A stretch of 64,000 bases of DNA from Sphaerotilus montanus (lineage in GTDB: Bacteria > Pseudomonadota > Gammaproteobacteria > Burkholderiales > Burkholderiaceae_C), in the NCBI RefSeq assembly GCF_013410775.1, contig NZ_JACCFH010000002.1, positions 1-64,000 on the forward strand, read 5' to 3'. A program made the position numbers and the translations under genes. The notes beneath the pieces were generated by a model. It was not told the DNA's origin and made no database searches. It saw nothing but the letters and a program-made list of their open reading frames with translations. Every line of letters begins with the position of its first letter. Position 1 is the first letter of the stretch. Shown here piece by piece: positions 1-64,000 of the stretch.

Positions 1-1
1 T

Positions 2-547
2 GGCTCCAACGGTTTTGGCTCGTTTTTTGTGCCCGAAGTCGGCGACGAGGTGGTGCTGGGCTACTTCAACAACGACCCCTCGCACCCGGTCATCCTGGGC
101 AGCCTGTACAGCAGCAAACAGGTGCCGCCCTACACCTTGGCGGCCGAGAACAACACCAAGGCCATCGTCACCCGCTGCAAGTCGAAGATCGAGTTCGACG
201 AAGACAAGAAGGTGATCACCATCACCACACCGGGCACCAACAAGATCGTCATCAGCGACGACGGCAAGTCGATCCTGCTGCAAGACCAGAACAGCAACAA
301 GATCGAACTCAACAGCAGCGGCATCACGCTCGACAGCCCCAAAGACATCAAGATCACCGCCAAAGGTGGCATCACGCTTGATGCGGTCAACGCGATCAGC
401 ATCACCTCGAAGGCCGATGTGAAGGTGAGCGGACTCAACGTCGCCTGCGAAGCGCAGGTGGGTCTGACCGCCAAGGGCAATGCGAGTGCCGAGTTGTCGG
501 CCGCAGGGCAGACGACCGTCAAGGGTGCGATGGTCATGATCAACTGA
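2..547 (+). CDS. VgrG-type spike protein, C-terminal part (cut by left edge)
   Basis: The frame is open from the left edge, so only the last 181 residues are visible. They begin inside the gp5/VgrG OB-fold, with the hallmark stretch VPEVGDEVVLGYF followed by NDPSHPVILGSLY. About 100 residues of short repeated beta strands follow (DGKSILLQDQNSNKIELN, then the GITLDS and GITLDA repeats), as in the trimeric beta-helical needle below a contractile-tail spike. By family knowledge this trimer sits in the centre of the baseplate and carries the PAAR tip encoded next. The order spike, PAAR, gp25, baseplate J matches eCIS (Afp8-Afp11) loci rather than a type VI locus. The missing N-terminus and the sheath and tube genes should lie to the left. 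Whether the full gene has the long N-terminal gp27-like part cannot be seen. Confidence 0.9.
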   Translation, partial: GSNGFGSFFVPEVGDEVVLGYFNNDPSHPVILGSLYSSKQVPPYTLAAENNTKAIVTRCKSKIEFDEDKKVITITTPGTNKIVISDDGKSILLQDQNSNKIELNSSGITLDSPKDIKITAKGGITLDAVNAISITSKADVKVSGLNVACEAQVGLTAKGNASAELSAAGQTTVKGAMVMIN

Positions 548-560
548 CGCGAGACCCCCC

Positions 561-860
561 ATGCCGCCCGCCGCCCGCCTCACCGACATGCACACCTGCC
601 CGATGCTCACACCGGGCTTGCCGCCCATTCCGCACGTGGGGGGGCCGGTCATCGGGCCGGGCATTCCGACGGTGTTGATCGGCAAACTGCCGGCTGCGGT
701 GCTAGGCGACATCGCGGTGTGTGTGGGCCCGCCCGACGCCATCGTCAAAGGCTCGGCCACGGTGATGATCGGCGGCAAGCCGGCCGCGCGCCTGGGCGAC
801 ACCACGGCCCACGGCGGCAGCGTCGTGATGGGCTTTCCCACCGTGATGATTGGCGGCTGA
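561..860 (+). CDS. PAAR-repeat spike-tip protein
   Basis: This 99-residue protein is made almost entirely of PAAR-type repeats: PPAARLTDMHTCP near the N-terminus, PDAIVKGSATVMIGGKPAAR in the middle and HGGSVVMGFPTVMIGG at the end. Family members form a small metal-binding cone that sharpens the VgrG-type spike. The conserved metal-ligand positions are suggested by His12, Cys14 and His84. There is no extra effector domain; the length is that of a stand-alone PAAR protein. It starts 13 bases after the spike stop codon and ends just before the gp25-like gene, so all three are probably translated from one message. Confidence 0.93.
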   Translation: MPPAARLTDMHTCPMLTPGLPPIPHVGGPVIGPGIPTVLIGKLPAAVLGDIAVCVGPPDAIVKGSATVMIGGKPAARLGDTTAHGGSVVMGFPTVMIGG

Positions 861-865
861 AGTCC

Positions 866-1291
866 GTGGTCAAAGAAAGCCAACTCCTCGGCACGGGCTG
901 GGCCTTCCCGCCCAGCTTCGACTGGCGCAGCAAGGAGGCCGTGCTGGTGTCGCAGGTCGATGACATCGAACAAAGCCTGCACATCTTGTTGTCGACCGTG
1001 CCGGGGGAGCGTGTCATGCAGCCGAGTTATGGCTGCGGCATCAAACGCATGGTGTTCGAGACCGTCAACGACAGCAGCATCACCGAGATCAAGGACATCA
1101 TCTCGAAGGCGATTCTGTTCTTCGAGGTGCGCATCACGCTGCACGAAATCGACATCGACCTCAGCGACTTCGACCAGTTGGGTGTGTTGCGCCTGAAGCT
1201 CGACTACACCGTGCGCACGACCAACACACGCACCAACCTGGTGTACCCGCTGTACCTGCGTGAAGGCACGCACGTGAGGCAGCCCGAATGA
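866..1291 (+). CDS. gp25-like baseplate wedge protein
   Basis: This protein of about 141 residues resembles the T4 gp25 / lysozyme-like baseplate wedge family. Visible signatures are the N-terminal GTGWAFPPSF, then VDDIEQSLHILLSTVPGERV, the conserved PSYGCGI motif, and the C-terminal region VLRLKLDYTVRTTNTRTNLVYPLY. In contractile systems this small protein nucleates the sheath on the baseplate. I chose a GTG start at 866, six bases after the PAAR stop, because the frame upstream of it only translates the PAAR gene out of frame; GTG at 869 is also possible. It keeps eCIS gene order (Afp9-like) and is followed after about 30 bases by the baseplate J gene. Confidence 0.88.
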   Translation: MVKESQLLGTGWAFPPSFDWRSKEAVLVSQVDDIEQSLHILLSTVPGERVMQPSYGCGIKRMVFETVNDSSITEIKDIISKAILFFEVRITLHEIDIDLSDFDQLGVLRLKLDYTVRTTNTRTNLVYPLYLREGTHVRQPE

Positions 1292-1322
1292 GCAATGTGT
1301 TGCGTCGGACCGAGGGGCTGTC

Positions 1323-4300
1323 ATGACCGACGGGTGCGAACAGCGCAAGCGCCTCCCTGCGGCTTTGAGCGAGGGGTACTTTCGGCCGGTCGAAACCAGC
1401 TTCGAGACCCTCGTGGCGATGAGCGCGGACCTGGGCTCGCGGCTGCGTTTTGTTGACGACCAGCAGCGCGCGGTCGGCACCTGGGGTGAACTCTTCGATA
1501 CCGACGAAGCGCTGGTGATGGCTCGCATCATCGCCACCGACCTCGCCTTCGCCCAAGCGCGCTTTATGCACGATGCCGACAGCGCGCCGCCGGCGGTGTT
1601 GGCCGAGCAGGTGGTCGAGTTGGCCCGGCAGATCGACCACTGGCTCAAGGCCTTGTCGATGAGCGAAGAGGCCGCGTCACGCAGCCTGCGAGCGCGCATC
1701 GAGCACCTGGTTACGCAGATGCTGGGCGATGACCTGAAGTGGATCTTCGATCGCTTCGGCGAGGCCGCGCCAATGGTCGCGCTGCGCAAGCGCTTCGACC
1801 CACTCTGGTTGACACGCCGACCCATGCGTGCGGTGCACGGCCAGCGCAGCGATCGCGAGGTGTTGCGCGGGCGCTTCTTCTCGTTGCTCAGTGCGGCGAG
1901 CCAGTTGCAGGCCCTGGCGCGCAAGCTGTTGCCGCAGTCACTGGTGAGCCAAGCCCATGCGCCGGCGGCCAGCCTCTTGATGGCCTTCTTGCAGTTGCAC
2001 GAGGTTGCGCAGCGCCGCATCAACCAGTTCACCCGCCGGCATGCCGATTTTTACTATGACGAAGTGCTGTGCATGCAGCCCTTGCCGGCAGTGCCCGACT
2101 CGGTGCACCTCGTGCTTGAGCGCGACCCGCGTGCCACCCGCGAGTTGCTCATCGCACGCGGGACACCATTTGTGGCTGGCAAGGATGCCAACGGCCAGCC
2201 CATCAAGTTCTTGGCCGACGAGTCGCTGCACGTCACCGACGCGCGGGTGAGCGCCCTGCTGACGCTGTGCCTGAACCGCGACCCGCTGATCTCGCCCGAG
2301 CGTGAGTTCGGCTACGCCACCCGGGCCGAGTCGGCATGCCTGCCTTGGCCCCCCCGCAAAGCCCTCGCCGCCGATACCGCACCGCCTTATTGGCCCATGT
2401 TCAGCGGCAGCAGCCATCTGCCGGGTGGCTCACAACAAGCGCGCATTGGCTTGGCCTTCGCGTCACCCCTGCTGTTTTTGCAGGAGGGCGAACGCGAGAT
2501 CTCGCTCAAACTCACCTTGGGACACCCCGTCAAAACCGACGCTCGCACCCAGGCATTGTCTTCGCGTGTGGCCGCCGCCTCAGGCGTGAGAGCACGGCGC
2601 TTTTTGCAGTTGCTGGTGAAGCAGTACCTGCTGTTGACGCCTGAGTTGTCGAGCCCCGCTGAGCGGGCTGACATCAACGGCACCGCCGTGCGTTTGGCGG
2701 GCCAAGTGCTGGCCCGAGCGCCGGTCACCGACGGCCCGCTGGTCGGCTGCTACGAACGTTATCTGGTCGAGTGGACGGCCAGCGCCCCCACCCACCCCCT
2801 CTTCTTCGCGCGGCTGGGCAAACTCTTTGCGTACTGGTTGATGTCGCACGACGACTGGTTGAGCGACCTGCAACTCGACGCCTTGCGCGAAGCCGCCACA
2901 CGCCTGCTCGATGCCTGCGACCGCCCTGCCCCCACGGCGGGCGACCCCCGCTGTTTGATCCAAGGGCCGAACCGACCCGAGCGGGCGCTGATCTTCGGGC
3001 AGATTTTCAACAGCCTCTTCGAGTTCAGTCTCTCGACGGCCAGCGGCTGGCTGAGCGTGAGTGACTTCTACGTGACCTCGGGGGCCGAAACACAGGCGCC
3101 CACCAGCCCATTCACCACCATCGACGTGGTCTTGCGCCTGCGCAGTTCCGACCCTGCGGTCGTCGGTTGCATCGAAACTGTGCATGGGACGTCCTGGGCC
3201 ACCACCTTGCCGGTGCTGCAACTGCGCCTGCGCTCGGACGGGCGGCTGTACCCCTATTCGCTGCTCGAAGAGATGTTGCTCAACGAAGCGCAACTGGCTG
3301 TTCAGGTGCGCGGGGTGCGCAAGTTGCTGCTCGACAACAACCTCGGCCGGCTTGATGCCAGCAAACCCTTCATGCCTTTCGGACCGCTGCCCACCACCGC
3401 CTCGTATCTCGTGTTCGGCTCGCCCGAGATGGCGCGCAAAAACGTCACCCACCTGGCGGTGAACCTGCGCTGGTCGGGACTGCCCGTTGATGAAGGCGGT
3501 TTTGCCAAGTATTACGCAGCCTATCCCAGCGAGCTACCGCCCACCCCGCCGCTGCGCAACGCCTCGTTCACCGTCACCGGCAGCATCTTGCGCGACGGAA
3601 TCTGGCAAGCCGCCGGCGCCCCTGGCAGCCTGCCGCTCTTTCACACCGCCGACCGCAGTGGCCGCCTGGGCCCCGGCGCACGGCTGGTGTTCAACGAAAC
3701 CGCCTTGCTCGCCCATGCCTGGGGCCATGGCGAAGTGCTCGAATTCAAACCCGGTGCACTCGGCGGTTTCTACCGGCTGCAACTCGCCAGCCCAGGCTCG
3801 GGTTTCGGCCATGCGCAATATTCCGGACTCTTGACCGAAGTGGTATCGGCCAACACCTTGCGCAAGGGCAAGCGGCCCCAGCCGCTGCCGCCTCCGCCGT
3901 ACACGCCGTTGGTCGAAGACATCACGCTCGACTACGCGGCTCAAAGCACCTTGGTCTTTGGCCGCGAGTCGGCCCCACTCGATGCCGAAGCCGCCAGCAA
4001 GATCGAGCGTGTGCTGCACCTGCACCCCTTCGGCCAAGTCTCTATCTACCCGGGCGCGGCCGAGGCACACCCCACGCTGTGGCCACGCATCGCGCACGAC
4101 GGCAACCTCTACATCGGCCTGTCGTTGCCCGACGAGGGGGACGTTGAACTCGGTGGTCACCTCACCTTGCACTTTCACCTGCGCGACGAAGCCGCGGTCG
4201 AGACCTTCAACGGCGAACCACGCCCCAAAACACACTGGGCCTACCTCGCGTCCAACCAATGGCGACCACTCAGCGCTTCGCAAGTGGTGAGTGACACCAC

Positions 4301-5363
4301 CTGCGGCTTTCTCACCTCGGGCATCGTCACGCTCGATCTGCCATCGCAGATCGACCGCAACAACACCCTCTTGCCGGCCGATTGCCATTGGTTGCGCCTG
4401 TCGGTCGATGGCGGCTTCGAAACCTTCGCGGCCCTGTACGGCGTACGCACCCAGGCGCTGCGGGCCACGCGGGTGTTGCCTGCCGGCGCAAGCGGGGTGA
4501 TGAAGGCTCTGCCAGCCGGCAGCGTCAAAGAGCCCGGAGCCACGTTGTACGGCTTGGCTTCGCTCGCGCAGATCGGCCCTTCATTCGGCATGCGCGCCGC
4601 CGAAGACCGCCAGCAGATGCGCACCCGCGTCGGCGAACGACTGCGCCACAAACAGCGTGCCAGCACGCCGTGGGATTACGAACGCCTGGTGTTGGAGCAC
4701 TTCCCTTCGGTGTTGAAGGTGAAGTGTTTTCCGCACCTCACCTCCCGCGTGGCGGGCGTGAGCCCGGGCGAGGTGGTGGTGGTGGTGGTGCCCTCGCCGC
4801 TCAGCGAAGCCGCCGCTGCCGAACCGCACCTCAACGCGGTCGAGTTGGCCCGCATCCAGGCTTACCTCAAGGGGCTGGCTTCGCCGTTTGCGCGCATTCA
4901 GGTACGCAATGCGGTGTACGAACGCATTCAGGTGAGCTGCACCGTCAAGCTCGCGCGCGGCGTGCAGGCCGGCCATGCGCTGCGACGCATCAACCAGGCC
5001 ATCACCGACCACATCTCGCCTTGGCGCAGTGGGGGGTATCAGCCGAGTTTTGACTGGACGATCCGCTGCGCAGACGTCGAAGCCCACATCCGCACGCTCG
5101 ACTGTGTTGACTTCGTGACCCAGCTCTCGCTGCTGCACGTGGCCCGCAGCGACGACCGCATCTACACCTTGAGCGACACCGCACGCGGCCAGACCGACCA
5201 AGCCAGCCGCGCACGGCCCCGCTCACCCTGGAGCATTGCGTTGCCCATGCACGAACACATGGTGCGAACCGTCGACACCACCACCGACGACCGGCCCGAG
5301 CCCATCGGTATTGCCCAACTGGGCGTGGGCAGCACCTTCATCATTGGCGGGGCAGCCCGATGA
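1323..5363 (+). CDS. Giant baseplate J-like protein (Afp11-like)
   Basis: This 1,346-residue protein matches the large baseplate assembly protein J family of eCIS loci. The N-terminus (AALSEGYFRPVETSFETLVAMSADLGSRLRFVDD) is the usual opening of these proteins. The C-terminal third holds the gpJ-like portion: YGLASLAQIGPSFGMRA, then TPWDYERLVLEHFPSVLKVKCFP, VVVVVVPSP, and the final GIAQLGVGSTFIIGG. In the assembled particle it forms the wedge that links the hub to the fibres. It is much longer than T4 gp6 or phage gpJ but normal for Afp11-type proteins. The stop overlaps the next start (ATGA at 5360-5363), indicating translational coupling. A histidine-free acidic or proline stretch (QPLPPPPYTPLVED) separates the middle and C-terminal parts. 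Confidence 0.9.
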   Translation: MTDGCEQRKRLPAALSEGYFRPVETSFETLVAMSADLGSRLRFVDDQQRAVGTWGELFDTDEALVMARIIATDLAFAQARFMHDADSAPPAVLAEQVVELARQIDHWLKALSMSEEAASRSLRARIEHLVTQMLGDDLKWIFDRFGEAAPMVALRKRFDPLWLTRRPMRAVHGQRSDREVLRGRFFSLLSAASQLQALARKLLPQSLVSQAHAPAASLLMAFLQLHEVAQRRINQFTRRHADFYYDEVLCMQPLPAVPDSVHLVLERDPRATRELLIARGTPFVAGKDANGQPIKFLADESLHVTDARVSALLTLCLNRDPLISPEREFGYATRAESACLPWPPRKALAADTAPPYWPMFSGSSHLPGGSQQARIGLAFASPLLFLQEGEREISLKLTLGHPVKTDARTQALSSRVAAASGVRARRFLQLLVKQYLLLTPELSSPAERADINGTAVRLAGQVLARAPVTDGPLVGCYERYLVEWTASAPTHPLFFARLGKLFAYWLMSHDDWLSDLQLDALREAATRLLDACDRPAPTAGDPRCLIQGPNRPERALIFGQIFNSLFEFSLSTASGWLSVSDFYVTSGAETQAPTSPFTTIDVVLRLRSSDPAVVGCIETVHGTSWATTLPVLQLRLRSDGRLYPYSLLEEMLLNEAQLAVQVRGVRKLLLDNNLGRLDASKPFMPFGPLPTTASYLVFGSPEMARKNVTHLAVNLRWSGLPVDEGGFAKYYAAYPSELPPTPPLRNASFTVTGSILRDGIWQAAGAPGSLPLFHTADRSGRLGPGARLVFNETALLAHAWGHGEVLEFKPGALGGFYRLQLASPGSGFGHAQYSGLLTEVVSANTLRKGKRPQPLPPPPYTPLVEDITLDYAAQSTLVFGRESAPLDAEAASKIERVLHLHPFGQVSIYPGAAEAHPTLWPRIAHDGNLYIGLSLPDEGDVELGGHLTLHFHLRDEAAVETFNGEPRPKTHWAYLASNQWRPLSASQVVSDTTCGFLTSGIVTLDLPSQIDRNNTLLPADCHWLRLSVDGGFETFAALYGVRTQALRATRVLPAGASGVMKALPAGSVKEPGATLYGLASLAQIGPSFGMRAAEDRQQMRTRVGERLRHKQRASTPWDYERLVLEHFPSVLKVKCFPHLTSRVAGVSPGEVVVVVVPSPLSEAAAAEPHLNAVELARIQAYLKGLASPFARIQVRNAVYERIQVSCTVKLARGVQAGHALRRINQAITDHISPWRSGGYQPSFDWTIRCADVEAHIRTLDCVDFVTQLSLLHVARSDDRIYTLSDTARGQTDQASRARPRSPWSIALPMHEHMVRTVDTTTDDRPEPIGIAQLGVGSTFIIGGAAR

Positions 5364-6169
5364 CCAGCCGCAACCGCGAGACCCTGCGCAACTACTTCGG
5401 CGACGGCAAGTTGCCGACCCGGCAGCATTTCGGCGACCTCATCGACTCGATGCTCAACATGAGCGACGAGGGCTTTCGCAAGACGGCCGAAAACGGCGTC
5501 GAAGTCTCGACCCCGGTCGGGCACGAGGCACTCATCAGCTTCTACCAAGACCAGCGCCCGAAGTCGGCGGTCTGGTCGATCGGATATGGCGGTGGCCAGG
5601 GCATGCTGCATGTGCAGGCCGGCGGAGTGGCCGCCACACGCAGCAATCCCCCGGTGCTGGCGCTCGACAAACAAGCCCGGGTGGGCATCAACACTGCCAC
5701 CCCACAACACACACTCGATGTGGCCGGCACCGTGGGATCTCGCGGGCGGCGTGGCACCTACCAGCGTGAGCACCCTGTGCCCGTGTTGGCCGACGGCGAG
5801 TGGCACGACCTCACCGATCCCTTGAGCGGGTGCCAAGCCTTCGAGGTGATGGCCGGCTCGGGTGCGCCCGGCCAGGGCCGCTTTGCGCTGATGCACGCCA
5901 TCGCACTCAACACCTACAACCCCACGACCGGTTGGTTCGACATCTTCTCGCGCAAGAAACGCATCACCCCGACCCACGCCCACTACGGTCGCCGCTGCGA
6001 CAAGATGCAGTTGCGCTGGTCGGGCAGCAGTGGCAAAAACGCCTCGTATCGCTTGCAGATACGCACTGGCTGCGATTACGGCAACACCTCCGACGGCAGC
6101 AAGGTGCGCATCAAGGTCTTTCTCACTCAACTGTGGTTCGACGAAACCACGCAGGGCCCCGAAGCATGA
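5360..6169 (+). CDS. Putative eCIS tail-fibre / adhesin-like protein
   Basis: The protein has 269 residues. The N-terminus (RNRETLRNYFGDGKLPTRQHFGDLIDSMLN) resembles the anchoring segment of tail-fibre-like proteins. The middle has the trimeric-fibre motif VGINTATPQHTLDVAGTVG, commonly found just before receptor-binding heads. The last 120 residues form a separate, aromatic-rich C-terminal domain (NTYNPTTGWFDIFSRKKRITP). I infer a short fibre or cap that projects from the baseplate and may take part in target binding. The gene overlaps both neighbours by 4 bases and lies at the position of the fibre or cap genes in related loci. I do not recognise the C-terminal domain, so target specificity is unknown. 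Confidence 0.6.
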   Translation: MTSRNRETLRNYFGDGKLPTRQHFGDLIDSMLNMSDEGFRKTAENGVEVSTPVGHEALISFYQDQRPKSAVWSIGYGGGQGMLHVQAGGVAATRSNPPVLALDKQARVGINTATPQHTLDVAGTVGSRGRRGTYQREHPVPVLADGEWHDLTDPLSGCQAFEVMAGSGAPGQGRFALMHAIALNTYNPTTGWFDIFSRKKRITPTHAHYGRRCDKMQLRWSGSSGKNASYRLQIRTGCDYGNTSDGSKVRIKVFLTQLWFDETTQGPEA

Positions 6170-8790
6170 AGACCACCATCGCCCGCAAACGGCGCGCTGG
6201 GCGGGGGGGTGCTGCCGATGCCGAGACCAGCTTCGAGAGCCTGCGCGCCCAGGGCATGCGGCTGACGCAGGCGCTCTCGGGCCACACCTGGACCGACTAC
6301 AACCTGCACGACCCCGGGGTCACCATCCTTGAGCAGCTCTGCTACGCGCTCACCGATCTGGTCTACCGCGCCGACTTCCCCGTGGCCGACCACCTGCTCG
6401 CGCCCGGCGAAGAAGAGATCGACTACGCCGGCCTGTCGCTGCACCCGCCGGCCGATGCCTTCCCGAGCCGAGCCACCAACGCCAGCGACTACCGCCGCGC
6501 CTTGCTCGACCAAGTGCCTGGGCTCGACGACGCCGTGCTCGCCACCCCCGACAGCGAAGTCGACAGCGTGCAGGTCGCAAGCGACCAAGGCATCTACCAA
6601 CTGAGGCTCAAGCTCTCACAAGGCATCGCCCCCGACGACGAACGGCGAGTGGCGCAAGCCCGCGCCGCCTACCGCGCACGGCGCACCCTGTGCGAAGACA
6701 TCGACAGCGAAGTCAAACTGATCAGCGACGCCCACTGCGACCTGCAACTCGACATCGAAATCAGCGGACCACGCGATGCGGTCGATGTGCTGGCCGATGT
6801 GTACGACCTGTGCGCGCGGCACATTGCTCAAGGCCTGCACTTTCACAGCTTTGAAGACCTGGTGGCACGCGGGCTCTCGCTGGAGCAGATCTACACCGGC
6901 CCCGTCACCGAGCTGGGTTTTGAACGCGACGGCGACCCCGCACGTGCCGAGTTGTTGTTCGTCAACGACCTGACCCTTCTTGCCCGGGGCGTTGAAGGGG
7001 TGCGCGAGGTGCGCGCACTGGCCTTGCGCCGCGACGCCCCTGACAACAACGCCACCCGCAGCACCACCACCAGCGCGTTGCGCTGGCGCGGCGAAGACTG
7101 GGCCTTGCGGTTGCGGGTGCCTGGGGTCACCCCCGGCCTGCTCGACGCCCAATCCGTGCAGGCCCTGCTCGACGGCGAGGTTCAGGTGCGCCGTGCCGGT
7201 AGCCGTGTGAAGGTGTCACCCCGCGACCTGATCAACCGCATGGCCAACCTTTACGTGGGCGCCCGCACACGCCGCCACGGTCAGGCACGCGGCCCCACCG
7301 AAGGCCTTCCGCATGGGGTGTACCGCGACCTGCAAACCTACAGCTCGGTGCAAGACGGCTTCCCAGCCGTCTACGGCCTGGGCCGCCGTCGCATGCCCGC
7401 TTCGGCCACGCTGCAACAACAGGCGCAGGCGCTGCAATTGCAAACCTACCTGCAACTCTTCGAGCAGGTCATGGCCAACAGCAGCGCGCAGATAGAACAC
7501 CTGCGTGACCTCTTTTCAGCGCGCGACGCCAAAGGCCCGAGCTACTGGTGGCAACTGCTGGACGACCCCACCGTGCCCGGCGTGAACGCCATGTACCTGC
7601 CACCCGAAGGCGAGGACCCAGCCACGTGGTCCACCGAGGCGATTCGTGCGCGGGTGCTGAGCGATGTGTACGCCGCTCGCGACCCACAGGTCGACCGCCG
7701 TTCGCGAGCACTCGACCACCTGCTCGCCTTGCATGGCGAAACCCTGTCGCAAAACACCTTGCGGCAGTTCTTCAACCACCTGAGCCCTGACGAACTCGAT
7801 GCGACCTTGCTCGACAACAAGGCTGCGTTCTTGAACGACATCGTTCGCATCAGCCGCGACCGTGCGGGCGGGCTCGACTACGCACAAGCCTCGTGGGGTC
7901 TGCCAGAAGGTGGCTCGGGTTGGCAGCGCCGTGTGGGCCACCTGCTCGGCTTTCGCCATGTGCACAGCCACCCGCTCACCCACGCAGTGCACCAACAACA
8001 GTGTGTACTGGTGGCAGGTCACGACGACAGCCTGCCGGATGTCGGCGACACCGCCCCCGCCCCCCGCCATACCCAGCCCCTCACACACGACGACTTGCAT
8101 GCCGACCTCGCCCGCATGCCGCCCCTGCGCCGCCCACAACTCAACGAAGCCTTGCTGCGTTGCGGCGCCCACCGGGACCGTTACCGACTGGCCGGTGCAG
8201 CACGCGACCATGCCAACGCCGCCGCTCCAATCGGCCCCCAGCGCCTGCTGCTCGGCCCTGATGAGAACGACCGCTGGTGGCCGCTGGGTGAGTTCGACAG
8301 CCCTGAGATCGCTTCGTGCGCCATCGAAAGCCTGCGGCGCTTTTTACTGCACATCAACGTTGAGAGCGAAGGCCTGCATGTGGTTGAACACGTGCTGCTG
8401 CGCCCGGTGGGTACGAGCCCCGCGCACGACGCGCTGTCGGGGCTGCCGACCAACTTCTATTCGCTGCGTTTGACGGCGGTCTTCCCGAGGTGGACGACCC
8501 GCACCGCGCAAGAGAACTTCCGCCGTTTTGCCGACGAGACCGTTCGCATAAACTGCCCCGCACACCTCGCCCCTCGCTGCCTGTGGCTCGACTTCAACGC
8601 CATGCAGCATTTCGAGGCGGCCTATGCCCAGTGGCTGTCGGCCAAGCTCGATTTCTGCACCGCCACCGCGTCGGCACGCGACGAAGCCAACGCCGACCCC
8701 GCCGCCGCCGAGCGCCTCAACCAGGCGGCCTGCGCCGTGATCGAGACGCTGCGTGAGGTCTGGCCCACCGAGCCTGAACACGATGCCTGA
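6166..8790 (+). CDS. Large eCIS baseplate-type protein (Afp12-like)
   Basis: This 874-residue protein starts at the ATG that overlaps the preceding stop. Near its N-terminus it has the strongly conserved eCIS stretch TWTDYNLHDPGVTILEQLCYALTDLVYRADF, which I recognise from large proteins encoded directly after baseplate J in eCIS loci. The rest is mixed alpha/beta with no enzyme motif that I can see. A second block, EGLHVVEHVLLRPVG, followed by FYSLRLTAVFPRWTTR near residue 740-790, is also typical of the family. The role is inferred to be structural, as a second wedge component partnering the Afp11-like protein. Its stop overlaps the next gene's start, which is at 8783. Confidence 0.75.
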   Translation: MKTTIARKRRAGRGGAADAETSFESLRAQGMRLTQALSGHTWTDYNLHDPGVTILEQLCYALTDLVYRADFPVADHLLAPGEEEIDYAGLSLHPPADAFPSRATNASDYRRALLDQVPGLDDAVLATPDSEVDSVQVASDQGIYQLRLKLSQGIAPDDERRVAQARAAYRARRTLCEDIDSEVKLISDAHCDLQLDIEISGPRDAVDVLADVYDLCARHIAQGLHFHSFEDLVARGLSLEQIYTGPVTELGFERDGDPARAELLFVNDLTLLARGVEGVREVRALALRRDAPDNNATRSTTTSALRWRGEDWALRLRVPGVTPGLLDAQSVQALLDGEVQVRRAGSRVKVSPRDLINRMANLYVGARTRRHGQARGPTEGLPHGVYRDLQTYSSVQDGFPAVYGLGRRRMPASATLQQQAQALQLQTYLQLFEQVMANSSAQIEHLRDLFSARDAKGPSYWWQLLDDPTVPGVNAMYLPPEGEDPATWSTEAIRARVLSDVYAARDPQVDRRSRALDHLLALHGETLSQNTLRQFFNHLSPDELDATLLDNKAAFLNDIVRISRDRAGGLDYAQASWGLPEGGSGWQRRVGHLLGFRHVHSHPLTHAVHQQQCVLVAGHDDSLPDVGDTAPAPRHTQPLTHDDLHADLARMPPLRRPQLNEALLRCGAHRDRYRLAGAARDHANAAAPIGPQRLLLGPDENDRWWPLGEFDSPEIASCAIESLRRFLLHINVESEGLHVVEHVLLRPVGTSPAHDALSGLPTNFYSLRLTAVFPRWTTRTAQENFRRFADETVRINCPAHLAPRCLWLDFNAMQHFEAAYAQWLSAKLDFCTATASARDEANADPAAAERLNQAACAVIETLREVWPTEPEHDA

Positions 8791-11700
8791 GCACTGCATC
8801 GAGAACCTGCACTTCGAGGTCGATTTCGAATCGGCCGAGCAGGCCTTCGACGCGCAAGAGCGCACGGCGGCCTTCGCCCGTGCGCGGGTGCCCACGATCA
8901 TCGAAGAGGTGTTCGACGCACACACCCAAGCCGGCGAAGTCTGGCGACTCGACACCCTCGAGATCGACCTCGGCGGGATCGACGCCGACGAACTTGAAAC
9001 CCAGTGGGAACAACGCCTGCGCGAGCGCCTGGCCGAGACTCTGGAGACCTGCCGCGCTGTCGCGAGGGGCCAGGCCCTGGCGCAGCCGCCTCACATCGAC
9101 ACACCAAACGACGGGGCGCAAGGCACCCAGCAGCAGACCTCGGTCGTTGCCCAAAGCCGCCCCCAAGCCCAACTGGCCACGCTGCTGCACTTTCTGCGTC
9201 ATGGTCACCTGCCCTGGCATGCCGTGGGCAATGGCCGCTCGTCGGCGGCGCTCGATGCGCTCTTTCTCGACGTGCTGCGCGACAAGCCCCAAGCCCTGGT
9301 AGCGGCCATCCGCGACCCCGGTCCCGCGCTGTTGATGGCCCAACGTGCCGCACGCCAGTTCTCAAGCGGCTCACTCGCCTTGCTGGCCGCCGAGATGGCA
9401 CGAGCACTGGGGGCCGGTGTGGCCTCGGGCTGGGGCCGCGAAGCCGAAGCCTGGATCGCCGGCTTTGCCATGCTGTGGCGACACAGCGAACTGCCCGGTG
9501 CCCCTGCGTCCCACCTCGTCTGGCAAGGCCTGCTCAACGCCTTGTTGATGCGTGCAGGTGCGGCTGACCGCAGTGAGCCTTTGCAGTCGATGGTGCAGTC
9601 GCTCGCGCCCTCGGTCGCCGAACAAGCCGCCATCTGGCGCGCGTTGCAAACCGTGGCCCGCCGCGCCCTCGACGGCATGCCGCCCGCCCCCGCGCTGCGC
9701 GACGACGTGCTGCGCGCTTGCCTCGCCGCGCACCTGCCCGGCCTGGGGCACCCCGATGGCACGCAGGCCGACCCGCTGGCCGGCGGCCGCTCACGCAGCG
9801 ACGAACTCACCCGCTTGCACACCCGCCTGCACACCTGGCTCGACCCGCAAGGGCCGCAGGCCCACCCGCCGCTGGGTGACAGCAACCCCGACCCGTGGCA
9901 CGAGCTGCTGCATGCCGAACGTTCGTGGGCACGCCAGACCCTGCTGCAACTCGGCCGCAGCGTGGCCGCACGCCGCCGCATGGCACAAACACTGCCGGCC
10001 GCCACCTTGCAGGCTTTGATGGCGCTGTGGCTCGCCCCGGCCGAACAAGACCTGCTGCAAGCCGTGGTGCCCAGCGATGCGTTCTGGGGCCCGCCACCCG
10101 GTGCACTCGACCCCGCCCAGCGCTGGGAGAGGACGCTCGGTTACGTGCTGCTGCACCCAGCACCCAGCCTGTTCAACAGCAGCGAGTACCTCGACGCCAT
10201 GCTCTTGCAGCGCAGCGAGAGCGAAAACCAATCGCTGCCCGCCCTGCGCCAGGCGGTGGTCCATGCCTGGCGCAACAGCCCACGCCCGCAGCACGACGCC
10301 GCCCCTGCGTTGGCCCTCGTGCAAACCTGGCTGAAGCGCCATGCCCCCGCCCCCGGCGCCATCCGAGCCACCCGCACCACCACGCGCCGCGCACAGATCG
10401 AACAAGCCCTGCAACATGGCCTGCTGCTGGGCGTTGAAGACGCTTGGTTCGAAGCCCTGAGCGACGACGCCCCCTGGCTGCAAACCCAGGTGCGCACGTC
10501 GATGGGCAGCCCGCGCCTGCGCCGACGCATCGCCCGCGAATGGAGTGGCGTGGCCCGCGCCCAGTTGATCGGCCTGTGGTTGCCCGCACCCGACTGCGCC
10601 GCCATCGTCGCCGCCGTGCACAACCCCGCCTTCGCCGCCCTGGCCGGCGACGACCACCCACCCGCCCTGCACCTCTGGGAAGACCTGCTCGAACACCTGC
10701 TGCGCCTGACCCCTGGTACCTTCTTCAATGCCGATGCCTACGTGCGTGGCCTGCACGAACGTGCGGCCCAGCACCATGGTCACACCCACACTGCGCAACG
10801 TGTGTCGAGCGCTCCCGCCCCTTTGTCGCGCAGCGATGAAGACCCCCTCGCCGCCCTCGCCCAGGTGCTGCTGAGCCCCGACAACGCCTCTGGACCATCG
10901 GCCTGCATGCACACGCTCGAACCTTTGTTGCACGCCCCCAGCGCCCCGGCACGCCAAGCCTGGCTCCGCATCCTCGAAACCCCGCGTGCGGCCGAGTGTT
11001 TGCTTCGCCTCGCCCCGCTCCGCGTGCTGACCCGTGTGCTCGACTGGCTCAAACCGCACGACAGCGCTGCCGTTCACCACAGCCTCGCGCTGCTGCACGA
11101 TGCCTGCGAACGTGTGGGCCCCAGCCTCCACCTGCAGCCCATCGCGACGCTGCAATGGCGCTTTGTGCTGCGTGAGTTGTTCGAAGAAGGCCGGCGATTC
11201 GAGCCTTCGGGCTTTGCGCTGCGCATGGTGCACCACCTGGCCGACACCCTGCGCCCCCCCCAACCCGCGACTTGGTTCGCCTCGCTGGGCCGGGCTGTTG
11301 TCGACGCAGGCGACACGATGGTCGGCCAAGCCCTCACCCAAGCGGCAGCAGCCCAGCAGCCGCCCCCTCACCAAGTGCCCACCGACGTGGCCCGCCGCCA
11401 CACCGAGTTGATGGCCGAAACGCTGGCGGCCGAAGCGCGCCGCCCACCCAGCGAGCCCCAGCCCTGGAGCCCATCCAACACCCCCGCGCAACACCCACCC
11501 GGTGAATCGATCTACATCGCCAACGCCGGCTTGGTGCTGGCGGGCGGCTACATGCAGCGGCTCTTTGGCATGCTGGGCCTCGCCAACAACGAGGCCTTTG
11601 TGTCAGACGCCGCCCGTGAACGTGCCGTGATGCTCTTGCAGTACCTCGTGAGCGGTGAAAACAGCGCCCCCGAGTCGCAACTCGCGCTCAACAAACTGCT

Positions 11701-12004
11701 GTGCGGTGTGCCGCTGTCGATGCCGGTGCTGCGTGAGATCGAGGTGTTGCCGACCGAGGCCCAGGCCATCGACGGCTTGCTCAAAGCCATGATTGCCCAC
11801 TGGAAGATCATCGGCCAGACCTCGGTGGCGGGCCTGCGTGAGTCATTCCTGATGCGCGAAGGCCAGTTGTCGCAAGACGACGAAGGCTGGCAGTTGCTGG
11901 TTGAGCCGCGTGCCTTCGACATGCTGCTCGACCACCTGCCCTGGGGTTTTCACTTGCTCAAGTTCCCTTGGATGGAAAGGCCGCTCCATGTCGACTGGCG
12001 CTGA
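8783..12004 (+). CDS. Contractile injection system tape-measure-type protein (Afp14-like)
   Basis: This protein has 1,073 residues. It opens with CIENLHFEVDFESAEQAF and then RLDTLEIDLGGIDADELE, the conserved N-terminal signature of the CIS_TMP family. The C-terminus carries the paired signature IYIANAGLVLAGGYMQRLFGMLGL and LNKLLCGVPLSMPVL. The long middle is Ala/Pro/His-rich and helical, consistent with a length-setting protein in the tube lumen. The start at 8783 overlaps the previous gene by 8 bases. An in-frame upstream start 30 bases earlier would lie inside that gene and is less likely. Its 3' end overlaps the ATPase start by 17 bases. Length control is family knowledge, not visible here. 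Confidence 0.85.
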   Translation: MPEHCIENLHFEVDFESAEQAFDAQERTAAFARARVPTIIEEVFDAHTQAGEVWRLDTLEIDLGGIDADELETQWEQRLRERLAETLETCRAVARGQALAQPPHIDTPNDGAQGTQQQTSVVAQSRPQAQLATLLHFLRHGHLPWHAVGNGRSSAALDALFLDVLRDKPQALVAAIRDPGPALLMAQRAARQFSSGSLALLAAEMARALGAGVASGWGREAEAWIAGFAMLWRHSELPGAPASHLVWQGLLNALLMRAGAADRSEPLQSMVQSLAPSVAEQAAIWRALQTVARRALDGMPPAPALRDDVLRACLAAHLPGLGHPDGTQADPLAGGRSRSDELTRLHTRLHTWLDPQGPQAHPPLGDSNPDPWHELLHAERSWARQTLLQLGRSVAARRRMAQTLPAATLQALMALWLAPAEQDLLQAVVPSDAFWGPPPGALDPAQRWERTLGYVLLHPAPSLFNSSEYLDAMLLQRSESENQSLPALRQAVVHAWRNSPRPQHDAAPALALVQTWLKRHAPAPGAIRATRTTTRRAQIEQALQHGLLLGVEDAWFEALSDDAPWLQTQVRTSMGSPRLRRRIAREWSGVARAQLIGLWLPAPDCAAIVAAVHNPAFAALAGDDHPPALHLWEDLLEHLLRLTPGTFFNADAYVRGLHERAAQHHGHTHTAQRVSSAPAPLSRSDEDPLAALAQVLLSPDNASGPSACMHTLEPLLHAPSAPARQAWLRILETPRAAECLLRLAPLRVLTRVLDWLKPHDSAAVHHSLALLHDACERVGPSLHLQPIATLQWRFVLRELFEEGRRFEPSGFALRMVHHLADTLRPPQPATWFASLGRAVVDAGDTMVGQALTQAAAAQQPPPHQVPTDVARRHTELMAETLAAEARRPPSEPQPWSPSNTPAQHPPGESIYIANAGLVLAGGYMQRLFGMLGLANNEAFVSDAARERAVMLLQYLVSGENSAPESQLALNKLLCGVPLSMPVLREIEVLPTEAQAIDGLLKAMIAHWKIIGQTSVAGLRESFLMREGQLSQDDEGWQLLVEPRAFDMLLDHLPWGFHLLKFPWMERPLHVDWR

Positions 12005-13367
12005 TCCCACACGCCTGATCCCGCGGCGGATGCAGGTCAACCCTGCCACGCTGGAACGCGAGCTGGCGTGGTTTGACCAGGTGCTGCAAACACGCATCGC
12101 CCTGCACTTCGGCCAACCCAGCCCGCACTCGCAGGTGAGCGACATCTCCCCGCCCGATCTGGCGGGCGACGACTCGCCCTACGCCCAGCTCGTGCGCGAA
12201 ATGAACCTGTATTTCGCCGAGCGGGTGGTGTTGGTGCTCGCGCTGCTGCCGCACCTGCGCCCGGCGTTGCTCGACACACTCTTTGTGCGCAACAAGAACT
12301 TCGACCGGGGTTTCACCGAATTCGGCGGCTGGAAGGGCCGCGCCCACGGCGGCTTCTTGCCCACGTGCGAAACGGCGGCCTTCATCGTGGCGGGCGACGA
12401 CCTGGGCGAGCGCCTGCAAGTAATGCGGCTCTTCGACGAAACGCACCCACTGCGTCGCACCGGCGTGTTGCGCATCGAGCATGACGCACCGGGCGAGCCC
12501 TTCTTGAGCGCACCGCTGCTGGTGGGTGGCGAACACATCACCTGGATCACCACCGGCGAGCGCCACAAGCCCGATTTCAGCAGCTCCTTCCCGGCCAAGC
12601 TCATCACCACCGTGCTCGATTGGAGCGACCTGGTGCTAGGACGCGAGGTGCTGGAAGAAATCGACGCCATCACCACCTGGATCCGCCACTCGGCCACCCT
12701 GCTGCACGACTGGCAGCTCGACAAGGCCATCAAGCCCGGCTACCGCGCGCTTTTCTTCGGGCCGCCGGGCACCGGCAAGACGCTCACCGCCACGCTGATC
12801 GGCCAGGCCGCACGGGCCGACGTGTACCGCATCGACCTCTCGATGGTCGTCTCGAAGTACATCGGCGAGACCGAGAAGAACCTGGCCCAGGTGTTCGACC
12901 AGGCGCAAACGCGCAACTGGATCCTGTTCTTCGACGAGGCCGATGCCTTGTTCGGCAAGCGCACCGCCACGTCGAGCTCGAACGACCGCCACGCCAACCA
13001 GGAGGTTTCGTACCTGCTGCAGCGGGTCGAAGATTTTCCGGGCACCGTGATCCTGGCGACCAACCTCAAGGCCAACATCGACGACGCGTTCGCGCGCCGC
13101 TTCCAGTCGATGGTGCATTTCCCCATGCCCGATGCCGATCAGCGGCTGCGCCTGTGGGAAGGCATGGTCGAACACACCGGCCGCCTGGCCGACGACGTGA
13201 ACCTCGAGCAACTGGCCGAAGACCATGAACTGGCTGGCGGCGCCATTGCCAACGTGGTGCGCTTCGGTGCCATCAACGCGCTGCAAGGTGGCCGCACGCT
13301 GATCCAGGCCAAGGATCTGCGCAAAGGCATCGTGAAAGAACTCCGCAAGGAAGGCCGCACCGCATGA
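11988..13367 (+). CDS. AAA+ ATPase of the eCIS locus (Afp15-like)
   Basis: The protein has 459 residues. The N-terminal 240 residues are family-specific. A classic AAA+ module follows: Walker A GPPGTGKT around residue 257, Walker B ILFFDEADALFGKR around 312, a sensor-1 ILATN, and the arginine-finger region DDAFARRFQ. In Afp-type loci this ATPase is needed for particle assembly and is thought to act in the cytoplasm on baseplate or cargo proteins. The ATG at 11988 follows a purine-rich GGAAAGG at 11974-11980 and lies inside the end of the preceding gene. All catalytic residues look intact, so the protein should be active. The next gene starts 4 bases before its stop. Confidence 0.93.
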   Translation: MSTGADPTRLIPRRMQVNPATLERELAWFDQVLQTRIALHFGQPSPHSQVSDISPPDLAGDDSPYAQLVREMNLYFAERVVLVLALLPHLRPALLDTLFVRNKNFDRGFTEFGGWKGRAHGGFLPTCETAAFIVAGDDLGERLQVMRLFDETHPLRRTGVLRIEHDAPGEPFLSAPLLVGGEHITWITTGERHKPDFSSSFPAKLITTVLDWSDLVLGREVLEEIDAITTWIRHSATLLHDWQLDKAIKPGYRALFFGPPGTGKTLTATLIGQAARADVYRIDLSMVVSKYIGETEKNLAQVFDQAQTRNWILFFDEADALFGKRTATSSSNDRHANQEVSYLLQRVEDFPGTVILATNLKANIDDAFARRFQSMVHFPMPDADQRLRLWEGMVEHTGRLADDVNLEQLAEDHELAGGAIANVVRFGAINALQGGRTLIQAKDLRKGIVKELRKEGRTA

Positions 13368-15763
13368 AACCGCGCCTGTCTGCAAACTGCGTGGCGAGGA
13401 CATTGCTGCTGCTGGCCTTGGTCAGCGCCTGCCTCTCTCTCGGGGCGGCCGAGCGCCTGGCTCCACCCGCGGTGAACGCCGCTTCGGTGCCCGTCACAGC
13501 CCCTGTCGCCAGCACCGCGGCCTGCCTGCGCCCGAGCGACCAGGTCGCTGCCTGTCAGCCGGGGCAGCAACTGTCGCTGACACCCATCGCCTTGCCAAGC
13601 GCCCGCCTGGGCGTCGCCTACAAGCCGCGGCGCATGGTGGCCGGTGGTGTGGCGCCCTACCGGGTCGATGTCATCAATGGCAGCAAACCCGAGGGGCTGG
13701 ATTTCACCCCAGACGGCTCGCTGGCCGGCCTGCCCGTGGGTCCGGTGCGCGCCTACACCTTCACCGTGCATGTCACCGATGCCTCCGCGCCACCCCTCTC
13801 GGTGCGGCAGGCCTACGTCTTGCGCGTCGAGAAGCTCGCTCCACCTCGCAAGGCAGCGAGCGACGCGTCGGCCAACTCGGTCGTGGTGCCAGTTCCAGTA
13901 GCCCCCGTTGTGATTCCCCCCGGGCCGGCCCAGGTCACCAGCTACATGCTGCTGCAGGAAGACCTCGACGACATGTTCCCCAAGCCCAAAACCGCAACTG
14001 CTTCCGCTTCGGGGCCAGAGGCCGCCGCGAGTGCGCCACGCAAGCGCTTGCGCTTGAGGCCGGCAGCCTTTCCCACTGCATTTGCCGACAAGATGCAGGC
14101 CATGCTCGGCCCACTGATTCACGTGGACTTCCCTACGGCCGGCTTGTTGGCCCAGGCACTCGAAGCGCGCCGCTGCGCCTACTTCCGAAGCGTGGTGAAC
14201 CAGGCAGCGGTTGCGGCCGGGAGGGTGGCCACGCCGGCCGACCTGAAATGCCAAGCCGTTGCTCCGGCCGCCCAGGCCGGTGCTTCCAGCCAGCCACCCA
14301 GCTCGGGTGTGCCCGGTGTTTCACCCACGCTTTACGCTGACCTGCTGCCCGAGATCCTCAAGACCGACCTGATTGCACAGGCCCAGTGGCAGCACCCGCT
14401 CGACGGCAATGCCAAGCCACCGGCCTGGGTCGACAATGGTTGCGGCTGCGCCCCGCCGATCACCGATGACTGGAGCTACGGCATCTACCCGTTCTGGCAG
14501 GGGCAAGACGCCGAGCCGCAAAAGATCGACTTCAGCCTCTTCAGCCGCATCGGCTACCTCGGCGCACAACTCAGCGACAACGGCGGGTTGGTGAAGGCCA
14601 TTCCCTTCGATTCAGCCCATGACGGCTTCACTCGAACGGCACACCGGTTCGGCACCCGTGTGGACCTGATCGTTCACCGCAGCGAGTGGAGCAATCTGCT
14701 GAGCCAGCCTTACCAGACCGAACTCATCCAGCGCGCCGTGACTGACATCGTCAAGCTCGTCGACACCCGCATGACCGATGGATTCACCACCGCGAAACGC
14801 TACCTGCTGCCGGGCTGGGATGAGCCGGTGCATATGTTCGACGGCGTGACCCTCTTCTTCGACAACGCTCCCACCGATGCAGAAGGCAAGAAGAAATTCG
14901 AGGCCTTCTACACGAGCTTCGTGCACAGCCTCATCGCTGAAATGCAAAAGACCAAGCGGTCCTACGCGCTGAACATCGTTGCCCCGGCGACCGAGATCGG
15001 AAAGGATGGCGCCTACCACTACAGCCATCTCTGGGGCTACATCCAGCAAGCGCAGATGCTCACCGAAGCCAATGCACTCGCCGGGGCAGAAGAGAAAGAC
15101 TACAAGGGCACGACCGACATCACCGTGACGGTGCTCGCTTTGCTGGCAGAGCCCACGCGCCAGGCCGAGAAAGAACTGCGCGCTGGCGCCGATGCCACCG
15201 AGGTGATCCATGGCCACAGCCGCGTGGCCGTGCTGAAGTCCATCGCGCCGGTGTTGTTCCACGCGGCCGGCAACACCGGCCTGGCAGGCATGCGCATCAA
15301 CGAACAACAGTTCGACGACGACCTCGCCTATTTCAAATCGCAGTTCCGCGGCATGGCTCTGTGGCCCATGCCACTGCACGACACGGTGGTCGGGCCGGCG
15401 GTCTACTCGCTGCTGGCCAAGAATTTCTCGCCCAAGTTCCCGGGGGCAATCGACGGTATGTGCCAATGGGTCTGCCCCAACCGCAGTGCGATGCGGCTGC
15501 TTTTCATGGGGCTGCTCGTCATCGGCGTCGTGGCTTTCGGCCTGTACTACGGGGTGTGCTCGGTGCGGGGCCTCGGCCGGCCCTACATCGCCTTCCTGTG
15601 GCTGGGCGGCGTGGTCACCGTGGCCGTGGGTCTCTTGCTGTTGAGATGCGACCCGCAGTTGGCGCACGTGCGCCGCGGCAATGGCCCGCTGGTCGTGTTG
15701 CTGGTCGTCACGGTGGCGACGGGCATGTATTACAGCTTGCGGTCACGCACGGATCAGCCATGA
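13364..15763 (+). CDS. Predicted envelope-anchored protein with Ig-like and TIM-barrel-like regions
   Basis: This 799-residue protein is translationally coupled (ATGA) to the ATPase. An N-terminal signal sequence (LLLLALVSACLS) contains a possible lipobox VSAC. Residues about 75-165 look like a putative Ig-like domain (GVAYKPRRMVAGGVAPYRVD, then TPDGSLAGLPVGPVRAYTFTV). A Pro/Ala/Val linker follows. Residues about 370-680 resemble a GH18-type or related TIM barrel: a strand plus acidic pattern FDGVTLFFDNAP, and repeated beta/alpha blocks such as FSRIGYLGAQLSDNGG. I cannot assign a certain catalytic glutamate. The C-terminus has three hydrophobic segments (RLLFMGLLVIGVVAFGLYY, IAFLWLGGVVTVAVGLLLL, LVVLLVVTVATGMYY), so the C-terminus is probably membrane-embedded. 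Anchoring the particle, or opening the wall for its release, are guesses. Confidence 0.55.
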   Translation: MKPRLSANCVARTLLLLALVSACLSLGAAERLAPPAVNAASVPVTAPVASTAACLRPSDQVAACQPGQQLSLTPIALPSARLGVAYKPRRMVAGGVAPYRVDVINGSKPEGLDFTPDGSLAGLPVGPVRAYTFTVHVTDASAPPLSVRQAYVLRVEKLAPPRKAASDASANSVVVPVPVAPVVIPPGPAQVTSYMLLQEDLDDMFPKPKTATASASGPEAAASAPRKRLRLRPAAFPTAFADKMQAMLGPLIHVDFPTAGLLAQALEARRCAYFRSVVNQAAVAAGRVATPADLKCQAVAPAAQAGASSQPPSSGVPGVSPTLYADLLPEILKTDLIAQAQWQHPLDGNAKPPAWVDNGCGCAPPITDDWSYGIYPFWQGQDAEPQKIDFSLFSRIGYLGAQLSDNGGLVKAIPFDSAHDGFTRTAHRFGTRVDLIVHRSEWSNLLSQPYQTELIQRAVTDIVKLVDTRMTDGFTTAKRYLLPGWDEPVHMFDGVTLFFDNAPTDAEGKKKFEAFYTSFVHSLIAEMQKTKRSYALNIVAPATEIGKDGAYHYSHLWGYIQQAQMLTEANALAGAEEKDYKGTTDITVTVLALLAEPTRQAEKELRAGADATEVIHGHSRVAVLKSIAPVLFHAAGNTGLAGMRINEQQFDDDLAYFKSQFRGMALWPMPLHDTVVGPAVYSLLAKNFSPKFPGAIDGMCQWVCPNRSAMRLLFMGLLVIGVVAFGLYYGVCSVRGLGRPYIAFLWLGGVVTVAVGLLLLRCDPQLAHVRRGNGPLVVLLVVTVATGMYYSLRSRTDQP

Positions 15764-15800
15764 GCAGAACGTTGACGCCCCAGGTGGAAGGAAATGAACC

Positions 15801-17342
15801 ATGAAGACGCATGCCCACGACAACGCGCACGCGGCACAACGCCGAGCAGTGGCGCACCAGGCTGAGCATGGCGACGCTGCCGCTCGACTCGCGCAGGCCG
15901 GGCCTGCCGCCGTCGATCACCATGTGAATCACAGCCCACGCATGGTGGCGCAACGGCAGTTACTGGGCGCAGCTTTCGGGCCGGTGGCACAACGCGAGCC
16001 GCAGGGTCTGGAGGAAGAGCTGCCTGTGCAGGGCAAGGCGCTTGCGTTGCAGGCCAAGCAGGTCGGGTCAGGCTCGATCGACACCGTTCAGGCGCAAACA
16101 GAAGTGCCCGCCGAGGCGAACCTCACCGGCATGCCGAATCAATTGAAGTCGGGTGTCGAAGCGCTGTCGGGCATGGACATGTCGGATGTGCGGGTACACC
16201 GCAATTCGGACAAGCCGGCGCAGTTGAATGCGCTGGCCTATGCGCAAGGAAATGAGATTCACCTGGGGCCGGGGCAGGAGCACCACCTGCCGCATGAGGC
16301 CTGGCATGTGGTGCAGCAGCGGCAGGGCCGGGTGCAGGCCACGGTGCAGATGGCGGGGGTGGGGGTGAATGACGATGTGGGGTTGGAGGAGGAGGCGGAT
16401 GCGATGGGGGAGAAGGCTGAGAGTGGGTTGGTGCAGTTAATCGGGGATGGCAAAAGGCAAGACCTGGCTCCTAATTCGGGCGTGACTCCTAATTCATTAC
16501 AGCGTGCCACTAACCAACCGGCTCCGGTTGCGCAATTGACGCAGGCCGAGCTAACCAACGCGAAAAATATCTGGAACGGCTATAGCGCGAAACACGGTGT
16601 TGTCGATGGGCACGTTCAGGCCGATATCACGGCATTGCAAGATGCATATAACCACTATGCGTTGCCGGCCAACGGGGGACGCAACGACGCGGGCGCCGAT
16701 AATGCAAACTCGTTTTTGCGCAACAGCGTATCGGGCCTGCTTCATGATATCGCGGAAATCGATTCCCACGCGGGTGGCTATTACTACCAGCAGGAAGTCA
16801 AGGCGGGGATGAATGTCGCAAGAAGCATCGGAAGCATCGTGAACCAACAAGGCGCGCACGGCGGGATTAGCAATGCGACCGATCCGGATGTGAGTGTGGT
16901 ACAGGGGGGTGGCACGAAAAAAGCAGTCGAGGTTAAGCGAACGACGAAAGAAAATGGGCTGGATGGAATGCTGCATGAAGCAATTGAGCAACTATCCAAG
17001 CGGAAAGGATATTCAGGTGCTGAAGTCCATGTAGAGATTACAAGCCCTTTTCAGGCAGCAACCGTAAAAGGCAATTTGGGCGCAGTTAGGCAGACCGTAG
17101 AAAATCACATTGCGTGTGTGTGGCGTAGACTCGGAGAAGATTACTATTACAAGCAGGCGACGCCATTCCCAGGTGGACTGTTCGAGCCCTACATAATCCT
17201 GACTGTCAAGATTCAGTATGCAGGCACCGCCGCGTTGATCTATGACCGGGACTTCCAGGTGCATTTAGAACAGGAAGCCGGCCGACGCGGGGCCATGAGG
17301 CATTCGGTTCAGGCATTCTTCCCACTCAACCCACGCGTATAG
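15801..17342 (+). CDS. eCIS-core (DUF4157) effector with a PD-(D/E)XK-like C-terminal region
   Basis: This protein has 513 residues and a good ribosome site (GGAAGGA, 8 bases before the ATG). Residues 1-100 are His/Ala/Gln-rich and probably disordered. Residues about 105-205 are the DUF4157/eCIS-core domain: GMPNQLKSGVEALSGMDMSD, RVHRNSDKPAQLNALAYAQG, and the metalloprotease-like HEAWH at 165-169. This domain marks cargo of contractile injection systems. The C-terminal 300 residues are unrelated and clearly lower in GC. They contain DPDVSVV (361-367) and AVEVKRT (375-381), which fit the D...ExK core of the PD-(D/E)XK nuclease fold, with Asp363, Glu377 and Lys379 as candidate catalytic residues. 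I infer a secreted nuclease-type toxin. No standard immunity gene is intact next to it. Confidence 0.8.
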   Translation: MKTHAHDNAHAAQRRAVAHQAEHGDAAARLAQAGPAAVDHHVNHSPRMVAQRQLLGAAFGPVAQREPQGLEEELPVQGKALALQAKQVGSGSIDTVQAQTEVPAEANLTGMPNQLKSGVEALSGMDMSDVRVHRNSDKPAQLNALAYAQGNEIHLGPGQEHHLPHEAWHVVQQRQGRVQATVQMAGVGVNDDVGLEEEADAMGEKAESGLVQLIGDGKRQDLAPNSGVTPNSLQRATNQPAPVAQLTQAELTNAKNIWNGYSAKHGVVDGHVQADITALQDAYNHYALPANGGRNDAGADNANSFLRNSVSGLLHDIAEIDSHAGGYYYQQEVKAGMNVARSIGSIVNQQGAHGGISNATDPDVSVVQGGGTKKAVEVKRTTKENGLDGMLHEAIEQLSKRKGYSGAEVHVEITSPFQAATVKGNLGAVRQTVENHIACVWRRLGEDYYYKQATPFPGGLFEPYIILTVKIQYAGTAALIYDRDFQVHLEQEAGRRGAMRHSVQAFFPLNPRV

Positions 17343-17370
17343 ACAGAAATTTATCTCTTGGAGGTTCTAC

Positions 17371-17508
17371 ATGTCACATGCCCCATCTGTGTTTTTTGTC
17401 CAATCGCTCCCTGCGGATCTTCTCGTCGAAATGGCCAGAGAATGGCAGGAGTCGTTACACACAATCGGTGACCTGATTAGCAATGATTCTCAGCAAGGTG
17501 CCAACTGA
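17371..17508 (+). pseudogene. Small gene after the effector, broken by the IS1595 element
   Basis: An ATG at 17371 follows a strong ribosome site (GGAGG at 17360-17364). It opens a frame reading MSHAPSVFFVQSLPADLLVE and then MAREWQESLHTIGDLISN. The insertion sequence begins at about 17472, so only the first 33-34 codons are native; the last dozen codons come from the IS end, up to a stop at 17506-17508. I find no continuation after the IS. The position directly downstream of a toxin-like effector would suit an immunity or chaperone protein, but that is inference. The protein is not recognisable from this fragment. Confidence 0.55.
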
Positions 17509-18516
17509 CGATCAGGCGTAGCGTAGAAGACAGACCAAGCGCAGGAGCGAGCACATGCCGATGAACCGAATCCAGTTCCAGCAGGGGATGTCGCTGCCAG
17601 AGTTCATGGCCAGCTTCGGCACGGAAGAGCAATGCGCCGAGGCGGTCAAGCAGGCGCGCTGGCCGCAGGGCTTCGAGTGCCCGCGCTGCGGCAGTGCGGC
17701 GCACTACGTGGTGGGCCACGGGGCGCGCAAGCTGTTCCAGTGCAACGGCTGCCGCCACCAGACATCGCTGACCGCGGGCAGCCTGTTCGCCAGCACCAAG
17801 CTGCCACTGAAGACGTGGTTCCTGGCGATCTACCTGCTCAGCCAGGCCAAGACGGGACTGTCGGCGCTGGCGCTCAAGCGGCAGGTGGGCGTGAGCTACC
17901 CGACGGCGTGGCTGATGCACCAGAAGATCATGCACGCGATGGCCGAGCGGGTGGACCAGTACCGACTCGACGGCACGGTGCAGCTCGACGATGCCTACCT
18001 TGGCGGAGAGCGCAGCGGCGGCAAGGCGGGCCGGGGTTCGGAGAACAAGGTGCCGTTCGTGGCGGCGGTCTCGGTCGATGACCAGGGGCATCCGCAGTAC
18101 GTCAAGCTCGCGCCGGTGAGCGGCTTCACGCTGGAGGCGGTGGGCCAGTGGGCGCAGGCGGCGCTGATGCCGGGAACGCGGGTGGTCAGCGACGGGCTGG
18201 GGTGCTTCGCCGCGGTCACCAGCGCGGGCTGCCTGCACACGCCGATCGTGGTGGGCCAGCGCAAGCCGCGCGAGCTGCCCGAGTTCACCTGGGTCAATAC
18301 GGTGCTGGGCAACCTGAAGACGACGTTGTCGGGTGCGTTCCATGCGTTCAAGTACCCCAAGTACGCCAGCAGCTATCTGGCAGCGTTCGCCTACCGCTTC
18401 AACCGCCGGTTCGACCTGCGCGGGCTGGTGGCTCGGCTCATCATCGATGTCGCGCGGTGCAAGCCTCGGGCTCAGCGGGTCGTTCGGGGGAATGCTGAGG
18501 ATCGTTGCTAATCAGG
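17472..18516 (+). mobile_element. IS1595-family insertion sequence
   Basis: About 1.05 kb is bounded by 24-bp inverted repeats. The left repeat runs 17472-17495 and the right one 18493-18516, with 22 of 24 bases matching; they begin CCTGATTAGCAA. A further GGTG outside each repeat suggests the true ends may lie 4-7 bases further out. One transposase gene fills the element, and its stop codon lies inside the right repeat. I could not find the 8-bp target duplication expected for the family. Confidence 0.8.
17555..18511 (+). CDS. IS1595-family transposase (ISXO2-like)
   Basis: The protein has 318 residues. It begins with a zinc-ribbon-like domain (FECPRCGSAAHY, then LFQCNGCRHQTSLTAGS), which is the classic N-terminus of IS1595/ISXO2 transposases. 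A helix-turn-helix follows (VGVSYPTAWLMHQKIMHAM) and then the DDE-type catalytic core: LDDAYLGGERSGGKAGRG, VVSDGLGCF, and NTVLGNLKTTLSGAFHAFK with the conserved asparagine and histidine. The coding frame looks intact, so the element may be active. An ATG at 17561 (two codons in) is an equally good start. Confidence 0.92.
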   Translation: MPMNRIQFQQGMSLPEFMASFGTEEQCAEAVKQARWPQGFECPRCGSAAHYVVGHGARKLFQCNGCRHQTSLTAGSLFASTKLPLKTWFLAIYLLSQAKTGLSALALKRQVGVSYPTAWLMHQKIMHAMAERVDQYRLDGTVQLDDAYLGGERSGGKAGRGSENKVPFVAAVSVDDQGHPQYVKLAPVSGFTLEAVGQWAQAALMPGTRVVSDGLGCFAAVTSAGCLHTPIVVGQRKPRELPEFTWVNTVLGNLKTTLSGAFHAFKYPKYASSYLAAFAYRFNRRFDLRGLVARLIIDVARCKPRAQRVVRGNAEDRC

Positions 18517-18561
18517 AGGCACCTTGACAGCACCGACACTTGATACCAAGTCAGTGTTTAT

Positions 18562-18598
18562 TTGAAACATTTTGGATTAAAGCTGTTACAAATATTAA
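18562..18598 (+). promoter_or_regulatory. A+T-rich stretch with a possible promoter for the response regulator
   Basis: The 170 bases between the IS and the regulator gene are sharply A+T-rich compared with both sides. TTGAAA at 18562-18567 and GTTACA at 18585-18590 are spaced by 17 bases and could be -35 and -10 elements. This is only a pattern match. No obvious operator repeat was seen. Confidence 0.25.
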
Positions 18599-18687
18599 AA
18601 TCCCCCAAATTGCCTCAAACTTATCCAGGCAAAAAATGGCATCTATAGATGCAAAGCAAAACAAGAGTCGAGCTATTAGGGGGGGCA

Positions 18688-19362
18688 ATGAAAATCAGTC
18701 TGATCGTGGCGGACAGCCACCATCTTGTTCGGGAAGGTATGGTCGCTGTTCTGGCCCGCGAGCCGGACATGGCCGTGGTGGCACAGGCGCGCGACGGGCT
18801 GGAGTTGATGCGCCTGGCCAAGGAACACGACCCGAAGGTGCTGGTGATCGACCTGTTGATGCCCAACATGACCGGGCTAGAGGCTATGCGGCGTCTGCGT
18901 GCCGAGTCGCTGCGCGCCAAGATGCTGTGCCTGTCTGCGCACGGCGAGACTGGTGAGGTGGTGGCCGCCATCGAGGCGGGCGCCAAAGGGGTGTTACTCA
19001 AGCAGAACTCGGGCGAGGAATTGATCCACGCCGTGCGTCGCCTGCACGCCAACATGCCGTACTACAGCAGCGAACTGATGAGCGCTGTGCAGCAGCAAAG
19101 CACCAAGGCAACGTCGCACCCGAGATCGCGGGTCGATTGCCTGACCCCCCGTGAGCGTCAGATCACGCAGTTGATCTCGGAAGGGCACAGCACCCAAGAG
19201 GTAGCCGACCGGCTTTTCCTGAGCACCAAGACCGTGGCCAGCCACCGCGAGAACGTGCTTGAAAAGCTCCAGTTGCGCAATGTGGTGCAACTGACGCGTT
19301 TCGCGCTGAGCGAGGGGCTGTCCCGCCTCGATCGGGGAGACGCTGGAGTGAACCCCTTGTGA
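18688..19362 (+). CDS. NarL/FixJ-type response regulator
   Basis: The protein has 224 residues. The receiver domain (1-120) has Asp9, the phosphorylation site Asp55 in VLVIDLLMPN, and Lys105 in GVLLK. The C-terminus (about 150-208) is a LuxR-type helix-turn-helix: LTPRERQITQLISEGHSTQE followed by VADRLFLSTKTVASHRENVL. I chose the ATG at 18688, preceded by an AGGGGGG ribosome site, over an in-frame ATG 39 bases upstream. No histidine kinase lies next to it, so it is an orphan regulator here. It stands directly downstream of the eCIS operon and the IS; control of the eCIS genes is possible but not shown by the sequence. Confidence 0.9.
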   Translation: MKISLIVADSHHLVREGMVAVLAREPDMAVVAQARDGLELMRLAKEHDPKVLVIDLLMPNMTGLEAMRRLRAESLRAKMLCLSAHGETGEVVAAIEAGAKGVLLKQNSGEELIHAVRRLHANMPYYSSELMSAVQQQSTKATSHPRSRVDCLTPRERQITQLISEGHSTQEVADRLFLSTKTVASHRENVLEKLQLRNVVQLTRFALSEGLSRLDRGDAGVNPL

Positions 19363-19473
19363 ACGGCGGTCAGGAAACGCGCGTATTCGGCGGTGAAGTG
19401 GCGTTTTTGATCTGAAGCGGGAGCATGAGGAGTTGCGGAGTATGAACCGTCGATGCTATCCAGGCTGCAACGA

Positions 19474-20514
19474 TCAGTAATGAACCTTGAAGGTCGGCGA
19501 GTCCTGGGACCGCGACTGCCGACGGTCGTAGAGGCGGGTGGTGGAGATGTTGGCGTGGCCGAGCCACTCCTGTACCTTGGCGATGTCGGCCTGGTGATCG
19601 AGGGCGTTGGTGGCGGCCGTGGCCCTGAGAGCGTGGGCGCCGACCTCGAAGCCGAGCGCGGCGGTGTGGCCCCGCACGATCTTGTAGACCGCATCGGGCG
19701 TGAGGCCCGGGGCCTGATCGCGCCGGCCGCGCAGCGCCCGGAACAGCGCGCCCGACCCATCCGCCCCGTGTCCGGCCCCCTCCAGGTACTCGGCGATCAG
19801 CATGCCGGCGGCCGGGTGCAGCGGCACGTAACGGGTCTTGCCGCCTTTGCCCTGCACACGCAGGTGCATCACGCCGCGGCGCATCTGCTGGGCATCCTTC
19901 ACCGACAGACGGCATAGTTCCTCGCGACGCAGCCCGTGGTAGAGCAGCGTCGCGAGGAGGGCTTTGTCTCGTTGGTCCTTGAGGGCGGTACTGCTTGCAC
20001 CGTCGGCAGTGCTGGCCACACGGCCCGGCGCATCGAGCAACTGGCGCGCCTGGTGGTCGCCAAGCGCCGGGGTCTTGCCTTCGTAGGTCTCGATCGGCGG
20101 CCGGCGCACGCCTTTCACAGGGTTGTGGGTCACGGCGTTGCGGTCGCACAGGTACTCGAACAGCGAGGACAGGGCGGCGAGCCGGTGGCGCACCGTCGCC
20201 CCGCTCAAGGTCCGGCCCACCAGGTCGTCGCGCCAGGCGATCACATGCGCGCGGGTGACCACGCGGAACTCCTCGACCCGCTGCAGCCCGACAAAGCTTT
20301 GAAAGTCCTGCAGCGCGGTTTCATAGGCACGGCGCGTGGCGGGACTGGCCAGGTTGGCGAACCACTCCACTTCGGGTGGCACCTCGGCCAGGCGCTGGAA
20401 GGCGGCCTGGGTCAGCAGCGCGCCGCCGGCGCGACGGCCATCACCCGGCCGCACCGCCAGTTCGCTGCTCGGTCCACCGCGCTGCGCGCCCTCTGACCCC
20501 TGTTCGTCCGCCAT
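19474..20514 (-). CDS. Tyrosine recombinase (XerC/D-like integrase)
   Basis: The protein has 346 residues. The N-terminal SAM-like core-binding domain spans about 40-145 (NLASPATRRAYETALQDFQS). The catalytic domain shows the family tetrad: Arg in YHGLRREEL (near 193), Lys in GKGGKTRYV, His-x-x-Arg in HALRATAATN (near 293), the second His in WLGHANIST, and the tyrosine nucleophile in RLYDRR (near 326). It could resolve replicon multimers or act as the integrase of an island. No att or dif-like site was recognised beside it. The gene is transcribed away from the defence-like genes on its right. Confidence 0.9.
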   Translation of the reverse strand: MADEQGSEGAQRGGPSSELAVRPGDGRRAGGALLTQAAFQRLAEVPPEVEWFANLASPATRRAYETALQDFQSFVGLQRVEEFRVVTRAHVIAWRDDLVGRTLSGATVRHRLAALSSLFEYLCDRNAVTHNPVKGVRRPPIETYEGKTPALGDHQARQLLDAPGRVASTADGASSTALKDQRDKALLATLLYHGLRREELCRLSVKDAQQMRRGVMHLRVQGKGGKTRYVPLHPAAGMLIAEYLEGAGHGADGSGALFRALRGRRDQAPGLTPDAVYKIVRGHTAALGFEVGAHALRATAATNALDHQADIAKVQEWLGHANISTTRLYDRRQSRSQDSPTFKVHY

Positions 20515-20537
20515 GTCGCTCTCCGTCTGCTGTGCTC

Positions 20538-20557
20538 TTGATAACCTATTTTATCAA
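20538..20557. promoter_or_regulatory. Inverted repeat just upstream of the recombinase gene
   Basis: TTGATAA (20538-20544) and TTATCAA (20551-20557) form a perfect 7-base inverted repeat with a 6-base spacer, about 24 bases before the recombinase start codon. It is A+T-rich within a GC-rich region. It could be an operator or a recombinase-binding site. Confidence 0.4.
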
Positions 20558-20807
20558 TAGTAAAGCAGCAGGGGGTGGCCAGACCAACCGGCCAGCGACC
20601 AACCTGACCAGAAAGACGACTCGCCGGCCCCTGGCCGGCCTCCTATGCCGCCAGGTCACGCTCCGGCGGACAGGTCAGCCTGAGGCTGCTCAGCATTCTT
20701 GGCTACTTCACTTGGCCTCTTAACACGGTTGGCTGTTCCGTTGGACATCGGACCCCGAATACGCATGCTGATTCGTTCTCGCTGCAGGGCTCACCAAGGG
20801 ACAAGCA

Positions 20808-22031
20808 TCAGGGCGCATCTCGAAACAGTTCATCCATGGCCTGAACTAAGGCAATGATCGCGCCGGGGTCTGGACACTTCATGTGCGCCAGGTCGTTGCG
20901 GACCCTCGTGACCTTGAAGCAGATGTCGGCTGCAGCCCGTTGGTGGGGATCGAAAACCACCAGTTTGTTCTGCTGATCCAGCTGCATGTGAACGATGTCG
21001 TTGCACTCGAGGTCAGGGATCGCGGTCTCGATGACCCGGTCGCCTCGGGACGTCTTGCGCCTCACCCCGCCAGTTGGCGCAAGATAGACCTCCAGTGCTG
21101 GCGTCAGGATCGTCACGATGCGGTGTCGTCTTTCTTCCAGCCAAGGCATCAGAGCGTGAAGCGCAGCGCGCCAGTACCTCGATGCGATGGAGCGAACTGC
21201 GGCTTCCTGCATCGGCCCTTCGTGGCTGGCCAGATGCCACTCGTGCAGCACATGTGCCTGCACGTCACCATTGATCTCGGCGACGCTGCCGGTGTCGAAC
21301 CGAGACTCGCGCCAGATGGCGTCAGTGGTCGACATCCGATGGGCGACAAGTGATAAGGATTGAGGTAGATCCAACAGGTCGTGTTCGTCCAGGCGCATGA
21401 GCTCTTCCGCGAAACCGGCATCGAAGCCCGCGAACTCGGCAACAAGGTGCTGGGTTAGCGCAGTGCTTCCAGGTCCCCGGCGACCGATCATCCGCATGCC
21501 CACGTAGGCCTTCATCTCCTCTGGGCTGAGTGCGCCACTGAATTGCACTTGCGACAACCCGGCCGTCTTTGGCCAAGATGCGCCCATATCGGTTCGCACG
21601 ACCACCAAAGTCACGGCGCCGCGTGCCGAGGCGCCTTGCGAGGCCTCGGCGAAGTCCATCAGGTACTGCCTGCACTTGTCCACAGCACGTGGCGTTTTGG
21701 GCGCCAGGACGATCGTATGACGCTTGCCACTGGCATGGCGTGCCAGCTGGCTGGGACTCATGGTCGCCATCCCCATGTGGTGGCCCACATCAGATTCGAT
21801 GTGCGATCCATCCTCAACGTTCAAGCGAACTGGCTGATCGGTGTCGGCGTGCGACGCCCGCAACGCGTGCTCGAACGCGTACCCGAAGCCCGTCACGGCC
21901 CGCCCTTGCGCACCGACGACGAGTGCACGGCTGTGGGCAATGGCGTGGCTGACCGAGTCGATGAAGCCCTGCGGGCCGGGGAGCATCCAGTAGATGGATG
22001 CGGCGATGGGAGCTTGAAATCGATCTTCCAT
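20808..22031 (-). CDS. Unrecognised 407-aa partner of the IS-split giant gene
   Basis: The start codon lies 6 bases after the stop of the giant gene, so the two are almost certainly one operon. I do not recognise the protein. Its N-terminus (SIYWMLPGPQGFIDSVSHAI, then ALVVGAQGRAV) looks like the opening of an ATPase-like fold, but I see no canonical Walker A. A strand HTIVLAPKTP and VTLVVVRTDMG support a P-loop-like alternating beta/alpha core. The C-terminal third (TAIPDLECNDIVHMQLDQQN, then VRNDLAHMKCPDPG) resembles a small C-terminal helical domain. No membrane segment or signal peptide is seen. Function is unknown; by position it is a dedicated partner of the giant protein. Confidence 0.7.
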   Translation of the reverse strand: MEDRFQAPIAASIYWMLPGPQGFIDSVSHAIAHSRALVVGAQGRAVTGFGYAFEHALRASHADTDQPVRLNVEDGSHIESDVGHHMGMATMSPSQLARHASGKRHTIVLAPKTPRAVDKCRQYLMDFAEASQGASARGAVTLVVVRTDMGASWPKTAGLSQVQFSGALSPEEMKAYVGMRMIGRRGPGSTALTQHLVAEFAGFDAGFAEELMRLDEHDLLDLPQSLSLVAHRMSTTDAIWRESRFDTGSVAEINGDVQAHVLHEWHLASHEGPMQEAAVRSIASRYWRAALHALMPWLEERRHRIVTILTPALEVYLAPTGGVRRKTSRGDRVIETAIPDLECNDIVHMQLDQQNKLVVFDPHQRAAADICFKVTRVRNDLAHMKCPDPGAIIALVQAMDELFRDAP

Positions 22032-22037
22032 GTCACA

Positions 22038-23511
22038 TCACCCGATCAGCCGTTTGTACAGAGTGGGAACGTGCCAGGTGCCATCGGACCGCACCTGAAG
22101 CAGCCCCATCCACTGGAAGAACTCGAACTCGGCCTTGCCGACGATCGAGGTCCTGATCGCCTCTTCCACGCCATCTTCGGAACGACGCTCGCCGTCGATC
22201 AGAAGGAGCAGCTGCTCGATCTCTCGCAGATCGGCCGAGGCAAAGGCCTGCGGCAAACCTACGTTGGCGTAGAACGCCGCGAGGCTCGGCGCCAAATGAC
22301 GCTGAGCCTCTTCCGCAGACTTCAGTGCCAATTCGACCGACAAGCCGCCCGTGCACAGGCGGTCCAGTTCACCGCCGAACCCGCAGGTGGCATCGAGCAA
22401 TGCCTGCCGGGCCGGGCCGCTGTCGCGAAGAGACACATTCTGCTTCTGCTCGAACCTGTAGTAGACCGCGTCGTCGCCCCAGATCGGCACCGGCTCGATC
22501 CGCCATCCCTTGGGCGGCGAGCTCGTCGACTGTGGCCCATAGAGGCGCTGCGCGAGCTCCCAAGCCAGGTCCGGGCTGGCGATCAAGGCGAGACGAATCG
22601 TCGCCAACCGCTGGCGCTGGGTGGGGTCCGGCGACGCAGCTTTGTTCGACAAAGAGCCCGCCAGGACCGCGTAGCCATCGACTTCGGCTGAACGCCATGA
22701 TCGGGGCGGCAATGCCACCAAGCGACGTGTCGGGGCGTTGTCCGTCAACCGGCGCGCGCGTTGCAGGTGTGTCCGGGCGTTGTCCGGGCTGGAAAAGAGC
22801 TTGACCTCGTACACCGCGTCCTGGCCCAACTCCCACTCCTTCTGGAGCTTGTCGATGGTGTAAAGGCCCGAGAGCTGATTCCCTACCCAAACGATGAGAT
22901 CGGTGTCGGCCCCCCGCAGCAGACTACGCACCCAGGCACTCGGCATCGGGAAGACCTTCTCATCGCGGCCCTGCCGGATGATGAGACGACTTTCTCCTGG
23001 GATGCGGTTCTCCGTCGGCTTCTCGCTTGCCAGTTCCTCGATCTTGCGCAGAACCCGGTCACGGGTCCCGAGCATCGTGGCGATGTGGGGTGTGCGCAGA
23101 CGGAATCGATTGCCGTTGCGCTCCAGCACCGTGAGCTTTTCCATTTCCTCGAGCAGCGCCTCGTAGGCCGCGCCGTTGGTTTGTTGAAAGTGCTCTGGGG
23201 TGTACGCTTGGCAATGGTCGCGGATCTCGGTCGTGGTCAAGCCCAACGAGACGCCATGTCCAGAGTTCTCGTAATAGACGTCGGCCAGGATGAGGGCAAT
23301 CGCCTTGTAGCGCTTGTCGAGGTCGAGGTTCAGTTCGAACTTCTTCTGGATCTCACGCAAGAACTCATCGTCTCGCTCGACCGCATCCAAATCGACGGCT
23401 TCGACCACCGTCGGGGGTGCGGCCGTGCCCCGCTTGTTGTACAGCCGGGTCACCAGGTTCTTGCAGTACAGCTGAATGAAGGCGGGGTAGAAGTTGCACA
23501 GCGCCATGATG
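22038..23511 (-). pseudogene. Giant gene, 3' fragment (winged-helix-like C-terminal region)
   Basis: The visible open frame starts at an internal ATG at 23507, right at the edge of an IS3-family copy. Removing that copy joins it in frame to the ATPase fragment (reading ...LPLRI-MALCNFYPAFIQ...). So this is the C-terminal 490 residues of a much larger protein. Residues corresponding to PAFIQLYCKNLVTRLYN continue the ATPase lid, and LGLTTTEIRDHCQAYTPEHF plus LLEEMEKLTVLERNGNRFRL look like winged-helix modules. The remaining 300 residues are unrecognised: a domain with IIVRQGRDEKVF-like and DTDLIVWVGNQLSG segments that could be a nuclease or sensor, with no motif I can assign. The stop is 6 bases before the 407-aa gene. 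Confidence 0.75.
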
Positions 23512-23519
23512 TGTCCTGG

Positions 23520-24727
<1,208 letters not shown>

Positions 24728-24761
24728 CTATCGGTGTGTGCGAAATCATTAGACCAGGACA

Positions 24762-25444
24762 ATGCGCAGCGGCAGGTTCTCCGACCCCTTGGGGAAGTAG
24801 AAGCCCAAGGCGCCAAGCGGTCGAGTGATGAGTTCGATCCCGTTGAGGATGTCGACGTTCGTCGAGAACGGTTGAAGCGCGATCGATTCAGCTTTTCCGA
24901 GCACGGAGTTGCCATCCGTCGTCATGCGGGTCAGGTTGTGCAGGCCAGCGATGACGTACCGCATTTGGCAATGCGTGCGGACCTGGTCGCACAGCGCTTG
25001 AAGCCCCGTGATGAACAATGCCTCGCCGTTCAAATCCTCCCGCATGACCTCGTCGGCCTCGTCGATGAGCAAGTAGCACGCGTTGGTGGCCGCGCGCCCA
25101 CTCACGACTTCGGAGCTGATCCAGTCTCGAATGGCCTCGGGGCTGTTCAGGTCCCCCTTGGCGCCGTCAATGAACTTGGCCTTGACCAATCCGTTGTAGA
25201 TGGTCCTCCAAGCAAACAGGCGGTGGTTCTCGCCGAAAGAGGCCGTGTCCAGGCGCGTTTCCAGCGGAATGTAGATGGCCATCTCGCCCTGCCCGTGGGC
25301 ACCGCTCATCTCCAATTGCTGCCGGGAGTCGTTCTGGATCTGGTCCAGCAAGGATGACTTGCCCAACCGCCGGCCACCATAGAGCACAGCGGCGCTCTTG
25401 ACGCCGCGCAGCAGCTTCAGTTCAGCCTTGCGCCCGAAGAACAT
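24762..25444 (-). pseudogene. Giant gene, middle fragment (STAND-like P-loop ATPase)
   Basis: About 226 codons are trapped between two oppositely oriented IS3 copies. They encode a clear NTPase core: FFGRKAELKLLRGV at the start, a Walker A VLYGGRRLGKSSLL, and a Walker B CYLLIDEADEV. These features, with GRxxEL before the Walker A, are typical of STAND/NACHT-like and related regulatory ATPases. Reading starts at an apparent ATG at 25444, but this ATG is the 3-bp target duplication; excision of copy 2 makes it continuous with the big upstream frame (...RPVPPEM-FFGRKAEL...). The other end reads LPLRI and continues into the 3' fragment. On its own this piece is unlikely to be functional. Confidence 0.8.
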
Positions 25445-25478
25445 TGTCCTGGTCTAATGATTTCGCACACACCGATAG

Positions 25479-26686
<1,208 letters not shown>

Positions 26687-26694
26687 CCAGGACA

Positions 26695-29600
26695 CATCTC
26701 GGGAGGCACAGGCCGACCGCCGTAGTCGTCGTACGGGTTGTTGTTGAAGGTCAGTAAGCCGACTTCCATCAGCTTGCTCACCCTCTCACCGGGGTGAACC
26801 GCCAGGTAAGCCACCAGATCGTCGTCGATTAGGATAACAGGGTGGTCTCGGCTGATGGCCGACCGCTTGGCCAACGACAAGCTGGTGCGGGCGAGAACGA
26901 ACGTCGGCGTGGACTGCGCGCACTCTGTGATGACCTGACCGAACGCTTCTGTCGACGGTTGGTGCTTCAACACGAAGCCTTGGAGGTGGTTTGCCGCCGA
27001 CCCCAGGCTGGGCGGAATGAACATGCCATTGCCGGAGCGATCGCTTCCCAAGAAGGTTTTCGTCGGCAAGAAGAAGGCCAGGCGCCCCGCCTGTGCAGGA
27101 CCGTGCATCGGCGTCGGCGCTTCCGCCGTCCCCAATCCCCGGAAGAATGCGGTCAGAGGAGCGTCCAGTTCGGTGACCTGACGAGCGGCACACAGCGAGA
27201 TCCAGTTGACAATGAAGGCAGCCGCATCCTCGCGCTGTTCGGTGCTGAGGCGAGACACCCATTCCATGTCCATCGGACTGGAGGGCTGTCGAAGAACATC
27301 TGCAAGGTGTTCGAATGGGCGGTGACCTGCACCGGAAGCCTTGAGGGACGCCTGGAACTCCTCGTAGTCGTGCGCCGTATTGACTGCCTCGAGCCGCAGG
27401 AGCGGAAGCCTGTCCTCCCGGAGCAGCGCGAACGCGTTGTGAGCCACACGAATGCCGGACGGGCTACCGTCCTGCAGCATCTGACGAATGCGTTGGATCT
27501 TCTCCAGCAGACGGGCGTGGGTCTGAGGGTCCGGATTCTCCTTCGCCGCCTTCTCGCTGAAGCTGTTGATGTCGTCCTCGAGGCGCTCACGGCTCTGCTG
27601 GATGCGACCCGCGAGCGGCTCAAGAACGTGGTGCCGCAGCAATGCACGGGTGTGCGGGTAGTCCGTGTACGGTGTCGGCACAGCTGAGATGCTGCCAATC
27701 TCCTGAGCGACGTTAGCACGCGTCAGTGCTTCGATCGCCTTGAGCATGCGGCTGGCTTCCACCTCGGCAAGGGCGCCGAGCGACATAGCGTTCATCGTCC
27801 GTTGCCGAGCATCGGTCAGATCATCGGCGAACTGACTTCGCTGCTTGCGCTGGGCCGCTTCGTTCGCGGTGTGCACGGACCCCGCGACAGCCCGCGGCAA
27901 CCGGAGCTCGATCGCGCGCGCAGGAAGGAGTCGGCCGTTGTCGCGATGCCCTTGTGCCGCCCGCTCAAGGAGTTCGGTCAATGCTTTGGAACCGGGGGTG
28001 GCCCGGCGTTCAGCAAGCTCGTCCTCGATCGCATCCACCTCAGGGAAGATCGCCCATGGGTCGATCAAGGGAGTGGATGCGTCATCGTCGGCATCGAGAC
28101 GAACCGCCAAAGAAGGTCGGAATTCGGAGTCCAGCGGCAGCTGAAGCAGGAGCAGTTGCTCCTCGTCTGACAGCGCCGCTGGAAGCGCCTTGTCGTCCAT
28201 CATGCGCAATGCGCCAGCCAAGACATCTCTCGCGAGGTCGCGGTGGATCTGCTCCACCGTGTGGGAGAACGACAGGTCCTGCACATAGTCCAGGGCCGCT
28301 TGAAGGTCCTTGTAAAGGTGAACGAGGAACTCCACCAGGTTCTTCGGCAGGTCCGAGTTCGATTCCCGCTGGCTGCGATCGACTAGGTTGAAGAAGTCCT
28401 GGATGAACTTGACCGTGATCTCCAGATTCGTCGCCAGGTAGTCGCGCGCCGGCCCTTCAAAGGCACGGCGACGTCCAGTGCGATTGCGCAGGTCACTCAA
28501 GGTGCCGGCCAGCTTTTCAACGTACTTGCGCACCTCTGGGAGCAGCTTGCGGGCCTGTTCATCCGCACCTCTTGCGATGAACCCCAAGCACTTGCCCAGC
28601 ACCAGTCCATGTCGATCGTCGAACATCGCCCGGTGCATCTCGACGTAGTCGAATGCAGTCCAGTGGGTGTAGATCGATGCATCGCTGGGCCAATTTGCAG
28701 CCCGTTCGCGTTGTCGCATGACCTCGGCATTCAGTGACTCGGTGACGCCAACGCGCACGGCAGACATCGTCTCCCGACTCAGCATCAGGCTCGTGCTGTT
28801 GAGCGAGGCCAAGCGCTCGACCAAGTTCAGCAGAGGCTTGTGCTCGCTGAGTCGGGGCCTGACCTGAACCAGGATCGCCCATCTCGCTGTACCTTCATGC
28901 CCTTCGAAGAGCATCGCGATCAGGCCGGCTCCGATAATCCCGATCGTGCTCGCCAATGCGGAGCACGGCGCGCTCTGTGAAGCCAGAGTCGACTCTGCGG
29001 TGCCGCCTGCATCCAAATAGGCCTGCAAAGCGGTCGACAGTCGAGGCTCCACAGCGGCACGTGACGACAAGCCAGACAGCACCGTGAGCATGGACGACCA
29101 TGCGATCGTGTGAATCGCCAGCTCTTCACCAGGGATCAGCGCCTGCAAGCCCTGAATACTTGCTTGTGACAGGGCCCAGTGTCGTGCCTGGACGGTCCTG
29201 GCCAGGGTCGTCAACAAGTCTTGCGGGTTGGGACGCTCTGCCGTGGTGTCGACGTCGACGTCCTCGACTGGTGCTTCGTCCGACTCGGCGTACGAGTCTG
29301 GCTCGAGAGGGTGGATGGCGTCGGCGGATTGGGGCGAACTCGAGTCTTCGACCGGCATCTCGCCGATCGTGCTGGCGTTGCCTGCAGCATCTACATGCGA
29401 CGGCCCGGTGATGGGCGGTTCATCTGCCTGAACCTCTGCCTCGACTGTGGCCGTTTCTGTAGCGTCTGTTGATGAGGGCGCGGGACATTCAACGACAGCC
29501 TTGCCAGAAGCACCCGTGCCTGGATCAGTTCCTTCTCGGTCATCCGTGTGCTCGACGACCGCTTGCAGATCAACGCTGACCAAGGGGACCGGCTGCGCTG

Positions 29601-32600
29601 AAACTTGAACGGAAACGGGAACGGGCACGAGCACGCTGATGTTCGCGGTCGAGGCCTCTGGCGCCTGTGGCGCCGCGACGGGATCGGCAGACGGCACCGC
29701 CTCCAATCCGGTACCCTCGGACGAGTCGATCAGCGGACGTGATTGACAAAGGATCGGGCATGCACAGAGCCGATCGTGGAGGCGCTTCTGCAGCTCATCA
29801 AGTTCGGCGATGGCCGAAATCATCAGCGCGGATTTGCGCCGCGTGCGATCCATTCCTGACAATCCCTGTAGTTCAGGAACACGTGACGATTCCACATCTT
29901 CAATGCGGGTGAGTGCTTGAAGTGCCGCGTCGACAGCGACCTCGACGTTGCCGATGGTCGAATCGAGTGACGCTAACGAAGCGTCGTCGACGGAAGTGAG
30001 GGCTTCCGCAGGCGTCACCACCGCGAATGCCCCAGAGCGTTCCGGCAAGCACTCTGGGGTAATCCGTTCCAGGGCGGTGCGGGCACGCACGACGATCTGG
30101 GACAGGCGATCGATCAGCTGCAAACGGAACAGCTCCAGTTGCTGTGCGGCGTGAATGGCTTGGAGCTTTTCCGCGTGGAGCGCTGCAAGCCGATCGAGTT
30201 CTTTCTCGATCGATACCCGGACGCCCTCAAAGTCGGCTTGACCAGGCATCAGCAACCCCGCCAAGCGAAGCAGCTTGGCGAGTTCACCCTGCTCGCCTGC
30301 CGCGTCCCCAGCTTCTGCGGGTGTTATCACCGCAGCGGAAGTGCGATTCGCGGGACTCCCCTTCAGGCTGGAAATGGCTTGAACAACTGCGTGCCTCGGC
30401 ATGGGTGGCTCCGATTCGGTCGGCGGGGTGTGTACGTGGTCACGCGAATGTGTTGGGGCGACGACGAGGGCATGGATTGGCGCGGGTGAAAAAACTTCGG
30501 ATCCCGCAGGCCCCGATCGGGCAGGCGATTCGCCTGCGCCCAGGGCGCCGAGTTCGGTGCGTGGTCCCTCAGACATCACCTCAATGGGACTTTCGGGGGC
30601 AGGTAACGCGCGGCGAACCATATCCGGCATCTTCTTGATGCCCTTTTGGCGAAGTTCGAGCGCTTGGATGACCGCTTCATTGCAGTCCGTAAAGAACTGC
30701 AAGGCTGCCAATGACATTGGGCCCAGCGCGTTGGTGTTCATGGCCACGAGCAGGGTTTCAGACTGAACCCTGAAGGGGTAGTGGGCGAGCATCACCAAAG
30801 TCCAAGCGATGTCTTCGTCGCTGCCGTTGTCAACCATCCAACGCGCCATCGGCTCGCAGTCTTTGCTGGTGACTGCTTCGATCTCCGGGAAAGTCTTCTC
30901 CTCTTTCTCGAGCTCTGCAACGTACTGCAGGAAGAACTCAGTCGACCGATAGAAGACGCGTGAGTTGGCTGGAAAGAGTCCAGCGGTATCGACGGAGTAC
31001 AACGACTGCGGAATTCGCAAGCGATTCATCAACCAGTCCGGGAACCCGGCGGTGGACGGCGCGGTGCCCTTCGTCTTCCGAAAACCAAGGTCACCCTGCG
31101 TTTGCCAGAACCGCTTGATGGCGCGGCTGTCCGGCCAAGCACTTTCTGGAACGACCGTTTTTCGGGTGACGAACCATGGAAGATCCACGATGACGCGGAC
31201 GTTCCCGCAGAGCATGTCCTCGTAAAGCCTTCTGCAGACCGGCCCAGAGCGCCTCGAATACACTTTTGACACTGCGCGCGATGAATACCATGCGCGCGCC
31301 AGACGCGCGTCGCTGGGCTTCAATTCGTCCCCGTCGTCCTGCCGTGCAGCATCGAAGACAACGGTCGCAGTCTGGGACACGTCTCCTTGAAAGGTTTGCT
31401 TGTCCTGCATGGCCTCACCGCTGCCGTCCGAAGTCGCGGCCGCTTCGCCCAAAACAGTCTTTTCGACGTCACCCAGGTAGGTGTCGACCAACCGCGTCTT
31501 CGTCTCACCATCCTCGTCGGGCGTTGGATCGGTGTCGTCGGGTTCCGGTGCCTCGGGCGCATGGTCCGGGTACCGGATGATGTAGTCCTGCACTTTGGCC
31601 GCGAAGAACAAGGGCGCCGGCGACGCAGTCCATTCGTCGTAGTGGGCATAGCCGAGGCGCAGTCCCATCACCAGCCTGGCGATGTCGTCCGACACTGCAT
31701 CGTTGGGACATGCGAGCACAGTGACCTCAAGCGACGCTGGCAGTGCCGCGTCGTCCTTCGAAGGTGACACTGTTTCCCAGTCGAAGCGCTTGCCTTCCTT
31801 GTCGTCTGTGCCGTCCGTGTCGAGGGGTTTCATACGGCGCCGCGTCCGATAACAAGACATGCCGCGTAGGATCTGAACGGTCTTTCGGTATCCCATGACC
31901 ATCAGGTAGTGGTGAGGGCCCACCCCTGCCTTCGCCGCACTCCCTTCGGCTTCTGATGCGTTGATCTCAACGATCGACTTCAGCGTCGTGGTATAGGTTT
32001 CCTCGACCACATCGCCCGTCGGCGCCAGCGCAGGCTCGTTTTTCCAGGCCTCGTAGAGCATGGTCGAGCGCTTGCGAAGCGACATCGTGGCGTCGCGGTT
32101 GGAGCGCAGGCGAACGAAGGTCATCTTCGGGCAGGCCGACGCCAAGTTGACGCCATCGAGCATCACGCGAGGGGCATTCCCTGCGACGAGATTGCTGTCG
32201 TTGATGCCAGACCACAGTCCACCGACGGTGGACCAGTCGATCAAGACGACGGCGCGGGGATCGGATTGAGCGAGCTCGCCCAGCACCGATTTCACCTGGC
32301 CGGCAAAGTTCTCTTTGACCCACACCTCGTCGCTGGTGATCTGGCGCTGTGATCCGAGCCAGCGGAGGCCTTCATTGAGGGGAACCCAGGCTTTGCGCAC
32401 TGTCTTGTTCGCAGTTCGATAGGCGAACTGGACTTCGGTCGTGCCCGTCGCAATCACCAGTCTGGTGAAGAGCAGAAAACTCACCGACGATTCGCTGGTG
32501 AAGTTCTTGGCCCGCGACCGCACGACCTGGATCCCGTAGATGGCATGGGGCAAGGGCGCCGGCAGGCGGGATGCGGCAAAGGCTTGCGTGCCCAGAACGA

Positions 32601-32741
32601 CGCCCGAATGGGCCATGAACACATCCAAGAGCGCACTCTGAAGGCGATGAACGAAGTTCTGTTCGTCTGGCTTCTGGCTCTTCCAGTCGATCTCGATCGG
32701 CAAGATGTGGTGGACATTGGCATCAGCCATCGAGCACATGG
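26695..32741 (-). pseudogene. Giant gene, 5' fragment (PIWI-RE/RNase H-like N-terminus, long helical middle)
   Basis: A frame of about 2,015 native codons runs from the edge of IS copy 3 to copy 2; the last 18 codons of the actual open frame are IS-derived. Residues 50-300 resemble the C-terminal RNase H-like part of prokaryotic PIWI-RE proteins: WVPLNEGLRWLG, AVVLIDWSTVGGLWSGINDS, ACPKMTFVRLRS and a late GMSCYRTRRR. This assignment is by eye and moderate. Residues 310-520 include acidic linkers; 520-730 have another mixed domain (VRVIVDLPWFVTRKTVV). Pro/Ser/Val-rich linkers lie near 730-860 and 1,000-1,180, and a long helical array spans 1,200-1,850. FLPTKTFLGSD and HPVILIDDDLVAYL precede the ATPase. 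The true N-terminus is missing: the first ATG lies at the IS edge. Confidence 0.7.
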
Positions 32742-32749
32742 TGTCCTGG

Positions 32750-33957
<1,208 letters not shown>

Positions 33958-34093
33958 CTATCGGTGTGTGCGAAATCATTAGACCAGGACAGCAACCCCT
34001 GCCGGTCCTTCCCCGGTCTGCCAACCCCGCATGGTCTGCCACCCTCTCTTGGCAGGGAGGAGGCAGGTTCAAACCTGTTTGGAAGGAGCCGTC

Positions 34094-34471
34094 ATGGCTG
34101 ACACCCTCGATTCCGGCACGCCCGCCGGAAATGCACCCGCGCGCCCTTCGGCCGCGACCTCGATCCCCTCGGACCCTGACCTCCATCGTCCCAACGGACA
34201 TCCGCTGCCCGTGGACGCCCTGCGCCGCGGCTTGGCTTTGCTGCTGAGCAACGTTGCCCTCGACCTCGACAACCTGCGCGAGTTGATCTCCCGTGCGGAG
34301 CCTGGGGATCCATCGGTCCACGCGGTCCTTGGCGATCTGCTCGCCGTCAGCGCCTGGCGCTGCGATGTCGGTGCCCGGCAAGCCGATCCGAGCACGCCAC
34401 TGCGCCGCACGGACGCGGAACACTTCCTTGAACCCGAACTGCTGCGTGCGCTGGGGCTTGGTCATGCGTGA
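34094..34471 (+). CDS. Unrecognised 125-aa protein, first of a three-gene operon
   Basis: A good ribosome site (GGAAGGAG, about 8 bases upstream) supports the ATG at 34094. The first 45 residues are Pro/Ala/Ser-rich and probably disordered. The rest (VDALRRGLALLLSNVALDLD, then NLRELISRAEPGDPSVHAVL) is helical, ending FLEPELLRALGLGHA. I do not recognise it. It precedes two other unknown genes in the same direction and lies on the Rep side of IS copy 3, so it probably belongs to the replicon backbone. Confidence 0.6.
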   Translation: MADTLDSGTPAGNAPARPSAATSIPSDPDLHRPNGHPLPVDALRRGLALLLSNVALDLDNLRELISRAEPGDPSVHAVLGDLLAVSAWRCDVGARQADPSTPLRRTDAEHFLEPELLRALGLGHA

Positions 34472-34527
34472 TGCATCGCCTGCCCTTCCTGAGTTCGCCG
34501 TTTGCTGCTTGTTCCTGGAGTTCTGCC

Positions 34528-35190
34528 ATGTCTGTTTCTGATCTGAATCTGTCCTCCCCGATGGGGTCCGCTGCACGTCGTGCGGTGGTGGTTGATTTCA
34601 CCCGCGATGTCGATCAGCGGCCGCTGTGTGGCCACGACATCGAGAGCTTTCGGGCGTCTGTCGGTCTGTCACGCGCTGAGTTCGCGATGGCCATGGCGCT
34701 CATGCCGAACCAGTACCGATCCACTGTCCAAGACACCCGCGCCTTGGCGCTGGACCGGGAAATCCTGCTGCGGCTGTACTTCGTCAGTCCGGGTCCGGCT
34801 GCGTGGCAGAGTTGGACGCTGGGGGAGGCGTTCGGTGAATGCTACGGCCCACTGTTGCGCAGCTTCGAGCTGCCGGCTCACCAGGCGAAGGCACGGGTGA
34901 TGCTGTACCGACGCTTCACAGCGATCATGGGTCGCTCGGCGGCACGTGGCCTGTCGTGGTTCGACGGCAACCAGGGTCACAGCTTGCCGGTGCGGCGGGT
35001 GCTGGGCAAGCTCATAGAGCTGGCTTCACCTCGCGAGGTGCTGGAGGCGATTGCGGCGAGGTCTTATGCAGTGCGCGGACTGGATCTGGAGTTGATCGCG
35101 CCGCTGCCGACCATCGAGTCGGTCAGTCGGGTGCGCTGCGGTCGCTCACCCAGGGTTCGCCTGACGAACCTTTGCGGGGACCAGTCATGA
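34528..35190 (+). CDS. Unrecognised 220-aa protein with a possible HTH, second of the operon
   Basis: I chose the ATG at 34528 after a GGAG ribosome site; an in-frame ATG at 34468 overlaps the previous gene and is an alternative. Residues near 35-75 (GHDIESFRASVGLSRAEFAM, then ALMPNQYRSTVQDTRAL) look like a Cro/XRE-type helix-turn-helix. Residues 85-150 are helical and Trp/Phe-rich (WQSWTLGEAFGECYGPLLRS). The stop overlaps the next start (ATGA), so these two genes are translationally coupled. The function is unknown; plasmid-linked regulation is a guess. Confidence 0.6.
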   Translation: MSVSDLNLSSPMGSAARRAVVVDFTRDVDQRPLCGHDIESFRASVGLSRAEFAMAMALMPNQYRSTVQDTRALALDREILLRLYFVSPGPAAWQSWTLGEAFGECYGPLLRSFELPAHQAKARVMLYRRFTAIMGRSAARGLSWFDGNQGHSLPVRRVLGKLIELASPREVLEAIAARSYAVRGLDLELIAPLPTIESVSRVRCGRSPRVRLTNLCGDQS

Positions 35191-35948
35191 ACACGGCGGT
35201 TCAAAGGCACACGCACTCGGGCACGCCCTCGGACACCCAACCTCACGCCCATGCCCAACTTCAGCAGCATCACCTGAAGGACCACATGGCGCTGGAGGCG
35301 TATGCGCTGCTCGCGCGGTCACCCGCGGGCGTACAAGCGGGCGCACTCACGGCGCCACTGCCAGCGGTGCTTCATTTCATGGAGCATGCGTTTGTCTTCG
35401 ACGGCCTGACGCCGCGACCCGACCTGATCTGGGGGACGTGGGGCTGGTCTTCGCATCGGCGTGGGCAGGCACTGAGCAGCCGGTTCGCGGATCGGCATCA
35501 CCAAGTGTCGATCCCTTTGCGGTTGTTCTACTGCATGCCGGGCGCGACGGATATCCATCAGACGATGTCGGTCCAGCAGATTCAGGAAACCGGGCTGCTC
35601 AGCCTGACGCGGCTGACTGCAGTACCAAAACGCGCGCTTCGCGAGCGCTGGCTGGACCGGGTCGGGCAGGAGTGGGGAGCCGACAGGCGCCGGGCGGTCG
35701 TGGACTGGTCGGTCGCGCAGTTGGCGGTGGAGTTTGCGCGGTATGCGCAGGATTTGCTGCGTGGGCCGCAGGACCTCGGGCTGAGCCGAGACGTGGCACT
35801 GACGATGGTCGTGCATCCAGTACGGCCGGGGCGGCAGGATCGGCATGCGCCACCGGAGCCGCCTATCTTGATCGCGTCGGCGCGGCGGGATCCGGCGCGC
35901 ATCACGCGCTGTGACGCGCACTATCTGGCGCAGGCCGTGGTGGTGTGA
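35187..35948 (+). CDS. Unrecognised 253-aa protein, third of the operon
   Basis: The start overlaps the previous stop. The first 35 residues are His/Gln/Thr-rich. The core (HFMEHAFVFDGLTPRPDLIW, then GTWGWSSHRRGQALSSRFAD) is followed by IPLRLFYCMPGATDIHQTMS and a helical C-terminus. No known domain was recognised. A strong hairpin (35954-35976) starts 6 bases after the stop and probably ends the operon. Confidence 0.6.
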   Translation: MNTAVQRHTHSGTPSDTQPHAHAQLQQHHLKDHMALEAYALLARSPAGVQAGALTAPLPAVLHFMEHAFVFDGLTPRPDLIWGTWGWSSHRRGQALSSRFADRHHQVSIPLRLFYCMPGATDIHQTMSVQQIQETGLLSLTRLTAVPKRALRERWLDRVGQEWGADRRRAVVDWSVAQLAVEFARYAQDLLRGPQDLGLSRDVALTMVVHPVRPGRQDRHAPPEPPILIASARRDPARITRCDAHYLAQAVVV

Positions 35949-35953
35949 CCGTG

Positions 35954-35976
35954 GGAGGCAGGGCTGCCCTGCCTCC
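35954..35976 (+). terminator. Hairpin after the three-gene operon
   Basis: GGAGGCAGGG and CCCTGCCTCC are perfect 10-base complements around a 3-base loop, placed 6 bases after the last stop codon. No T-run follows, so it is either a weak intrinsic terminator or a transcript-stabilising stem. Confidence 0.6.
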
Positions 35977-36501
35977 ATCACAGACCCACGCCCCTGTAGT
36001 GCAGATGCACGCGCGCTCGGGTTCCCTTGAACAGGATACGCACGGGAGCCCCAGGCGCCACTGCGCGCATTCCGGCAGGCCCTGACCAGGGCCTGTTTGT
36101 TTGGCGAACCGCCATCAACCTTGTTGGACACAAGGTCCATCAGCAACACCGGCGACGTCCCGCTCTGGGAGCAGCCACTTGCAGCAACTGCGCCACGCCA
36201 GGGTCCCACAGGGAAATGTGAGCCACTTTGAGGTCGGTATGGGACTGCGTACCCATACATCCGGTCGAACATGCCTAAAAATTAGGCACTGAAAGCCGAA
36301 CCGAGGCGTGACAAGGACTTGCGCTCGGCACACACCGCTTGTTCACAGGGTTATCCACCGAGACGGTGGACAACATTCAACCGGATGATCAGGGGTCGCG
36401 CGGCGTACTGCGAACGGTCACCCAACCGCTTTCCGTGCATCGACAAGCATGGCAGCTTCTGACCTGAATGGCTGCGTTTCGGCAGCGCTGCCATCGCATG
36501 G
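35977..36501. other. Non-coding region between the unknown operon and the rep gene
   Basis: No credible gene is visible in these 525 bases. They hold two inverted repeats. The first is GTATGGG/CCCATAC at 36237-36258 with an 8-base spacer. The second is listed separately at 36350-36374. The convergent arrangement (operon from the left, rep from the right) fits a terminator or origin-accessory region. Confidence 0.5.
36350..36374. repeat. Inverted repeat with paired DnaA-box-like sequences
   Basis: GTTATCCACCG and CGGTGGACAAC are 11-base arms (10 of 11 complementary) with an AGA spacer. Each arm contains a DnaA-box-like sequence (TTATCCACC, and on the other strand TTGTCCACC), one or two bases off the TTATCCACA consensus. 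It lies downstream of the rep gene stop, about 1.6 kb from the iterons. Confidence 0.5.
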
Positions 36502-37878
36502 CTATTCATTCAGTTCTTGCCCAGAACTCCTATCTGTACTGGGATAGCGGTTCCATGACTCACCATGTACAGCTGTAGCATACAGCCTCACGATCACCGA
36601 GCCGAGCAGTCCGTGCAACACGTCACCTTGAGCTGCGCGACGAACGATCACGGCACTGAGGGTACCTTTAGATGACAGTTCCTTGATCGCTTGATCGACC
36701 CAGACCTTACGCTCGGAAACTGGCAGCGCCATAAGCTCCTGACGCACTTCGGCAATCTTGGCATTCATCCAATCAGCTTGAACCCGCGCATCGACTTCTT
36801 GGCGCGGCATAACTGGATTTTTTATGAGAGCAGGCTTGACTGCTGCGGCAATTGTCACCGGATTTACTGAAACGGATGGCTCAACAACGGCTGCAGCATC
36901 AGTACGCAGTAGCGTACGCAGATATGAATAAGCATCGTCAACGGGTAACAGGCGGTTGTTGGCGATGCGCCGTTCCAACACGTCGAGCTTGACTCGAACG
37001 GCAGCATCATCAAACTCGGTCAGCAACCCGTCCAACTTGATCTCTCGAATGCCAAGAGATTCGGCTCGCAGCACCAAGTTCGCATCTACCGGACTGGCGG
37101 TGACAGTCCCCCCCCTAAGTGGGGCGCGTTTGCGACGGACGGCGAACTGTACCTCGGTAACTGTACGTCCTTGGCGATGTTCGATCAGTTCGATCTCAAT
37201 GTCAGTTTCCCGATTAATTTCGTCAAGTGCTGGTTTTACGCGCTCGGACTTGAACTTGCGCCATTCGCGCCGCTCCGAGCCTCCAGGTGCTTGGTTCAAT
37301 GCATCCGTCCACCAGTCAATTGGCTTACGACTTGTCACACCTGATGGATTGTCCCGGTAGCGGGCGCATATCTCGTAGAGTGCCATGGCCGTGTACGTTC
37401 CTAACCGCGCTAACACATCCAAATCGAGACTGGCCCAGCGCAGCGGCTCACGCAACACCCCCATGATGGACGGGGGATAGGACCACGCAACCCAGTTCTC
37501 GCCGTTGCGTACTTCGATCGCTACCTCAGACAGCATCGAAAACCCCCTCCACTTGACACTGTCTCCTGGCGCGGTCGACTCCCAGTCAACTTCTAGGCCA
37601 CGCATTTCCCGTAAGTAACGTTTGGCTGCCGTCCGATCCTCGCCGGATGAGCCAGTCGTTCTCAGCAGTGCAGGCAGGGGAGCTTCAAACATGTAGTCAG
37701 CCTTGGGCATAGAGTCCATAGCCACTAGCCGAGATTGAGCAACCTGAAGCATTGCGTTGTAGAGGCGTCGCCCCGTTAAGGTTACCCGCCGCGATCGAGG
37801 AATCATGACGATCATCTCGTGCGGCTTGCGAAGTTCCGGGCCATCGGAAGCAGCGTCCCGGCATTCAAGGGTGTTCAT
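36502..37878 (-). CDS. Replication initiator (RepB/Rep_3-like)
   Basis: The protein has 458 residues when started at the ATG at 37878; an in-frame ATG 90 bases upstream is less likely because that stretch enters the control region. The N-terminal half shows the initiator double winged-helix pattern: VTLTGRRLYNAMLQVAQSRL, AKRYLREMRGLEVDWESTA, FSMLSEVAIEVRNG, and a second unit at LARLGTYTAMALYEICARYR followed by REWRKFKSERVKPALDEIN and TDIEIELIEHRQGR. The C-terminal 170 residues are an Ala/Val linker and a helical tail. It is divergently placed to the iteron array, which it should bind to open the origin and repress itself. Its lower GC matches the parAB genes, so the module moved as a unit. 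Confidence 0.85.
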   Translation of the reverse strand: MNTLECRDAASDGPELRKPHEMIVMIPRSRRVTLTGRRLYNAMLQVAQSRLVAMDSMPKADYMFEAPLPALLRTTGSSGEDRTAAKRYLREMRGLEVDWESTAPGDSVKWRGFSMLSEVAIEVRNGENWVAWSYPPSIMGVLREPLRWASLDLDVLARLGTYTAMALYEICARYRDNPSGVTSRKPIDWWTDALNQAPGGSERREWRKFKSERVKPALDEINRETDIEIELIEHRQGRTVTEVQFAVRRKRAPLRGGTVTASPVDANLVLRAESLGIREIKLDGLLTEFDDAAVRVKLDVLERRIANNRLLPVDDAYSYLRTLLRTDAAAVVEPSVSVNPVTIAAAVKPALIKNPVMPRQEVDARVQADWMNAKIAEVRQELMALPVSERKVWVDQAIKELSSKGTLSAVIVRRAAQGDVLHGLLGSVIVRLYATAVHGESWNRYPSTDRSSGQELNE

Positions 37879-37973
37879 GGGCAACGATGTGAAGTGTGTC
37901 GCAATGATATGTCCAACGCATCTTGGACACAAATCCGGAAAAGAGCAGATGGCGACAGCAGAACGCACCTATC

Positions 37974-38244
37974 CCGGGTAAAACCTGGACACTTTGGAGG
38001 ATGAGACCCGTCCCAAGCACACACTCTCTTCCGGGTAAGGCCTGGACATTGGTGCATGCACAGCACGAAAAAATCCGGGTAAAACCTGGACACTTGCACA
38101 AATTAGCCACTGACCGATCGATTCAAAGTACAAAAAATCAACGATTTTTCATATCAAGGAATGCCGGGTAGAACGCGGACAAGTCCGGGTAGAAGCAGTA
38201 CGCAACCGGGAAAAGTCTGGACGAATCCGGGTAGAAGTTGGACA
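37974..38244. repeat. Iteron array (origin of replication)
   Basis: Seven direct repeats of an 18-base unit close to CCGGGTAAAACCTGGACA start at 37974, 38031, 38075, 38164, 38185, 38206 and 38227. The first three are the best matches. The last four are more diverged but are phased at exactly 21 bases, about two helical turns. The array lies between the divergent rep and parA genes, the usual place for Rep binding and for repression of rep. Confidence 0.9.
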
Positions 38245-38345
38245 AATTTCTGAAAAAATCTTTGTAAGCTGTTGATTTTAAAAGGTTTTTTTAACTTCCA
38301 AGTCAGCTTAATCTCTTTAAGAAATTTGATTCTTTTAAACCCCCC
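38245..38345. other. A+T-rich stretch beside the iterons (likely unwinding region)
   Basis: About 100 bases directly after the last iteron are strongly A+T-rich, with several A and T runs, in contrast to the GC-rich window. This is the expected arrangement for a DNA-unwinding element opened by the initiator. No gene is present. Confidence 0.7.
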
Positions 38346-38373
38346 GATAGAGACTTTTTCAAGTCAAAACAAC

Positions 38374-38434
38374 AGCCCAAGACTCCGTGTCGCTTGGGCT
38401 AGACACAAAAGGACAGCCAGCATGTGCTGGTCCT
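38374..38434. promoter_or_regulatory. Two inverted repeats upstream of parA
   Basis: AGCCCAAG/CTTGGGCT (38374-38381 and 38393-38400) form an 8-base stem. CCAGCA-TG-TGCTGG (38417-38430) forms a second one, with outer AAGGA and TCCTT. They lie 60-120 bases before the parA start, where ParA-type proteins with an N-terminal HTH bind to repress their own operon. One could instead be a terminator. Confidence 0.45.
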
Positions 38435-38491
38435 TGAATTTTTGAAAACTCCGCGGACAATCGCAGACTCTGCAACAAGAACGCTGACATC

Positions 38492-39709
38492 ATGAACATC
38501 AAACATGTTCCGTCTGGAGAGAGCCTACTCATCCACCGAGCTCCGATCCGCAGACAGTCGCTAGCTGACATCGAAGCCCAAGCAGCACGTATCGCAGCCA
38601 TGATGGAACAGATCCGTGCGGCAATGCTGCCACCGGCATCTGTCAAGCACGCGCCTGTGGTGAGCGCTGCACAGCTCGCGGAACTTTGTGGAGTTGATAA
38701 AAGCAAGATCGCGTATCGGCTTACGCGTGGGGATCTGCCACAAGGCACTATGGTCGGGAACCGACGCGAATGGGCTATGTCGGATGCTCGAACAGTGGTC
38801 CGGGACTTTCGGCAAGAGCACATGCGCCCATCACAAGCTGCAGGAACGACCATTACCGTAGCCAACTTCAAGGGGGGCGTGGCTAAAACCACTTCCGCTG
38901 TCACATTGGCCCAGGGTCTTGCAATGCGCGGTCACCGTGTGCTTGTGGTGGATCTTGATCCACAAGGTTCAGCTACGACTTTGTTTGGGGTTCTCCCGGG
39001 CGCGGAGGTAGAACCAGAGCACACTGCGATGCTGCTGTTTTCTGGCGAACAAGAGGATTTGAGCTATGCGATCCGGCCGAGCTACTGGCCAGGTGTGGAT
39101 CTTGTTTGTGCAGCTCCGCTACTCTTCGGTGCCGAGTTTGCTTTGCCAGCTCGGCAGACCAGAGATCCTGGATTCGAGTTCTGGCGCTGTCTCGACCGTG
39201 GGCTCGATCAAGCTCGAACAGACTATGACGTCATCTTGATCGACACCCCTCCGGCGTTGTCGTATGTGACGATCAACGCACTAATGGCTGCTGACGGGGT
39301 CATCATGCCTCTACCGCCGTCAGCGCTGGACTTCGCTTCTTCTGCACAGTTCTGGGATCTATTCAGTGATCTATGCAATCAACTGATTCGCAGTCGAGGG
39401 CAAGACAAGACTTTCGAGTTCATCGATGTTCTGCTGTCACGAGTCGAATCGTCAGATGCGGCCAGTTCGGTTGTTCGGCAATGGGTGCTTGAGGCCTATA
39501 CAGACAAGGTGTTGCCGATCGAGATTCCAAAGACGTCGGTTGCGGCCACAGCTTCGGCCGAATTCGGTACTGTCTATGACCTCCCTCGTGGAGCCGTAAA
39601 TTCGAAGACATTTGGTCGAGCTCGTGATGCATTCGATCGTATGTGTGAACTGATCGAACAGCAGATCGTGGCGGTGTGGGCAGCTCAGATTGAACAGATG
39701 GAGGTGTGA
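38492..39709 (+). CDS. parA: ParA partition ATPase (type Ia)
   Basis: The protein has 405 residues. The N-terminal 110 residues contain a helix-turn-helix (VVSAAQLAELCGVDKSKIAY), as in ParA proteins that repress their own promoter. The ATPase core has the deviant Walker A FKGGVAKTTSAV, Walker A' VLVVDLDPQGS, and Walker B DVILIDTPPALS. It forms ATP-dependent polymers or gradients on the nucleoid to move plasmid copies. parB follows after one base (stop 39709, ATG 39711). The GC content is like that of rep. Confidence 0.93.
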   Translation: MNIKHVPSGESLLIHRAPIRRQSLADIEAQAARIAAMMEQIRAAMLPPASVKHAPVVSAAQLAELCGVDKSKIAYRLTRGDLPQGTMVGNRREWAMSDARTVVRDFRQEHMRPSQAAGTTITVANFKGGVAKTTSAVTLAQGLAMRGHRVLVVDLDPQGSATTLFGVLPGAEVEPEHTAMLLFSGEQEDLSYAIRPSYWPGVDLVCAAPLLFGAEFALPARQTRDPGFEFWRCLDRGLDQARTDYDVILIDTPPALSYVTINALMAADGVIMPLPPSALDFASSAQFWDLFSDLCNQLIRSRGQDKTFEFIDVLLSRVESSDAASSVVRQWVLEAYTDKVLPIEIPKTSVAATASAEFGTVYDLPRGAVNSKTFGRARDAFDRMCELIEQQIVAVWAAQIEQMEV

Positions 39710-39710
39710 G

Positions 39711-40832
39711 ATGAAAAGCAACAAGTTACTGGACAAAGCAGCCCGACTAGATTTCAGCAATCTGCCCAGAACGGTTCCTGCCGCAGAGGATGGCAATACC
39801 ATTTCTCCTTCAAGCTTTGTCCCAAAACCTAAAACTGCTCCTGGGGCATTGATGGCTTTTGCCAACGATACCCGTTCCGAACTTCTCAAGGAAAACGAGA
39901 CTTTGCGCGTTCGCGCGCAAGACTCGGAGGTGTTACGCAGCCGACTGGATGATGCTCTGAGTGATTTGCAGCAGTGGGATGGTGCCAAGGCAGCACGTTT
40001 GCTCGACCCTAATTTGGTACATCCAAGCCGCTATGCGAATCGGCATCCTGCCAGTTTCGAGGGAAGCGACTATCTCAAGCTCAAGACGGAAATTCAGGAT
40101 GCGGGCGGGAATGTTCAGCCAATCAAGGTGCGGCCTATCCGTGGGGCTAAGAATGAAGTTTCCGAACGTTATGAAGTTGTTTTCGGCCATCGACGTCTTA
40201 AAGCTTGTCAGGAACTCGGCTTGCCTGTGCTTAGCTTGATTGACAACTTAGACGATCAGGCGCTGTTCGTGGAGATGGAACGGGAAAACCGGGCGCGAAA
40301 AGATCTTTCGGCGTGGGAGCAAGGCACGATGTACCGGCGTGCCTTAGACATGGGTTTGTTCCCTTCGAACCGCAAACTGTCAGAAGCGATTGGCGTTGAT
40401 CTCAGTGCATTAGGTAAAGCCTTGGCTCTGGCTAATCTGCCGGAGTTTGTAGTCCAAGCCTTTCCGTCACCACTGACGTTGCAGTTTCGATGGGCTAAAC
40501 CTCTGTCAGACGCAATTGCTTCTGATCCTGATCGGATACGTGCAGAAGCCAAGGCGCTGTCCAGTCAAACTGAAAAACTATCGGCCCGGGAGGTCTTCTC
40601 TCGTTTATCAGCCGTCCAATCAGCACGTCAAGAGAGGGGGGTGGAACCGTTCCACTCCCCCGTACGCGATTTGATCACATTCGGCGGTCGGGACGTCGCC
40701 TCAGTAGTCGTGCAGCAAGATGGGCGTGTCGATGTTTCGATTGAAGCCGGAGCTATGCCTGTCTCCGCCGAGGTGCTGCAATCACTCAAGAATGCCATCG
40801 TTGCAGTACTGAGAAGCAGTGCGACGTCTTAA
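39711..40832 (+). CDS. parB: ParB centromere-binding protein
   Basis: The protein has 373 residues, starting at the ATG one base after parA. It shows the ParB/Noc N-terminal motifs: NVQPIKVRPIRGAKNEVSER, YEVVFGHRRLKACQELGLPV, and the arginine-patch box EMERENRARKDLSAWEQGTMY. A helix-turn-helix is seen at NRKLSEAIGVDLSALGKALA. By family knowledge it binds parS, spreads or clamps along DNA using CTP, and activates ParA. A copy of the putative parS lies inside this gene at 40641 and another right after its stop. Confidence 0.92.
   Translation: MKSNKLLDKAARLDFSNLPRTVPAAEDGNTISPSSFVPKPKTAPGALMAFANDTRSELLKENETLRVRAQDSEVLRSRLDDALSDLQQWDGAKAARLLDPNLVHPSRYANRHPASFEGSDYLKLKTEIQDAGGNVQPIKVRPIRGAKNEVSERYEVVFGHRRLKACQELGLPVLSLIDNLDDQALFVEMERENRARKDLSAWEQGTMYRRALDMGLFPSNRKLSEAIGVDLSALGKALALANLPEFVVQAFPSPLTLQFRWAKPLSDAIASDPDRIRAEAKALSSQTEKLSAREVFSRLSAVQSARQERGVEPFHSPVRDLITFGGRDVASVVVQQDGRVDVSIEAGAMPVSAEVLQSLKNAIVAVLRSSATS
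40641..40655. promoter_or_regulatory. Candidate parS site 1 (inside parB)
   Basis: GTGGAACCGTTCCAC is a perfect 7-base inverted repeat around one C. The same 15-mer recurs 202 bases downstream. Its location in and next to parB, and its exact repetition, make it the best centromere candidate. Confidence 0.6.
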
Positions 40833-40840
40833 TTTCAAGA

Positions 40841-40859
40841 GGGTGGAACCGTTCCACCC
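40841..40859. promoter_or_regulatory. Candidate parS site 2 (after parB)
   Basis: GGGTGGAACCGTTCCACCC repeats the 15-base core of site 1 and extends the arms to 9 bases. It lies 9 bases after the parB stop. It could also act as a terminator stem, but the exact second copy inside parB favours a protein-binding site. Confidence 0.6.
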
Positions 40860-40909
40860 CCTCTCCACTGCCAACGCTGAAATGCTCGGCATACGAAATT
40901 TGGATTCAA

Positions 40910-40927
40910 TGTCCAGGTTTTACCCGG
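40910..40927 (-). repeat. Single inverted iteron downstream of parB
   Basis: The reverse complement of this stretch is exactly CCGGGTAAAACCTGGACA, identical to iterons 1 and 3 of the origin, but 2.7 kb away and on the opposite strand. It may serve Rep-mediated looping or copy-number control, or be a leftover of an origin duplication. Confidence 0.7.
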
Positions 40928-41112
40928 AAAAATGAATTGTGTGCGCACACGAATCACCAACTCGACGAACGGAAGCCGACCTGTTCGGCGGGGACTTCAA
41001 GCTGTCCGAGTACGTGCGCGTGATCCAGTTCTTCGCTACTGACCTTGCGCCGACAAGGTCAACTTGTTGGCCGTGTCAGGGCAGCGCTGGTCGGTCTGCA
41101 AGAATTGCAGGC

Positions 41113-41148
41113 ATGAAATCCACCCCGAGGAAGTCGCCCGACGCTGCA
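41113..41148 (+). pseudogene. IS6-family transposase, first 12 codons
   Basis: ATG at 41113 opens MKSTPRKSPDAA, which is cut at the IS5-type element. Joining 41148 to 42363 (one target-site copy removed) restores an in-frame protein of 247 residues reading ...SPDAA-DKPISYAGYRFPPEV.... The same N-terminus appears in the decayed copy at 54.8 kb, which confirms the join. Confidence 0.8.
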
Positions 41149-42358
41149 GGGCGCTTCCAGAAACCGCCCCTGCAGCCCTGAACCCGGCCTACGCCTGCAC
41201 AAATCCAGCGCGGGCAAGCAGTTGATGCCGGCTGCCAGCCGCTGCCCCCGCCGTCGCGGTGCCCCGCGACGGGGCTTTGCCTCTCACACGGGCCGCGCAG
41301 ACGCACCTGCGCTCTTGACCAGCCACACCAGTCTGCGCGCGTTGTAGGCCGCGCACTGCAGCGTGATCGCCAGCGCATTGCGCGCCAGCGTCATCGCCCG
41401 CACGCACTTGCCGCCTTGCTGACTCAGCGCCGCGAACACATGCTCGACCCGTGCCCGCGTGCGGTTGATCGTCTTGTTGCGCTGCTTGAGTCGAACCTTG
41501 GCCGTCTGCCCAGGCTTGGCGCGGCGCGCGATGCCGTCGGCCAATCCGTGCTGCTGCAGCGTCTGGCGGTTGGCGGCGCTGTCGTAGCCCCGGTCAGCCA
41601 GCAGCCGCTTGCGCGTATTCGCCACCTGCAGCATGTCGGGCAGTTGCTGTCCATCGTCCGCGTTGGCCGCCGTGATCTTCATCTGTCGGATCAGCTTGTA
41701 GCGCGCGTCCACGTTGCCTTGCAGCTTGTAGCCGTAGTACGACTTGCCGTGCTTGATCGTCCAGCGTGCATCACGGTCGGTGTGCGCCAGGCGCTTCTTG
41801 CTCCAGCCCTCGGGCGCTTCCCCCTTGTTCAGCGCCTCGCGCTCCCGTGCGTTGGCCTGCGTGATCGGCGCCTGCACGATGCTGGCGTCCACGATCTGCC
41901 CGCCCCTCGGGATGAAGCCGTGCCGCTGCAACTGCTGGCTCAAGCTCTCGAAGATCGCCCGGCCGCCCAGCCCGCCTTCGGCCAGCCGCTGCCGGAAGTT
42001 CCACAGCGTGCGTGCGTCCGGGATGTTCAGCGCACCCTCCAGCCGGCAAAACCGCTGGAAGCTCAGCCGGTCGAGCACCTGGTGCTCGCACTGCTCGTCC
42101 GACAGGTTGTACAGCCCCTGCAGGAACACCATGCGCATCAGCACCTCGGTCGGGTACGGGGTACGTCCGCTCTTGCTGCAGTCTGTGCGAGGGCAAGCCT
42201 TGTCCACCGCCGCGGCCATCGCCGCGAAGTCGATCAGGTCGTCCGCGGCCTCGTCGGGGAAGAACCTCGATGGCTTGATGCGGAAAGTGATCATGGGGCG
42301 GCATCTTGCTGCAGCGTGCGGCTCAGGTGAAGGTCAGGGCCGGTTTCTAGAAGTGCCC
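41149..42358 (-). mobile_element. IS5-family insertion sequence
   Basis: The element is 1,210 bp with 24-base terminal inverted repeats (21 of 24 matching, beginning GGGCGCTTCC and GGGCACTTCT), flanked by TGCA on both sides (41145-41148 and 42359-42362). TGCA is self-complementary, so it could be part of the repeats, but removal of one copy keeps the IS6 gene in frame, as expected of a 4-base target duplication. Confidence 0.85.
41284..42294 (-). CDS. IS5-family transposase
   Basis: The protein has 336 residues. It begins with the DUF772-type N-terminal domain (YPTEVLMRMVFLQGLYNLSD, then DRLSFQRFCRLEGALNIPDA) and continues with the DDE domain: QIVDASIVQAP (first Asp), LLADRGYDSAANRQ (second Asp), and RARVEHVFAALSQQGG (Glu). 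The SYYGYKLQGNVDARYKLI segment is typical of the group. The frame is complete, so this copy may be active. Confidence 0.93.
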   Translation of the reverse strand: MITFRIKPSRFFPDEAADDLIDFAAMAAAVDKACPRTDCSKSGRTPYPTEVLMRMVFLQGLYNLSDEQCEHQVLDRLSFQRFCRLEGALNIPDARTLWNFRQRLAEGGLGGRAIFESLSQQLQRHGFIPRGGQIVDASIVQAPITQANAREREALNKGEAPEGWSKKRLAHTDRDARWTIKHGKSYYGYKLQGNVDARYKLIRQMKITAANADDGQQLPDMLQVANTRKRLLADRGYDSAANRQTLQQHGLADGIARRAKPGQTAKVRLKQRNKTINRTRARVEHVFAALSQQGGKCVRAMTLARNALAITLQCAAYNARRLVWLVKSAGASARPV

Positions 42359-42362
42359 TGCA

Positions 42363-43070
42363 GACAAGCCGATCTCGTATGCGGGATACCGATTTCCGCC
42401 GGAGGTGATCAGCTACGCGGTCTGGCTGTACTTCCGCTGTCCGCTGAGCCTGCGCATGGTCGAGGAGATGCTGGCGGCACGGGGCATCGAAGCGACCTAC
42501 GAGACGGTTCGACGCTGGGCATTGAAGTTCGGGGGCGCCATCGCCCAGCGCATTCGCTCGAACGCGCCAGCGTGTGGCGACAAGTGGCATCTCGACGAGG
42601 TCGTGGTGACGATCAACGGCCACAAGCACTGGCTGTGGCGCGCGGTCGACCAGCATGGCGCCACGCTGGACGTGCTGGTGCAGAGCCGGCGTGACCGACA
42701 CGCCGCCCGGCGGCTGATGCGCAAGCTCCTGAAGAAGCACGGTCGCGTACCGCGCGTGCTCGTCACCGACAAGCTCCGGAGCTACGCGGCCGCGAACCGG
42801 GATCTGGGGCTCGACCTGGACCACCGGCAGCACAAGGGGCTGAACAACCGGGCGGAGAATTCGCACCAGCCGACCCGGGTCAGAGAGAAGGTGATGCGGG
42901 AGTTCAAATCTGCACGGCACCTGCAGCGCTTTGCGTCCACCCATAACCAAGTGGCCAACCTGTTCATCCAGAGTCGTTACAACCGAGATGCGGCCGCCAA
43001 GCGGGCGGCTCGCAGCCATGCCTTGGGTCGGGCCAGTGGCGCCCAGACGTTCGGCGTCACAGGCGTGTGA
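42363..43070 (+). pseudogene. IS6-family transposase, main part cut off from its start
   Basis: This fragment continues from the 12-codon piece at 41113 and reads DKPISYAGYRFPPEVISYAV and then WLYFRCPLSLRMVEEMLAAR, the hallmark of IS6/IS26-type transposases. The core has DKWHLDEVVVTINGHKHWLW (first Asp), VLVTDKLRSY (second) and NRAENSHQPTR (Glu), all intact. A GTG at 42405 could restart translation, but the protein would lack its DNA-binding N-terminus. Confidence 0.85.
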
Positions 43071-43125
43071 TGTTGGTCGACGTGGCGTCGGCGGCCGCCT
43101 CTCGACCTCGCCGTAGCAAGTTGAC

Positions 43126-43633
43126 AGTACCCGAGCGGTCGTTCAAGGCGGAACTGGTCAGGCAGAGCCTGGAGCCTCGGTATCGGCCATTGCCTTGGCC
43201 GGCGGGGTCAATGCGAACTTGCGGTTCAAGTGGCGTCGGGATCACCTGCGTGCCAGCATGGCGAGCAGCGCTGCGCCAGCGTCGACCGTGTTGCTGCCGG
43301 TGCATGTTGCCCCGGGTGGCGATGACGGGGACTCGCCGCAGTGGAGTCGCCACCGGCATCGGCCTAGCCAGCCATGCCGGCCCACCGTACCGTGCGCGGC
43401 GGTGTCATTGAACTCGACATCGCAGGTGCGCAGTTGCGCCTGCGCGGCCCGGTCGACGAGGCCAGCCTGTGCAGCGTCCTGCGCGCGCTGCGCCAGAGCA
43501 CATGATCGGCCCGCGTGCGGGCACCCGGGTGTGGCTGGCTGCCGGTGCCACGGACATGCGCTGCGGCATCGACAGCCTGGCATTCAGGGCGCAGGCTACG
43601 CTGGCAGCGGATCCATACGGAGGCCATGTGTGA
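43126..43633 (+). pseudogene. IS66-family remnant (decayed tnpA and truncated tnpB)
   Basis: Translated pieces in different frames match IS66 accessory genes. TnpA-like pieces read SFKAELVRQSLEP and then GGVNANLRFKWRRDHLRASM, ending GVIELDIAGAQLRLRGPVDE in a third frame, so at least two frameshifts are present. tnpB starts at 43502 (MIGPRAGTRVWLAAGATDMR) and stops after 43 codons at 43633. No IS66 transposase (TnpC) remains. Confidence 0.7.
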
Positions 43634-43691
43634 GTTCTATCTGCGCAATCCGAGCGAGACAGAGGGGCAGCCCCGGGCTGAGGATGTCCGA

Positions 43692-44717
43692 CTAAAGCGG
43701 AGCCACGGATGCGTTGTTGATCTGCACTTCCAGTTCCCGCAGTCGATCGACGATCGCACCGAACGATGGAGGCTCCCCGATGAACATTCCTGCGTCCACC
43801 ATGTGCTGAAAGTCAGCTTGCAGCGCCACCAAGGCCGCACCGTCGGGAATCAGACGCAACTGACCCACCAGGCAGTCGTCGTACCGGGCGTATCCGGTGC
43901 TGTAGAACACCTTCTTGTGCCGGACGACATCGGCCAGCAAGTGGCGATCTGCCAGTGCAGTGTTCCCGTGTGGCAGCGCCGCCAGCCGTGCCAGGTCATA
44001 CCAGTGGCGGGACAGCCGCTCGGCCTGGGTGCCGAATTCGCCGCGCTGACAAGCGACGTGCATCAGCGTGGCCTTTTCCCAGAACGTGCGCGCAGGGGAC
44101 AGCACGCTCACCCGTGCGCCGGGAAAGGCGAGTTCGGGAAGTTGTGCGGCAATGTCTGGCTGGATGAAGTGCGACTCGTTGGGCTCGGTGATGTTGCGAC
44201 CCCCGAACTCGATCAGCACGTTGTCGCTGATGTAGCCCCCCACGGCGTTGCCCAAGGCACTCGGGTAATGCACGCGGACGCATTCACCGTCGTCGCTCGC
44301 CTCGATGCGGGCACCGCCCGAGCCGCAGTCGGCCAGAAGCTGCGTCTCCAGAAAAGGGACCAGAACATGGTGAACGTGGTCACGCACGAAGGACTTGAGG
44401 CCCTCGCTGAACTGCTTCAGTTTCGTCTTCGACAGTCCTGCGGCGAATGGATCGACCGTGTTGTCCAGACCCCGGTAATCGAGGGTGATGTCCACGTCTT
44501 CGGAAAAGCGGTCAATGGCGCGGTAGACCTTGGACAGCGAGGTGCCGCCCTTGAACGCCATCGGCAGCCGTCCTGCGTGGGTGAACAGTGCCTGCAGCAC
44601 CCAGCACACCCAGACATCCTTTTCCAGCACCACGGGCGCCCGGCCGAGCTGGGGTGCAAGCGCCCGGTAGATCTCCGAACGCTCCTGGGGCGTGAGCTGA
44701 AGGAAAGTTTCAGCCAT
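43692..44717 (-). CDS. abiEii: AbiEii-type nucleotidyltransferase toxin
   Basis: The protein has 341 residues. It shows the AbiEii/DUF1814 nucleotidyltransferase signature FKGGTSLSKVY followed by FSEDVDITLDY, with the paired acidic residues that bind metal and nucleotide. Further family blocks are VLSPARTFWEKATLMH, and RHWYDLARLA. By family knowledge AbiE toxins transfer nucleotides to tRNA ends and cause reversible growth arrest; they act in abortive phage infection and in replicon maintenance. Its ATG lies inside the end of the antitoxin gene (8-base overlap), so translation is coupled. Confidence 0.9.
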   Translation of the reverse strand: MAETFLQLTPQERSEIYRALAPQLGRAPVVLEKDVWVCWVLQALFTHAGRLPMAFKGGTSLSKVYRAIDRFSEDVDITLDYRGLDNTVDPFAAGLSKTKLKQFSEGLKSFVRDHVHHVLVPFLETQLLADCGSGGARIEASDDGECVRVHYPSALGNAVGGYISDNVLIEFGGRNITEPNESHFIQPDIAAQLPELAFPGARVSVLSPARTFWEKATLMHVACQRGEFGTQAERLSRHWYDLARLAALPHGNTALADRHLLADVVRHKKVFYSTGYARYDDCLVGQLRLIPDGAALVALQADFQHMVDAGMFIGEPPSFGAIVDRLRELEVQINNASVAPL

Positions 44718-45330
44718 GGGATTGCTGCCGCTGGTGGCGGAAGACGGCGTCGCTCATCCAGGCTGGCATGGCGCCGGTCGCGGCGGTCAGCGCCTCGAAC
44801 TCGACCGAGGGCAACTGACACCGGATCTTCTCGATCAATGCGGGGGTCACCACCTTCTGGCCGAGGTACCACATCGCGGCCAGTGCCATCCCGGCGGGGC
44901 GGCCCGCCAACGCGAGCTTGCGTTGGCTGACATGCTGCAAGCGAATTTCCATGGAGCCGACACGGATGCGCCGTGACGGCCCCGAGGTAGAGAACACCGG
45001 TTGTGTCGGCACCTGGGTGGTCAGTTGAAGCCGGCGTGCGGCCTCGGCACCGTGCATCTGCAGGGTGGCTCCGGTGGTCTTGGCGAGGGTCTCTGCAACC
45101 GCCATCGGGTCGGGCATTACCCGGCCGACGAAGCGGTTCATCTCCGGGCGCACGAAGACACCGCGGGCGACCCTCGCGATGAAACCAGACTTCACCAGTC
45201 GAGAGAGCGTCTGATCGACGGTCGCTCGGGTGCCACACGCCAGAAGCACGGCGGGTGTGAACGGCTCACCGAGCGGCAGGCGTTCGATGTGCTGGCGGAT
45301 CTGCGCGGCGGTGGTGAGGGAAGCCGTCAT
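44710..45330 (-). CDS. abiEi: AbiEi-type antitoxin / transcriptional repressor
   Basis: The protein has 206 residues, taken from the ATG at 45330 (MTASLTTAAQIRQHIERLPL). An earlier in-frame ATG lies 48 bases upstream. The N-terminal winged helix (FTPAVLLACGTRATVDQTLS, then RLVKSGFIARVARGVFVRPE) is typical of AbiEi-like (DUF6088-type) antitoxins, which bind their own promoter and silence the toxin operon. The C-terminal domain includes GAEAARRLQLTTQVPTQPVF and KLALAGRPAGMALAAMWYLG. It is directly followed by the toxin. An A+T-rich stretch just upstream (45331-45360) should hold the autoregulated promoter. Confidence 0.88.
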   Translation of the reverse strand: MTASLTTAAQIRQHIERLPLGEPFTPAVLLACGTRATVDQTLSRLVKSGFIARVARGVFVRPEMNRFVGRVMPDPMAVAETLAKTTGATLQMHGAEAARRLQLTTQVPTQPVFSTSGPSRRIRVGSMEIRLQHVSQRKLALAGRPAGMALAAMWYLGQKVVTPALIEKIRCQLPSVEFEALTAATGAMPAWMSDAVFRHQRQQSHG

Positions 45331-46286
45331 GTCAGGAAATATAAATGATTTTCTGACAACTGGTTCAGGATTCGACATCGAGTCACGATGGCCAGAGGTC
45401 TGATGTGCATAGAACGAGCGCTTAGCCTACGTGGCGGACGACCTTGATGACGCCACCACCGCGTTGCCGATGCACCTGAGCGGACAGCCAAGCGAAGAAG
45501 ACCTCGGGTGTGGCTCTGATGGCGCACGCGGACCGGCGGAACCAAGGCGGATGGCGTTCTGGGTTGCAACTGCGCGAGAACGCGGGCAGGGCAGATCCTG
45601 ATGCATGGGCACGTTGACTGACGCGCAGCGGTGCATCAAGGCCGGGGCGCTGTCGTCGGTGTGCGAAATCGAGGTGCGACCGAATGGGTGCGCCGTCATG
45701 TTGGGCGTGCTTACAGGGTGCCGGGTATATAAATATACTAACGTTCGAGATTGCTTCTCTAAATCGTGAATTCAGAAGACACTCAGCTTCTATTCATGGC
45801 GCGTTAGTGTATTTCACACTGATTTTCGAATTAGAGAATGACTCCGGCCAAGGTCAGCGATGGTTTGGTTCAGTCCAACTGCTATGAAGGTCAGCCAAGA
45901 TTTTTTCTAAAAACAATGTTCTGGATCGATTCGCAACTTCACGACGTTCGGTCCTGCCAAATAGCGGATGGAGTGACTGAGACGCGTCCGAAAGCCGGGG
46001 GCTAGATGGGTGAAGCGCAGGGTAGATCGGACCTGATCAGCAACGGGTATGTCCGTCAGAATTGATAAAAGCGGTCTGAATGTAGGGCAATTGTCGCCCA
46101 AATTTGGCGTGATCCTCGTGGATTGACACCATCCTGAGCGGCCGCAACAGGAGTGCATGACCGTCGTTGTCAGGTTTGCGTGAAACCCAAGTCACGACTT
46201 CCGTGCGCCAAAGCAAAAATGATTTTGCGAATTCATCCAGAACCATCGAACCATTTTTGCTCCGGCCACTTCTCTCAGAAACAGGA
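45331..46286. other. Long non-coding or decayed stretch
   Basis: I see no credible gene in about 950 bases. The left part (45,380-45,720) is GC-rich and has the composition of decayed coding DNA, but all frames are broken. The right part, from about 45,720 (GTATATAAATATACTAAC), turns A+T-rich and leads into the mobilization block. It probably marks the seam between two inserted segments. Confidence 0.5.
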
Positions 46287-46775
46287 TCACCGAGATTTTT
46301 TGGGTGACTTGATCGATCGACCTAATTCCCCAAATTGTTCGGCAAGCTCAGGCTTGTTTGTTAGCCATAGCCATGGCTCTGGTGACTTTTGATGCAGCTT
46401 TTTAATATAGCCCAAAAAAATGTCAGGCGTGACCCAAGGAGCCATTTCCAAGGCTTTGATGGCAAGGCCCCACTGGACCAGATCGTGCGTCCGAATTTTC
46501 TCAGCCTCTTTCGCTTCATTTTTAGCCATCTCTTTTTGATGGCCTGCTTGCCGAGTATGAATGCCGATATTAATCTTGCCTGCCCGATGCAACAAATTTT
46601 CGATCCTTATCAACTGCCAGTATTCCAGGTCTTCGGATCTGCGCCGCGGTCCGTAGGCCAGTGCAATCATTCTGGATTGGTTGGGGGTCAGGTTCTTCAG
46701 TGCACGAACAAAGGGGAGGTGACGTGCTTCGAACTGGACAAGGCAGGGCTTAGGTTTAACAGTTTTTTCAGTCAT
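46287..46775 (-). CDS. Hypothetical basic protein divergent to the relaxase
   Basis: The protein has 162 residues from the ATG at 46775. It is basic and helical: RHLPFVRALKNLTPNQSRMI, then ALAYGPRRRSEDLEYWQLIR, with a Lys/Glu-rich stretch (KEMAKNEAKEAEKI) and a very basic tail (SIKSPKKSR). I do not recognise a named family. In MobQ-type plasmids an accessory relaxosome gene (mobC) is often divergent from the relaxase with oriT between; this gene has that position, so an accessory mobilization role is a reasonable but unproven guess. GC is low, like the relaxase gene. Confidence 0.5.
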   Translation of the reverse strand: MTEKTVKPKPCLVQFEARHLPFVRALKNLTPNQSRMIALAYGPRRRSEDLEYWQLIRIENLLHRAGKINIGIHTRQAGHQKEMAKNEAKEAEKIRTHDLVQWGLAIKALEMAPWVTPDIFLGYIKKLHQKSPEPWLWLTNKPELAEQFGELGRSIKSPKKSR

Positions 46776-47030
46776 GGGCAAAGTATACTGATGACCAGGC
46801 GTTCAGTGAGCTTTAAAACTTCAGGTTTTCAGTCATGGAATTCATCACACTTTGCTTGAGAAGTTCGTTTTCGCGTGCGCATGATGTGGCATCGACTTGT
46901 CTGTGCGCGTTGGTCGCGGTACCGGGTGTCTTGCGCGCAGGTATCAGGCAACGAGGGGGGCCGACAGCAGAAAGGGTGGACACCAATCGGAGGAGGTCTC
47001 GGGTGTGTGCGCACGTGAATGCCCACTTGT

Positions 47031-47057
47031 CTGTTTCTCCGGTGCCCGGAGAAACAG
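47031..47057 (+). other. oriT-like hairpin upstream of the relaxase
   Basis: CTGTTTCTCCGG and CCGGAGAAACAG are perfect 12-base complements around a TGC loop. The right arm and what follows (GAGAAACAGGTGTGCATGC) resemble the RSF1010/R1162 oriT, where a GAGAAAC stem is followed by GGT and a TGCG nick region. The hairpin lies 61 bases before the relaxase start codon, the expected position. The exact nick site cannot be fixed. Confidence 0.6.
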
Positions 47058-47117
47058 GTGTGCATGCAGCCGATCACCGCGCCCCAGGCTATTGTCAAGA
47101 CAACCAGGAGTGGCAGC

Positions 47118-48392
47118 ATGGCTGGTGAGTTTCACTGTCACTACAAAGCAGGGGAAACCGGTCATGCAGGTGCACATGCACGCTATATCGCCCGCTTGGA
47201 CCGCTATGCGTCCCGATTGCGCGTGGAAAAGCTGGTGGCCACAGCATTCGGCAACATGCCCGTGTGGGCACGGCATGACTTCACAATTTTCTGGGATTGT
47301 GCTGATTTGTTTGAGCGGAAAAATGGCACACCCTATAGTGAAGTCGAAATAAATCTCCCGAACGAACTCTCATTTGCGCAGTGCATCCTGGTTGCACAGG
47401 AGGTTGCTTCAAGCATCTGCGGAACGCAGCATGGCTACACCTGGGCGCTTCATTTCAAGCAGAGCGACCTGACAGGTCAGGCCCACTTGGGCATGCACTT
47501 GATGTGGTCTGAACGTGCAGATGATCGTGTTCAGCGCGATCCTCAGCAATATTTTGGACGAGCCGCCCCGAAGGGGAAACCGCCTTCTTCAGGCGGCTGC
47601 CGAAAAGTGCGTGCGACGATGAACCGGAGCGAAAAGTCAGCATACGTGGAAGCGGTGCGGACCAAGGTCTGCAGAATCCTGAACAAGTACCTTGAAAAAT
47701 TTCTCCATCGACATCGGTTTGACCACCGAAGTTTTGAACGGCGTGGCTTGGCGCGGATTCCAAAATCACACGTTCCTACCAGTCAATTGAAGCGCCTGTC
47801 GCTCGAAGAGCGCCGGCTCATCATCGAGCAGCAGCTTGTGCAAGAGGAATTGGCGCTTCTGGAAGCCCAACGCTTGGCCGCCGGCATCAAATCCGCAGGC
47901 AATGAATTACCATATGACGTGGCGGGTTGCCTTGAAGGTCTGACAGAAGCCGTGGAGCGTACGCGCGAAGCGCTGCAGATCGTGGGGGGGCCTGTCGAGT
48001 TCGAACCTGACCTGATCGAGCTTGAGAAAGCCATGGATGCGGCGCGCTTGCGTTTGATCGAGTGCGATCATGCTCGATCAATCATTGTCCGCTTGCCAGC
48101 ACCGGCAGATATTGAGACACAGTATCAGCGCGTTCCCGAGCGGGGGCGTCCGATATTCTTGGATTTCAAGCGAAAATTACTGATGCGCCTGGGCTTGCCT
48201 TCAGACCCTGCTGTGCTGGCATCGCTGAGCGCGGATGCGAAAGCCCTGCCGGCTGCCTTCGAGTCCTATCGGCTTGCCTGCAAGGCATTTGAAGCGGCTG
48301 GCGGGGTTCTGCTACCCGAAGAGGACGCAGAGGACGCAGAGGACGGGGAGGACGGGGAGGACGGGGAGGATAAGGTCTTGCGTCCGAAGTGA
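47118..48392 (+). CDS. MobA/MobL-type relaxase
   Basis: The protein has 424 residues, starting at 47118 after an AGGAG site. The N-terminus (GEFHCHYKAGETGHAGAHAR, then YIARLDRYA) and the central motif AHLGMHLMWSERADDR resemble the MobA/MobL relaxase motif, which has two metal-binding histidines (here His in GQAHLGMH). The motif-I tyrosine could be Tyr18 or one close to it. QQYFGRAAPKGKPPSSGGCR follows in the usual position. The C-terminal 200 residues are coiled-coil-like and end in an acidic repeat (EDAEDAEDGEDGEDGED). No primase domain is seen. It should nick the hairpin site just upstream. No type IV secretion genes are in the window, so the element would be mobilizable, not self-transmissible, on this evidence. 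Confidence 0.75.
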   Translation: MAGEFHCHYKAGETGHAGAHARYIARLDRYASRLRVEKLVATAFGNMPVWARHDFTIFWDCADLFERKNGTPYSEVEINLPNELSFAQCILVAQEVASSICGTQHGYTWALHFKQSDLTGQAHLGMHLMWSERADDRVQRDPQQYFGRAAPKGKPPSSGGCRKVRATMNRSEKSAYVEAVRTKVCRILNKYLEKFLHRHRFDHRSFERRGLARIPKSHVPTSQLKRLSLEERRLIIEQQLVQEELALLEAQRLAAGIKSAGNELPYDVAGCLEGLTEAVERTREALQIVGGPVEFEPDLIELEKAMDAARLRLIECDHARSIIVRLPAPADIETQYQRVPERGRPIFLDFKRKLLMRLGLPSDPAVLASLSADAKALPAAFESYRLACKAFEAAGGVLLPEEDAEDAEDGEDGEDGEDKVLRPK

Positions 48393-48552
48393 ATCTGCGG
48401 GTCATTCTGGCTGAATGAAATGATTCTCGGCCGTATGGCGGCGACCATGGGTGTCCTTCGTGACACCTGCGGCGATCGAGTTGATCAGGCCCGCACATTC
48501 CTGACTTCTTCAAGGATCGGTCCCGAGAGTCATTGCTCGGGTGACTTGGTGA

Positions 48553-48974
48553 GTTCTGCAATTTTGCAGATTTTTTGCAAAATTGCAGAACATGAGCCTC
48601 GCTCAACCGACCTGCGGAGCTTGAGACTGTGCAAGTCCGCGGCAATCTCTGCAAAATTGCAAATTTTCTGCAATTTTGCAAGGTATGGATCGTGCTTGTC
48701 TGACCAAGTGGAGCCCGGAGTTCTGCAATTTTGCAGATTTTTTGCAAAATTGCAGAACATCAGCCTCGCTCAGCCGACCTGCGGCGCTTGAGACTGTGCA
48801 GGACCGCGGCAATCTCTGCAAAATTGCAAATTTTTTGCAATTTTGCAAGGTATGGATTGTGCTTGTCTGATCAAGTAGAGCTTGGAGTTCTGCAATATTG
48901 CAGAGATTTTGCAAAATCGCGGATTTTCTGCAATTTTGCAGAACACGAGCCTTGCCCGGCTGACCTGCGGAGCG
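48553..48974. repeat. 167-bp tandem repeat (about 2.5 units) packed with palindromes
   Basis: Units start at 48553, 48720 and 48887, exactly 167 bases apart; the third breaks off at about 48974. Each starts with a stem of perfect 16-base arms (GTTCTGCAATTTTGCA, 7-base spacer, and its complement at 48553-48591 and 48720-48758). Each full unit has a second pair of TGCAAAATTGCA/TGCAATTTTGCA sites (48650-48661 and 48669-48680 in unit 1). The third unit's palindrome is diverged. The palindromes are A+T-rich in GC-rich spacers (GACCTGCGG is shared). No gene is present. The repeat lies between the relaxase and the helicase fusion. Confidence 0.9.
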
Positions 48975-49045
48975 TGCCGGTGTGAGTCCGTCGTCGAGGC
49001 TGCCGTTGACGGGTGGGCGCTGATCTTGTTCAGCCCGTGGATCTG

Positions 49046-54367
<5,322 letters not shown>

Positions 54368-54530
54368 GACATGACCGCGCCGTGCGGTGCCTGGGGGTTC
54401 AGGCAGCGGGCGGATTTTTTAGTTTGGTCGTCGAGCGTAATCCAGAATGCCCCTGCGCTCAGGACATGGGTGTCAAGACAAGGTCTGTCTGCACGCGGCG
54501 AGGTCTGATCCGCCCTGGCGCTCTTCGAGG

Positions 54531-54640
54531 TCAGAGTTCCGGATGTCGGCCGTCGTAGGCACAGCGCGCCAGCGACCGGCCGCAGACCTGGCAGCCGGCG
54601 GGTCGGTGGAGCAGGCGGATCAGCCAGCGCTGCACTCTGG
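54531..54640 (-). pseudogene. C-terminal scrap of a truncated gene
   Basis: A short frame reads QRWLIRLLHRPAGCQVCGRS and LARCAYDGRHPEL before a stop at 54531. Its 5' side is fused to the decayed IS6 transposase, so the rest of the gene was lost. The three cysteines (CQVC...C) hint at a small zinc site. It lies between the IS6 debris and the helicase fusion start. Confidence 0.35.
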
Positions 54641-54940
54641 CGCATTCGAGCGAATGCGCCGGCCAATAGCGGTTCCGAACTTCAACGCCCGACGTCGAAC
54701 TGTCTCGTAGGTCACTTCGATGCCCCGCGCGGCCAGCAGCTCCTCGACCATGCGCAGCTCAACGGGAAGCGAAAGTACAGCCAAATCGCGTCGCTGATCA
54801 CCTCAGAGGGGAAAGGAATACCGCGTACGCGATCGGCTTGTCTGTGGCGCTAGGTGACTTCCTCGGGGTGTGCATCATGCCCGCAATTCTTGCAGGCCGA
54901 CCGGCATCATCCTGCCTCGGTCAACAAGTTGGCATTACCG
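54630..54940 (-). pseudogene. Decayed IS6-family transposase fragment with one terminal repeat
   Basis: In reverse, ATG near 54875-54878 opens MHTPRKSPSATDKPIAYA, matching the intact IS6 start at 41113 (MKSTPRKSPDAADKPISYA). Indels then break the frame, and matches resume as VISDAIWLYFRF-like, TYETVR and RIRSNAP until about 54630. About 40 bases upstream of the ATG is CCAACTTGTTGACC, the counterpart of the terminal repeat of the IS6 copy at 41058. The rest of the element is lost. Confidence 0.75.
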
Positions 54941-54960
54941 CGTGGAGGCCGGTTGCCTTG

Positions 54961-55355
54961 ATTGAGTCAGGTAGGTAGGCGTAGCCTGTCAGTACCCGTC
55001 GAACCACTGATAGTGGTTCAGCACCGCGCGACAAAACGGCAGCAACCAGCCGTTATCAACCAGTGAGTACTACTACCGCGCCCACCTCGACTTCAGATTG
55101 GCTCAAGCAACTAAATGCGCCAACGCATGTCGTATCATGGTTTTTTACTATTTCAGGACATCATCCTCGTGCCGGAAAGCGCAACTTCAGTCTCTCAGCG
55201 AGCGCCTGAGCACATAGCGCACGCTCCGAGCGCTGCGCAACCACGCGCATGACGCGCAATCTACCTTGAGACCGAGCGACAGCGGTCATCCCTCTTGATT
55301 GGCCCAGGTACGTCGCGAGTGACGTCACCTGAGCGAGCAACCATCCACACTTCTT
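54961..55355. other. Non-coding leader of the defence cassette
   Basis: No gene is seen in about 400 bases before the DUF499 gene. It has one perfect hairpin, GAACCACT-GAT-AGTGGTTC at 55001-55019. An A+T-rich piece near 55130-55160 (CGTATCATGGTTTTTTACTAT) could hold a promoter. The hairpin and promoter may control the forward cassette. Confidence 0.45.
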
Positions 55356-58300
55356 ATGAGCCTTCATGCCAACTGCAACCCTCGGCCGTCAGTGTTTGCA
55401 GCCGACCGTAGAGCTACGGTTCTGAGCCTCGACACGTTCCTCAAGGGGAAGGTTCACGGGAGGGACTTCTTCGACGAAAACTACTTCACCACGGGCATGT
55501 TGACGCTCGTGGACCGCGCTTTGCGACATCTGTCCGGCAGCAACGCAGGGTCGTCGGTCTTCTTGCTCTCCCAAGCAATGGGAGGCGGCAAGACACACAG
55601 CATGATCGGCTTGGGCCTGCTGGCCAAGGATCCGGAACTTCGCCGCCATGTGCTGGGGGACAAGGATCCCGCACCCAAGCTCGGTCGTTGCCGCGTCGTC
55701 GGCTTCAATGGCCGCAGCACCGACGCCCCTGGCGGCATCTGGGGCTCCATCGCCGATCAGTTAGGCAAGGCGGACCAGTTCGCCCGCTATGTGTCCCCGC
55801 TACTCAGCGCGCCCGGACCAGAAGCTTGGAAGCAGCTCCTCGGCGGTGATCCGCTCGTGCTGTTCCTAGACGAACTACCGCCCTACCTTGAATATGCCGT
55901 GGCGGTACCCGTCGGCAATGCGGATCTGGGTGTCGTCACCACCACCGCGCTAGCCAATCTGTTCGTGGCCGTGGCCGAGATGGACAACGTTTGCCTCGTG
56001 CTTTCGGACTTGGCGGGCACCAACTTCAGCATCGGTCAGGCCAATCTGCAAGCGGCCTTCAGCCGTTCGCTTCAGGGTATAGGTAGTGAGGCTAGGCGCA
56101 TCGCCGTGCCCATCACGCCGGTCAACCCGAACGGCGACGAGCTTTACCACATCCTGCGCAAGCGCCTGTTTGCCTCCGTGGCACCGCAAATTGAAGTGGA
56201 GCGTGTGGCAGGGGCTTACCGCGACGCCTTGCGCGAGGCCTCGCGCATGAACCTCACCACCACTGCGCCAGAGACCATCTACTCGCGTGTCTTGGATGCC
56301 TACCCCTTTCACCCCGACCTGCGCGAACTCGTCGGCAAGTTCAAGGAAAACGAGGGCTTCCAGCAGACCCGTGGCGTCATCCGGTTGATGCAGATGGTGG
56401 TGGCGGATCTGTGGAAATCGGACAAGTCCAAGAAGTCGGACCTGATCCATCCCTACGACATCGATCTCAACGTTGATGAACTTGCCTCCGAGATCCGCAC
56501 CATCAACCCGTCGCTCAGCGAAGCCATAGCGCACGACATCGCCCACGCCGGAGATGCCGAGGTGGAGCAGATCGACGCTGCGAACGGCAACACCGACGCG
56601 TCCGAAGCGGCTCGCCTGGTGCTGATCGCATCACTTTCCACCACACCCGGTGCCATCCATGGCCTGCGCGAATACCAACTGGTGGACTGCCTGCAGCGCC
56701 CGGGTCGCGACTTGTCCACCTTCAAGGCCAATGTGCTGGACAAGCTGGCCACCCGGGCCTGGTACCTGCATAGCTCGGCCGATGGTCGCCTCTACTTCAA
56801 GAACCAGCAGAACCTGGCGGCCAAGCTGCGTGCCACGGCGCAGTCACTGCATGCCGAGACGGTCGATCGCATGCTGCGTGAACACCTCGACCAGCACTTC
56901 ACCGCGAACCTGCGCGACTGCTATCAAGTCGTGAAGGTGCTGCCGCCGCTGGACGAAGTGCAGGTAGAGCAGGAGAAGACCACGCTCGTGGTCGTTCGCC
57001 CGGGCGGGCAAGCCAATCAGTTGCCTATCTCTTCGGACTGGCAGGCGTGGTGGGGACAGCAGCAGTACAAGAACCGCGTGCTCTTCCTCACCGGTTCGCG
57101 TGACACTTTCCAGAAGGTGATCGATGCGGCTCGGCAGACCCGTGCGCTGCAGAGCATCGAAGACGACTTGCGCTCGGAGCAGACGCCAGCCGATGACCCG
57201 CAGTGGCGTGCGCTCGATGGCCTGAGGGACCGTATCGCGCTGCAGTTCAGCGCTGCACTCAAAGAGGCCTTCGACCAGATCGTTTACCCCAGCATCAGCA
57301 GCGCATTGCGTGCAACAGGTGTGGATCTCGCCTTTGCCGGCAATCGTAGCGGCGAAGCCATCATTCGCCAGACGCTGGAAGGTGCGCAGAAGTTCACCCA
57401 CAAGATCGATGACGACGCATTTCGCTTGCGGGCCGAAGCCAGATTGTTCGGCAGCGCGGACACCAAGGCCGTACTTTGGTCTGACTTCAAGCGCAATGCG
57501 GCGGTCAACACCAACTGGCCCTTGCACAAGACCTCAGCGCTGGATGACATGAAGGCCGAATGCCTGCGCCGCGGCCTGTGGCGTGAAGAAGGCAACCATG
57601 TGCGCCGTGGCCCCTTCCCGCCGCCGACGCCGTCCGTGGAGATTCGCGAGTTGTCGGTGGACGACGATGGTGACGGTCGCACCTACCTCAAGATCGAGCC
57701 TCTGCACGCACCGGCCATCGTGTTCGAGACCGGTGATGCCGACCCCACCCCGGCATCCACCCCGGTGCCCACGCCGGCACGGTTCGAGGCGACGGCCTTG
57801 CGCTACCGCTTCCTGGCCCATGACCCAGCGGACATGGCGCGACTCAGCCCGGTCAAAGAGTGGACGGCTCGCCTGCGCCTGAAGTATCAACGCCACAATC
57901 GCGGCGATCACTTCGAGGTGGAACTGCGCGTACTGCCCAAGGCCCCCGGCGTTGAGATCCGCTACACCACGGATGGGTCATCGCCCACGCACGTCGGCGC
58001 TGCCACTTATGACGGCACCTTCCGTGTGCCTGCTGGTAGCCGCGTGGTCTGCGCGGTGGCATCGGCCAGCGCGCTGGGCATCAGTTCCGAAGTCCTGCGC
58101 ATCAGCATTACCGAGGGCGATCGCACTGGCCCGAAGCTCGATGCCGCCAAGCCGGCGCGATGGATTCAGCGTACTAAGCTTGATGATGCTGGTGCCGTGT
58201 GGGATTTCATCCAGCGCCTGGATGAAGCCACCACGGTCATTGCTTACGACTTGCAGCTCACCGCTGAAAGCAATGACGGTTTGCAGCACATCGAATACTC

Positions 58301-58493
58301 TGGTGCGCTTGACGCTGGTTACACCGCGGCATCAATGAAAGCCGCAGCAGATAAATTGCAGGAAATCGTCGGTGCTGGCGCCTTGCGCATGGCCGTTGGT
58401 TCGCTCGGCTTTGCCACCGGCCAGTCCCTGCTGGACTGGCTCAAGGCTACCAACCAGCCCTTTGAAGCCAGCAAGGTTCAACAACAGACCTGA
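55356..58493 (+). CDS. DUF499-type ATPase of a methyltransferase defence cassette
   Basis: The protein has 1,045 residues. The P-loop is FLLSQAMGGGKTHSMIGLG (near residues 67-85), with a Walker B PLVLFLDELPPYL near 170. Further typical blocks are GIWGSIADQLG, YPFHPDLRELVGKFKENEGF and TRGVIRLMQMVVADLW, which I recognise from DUF499 proteins. The C-terminal 250 residues contain a beta-sandwich-like region (VEIRYTTDGSSPTHVGAATY, a chitobiase-like or Fn3-like turn). Members of this family sit in defence islands with DUF3780, DUF1156 methylases and SNF2/PLD helicases, all present here in order. ATP-driven DNA remodelling or complex assembly is inferred. DUF3780 starts 4 bases after the stop. Confidence 0.85.
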   Translation: MSLHANCNPRPSVFAADRRATVLSLDTFLKGKVHGRDFFDENYFTTGMLTLVDRALRHLSGSNAGSSVFLLSQAMGGGKTHSMIGLGLLAKDPELRRHVLGDKDPAPKLGRCRVVGFNGRSTDAPGGIWGSIADQLGKADQFARYVSPLLSAPGPEAWKQLLGGDPLVLFLDELPPYLEYAVAVPVGNADLGVVTTTALANLFVAVAEMDNVCLVLSDLAGTNFSIGQANLQAAFSRSLQGIGSEARRIAVPITPVNPNGDELYHILRKRLFASVAPQIEVERVAGAYRDALREASRMNLTTTAPETIYSRVLDAYPFHPDLRELVGKFKENEGFQQTRGVIRLMQMVVADLWKSDKSKKSDLIHPYDIDLNVDELASEIRTINPSLSEAIAHDIAHAGDAEVEQIDAANGNTDASEAARLVLIASLSTTPGAIHGLREYQLVDCLQRPGRDLSTFKANVLDKLATRAWYLHSSADGRLYFKNQQNLAAKLRATAQSLHAETVDRMLREHLDQHFTANLRDCYQVVKVLPPLDEVQVEQEKTTLVVVRPGGQANQLPISSDWQAWWGQQQYKNRVLFLTGSRDTFQKVIDAARQTRALQSIEDDLRSEQTPADDPQWRALDGLRDRIALQFSAALKEAFDQIVYPSISSALRATGVDLAFAGNRSGEAIIRQTLEGAQKFTHKIDDDAFRLRAEARLFGSADTKAVLWSDFKRNAAVNTNWPLHKTSALDDMKAECLRRGLWREEGNHVRRGPFPPPTPSVEIRELSVDDDGDGRTYLKIEPLHAPAIVFETGDADPTPASTPVPTPARFEATALRYRFLAHDPADMARLSPVKEWTARLRLKYQRHNRGDHFEVELRVLPKAPGVEIRYTTDGSSPTHVGAATYDGTFRVPAGSRVVCAVASASALGISSEVLRISITEGDRTGPKLDAAKPARWIQRTKLDDAGAVWDFIQRLDEATTVIAYDLQLTAESNDGLQHIEYSGALDAGYTAASMKAAADKLQEIVGAGALRMAVGSLGFATGQSLLDWLKATNQPFEASKVQQQT

Positions 58494-58496
58494 CCG

Positions 58497-59135
58497 ATGA
58501 CCAGCAAGACTTCTACCCGCAACAGTGCTGATGGCCGCAAGGTCGTCGGCCTGGGCTTCTTGCCCGACGAGGCCCGCCACGGTTTTCTAGTCGATGTGCC
58601 TAAGGGCACTGGGCCAGACGCCATGGTGTGCATCTCCGAGCACCGTGGCGCCGACCTGGATGGCCTGGGCGAACGCCACAGCAGCCCGCTCAACCCCGCC
58701 AGTCCAGCGCTGCGCGTGTTGATCGACCGTAGTCGCTGGCTGGTCCTGGCACCGGCATTCTGGGAAGACGCCAACCGCCGCCTGCGTGCCAACGGTCTGC
58801 CAGTGGCCAAGTTCGTCAAAAACCCGGCCAAGCCAGTGCCACTGCATGCCTCGCTGGGTAAGGAGCTATGTGTGCTGTGCTGGGCCGTGGAAGATGCCCC
58901 GCCGACCGATATCCCCAATGCCCTGCGCAATTGGGAGGCGCTGGCGCCCGAAGAGCGCTGGTGGCTATTCACAATGACTGTGGCCACGACCGGCCAGGCG
59001 CTTCAAAAAAGCATCGGCTGGCGCAAGGCCTTGCGCGCCGCATTGGCCGACAACCCCTTCATCAAGGGTGAGGGCCTGTCGCCCCGAGCCCGCCGCGAAT
59101 TGCTGGGACATTCCCAGCTCGCGCTGAACCTTTGA
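58497..59135 (+). CDS. DUF3780 protein of the defence cassette
   Basis: The protein has 212 residues. The sequence VVGLGFLPDEARHGFLVDVP and LIDRSRWLVLAPAFWEDANR, and the C-terminal block ERWWLFTMTVATTGQALQKS, followed by GWRKALRAALADNPF, match DUF3780 as I remember it. The family has no known enzyme activity and appears only beside DUF499 and DUF1156 genes, so it is probably a specificity or assembly factor. It lies 4 bases after the ATPase stop and 6 bases before the methylase start, all on one message. Confidence 0.8.
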   Translation: MTSKTSTRNSADGRKVVGLGFLPDEARHGFLVDVPKGTGPDAMVCISEHRGADLDGLGERHSSPLNPASPALRVLIDRSRWLVLAPAFWEDANRRLRANGLPVAKFVKNPAKPVPLHASLGKELCVLCWAVEDAPPTDIPNALRNWEALAPEERWWLFTMTVATTGQALQKSIGWRKALRAALADNPFIKGEGLSPRARRELLGHSQLALNL

Positions 59136-59141
59136 TCGTCC

Positions 59142-61931
59142 ATGCCCATGCCCGCATTCATTGAGACCCAGTTCCCCATCGCGCGTTTGTCTGCCGAGTC
59201 GTTCAAGGAACGCAAATCTGTGTCTGGTCAGACCCTAACTGGTCTGGGTAAATGGTGGGGCCGCAAACCGCTAATCTTGGTGCGTGCTGCTATCCTAGGC
59301 ATGCTGATGCCGGCCAGCGATGATGCAAAGAAGGACCGCGAGGTCTTCCTGCAGATCTTGACCATGGACGACGATGGTGCCTGGGCACGCTGCAAGCCGA
59401 ACTTGCAGAAAAAGCTTGGGCGGACTGCATTTGACGCATTGCCATATGCCAAGCGCCTTGCCCATTGCGAACGGCCCGAAAACATCGTTGGTCCAGAACC
59501 TGAGGCATGGGCAGAAATCAATGCACACCTGGGGACCAATGCCAACAACTTGCAGGAACTGGTCGAACAACTTGGCCAGCGTACTTTCGGCTGCAAACCT
59601 CGCGTAGGCGACAGTTTTTGCGGCGGAGGCTCTATTCCGTTTGAGGCGGCACGCATTGGCTGCGACGCCTATGCCTCTGACCTGAACCCGGTGGCTGGCC
59701 TACTAACCTGGGCCAGTCTAAACTTGCTGGGTGGGGGCCGGCACGTGCAACAACAAGTCATGGCGGTTCAGTCTGCCGCCCTCCAGGAGGCTGATACGCA
59801 GGTGCGTGCGTGGGGTATTGAGCACAACAGCCTCGGTGAGCGTGCAGATGCCTATCTGTACTGCGTTGAAGTCAAACCAGAAGGCTGTGACTACTACATT
59901 CCGCTTGCGCCCAGTTGGGTGGTGGATGAATACAGCAAAATCGTAGTTAAGTGGCATCGCGAACCCAGATCTGATCGTCTGACTGCAGAAGTAGCCGAGT
60001 TGGGCGATGCCGAGCTTGAGTTATATAAAGCGAAGCTGGGAGCAACTGTCGTCAAGGCTCGCGTAGTTGATCCATTTAATTCCACGCGCAGTTGGAGTGT
60101 AGAGGCACTTCGAGGCCCAGATGGATTGCGTCGTTGGACGAATGATGACGTGGTCCCGCGTCCAGGTGATGTGTTCCAGGAGCGCTTGTATTGCATCAGA
60201 TGGGTAGACGACGAGGGTAACCGGCGTTACGCCGCACCTGATGCGAACGATCTGGCGAGAGAGGCACAAGTTCAGCAGCTTTTGCGCGAACGTTTTGCAC
60301 ATTGGCAATCTGAAGGCTTCATCCCGTCGCGTGCGATTCCTGAAGGTGGGGACAAAACTGAGGAGCCTATTCGTACGCGCGGATGGACACGCTGGCATCA
60401 CCTTTTTACGCCTCGGCAATTGTTGATACATGGACTGCTGATGAAGCAACTCATGTCCACTTCGACATGCGAATTGACGGCTGCAGCCATGCTGACTGTC
60501 AGCAGGTTTGCTGATTGGAATTCGCGGTTGAGTTGTTGGCTTTCTAGTGGCACTCAAATTGCGGGTGGGAAGAATACATTTCTTAATCAAGCACTGAACC
60601 CGTTGTTTAACTATTCAACACGGCCACTGTCGATGCTATCGTCATCCAAATTGACATTCAACCGGGGTGTAAATCTAAGCATTAGAGGGAATGTCGAAGT
60701 TGCGGACGCGCGGGACATCCAAGAAAAATGTGATCTCTGGATTACTGATCCCCCCTATGCGGACGCTGTTAACTATCATGAGCTTGGTGATTTTTTTCTA
60801 GCTTGGTACGATAAAAAGTTAGGCCGAGCTTTTCCGCAATGGATTCCAGATTCACGAGCCGAATTGGCTGTGCGTGGCGATGGTGATGATTTTCGCCGTA
60901 GTATGGTGGGAATCTACAAGAATCTAACTCGCCATATGCCAGATAACGGACTGCAGATGGTGATGTTTACACATCAAAATCCAGCGGTATGGGCGGACCT
61001 AGGCATGATTTTATGGGCCGCAGGGCTGAAAGCTACCGCTGCATGGACCATCAGCACGGAGACTGAATCTGCAGGAATTAAGAAAGGCAATTACGTGCAA
61101 GGCACCGTTTGCTTGGTGCTGCGTAAGCGCATTGGCGACGAACCCGGATTCCTAGACGAGGTGTACCCTCTGGTGGAAGACGAGGTGAAGCGCCAGATTG
61201 TAAGTATGCAGGCGCTGGACGAGGGCAGCGAACCCAACTTCAACGACGCCGACTACCAACTTGCCGCCTATGCTGCAGCGCTGAAGGTGTTGACGCAGTA
61301 TGGCAACTTGGACGGCCGCGACGTGGAACACGAGGTGTTCGCTGTGCGCGACAAAGGCAAGAAGAGCGACTTCCAGGTGGTGATCGAGCGTGCGCTGACC
61401 ATTGCTTGTGATGCGCTCATCCCGCGCGGTCTAGACGCCGTTTGGCGTGACCTGTCACTGGTGGAGCGCTACTACCTACGTTCACTCGACATCGAGAGCC
61501 GTGGCGAGCATCGACAAGGCATGTACGAGGAACTGGCGCGCGGCTTTGGGGTCACCGACATCAGGCCGCTGCTCAAGAGCGACAAGGCCAACGGCGCGCG
61601 CGTGCATACGCCCAGTGGCTTTGCTGCTAGCGGCCTGGCTCCGCTGGGCGGTGCCGCGGTGGCAAGTGCGCCACACCCCTTTGCTAGCGCCCCGCTGCGC
61701 CATCTGTTGTTTGCCGTACGTGAGACTGCGGTGGCCGGCGACAACCCCGAATCCGGTCGCCAGTACTTGCGCGACACCTTTGGGCAAGGCTACTGGTCGC
61801 AGCGCGAGCGCTTCGTGGGCCTGCTGGAGTGGCTGGCCGCGCTGGGTAACGCAGCAGACATGGAACACTGGAAGACCGACTCGCCGGCCGCGCGCATCCT
61901 GGCCGGCCGGCTGCGCAACGACCACGCCTGA
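59142..61931 (+). CDS. DUF1156 DNA methyltransferase
   Basis: The protein has 929 residues. The N-terminus (FPIARLSAESFKERKSVSGQ, then TLTGLGKWWGRKPLILVRAA) is the DUF1156 signature. The AdoMet-binding motif I is FCGGGSIPFEAARIGCDAYA near residue 160, and the catalytic motif IV is DPPYADAVNYHELGDFFLAW near 535, which fits an N6-adenine (or N4-cytosine) methylase. The insert between them (about 200-500) is lower in GC and may be a target-recognition region. The protein should mark self DNA, while the helicase and ATPase act on unmarked DNA. The AdoMet and DPPY motifs are intact. The gene's middle (59,900-61,050) has a more A+T-rich composition than its ends, a sign of domain shuffling. Confidence 0.88.
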   Translation: MPMPAFIETQFPIARLSAESFKERKSVSGQTLTGLGKWWGRKPLILVRAAILGMLMPASDDAKKDREVFLQILTMDDDGAWARCKPNLQKKLGRTAFDALPYAKRLAHCERPENIVGPEPEAWAEINAHLGTNANNLQELVEQLGQRTFGCKPRVGDSFCGGGSIPFEAARIGCDAYASDLNPVAGLLTWASLNLLGGGRHVQQQVMAVQSAALQEADTQVRAWGIEHNSLGERADAYLYCVEVKPEGCDYYIPLAPSWVVDEYSKIVVKWHREPRSDRLTAEVAELGDAELELYKAKLGATVVKARVVDPFNSTRSWSVEALRGPDGLRRWTNDDVVPRPGDVFQERLYCIRWVDDEGNRRYAAPDANDLAREAQVQQLLRERFAHWQSEGFIPSRAIPEGGDKTEEPIRTRGWTRWHHLFTPRQLLIHGLLMKQLMSTSTCELTAAAMLTVSRFADWNSRLSCWLSSGTQIAGGKNTFLNQALNPLFNYSTRPLSMLSSSKLTFNRGVNLSIRGNVEVADARDIQEKCDLWITDPPYADAVNYHELGDFFLAWYDKKLGRAFPQWIPDSRAELAVRGDGDDFRRSMVGIYKNLTRHMPDNGLQMVMFTHQNPAVWADLGMILWAAGLKATAAWTISTETESAGIKKGNYVQGTVCLVLRKRIGDEPGFLDEVYPLVEDEVKRQIVSMQALDEGSEPNFNDADYQLAAYAAALKVLTQYGNLDGRDVEHEVFAVRDKGKKSDFQVVIERALTIACDALIPRGLDAVWRDLSLVERYYLRSLDIESRGEHRQGMYEELARGFGVTDIRPLLKSDKANGARVHTPSGFAASGLAPLGGAAVASAPHPFASAPLRHLLFAVRETAVAGDNPESGRQYLRDTFGQGYWSQRERFVGLLEWLAALGNAADMEHWKTDSPAARILAGRLRNDHA

Positions 61932-61948
61932 CGCAGCAGGGCCTACCC

Positions 61949-64000
61949 ATGTTGCGCCATTCCAGCCGCCGCCTGCGCCTTGACCAAAACGTGCTGGCAA
62001 AGCGCTTGGTGGGTGCGGTAACCTACGACCGCATCGCTGGCTACTTTCGCAGCAGCTTGTTCGAGGTGGCGGGCGAGGCCCTGGCGCAGGTGCAAGGGCC
62101 GATACGCATCGTCTGCAATTCCGACTTGGACCCGCAGGACTTGATCACCGCTGCCGCTGCGCAGGCTGCTCTGCGCCGGAGCTGGTGCGCCGGCAAACCC
62201 GAGGACGCACCACCTGCCGCACTGCCCCGCTACAAAGCACTATACGAGGCCCTGACCAGCAAGCGCATCGAGGTGCGGGTGCTGCCGGACACGGCGTTTG
62301 GTCTTATCCACGGCAAGGCCGGTGTAGTGCGGCGCGCTGATGGCAGGGCCACGGCATTCCTGGGCAGCGTGAACGAGAGCGCCAGTGCTTGGCGGTTGAA
62401 CTACGAGCTGCTGTGGGAGGACGACGCTCCCGACACCGTAGCCTGGGTGCAGGAGGAGTTTGACGCCCTCTGGAACGATCCGCGCGCCATCGACTTGAGC
62501 GTGTGCCCGTTCATTGCGCAGGACGTACAGCGCATTGCAGCCCGCCGGATCATCGAGGTACCGCAGTGGAAGGCTACTGCCGACACCCAGATCGCCGCTG
62601 CTTCTGCGGCGGTGGAAACGCCGGTCTACCGCCGCGAGCAGGGCCTGTGGCCGCACCAGAAGTACTTTGCCCAGTTGGCTCTGGAGCGTCACCGCCTGGG
62701 TGGTGCGCGGCTGGTGCTGGCAGACCAGGTGGGCCTGGGCAAGACCGTGCAACTGGCCATGGCCGCGATGCTGATGGCGCTGGAAGATCCGGATGGAGGG
62801 CCGGTGCTGGTGCTGGCCCCCAAGCCTCTGTTGCAGCAATGGCAAGGCGAGTTGATGGAGCTGCTGCATTTACCGTCGGCGCGCTGGAACGGCCGCGCCT
62901 GGGTTGATGAGCACGCGCTGGAATATCCGTCCGAAGGCGTCAGGTCGCTGGGCAAGTGCCCGCGCCGCATCGGGCTGGTGTCGCAGGGTCTGGTGGTTCG
63001 CGGGCTGCCGGAGGCCCTGCAGCAGTTGCTGTCGCGCCGCTACACCTGTGTGATCGTTGACGAGGCGCACCGCGCCCGGCGCCGCAACGTGCCCAAGGTG
63101 GACGCCAGCGACGAGGATGTGGACGAACGCGCCGAGCCGAACAAGCTGATGGCCTTCCTGAAACAGATCGGTCCATGCACCAAGAGCATGTTGCTGGCCA
63201 CAGCCACCCCGGTGCAGTTACATCCGCTGGAGGCCTGGGACTTGTTGGATATCCTGTCCCATGGCAACGACGGTGTGCTGGGAGGCTGGACGCGTACCAG
63301 TCCCTGGTTCCGGCCCAGCCACTGCCTGGCGGTTGCCAACGGAGAGGCCTCGGTACCAACCGAGGTGAAGGCAGGCTGGCAGTACGTGCGCGACCCCTTG
63401 CCAGCGCGGGCCGAAGGTGACGGCTTCGACCGCATCCGCCGCAACCTTGACGCCGACGACCACACTTGGCAGTTCGCGCCCGAGGTGCTGGACAAGCTCT
63501 CGCCTGCAATCCGCCGTGTGCAGTTGCAGAACGGTGTACTACCAGGCTACGGCGACCAGTTCAACCCGCTGCTGCGCTGCATCGTGCGGCGCACACGTGG
63601 CTACCTGGAGGCCACCGTCAACCCGGCGACTGGTGGCTATTTCCTGCCCAAGGTGACCGTCCGCCTGTTTGGTGAAGACAGCACCAGCGCGCTGGGGTTG
63701 GGTGGGTACTTGCGCGAGGCCTATGAGGAAGCTGAGGAGTTCAGCCGGCTGATGCAACAACGCGTGCGAGGTGCAGGCTTCTTCAAGACGCTGCTGCTGC
63801 GACGCTTGGGTAGCTCAATGGAGGCTGGCCGCAATACCGTGATGAAGCTACTGAGCAGTGCTCCCGACGAAGTGACGGACGAAGACGACGATGACACTGA
63901 CGACGTGGCTCAGGGCGAAGAATCCCCGCCACGCGGCAGCACCGCGACTTCCGACTTCAAGGATTTCACCAAGGCCGAGGTAGCCTCGCTGCAGCGCTGT
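61949..64000 (+). CDS. PLD-domain SNF2-type helicase (cut by right edge)
   Basis: At least 684 residues are visible, open to the window end. The N-terminal PLD-like domain has an HxK-type site (LIHGKAGVVRR) near residue 120 and FLGSVNESASAW, as in DISARM- and R-M-associated PLD-helicase fusions. A SNF2/SF2 helicase core follows: PHQKYFAQLAL, Walker A LADQVGLGKTVQLA near 260, VLVLAPKPLLQQW, a DEAH box (CVIVDEAHRARRR) near 370, and motif III LLATATPVQLHP. The acidic stretch DEDDDDTDD near 645 precedes the right edge. The second RecA domain and any nuclease domain at the C-terminus are outside the window. It starts 17 bases after the methylase stop. Confidence 0.85.
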   Translation, partial: MLRHSSRRLRLDQNVLAKRLVGAVTYDRIAGYFRSSLFEVAGEALAQVQGPIRIVCNSDLDPQDLITAAAAQAALRRSWCAGKPEDAPPAALPRYKALYEALTSKRIEVRVLPDTAFGLIHGKAGVVRRADGRATAFLGSVNESASAWRLNYELLWEDDAPDTVAWVQEEFDALWNDPRAIDLSVCPFIAQDVQRIAARRIIEVPQWKATADTQIAAASAAVETPVYRREQGLWPHQKYFAQLALERHRLGGARLVLADQVGLGKTVQLAMAAMLMALEDPDGGPVLVLAPKPLLQQWQGELMELLHLPSARWNGRAWVDEHALEYPSEGVRSLGKCPRRIGLVSQGLVVRGLPEALQQLLSRRYTCVIVDEAHRARRRNVPKVDASDEDVDERAEPNKLMAFLKQIGPCTKSMLLATATPVQLHPLEAWDLLDILSHGNDGVLGGWTRTSPWFRPSHCLAVANGEASVPTEVKAGWQYVRDPLPARAEGDGFDRIRRNLDADDHTWQFAPEVLDKLSPAIRRVQLQNGVLPGYGDQFNPLLRCIVRRTRGYLEATVNPATGGYFLPKVTVRLFGEDSTSALGLGGYLREAYEEAEEFSRLMQQRVRGAGFFKTLLLRRLGSSMEAGRNTVMKLLSSAPDEVTDEDDDDTDDVAQGEESPPRGSTATSDFKDFTKAEVASLQRC

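What the first reader, a model, noticed from the sequence alone, without database searches (positions are those of the whole stretch)
20808..32741. An IS-split giant gene (at least 2,731 codons) is rebuilt in silico: a PIWI-RE-like, STAND-ATPase system
Seen: three open frames on the minus strand (26695-32741, 24762-25444, 22038-23511) are separated by two IS3 copies, each with a 3-bp duplication (CAT and ATG). Removing each IS with one copy of its duplication joins them in one frame: ...RPVPPEM-FFGRKAEL... and ...LPLRI-MALCNF.... The total from the first available ATG to the stop at 22038 is 8,196 nt. The joined protein would be one of the largest bacterial defence-type proteins, with an RNase H/PIWI-RE-like N-terminal region, helical linkers, a P-loop ATPase of STAND type and winged-helix-like modules, plus a co-transcribed 407-aa partner. 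I know of no described system with this architecture.
Basis: partly seen in the sequence, partly recalled or inferred. Interest (0 to 1): 0.85.

Follow-up and report, generated by a model that had tools for sequence, protein, structure and literature searches.

The report
Broken giant PIWI-RE defence gene
A giant bacterial gene that joins an Argonaute-like (PIWI-RE) module to an ATPase switch, next to a gene for a predicted RNA-cutting partner, has been broken on this plasmid by jumping DNA, while intact copies in other bacteria show that it belongs to an apparently undescribed four-gene, defence-type system.

Summary
Three minus-strand frames are pieces of one gene split by two identical insertion sequences. 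Against two same-order loci (open frames of 3,135 and 3,092 aa) the pieces abut end to end.

Intact loci read REase, helicase, giant, partner. The giant is a pPIWI_RE module fused to a module of about 1,900 aa with a STAND-like ATPase. The partner family has an invariant R-x4-H (42 of 42 aligned); 13 of 42 weakly match Swt1-like HEPN. The ATPase module was found without PIWI-RE in 66 of 80 fetched genome loci, 45 with a partner.

Best explanation: a PIWI-RE sensor, apparently nuclease-dead, switches the ATPase, which licenses the HEPN-type partner as RNase effector. Architecture is shown by sequence; mechanism is inferred. I found the triad in print (PMC3702460) but, in the searches listed, not this fusion. 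A new variant of a known kind; this copy is dead.

The parts
26698..32739 (-). Piece 1 of the giant gene (2,014 codons): end of MID_pPIWI_RE, RNase H domain of pPIWI_RE, linker, and more than half of the STAND-giant module; truncated at its N-terminal end
   Evidence: Pfam; two stretches spanning L126 giant residues 554-2435
32593..32739 (-). Remnant of the MID domain (model positions 94-137 of 141)
   Evidence: below Pfam's cut-off, but at the expected place
31576..32541 (-). RNaseH_pPIWI_RE domain, whole; position assigned to the first catalytic Asp is Gln, second Asp kept, R and E of the family kept
   Evidence: (coordinates)
26698..30165 (-). Part homologous to stand-alone STAND giants (residues 859-2014)
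   Evidence: profile positions 100-1161, E 4e-35
24761..25444 (-). Piece 2 of the giant gene: P-loop ATPase (GGRRLGKS at residue 23, LLIDEAD at residue 125)
   Evidence: (AAA_14 E 1.6e-5, below cut-off); profile positions 1162-1372; L126 giant 2436-2654 at 51% identity
22038..23507 (-). Piece 3 of the giant gene: C-terminal region and stop codon
   Evidence: profile positions 1374-1840, E 2e-55; L126 giant 2655-3130 at 39%
20808..22031 (-). Partner gene, 407 aa, 6 bp after the giant's stop; HEPN-type protein without the P-loop tail of the alphaproteobacterial partners
   Evidence: partner profile E 6e-76 (the window's own row is in that profile); 34-35% identity to the partners in L126 and L127
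20883..20900 (-). R-N-D-L-A-H motif (R-x4-H) of the partner, residues 378-383
   Evidence: R378, A382, H383 invariant in 42 of 42 aligned partners
23511..24761 (-). Insertion-sequence copy 1 (IS3 family by its transposase, recalled), matching 3-bp flanks
25445..26695 (+). Insertion-sequence copy 2, opposite orientation, matching 3-bp flanks
32741..33991 (-). Insertion-sequence copy 3, no matching flanks; marks the end of the surviving gene. The N-terminal part, helicase and REase genes of the relatives are not found beyond it

Best explanation
The window holds a broken copy of a four-gene, PIWI-RE-based defence-type system; the three IS copies are identical, so the damage is probably recent (inference). 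Shown by sequence: in intact relatives the order is REase gene, helicase gene, giant, partner. The giant carries a pPIWI_RE module and, in the same chain, a module of about 1,900 aa with one STAND-like P-loop ATPase. The partner family has an invariant R-x4-H motif and, in some members, weak Swt1-like HEPN matches. Inferred mechanism: (1) the PIWI-RE module, which lacks the first catalytic aspartate, binds RNA-DNA hybrids or a guided target on invading plasmid or phage DNA, helped by the helicase; (2) binding is passed within one polypeptide to the ATPase, which uses ATP to switch or assemble; (3) the switch releases the HEPN-type partner as an RNase that arrests the cell, while the REase may cut the invader. 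The same ATPase-partner pair exists without PIWI-RE, presumably with another input.
For: PF13032 in piece 1. In L024: PF18154 and PF18156 in the first gene, PF18155 in the second, PF13111, PF18157, PF13032 and AAA_22 in the 3,256-aa giant. In same-order L126: PF18154 and PF18156 in the first gene, PF13111 and PF13032 in the giant over their cut-offs, PF18155 and ATPase_2 below theirs, no MID match. Helicase and partner profiles hit in 14 of 14 fused genome loci. First catalytic Asp absent in 20 of 20 aligned pPIWI rows, arginine kept in 20, glutamate in 15. R-x4-H invariant in 42 of 42 partners; HEPN_Swt1 in 13 of 42. Some neighbours of PIWI-less loci match defence models (no background control). 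WYL-domain genes beside L024, L025, L028, a cluster found in 9 loci.
Against: No experiment and no predicted structure supports any step. HEPN_Swt1 matches are weak (best 3.3e-4); the window's own partner and those of L126 and L127 do not match it. The second gene shows the Z domain but no helicase domain over its cut-off; 'DinG-type' rests on PMC3702460. PIWI-RE triads exist without the giant, so the STAND part could be regulatory. The one studied PIWI-RE protein is an active RNA-guided nuclease linked to ciprofloxacin survival, not shown in the passages to be anti-phage (PMC10991935). 21 of 66 PIWI-less loci had no partner hit; some contigs end early.
Confidence: 0.5

Rival explanations
1. 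It is an RNA-dependent restriction system of the kind proposed in 2013, in which REase and helicase do the work and the STAND module and partner only gate or assemble the complex.
For: REase and PIWI-RE domains are over their cut-offs in intact loci L024 and L126; the helicase profile hits in 14 of 14 fused genome loci; the 2013 proposal (PMC3702460, passages).
Against: The STAND module occurs without the triad in 66 of 80 loci, 45 of them with partner, so the two look like a working pair on their own; the R-x4-H is invariant in 42 of 42, as expected of an active centre.
Confidence: 0.3
2. The partner makes guides: a HEPN RNase cuts transcripts into 5'-hydroxyl fragments that load PIWI-RE, and the P-loop kinase-like tail of the alphaproteobacterial partners adds a 5' phosphate.
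For: An AAA_33 tail occurs in 9 of 42 partners and a P-loop tail in 19 of 62 partner frames, all 19 in the clade of fused loci; the studied PIWI-RE protein binds and uses both 5'-OH and 5'-P RNA guides (PMC10991935). The ends left by HEPN RNases are recalled.
Against: The partner accompanies the giant where no PIWI-RE is found (45 of 66); the window, L126 and L127 partners have no tail.
Confidence: 0.12
3. The locus is a chance assembly: an unrelated ATPase gene fused to PIWI-RE without functional coupling.
For: Long branches and low identity; one fusion or two cannot be told apart; L041 and L043 inside the fused clade lack PIWI-RE.
Against: The same fusion, gene order and partner are kept in 14 genome loci and in two same-order loci at 29-51% identity to the window pieces.
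Confidence: 0.05

Closest known systems
pPIWI-RE three-gene system (Burroughs, Iyer and Aravind 2013, PMC3702460; passages read, 12 of 18 places shown)
   Same: REase gene first, helicase second, pPIWI_RE third; same Pfam domains
   Different: Third gene is 3,000-3,400 aa instead of 918 or 1,064 aa (L027, L026), with a STAND-like module in the same chain and a fourth gene; the passages shown name a rare zincin fusion but no such fusion
PsPIWI-RE of Pseudomonas stutzeri (PMC10991935; passages read)
   Same: PIWI-RE family, next to a DinG helicase gene and a nuclease gene
   Different: Active nuclease needing D525 and D610; here the position I assign to the first Asp is Ser, Thr, Gln or Gly in 20 of 20 rows (PsPIWI-RE itself was not in that alignment)
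Short prokaryotic Argonaute systems such as SPARTA (recalled, no call)
   Same: Works like: an inactive Argonaute-type sensor drives a separate effector
   Different: PIWI-RE not pAgo; STAND-like ATPase between sensor and effector; HEPN-type instead of TIR or Sir2 effector
Avs/STAND anti-phage ATPases (recalled, no call)
   Same: P-loop ATPase as a switch in a large defence protein
   Different: Two-gene layout with a HEPN-type partner; at E 0.01 PADLOC gave only three families, each in 1 of 22 giants
Swt1-like HEPN fused to a DUF499 AAA+ ATPase in R-M operons (PMC3710099; passages read)
   Same: HEPN of the Swt1 family tied to an ATPase in conflict systems
   Different: There both domains are in one protein and the ATPase is of another family

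Membership tests
pPIWI-RE three-gene system | pPIWI_RE module with MID and RNase H domains, conserved R and E | tested here: met
   (RNase H whole; MID end only, below cut-off, cut by the IS); window keeps R and E
pPIWI-RE three-gene system | REase and DinG helicase genes directly upstream | tested here: not met
   No remnant in the window or the next 12 kb; REase family not found in the own genome; the helicase was not sought in the rest of the genome. Met in relatives L024 and L126 as far as the Pfam domains go, so the window is a broken descendant, not a working member
pPIWI-RE three-gene system | N-terminal X domain (PF13111) | tested here: not met
   Not in piece 1 nor in the own genome (no control genome rang, so weak); present in the L024 and L126 giants
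STAND NTPase | P-loop with Walker A and D-E type Walker B | tested here: met
   at E 0.1 AAA_22 in 21 and ATPase_2 in 14 of 22 relatives
STAND NTPase | GxP motif in the helical/winged-helix region | tested here: inconclusive
   An N-[FY]-Y-P stretch stands after the ATPase domain; equivalence not shown without a structure
STAND NTPase | C-terminal superstructure-forming repeats | not testable with these tools
   Structure prediction switched off
HEPN RNase (Swt1-like) | R-x4-6-H motif | tested here: met
   invariant in 42 of 42 aligned partners
HEPN RNase (Swt1-like) | Profile match to PF18731 | tested here: inconclusive
   13 of 42 partners, best 3.3e-4; not the window's own nor the L126 and L127 partners
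HEPN RNase (Swt1-like) | All-helical HEPN fold and RNase activity | not testable with these tools
   One PDB chain at E 0.099, unrelated by name; no fold available

The most novel reading that the evidence does not exclude
A widespread, so far unnamed two-gene immune core, a STAND-type giant of about 1,900 aa with a HEPN RNase partner, takes its orders from interchangeable sensors; in some proteobacteria it has been fused into the PIWI-RE triad, giving a guided sensor, an ATPase switch and an RNase effector in one four-gene machine with proteins above 3,000 residues.
Probability: 0.35. Interest if true: 0.87.

Novelty: new variant of a known kind. Interest (0 to 1): 0.7.

Why it matters
What PIWI-RE proteins do in the cell is still poorly known. 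A natural fusion to an ATPase switch, with a predicted RNase next door, says what the signal may be passed to and gives named, intact loci in which it can be tested. The PIWI-less form, in rows labelled with 17 phyla in the tree (many are metagenome bins), would be a separate defence candidate: among 22 giants PADLOC gave three families in one member each and NCBIfam none.

Tried and rejected
Independent second fusion in the window type: the C-terminal and partner trees put the window beside the PIWI-less L085 (support 80 and 88), and the larger tree puts L126 and L127 there (98); the ATPase tree puts the window nearest L080 on a very long branch. One origin with the alphaproteobacterial fusions is not rejected (AU p 0.675, 0.649, 0.536, 0.448, and 0.072 on a reduced set of 39 of 77 rows), and the PIWI tree groups both fused types (88/61). 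Undecided. A test gave p 1e-118 but is void, because copies of the window itself sat among the outsiders; repeated without them. In one search, 31 loci were dropped because my motif pattern missed them. L036 (same record as L028) and, in most trees, L029 were left out.

Lost part elsewhere: no PF13111 or PF18154 match in the own genome (for PF13111 no control rang); no remnant of the L126/L127 N-terminal part, helicase or REase in the window or the next 12 kb, and no convincing WYL gene in the window. Close relatives: piece 1 matched only the own genome among 149 relatives and the ATPase only the own among 369 genomes of the class at E 1e-15. PF13032 matched 3 of 398 genomes of the phylum.

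Viral origin: A1 in viral contigs gave 4 weak loci, not pursued. Solved structures: one chain each of no evident bearing for A3 (E 0.099) and A2 (E 0.0069, a designed protein by name), none for A4. Plasmid DNA match to piece 1: none.

Selection against the system: 3 of 13 full-length IS copies (40 of 215 candidates scored, so perhaps a lower bound) lie in this 10.5-kb locus; a uniform model gives about 3e-6 for a locus named beforehand and 1.5e-3 over a genome scan. Post hoc, target bias ignored: only a hint.
Full report
What is in the window. The minus strand carries three open pieces, 26698-32739, 24761-25444 and 22041-23507, and a 407-aa frame at 20808-22031 that starts 6 bp after the third piece's stop. 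The pieces are separated by two identical 1,251-bp insertion sequences in opposite orientation with matching 3-bp flanks, ATG/ATG and CAT/CAT (read off). A third identical copy lies at 32741-33991, directly against the start of the first piece, and its flanks do not match. The own genome holds 13 full-length copies (7 matching positions 1-1251, 6 matching 2-1251) among 20 listed matches; 40 of 215 candidates were scored. The window is the first 64 kb of a 230,316-bp contig of a 5.07-Mb genome. Plasmid matches are sparse: a 505-bp stretch at the recombinase is 94% and the replication initiator 75% identical to Sphaerotilus sulfidivorans plasmids, so the host is probably a relative of Sphaerotilus, order Burkholderiales (inference).

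One gene, and truncated. Piece 1 holds the RNase H domain of pPIWI_RE (E 8.9e-34) at residues 67-388, and in residues 2-49 only the last third of the MID domain, below cut-off. So the frame opens in mid-domain. The five relatives in the blastp table have 567 or more residues before the matching point. Two unnamed same-order genomes hold intact loci. They came from scanning 399 genomes of the order for PF13032 (5 with a match, 4 over the cut-off: own, frames of 3,135, 3,092 and 1,011 aa) and for the ATPase (5 of 399; the other two, in frames of 1,642 and 1,178 aa, were not examined). In L126 the giant frame, stop to stop, has 3,135 aa and in L127 3,092 aa. Piece 1 matches L126 in two stretches (its residues 1-719 and 1092-2014) spanning 554-2435; pieces 2 and 3 match 2436-2654 and 2655-3130. 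In L127 the spans are 591-2394, 2395-2613 and 2614-3090. Identity is 29-51%. Upstream of the giant both loci have a helicase-type and a REase-type frame; downstream a frame of 399 or 397 aa for the partner. None of the upstream parts is found in the window or the next 12 kb of the contig; the REase and X-domain families are not found in the own genome (for the X domain no control genome rang).

The intact system. In Azospirillum oryzae (L024), Bradyrhizobium elkanii (L025) and Microvirga (L028) the order is a divergent WYL-domain gene, a REase-type gene, a helicase-type gene, the giant (3,256, 3,100 and 3,394 aa) and the partner (525, 549 and 538 aa). In L024 Pfam finds pPIWI_RE_Y and pPIWI_RE_REase in the first gene, pPIWI_RE_Z in the second (no helicase domain over its cut-off), and X, MID, RNase H and AAA_22 in the giant. 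In L126 Y, REase, X and RNase H are over their cut-offs, Z and ATPase_2 below, and MID is not matched. This is the triad of PMC3702460 (passages), from which I take the name DinG-type for the second gene, with the third gene enlarged by about 2,000 residues and a fourth gene added. Two plasmid triads, Tolypothrix (1,064 aa) and Cupriavidus (918 aa), have a short third gene.

The ATPase module on its own. A scan of genome contigs with the ATPase alignment found 164 relatives and kept 80 loci; the other 84 were not seen. Of the 80, 14 carry PIWI-RE in the same frame (3,038-3,411 aa, stop to stop), all 14 with helicase and partner hits; 66 do not, none of them with a helicase or PIWI-RE hit in the fetched flanks, 45 with a partner hit. 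Seven of the 66 frames run off a contig end. The 14 include L036, the same record as L028; L029, of the same species as L024 with an identical ATPase; and L040, a Gemmataceae bin nested among Bradyrhizobium that may be mis-binned. Three of the 66 (L033, L041, L043) lie in the clade of fused loci. The 59 PIWI-less frames not cut by a contig end have a median of 1,932 aa (906-2,439). A profile of 22 of them matches the window pieces from residue 859 of piece 1 to residue 488 of 489 in piece 3. Rows in the tree are labelled with 17 phyla; many are metagenome bins. Of 96 neighbour frames chosen from loci L046-L083, 94 were scanned: PADLOC models matched at E 1e-10 include DrmD (3 of 94), DpdF, ZorD, PsyrT, a type III methyltransferase and reverse transcriptases (2 each); several helicase models hit the same few proteins, and no background set was run.

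The partner. The alignment holds the window's partner and 41 of the 62 partner frames found in L024-L108. Trp287, Arg378, Ala382 and His383 (window numbering) are invariant, giving R-N-D-L-A-H in the window. HEPN_Swt1 matches 13 of 42 (best 3.3e-4), the AAA_33 tail 9 of 42. By pattern 61 of 62 partner frames hold R-[NRDHST]-x-x-[AS]-H; the exception, L032, has R-M-S-M-A-H. A P-loop tail is found in 19 of 62, all in the clade of fused loci; of the 43 without, L043 belongs to that clade and was probably missed by the pattern, since its frame matches the tail part of the profile. The window, L126 and L127 partners have no tail.

Is the PIWI module a nuclease? In an alignment of 20 pPIWI rows the position of the first catalytic Asp (assigned by me from the strand motif; PsPIWI-RE itself was not in the alignment) is Ser in 16, Thr in 2, Gln in the window, Gly in 1; the second Asp is kept in 17; the family Arg in 20, the Glu in 15, the window included. 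PMC10991935 reports that changing either Asp abolishes cleavage. So cleavage by this module is unlikely, binding is likely.

How it most likely works. Shown: gene order, domains, motifs, linkage. Inferred: the PIWI-RE module binds a hybrid or guided target, the STAND-like ATPase in the same chain converts this into a switch, and the HEPN-type partner acts as an RNase that stops the cell; the REase may act on the invader. Short Argonaute systems work this way in outline (recalled), with other parts. The main rivals are a restriction complex gated by the ATPase and a guide-making role for the partner.

One fusion or two. The C-terminal and partner trees place the window, and the larger tree places L126 and L127, beside L085, a PIWI-less locus with a WYL gene; the ATPase tree does not (nearest L080). 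Tests do not reject a single origin with the alphaproteobacterial fusions (p 0.07-0.68), and the PIWI tree groups both fused types with modest support (88/61). Undecided.

Literature. Full-text searches: 'pPIWI-RE' 1 paper; 'PIWI-RE' with 'DinG' 64, 20 listed, most on animal Piwi or other unrelated topics; 'PIWI-RE', 'bacteria', 'STAND' 1; 'HEPN', 'Swt1', 'STAND' 4; 'DUF3893' 1; two of 'pPIWI_RE', 'PIWI-RE', 'defence system' 7, 6 listed; 'pPIWI', 'HEPN', 'STAND' none; 'PIWI-RE' with three more terms since 2019 15; 'nSTAND', 'HEPN' 1; 'HEPN', 'ATPase', 'PIWI', 'abortive infection' 8. I read passages of PMC3702460, PMC7641849 (its hits were on Piwi-related proteins), PMC10991935 and PMC3710099, and only listings of the rest. 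In what I saw there was no giant PIWI-RE/STAND fusion and no giant-HEPN pair of this kind. The library holds open-licence papers only, so a description elsewhere is possible.

Verdict. The value lies in the intact relatives.

Noticed in passing
window 1323-17342 (+): Genes of an extracellular contractile injection system: Baseplate_J, CIS tape-measure and eCIS core domains. Described only.
   Followed up: no
window 49046-61931: A second defence-like cassette: a 1,773-aa protein with DEAD and UvrD helicase parts, a DUF499 protein with extra C-terminal domains, and a DUF1156 protein.
   Followed up: no
window 36502-48392: Plasmid backbone: replication initiator (75% to a Sphaerotilus plasmid), ParA-like frame at 38492 (by eye), transposase stretch at about 41.3-42.2 kb (81% to an Acidovorax plasmid), MobA/MobL relaxase at 47019.
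   Followed up: partly
window 19474-20514 (-): Tyrosine-recombinase-like frame (by eye) just after the partner gene; 505 bp of it are 94% identical to a Sphaerotilus plasmid.
   Followed up: no
L041 and L043: Inside the clade of fused loci two giants (2,084 and 2,141 aa) lack PIWI-RE, and no helicase or REase hit lies in the fetched flank: probable secondary loss of the sensor part.
   Followed up: partly
L048, L064, L068 and L026: Three PIWI-less loci of Paracoccaceae and the Tolypothrix short-triad plasmid share a neighbour of about 2,070 aa (a DEAD/DEAH helicase of this size is annotated in L026).
   Followed up: no
window 23511-33991: Three of 13 full-length copies of one insertion sequence in the genome lie within 10.5 kb, which hints at selection against the system or a target bias.
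   Followed up: partly
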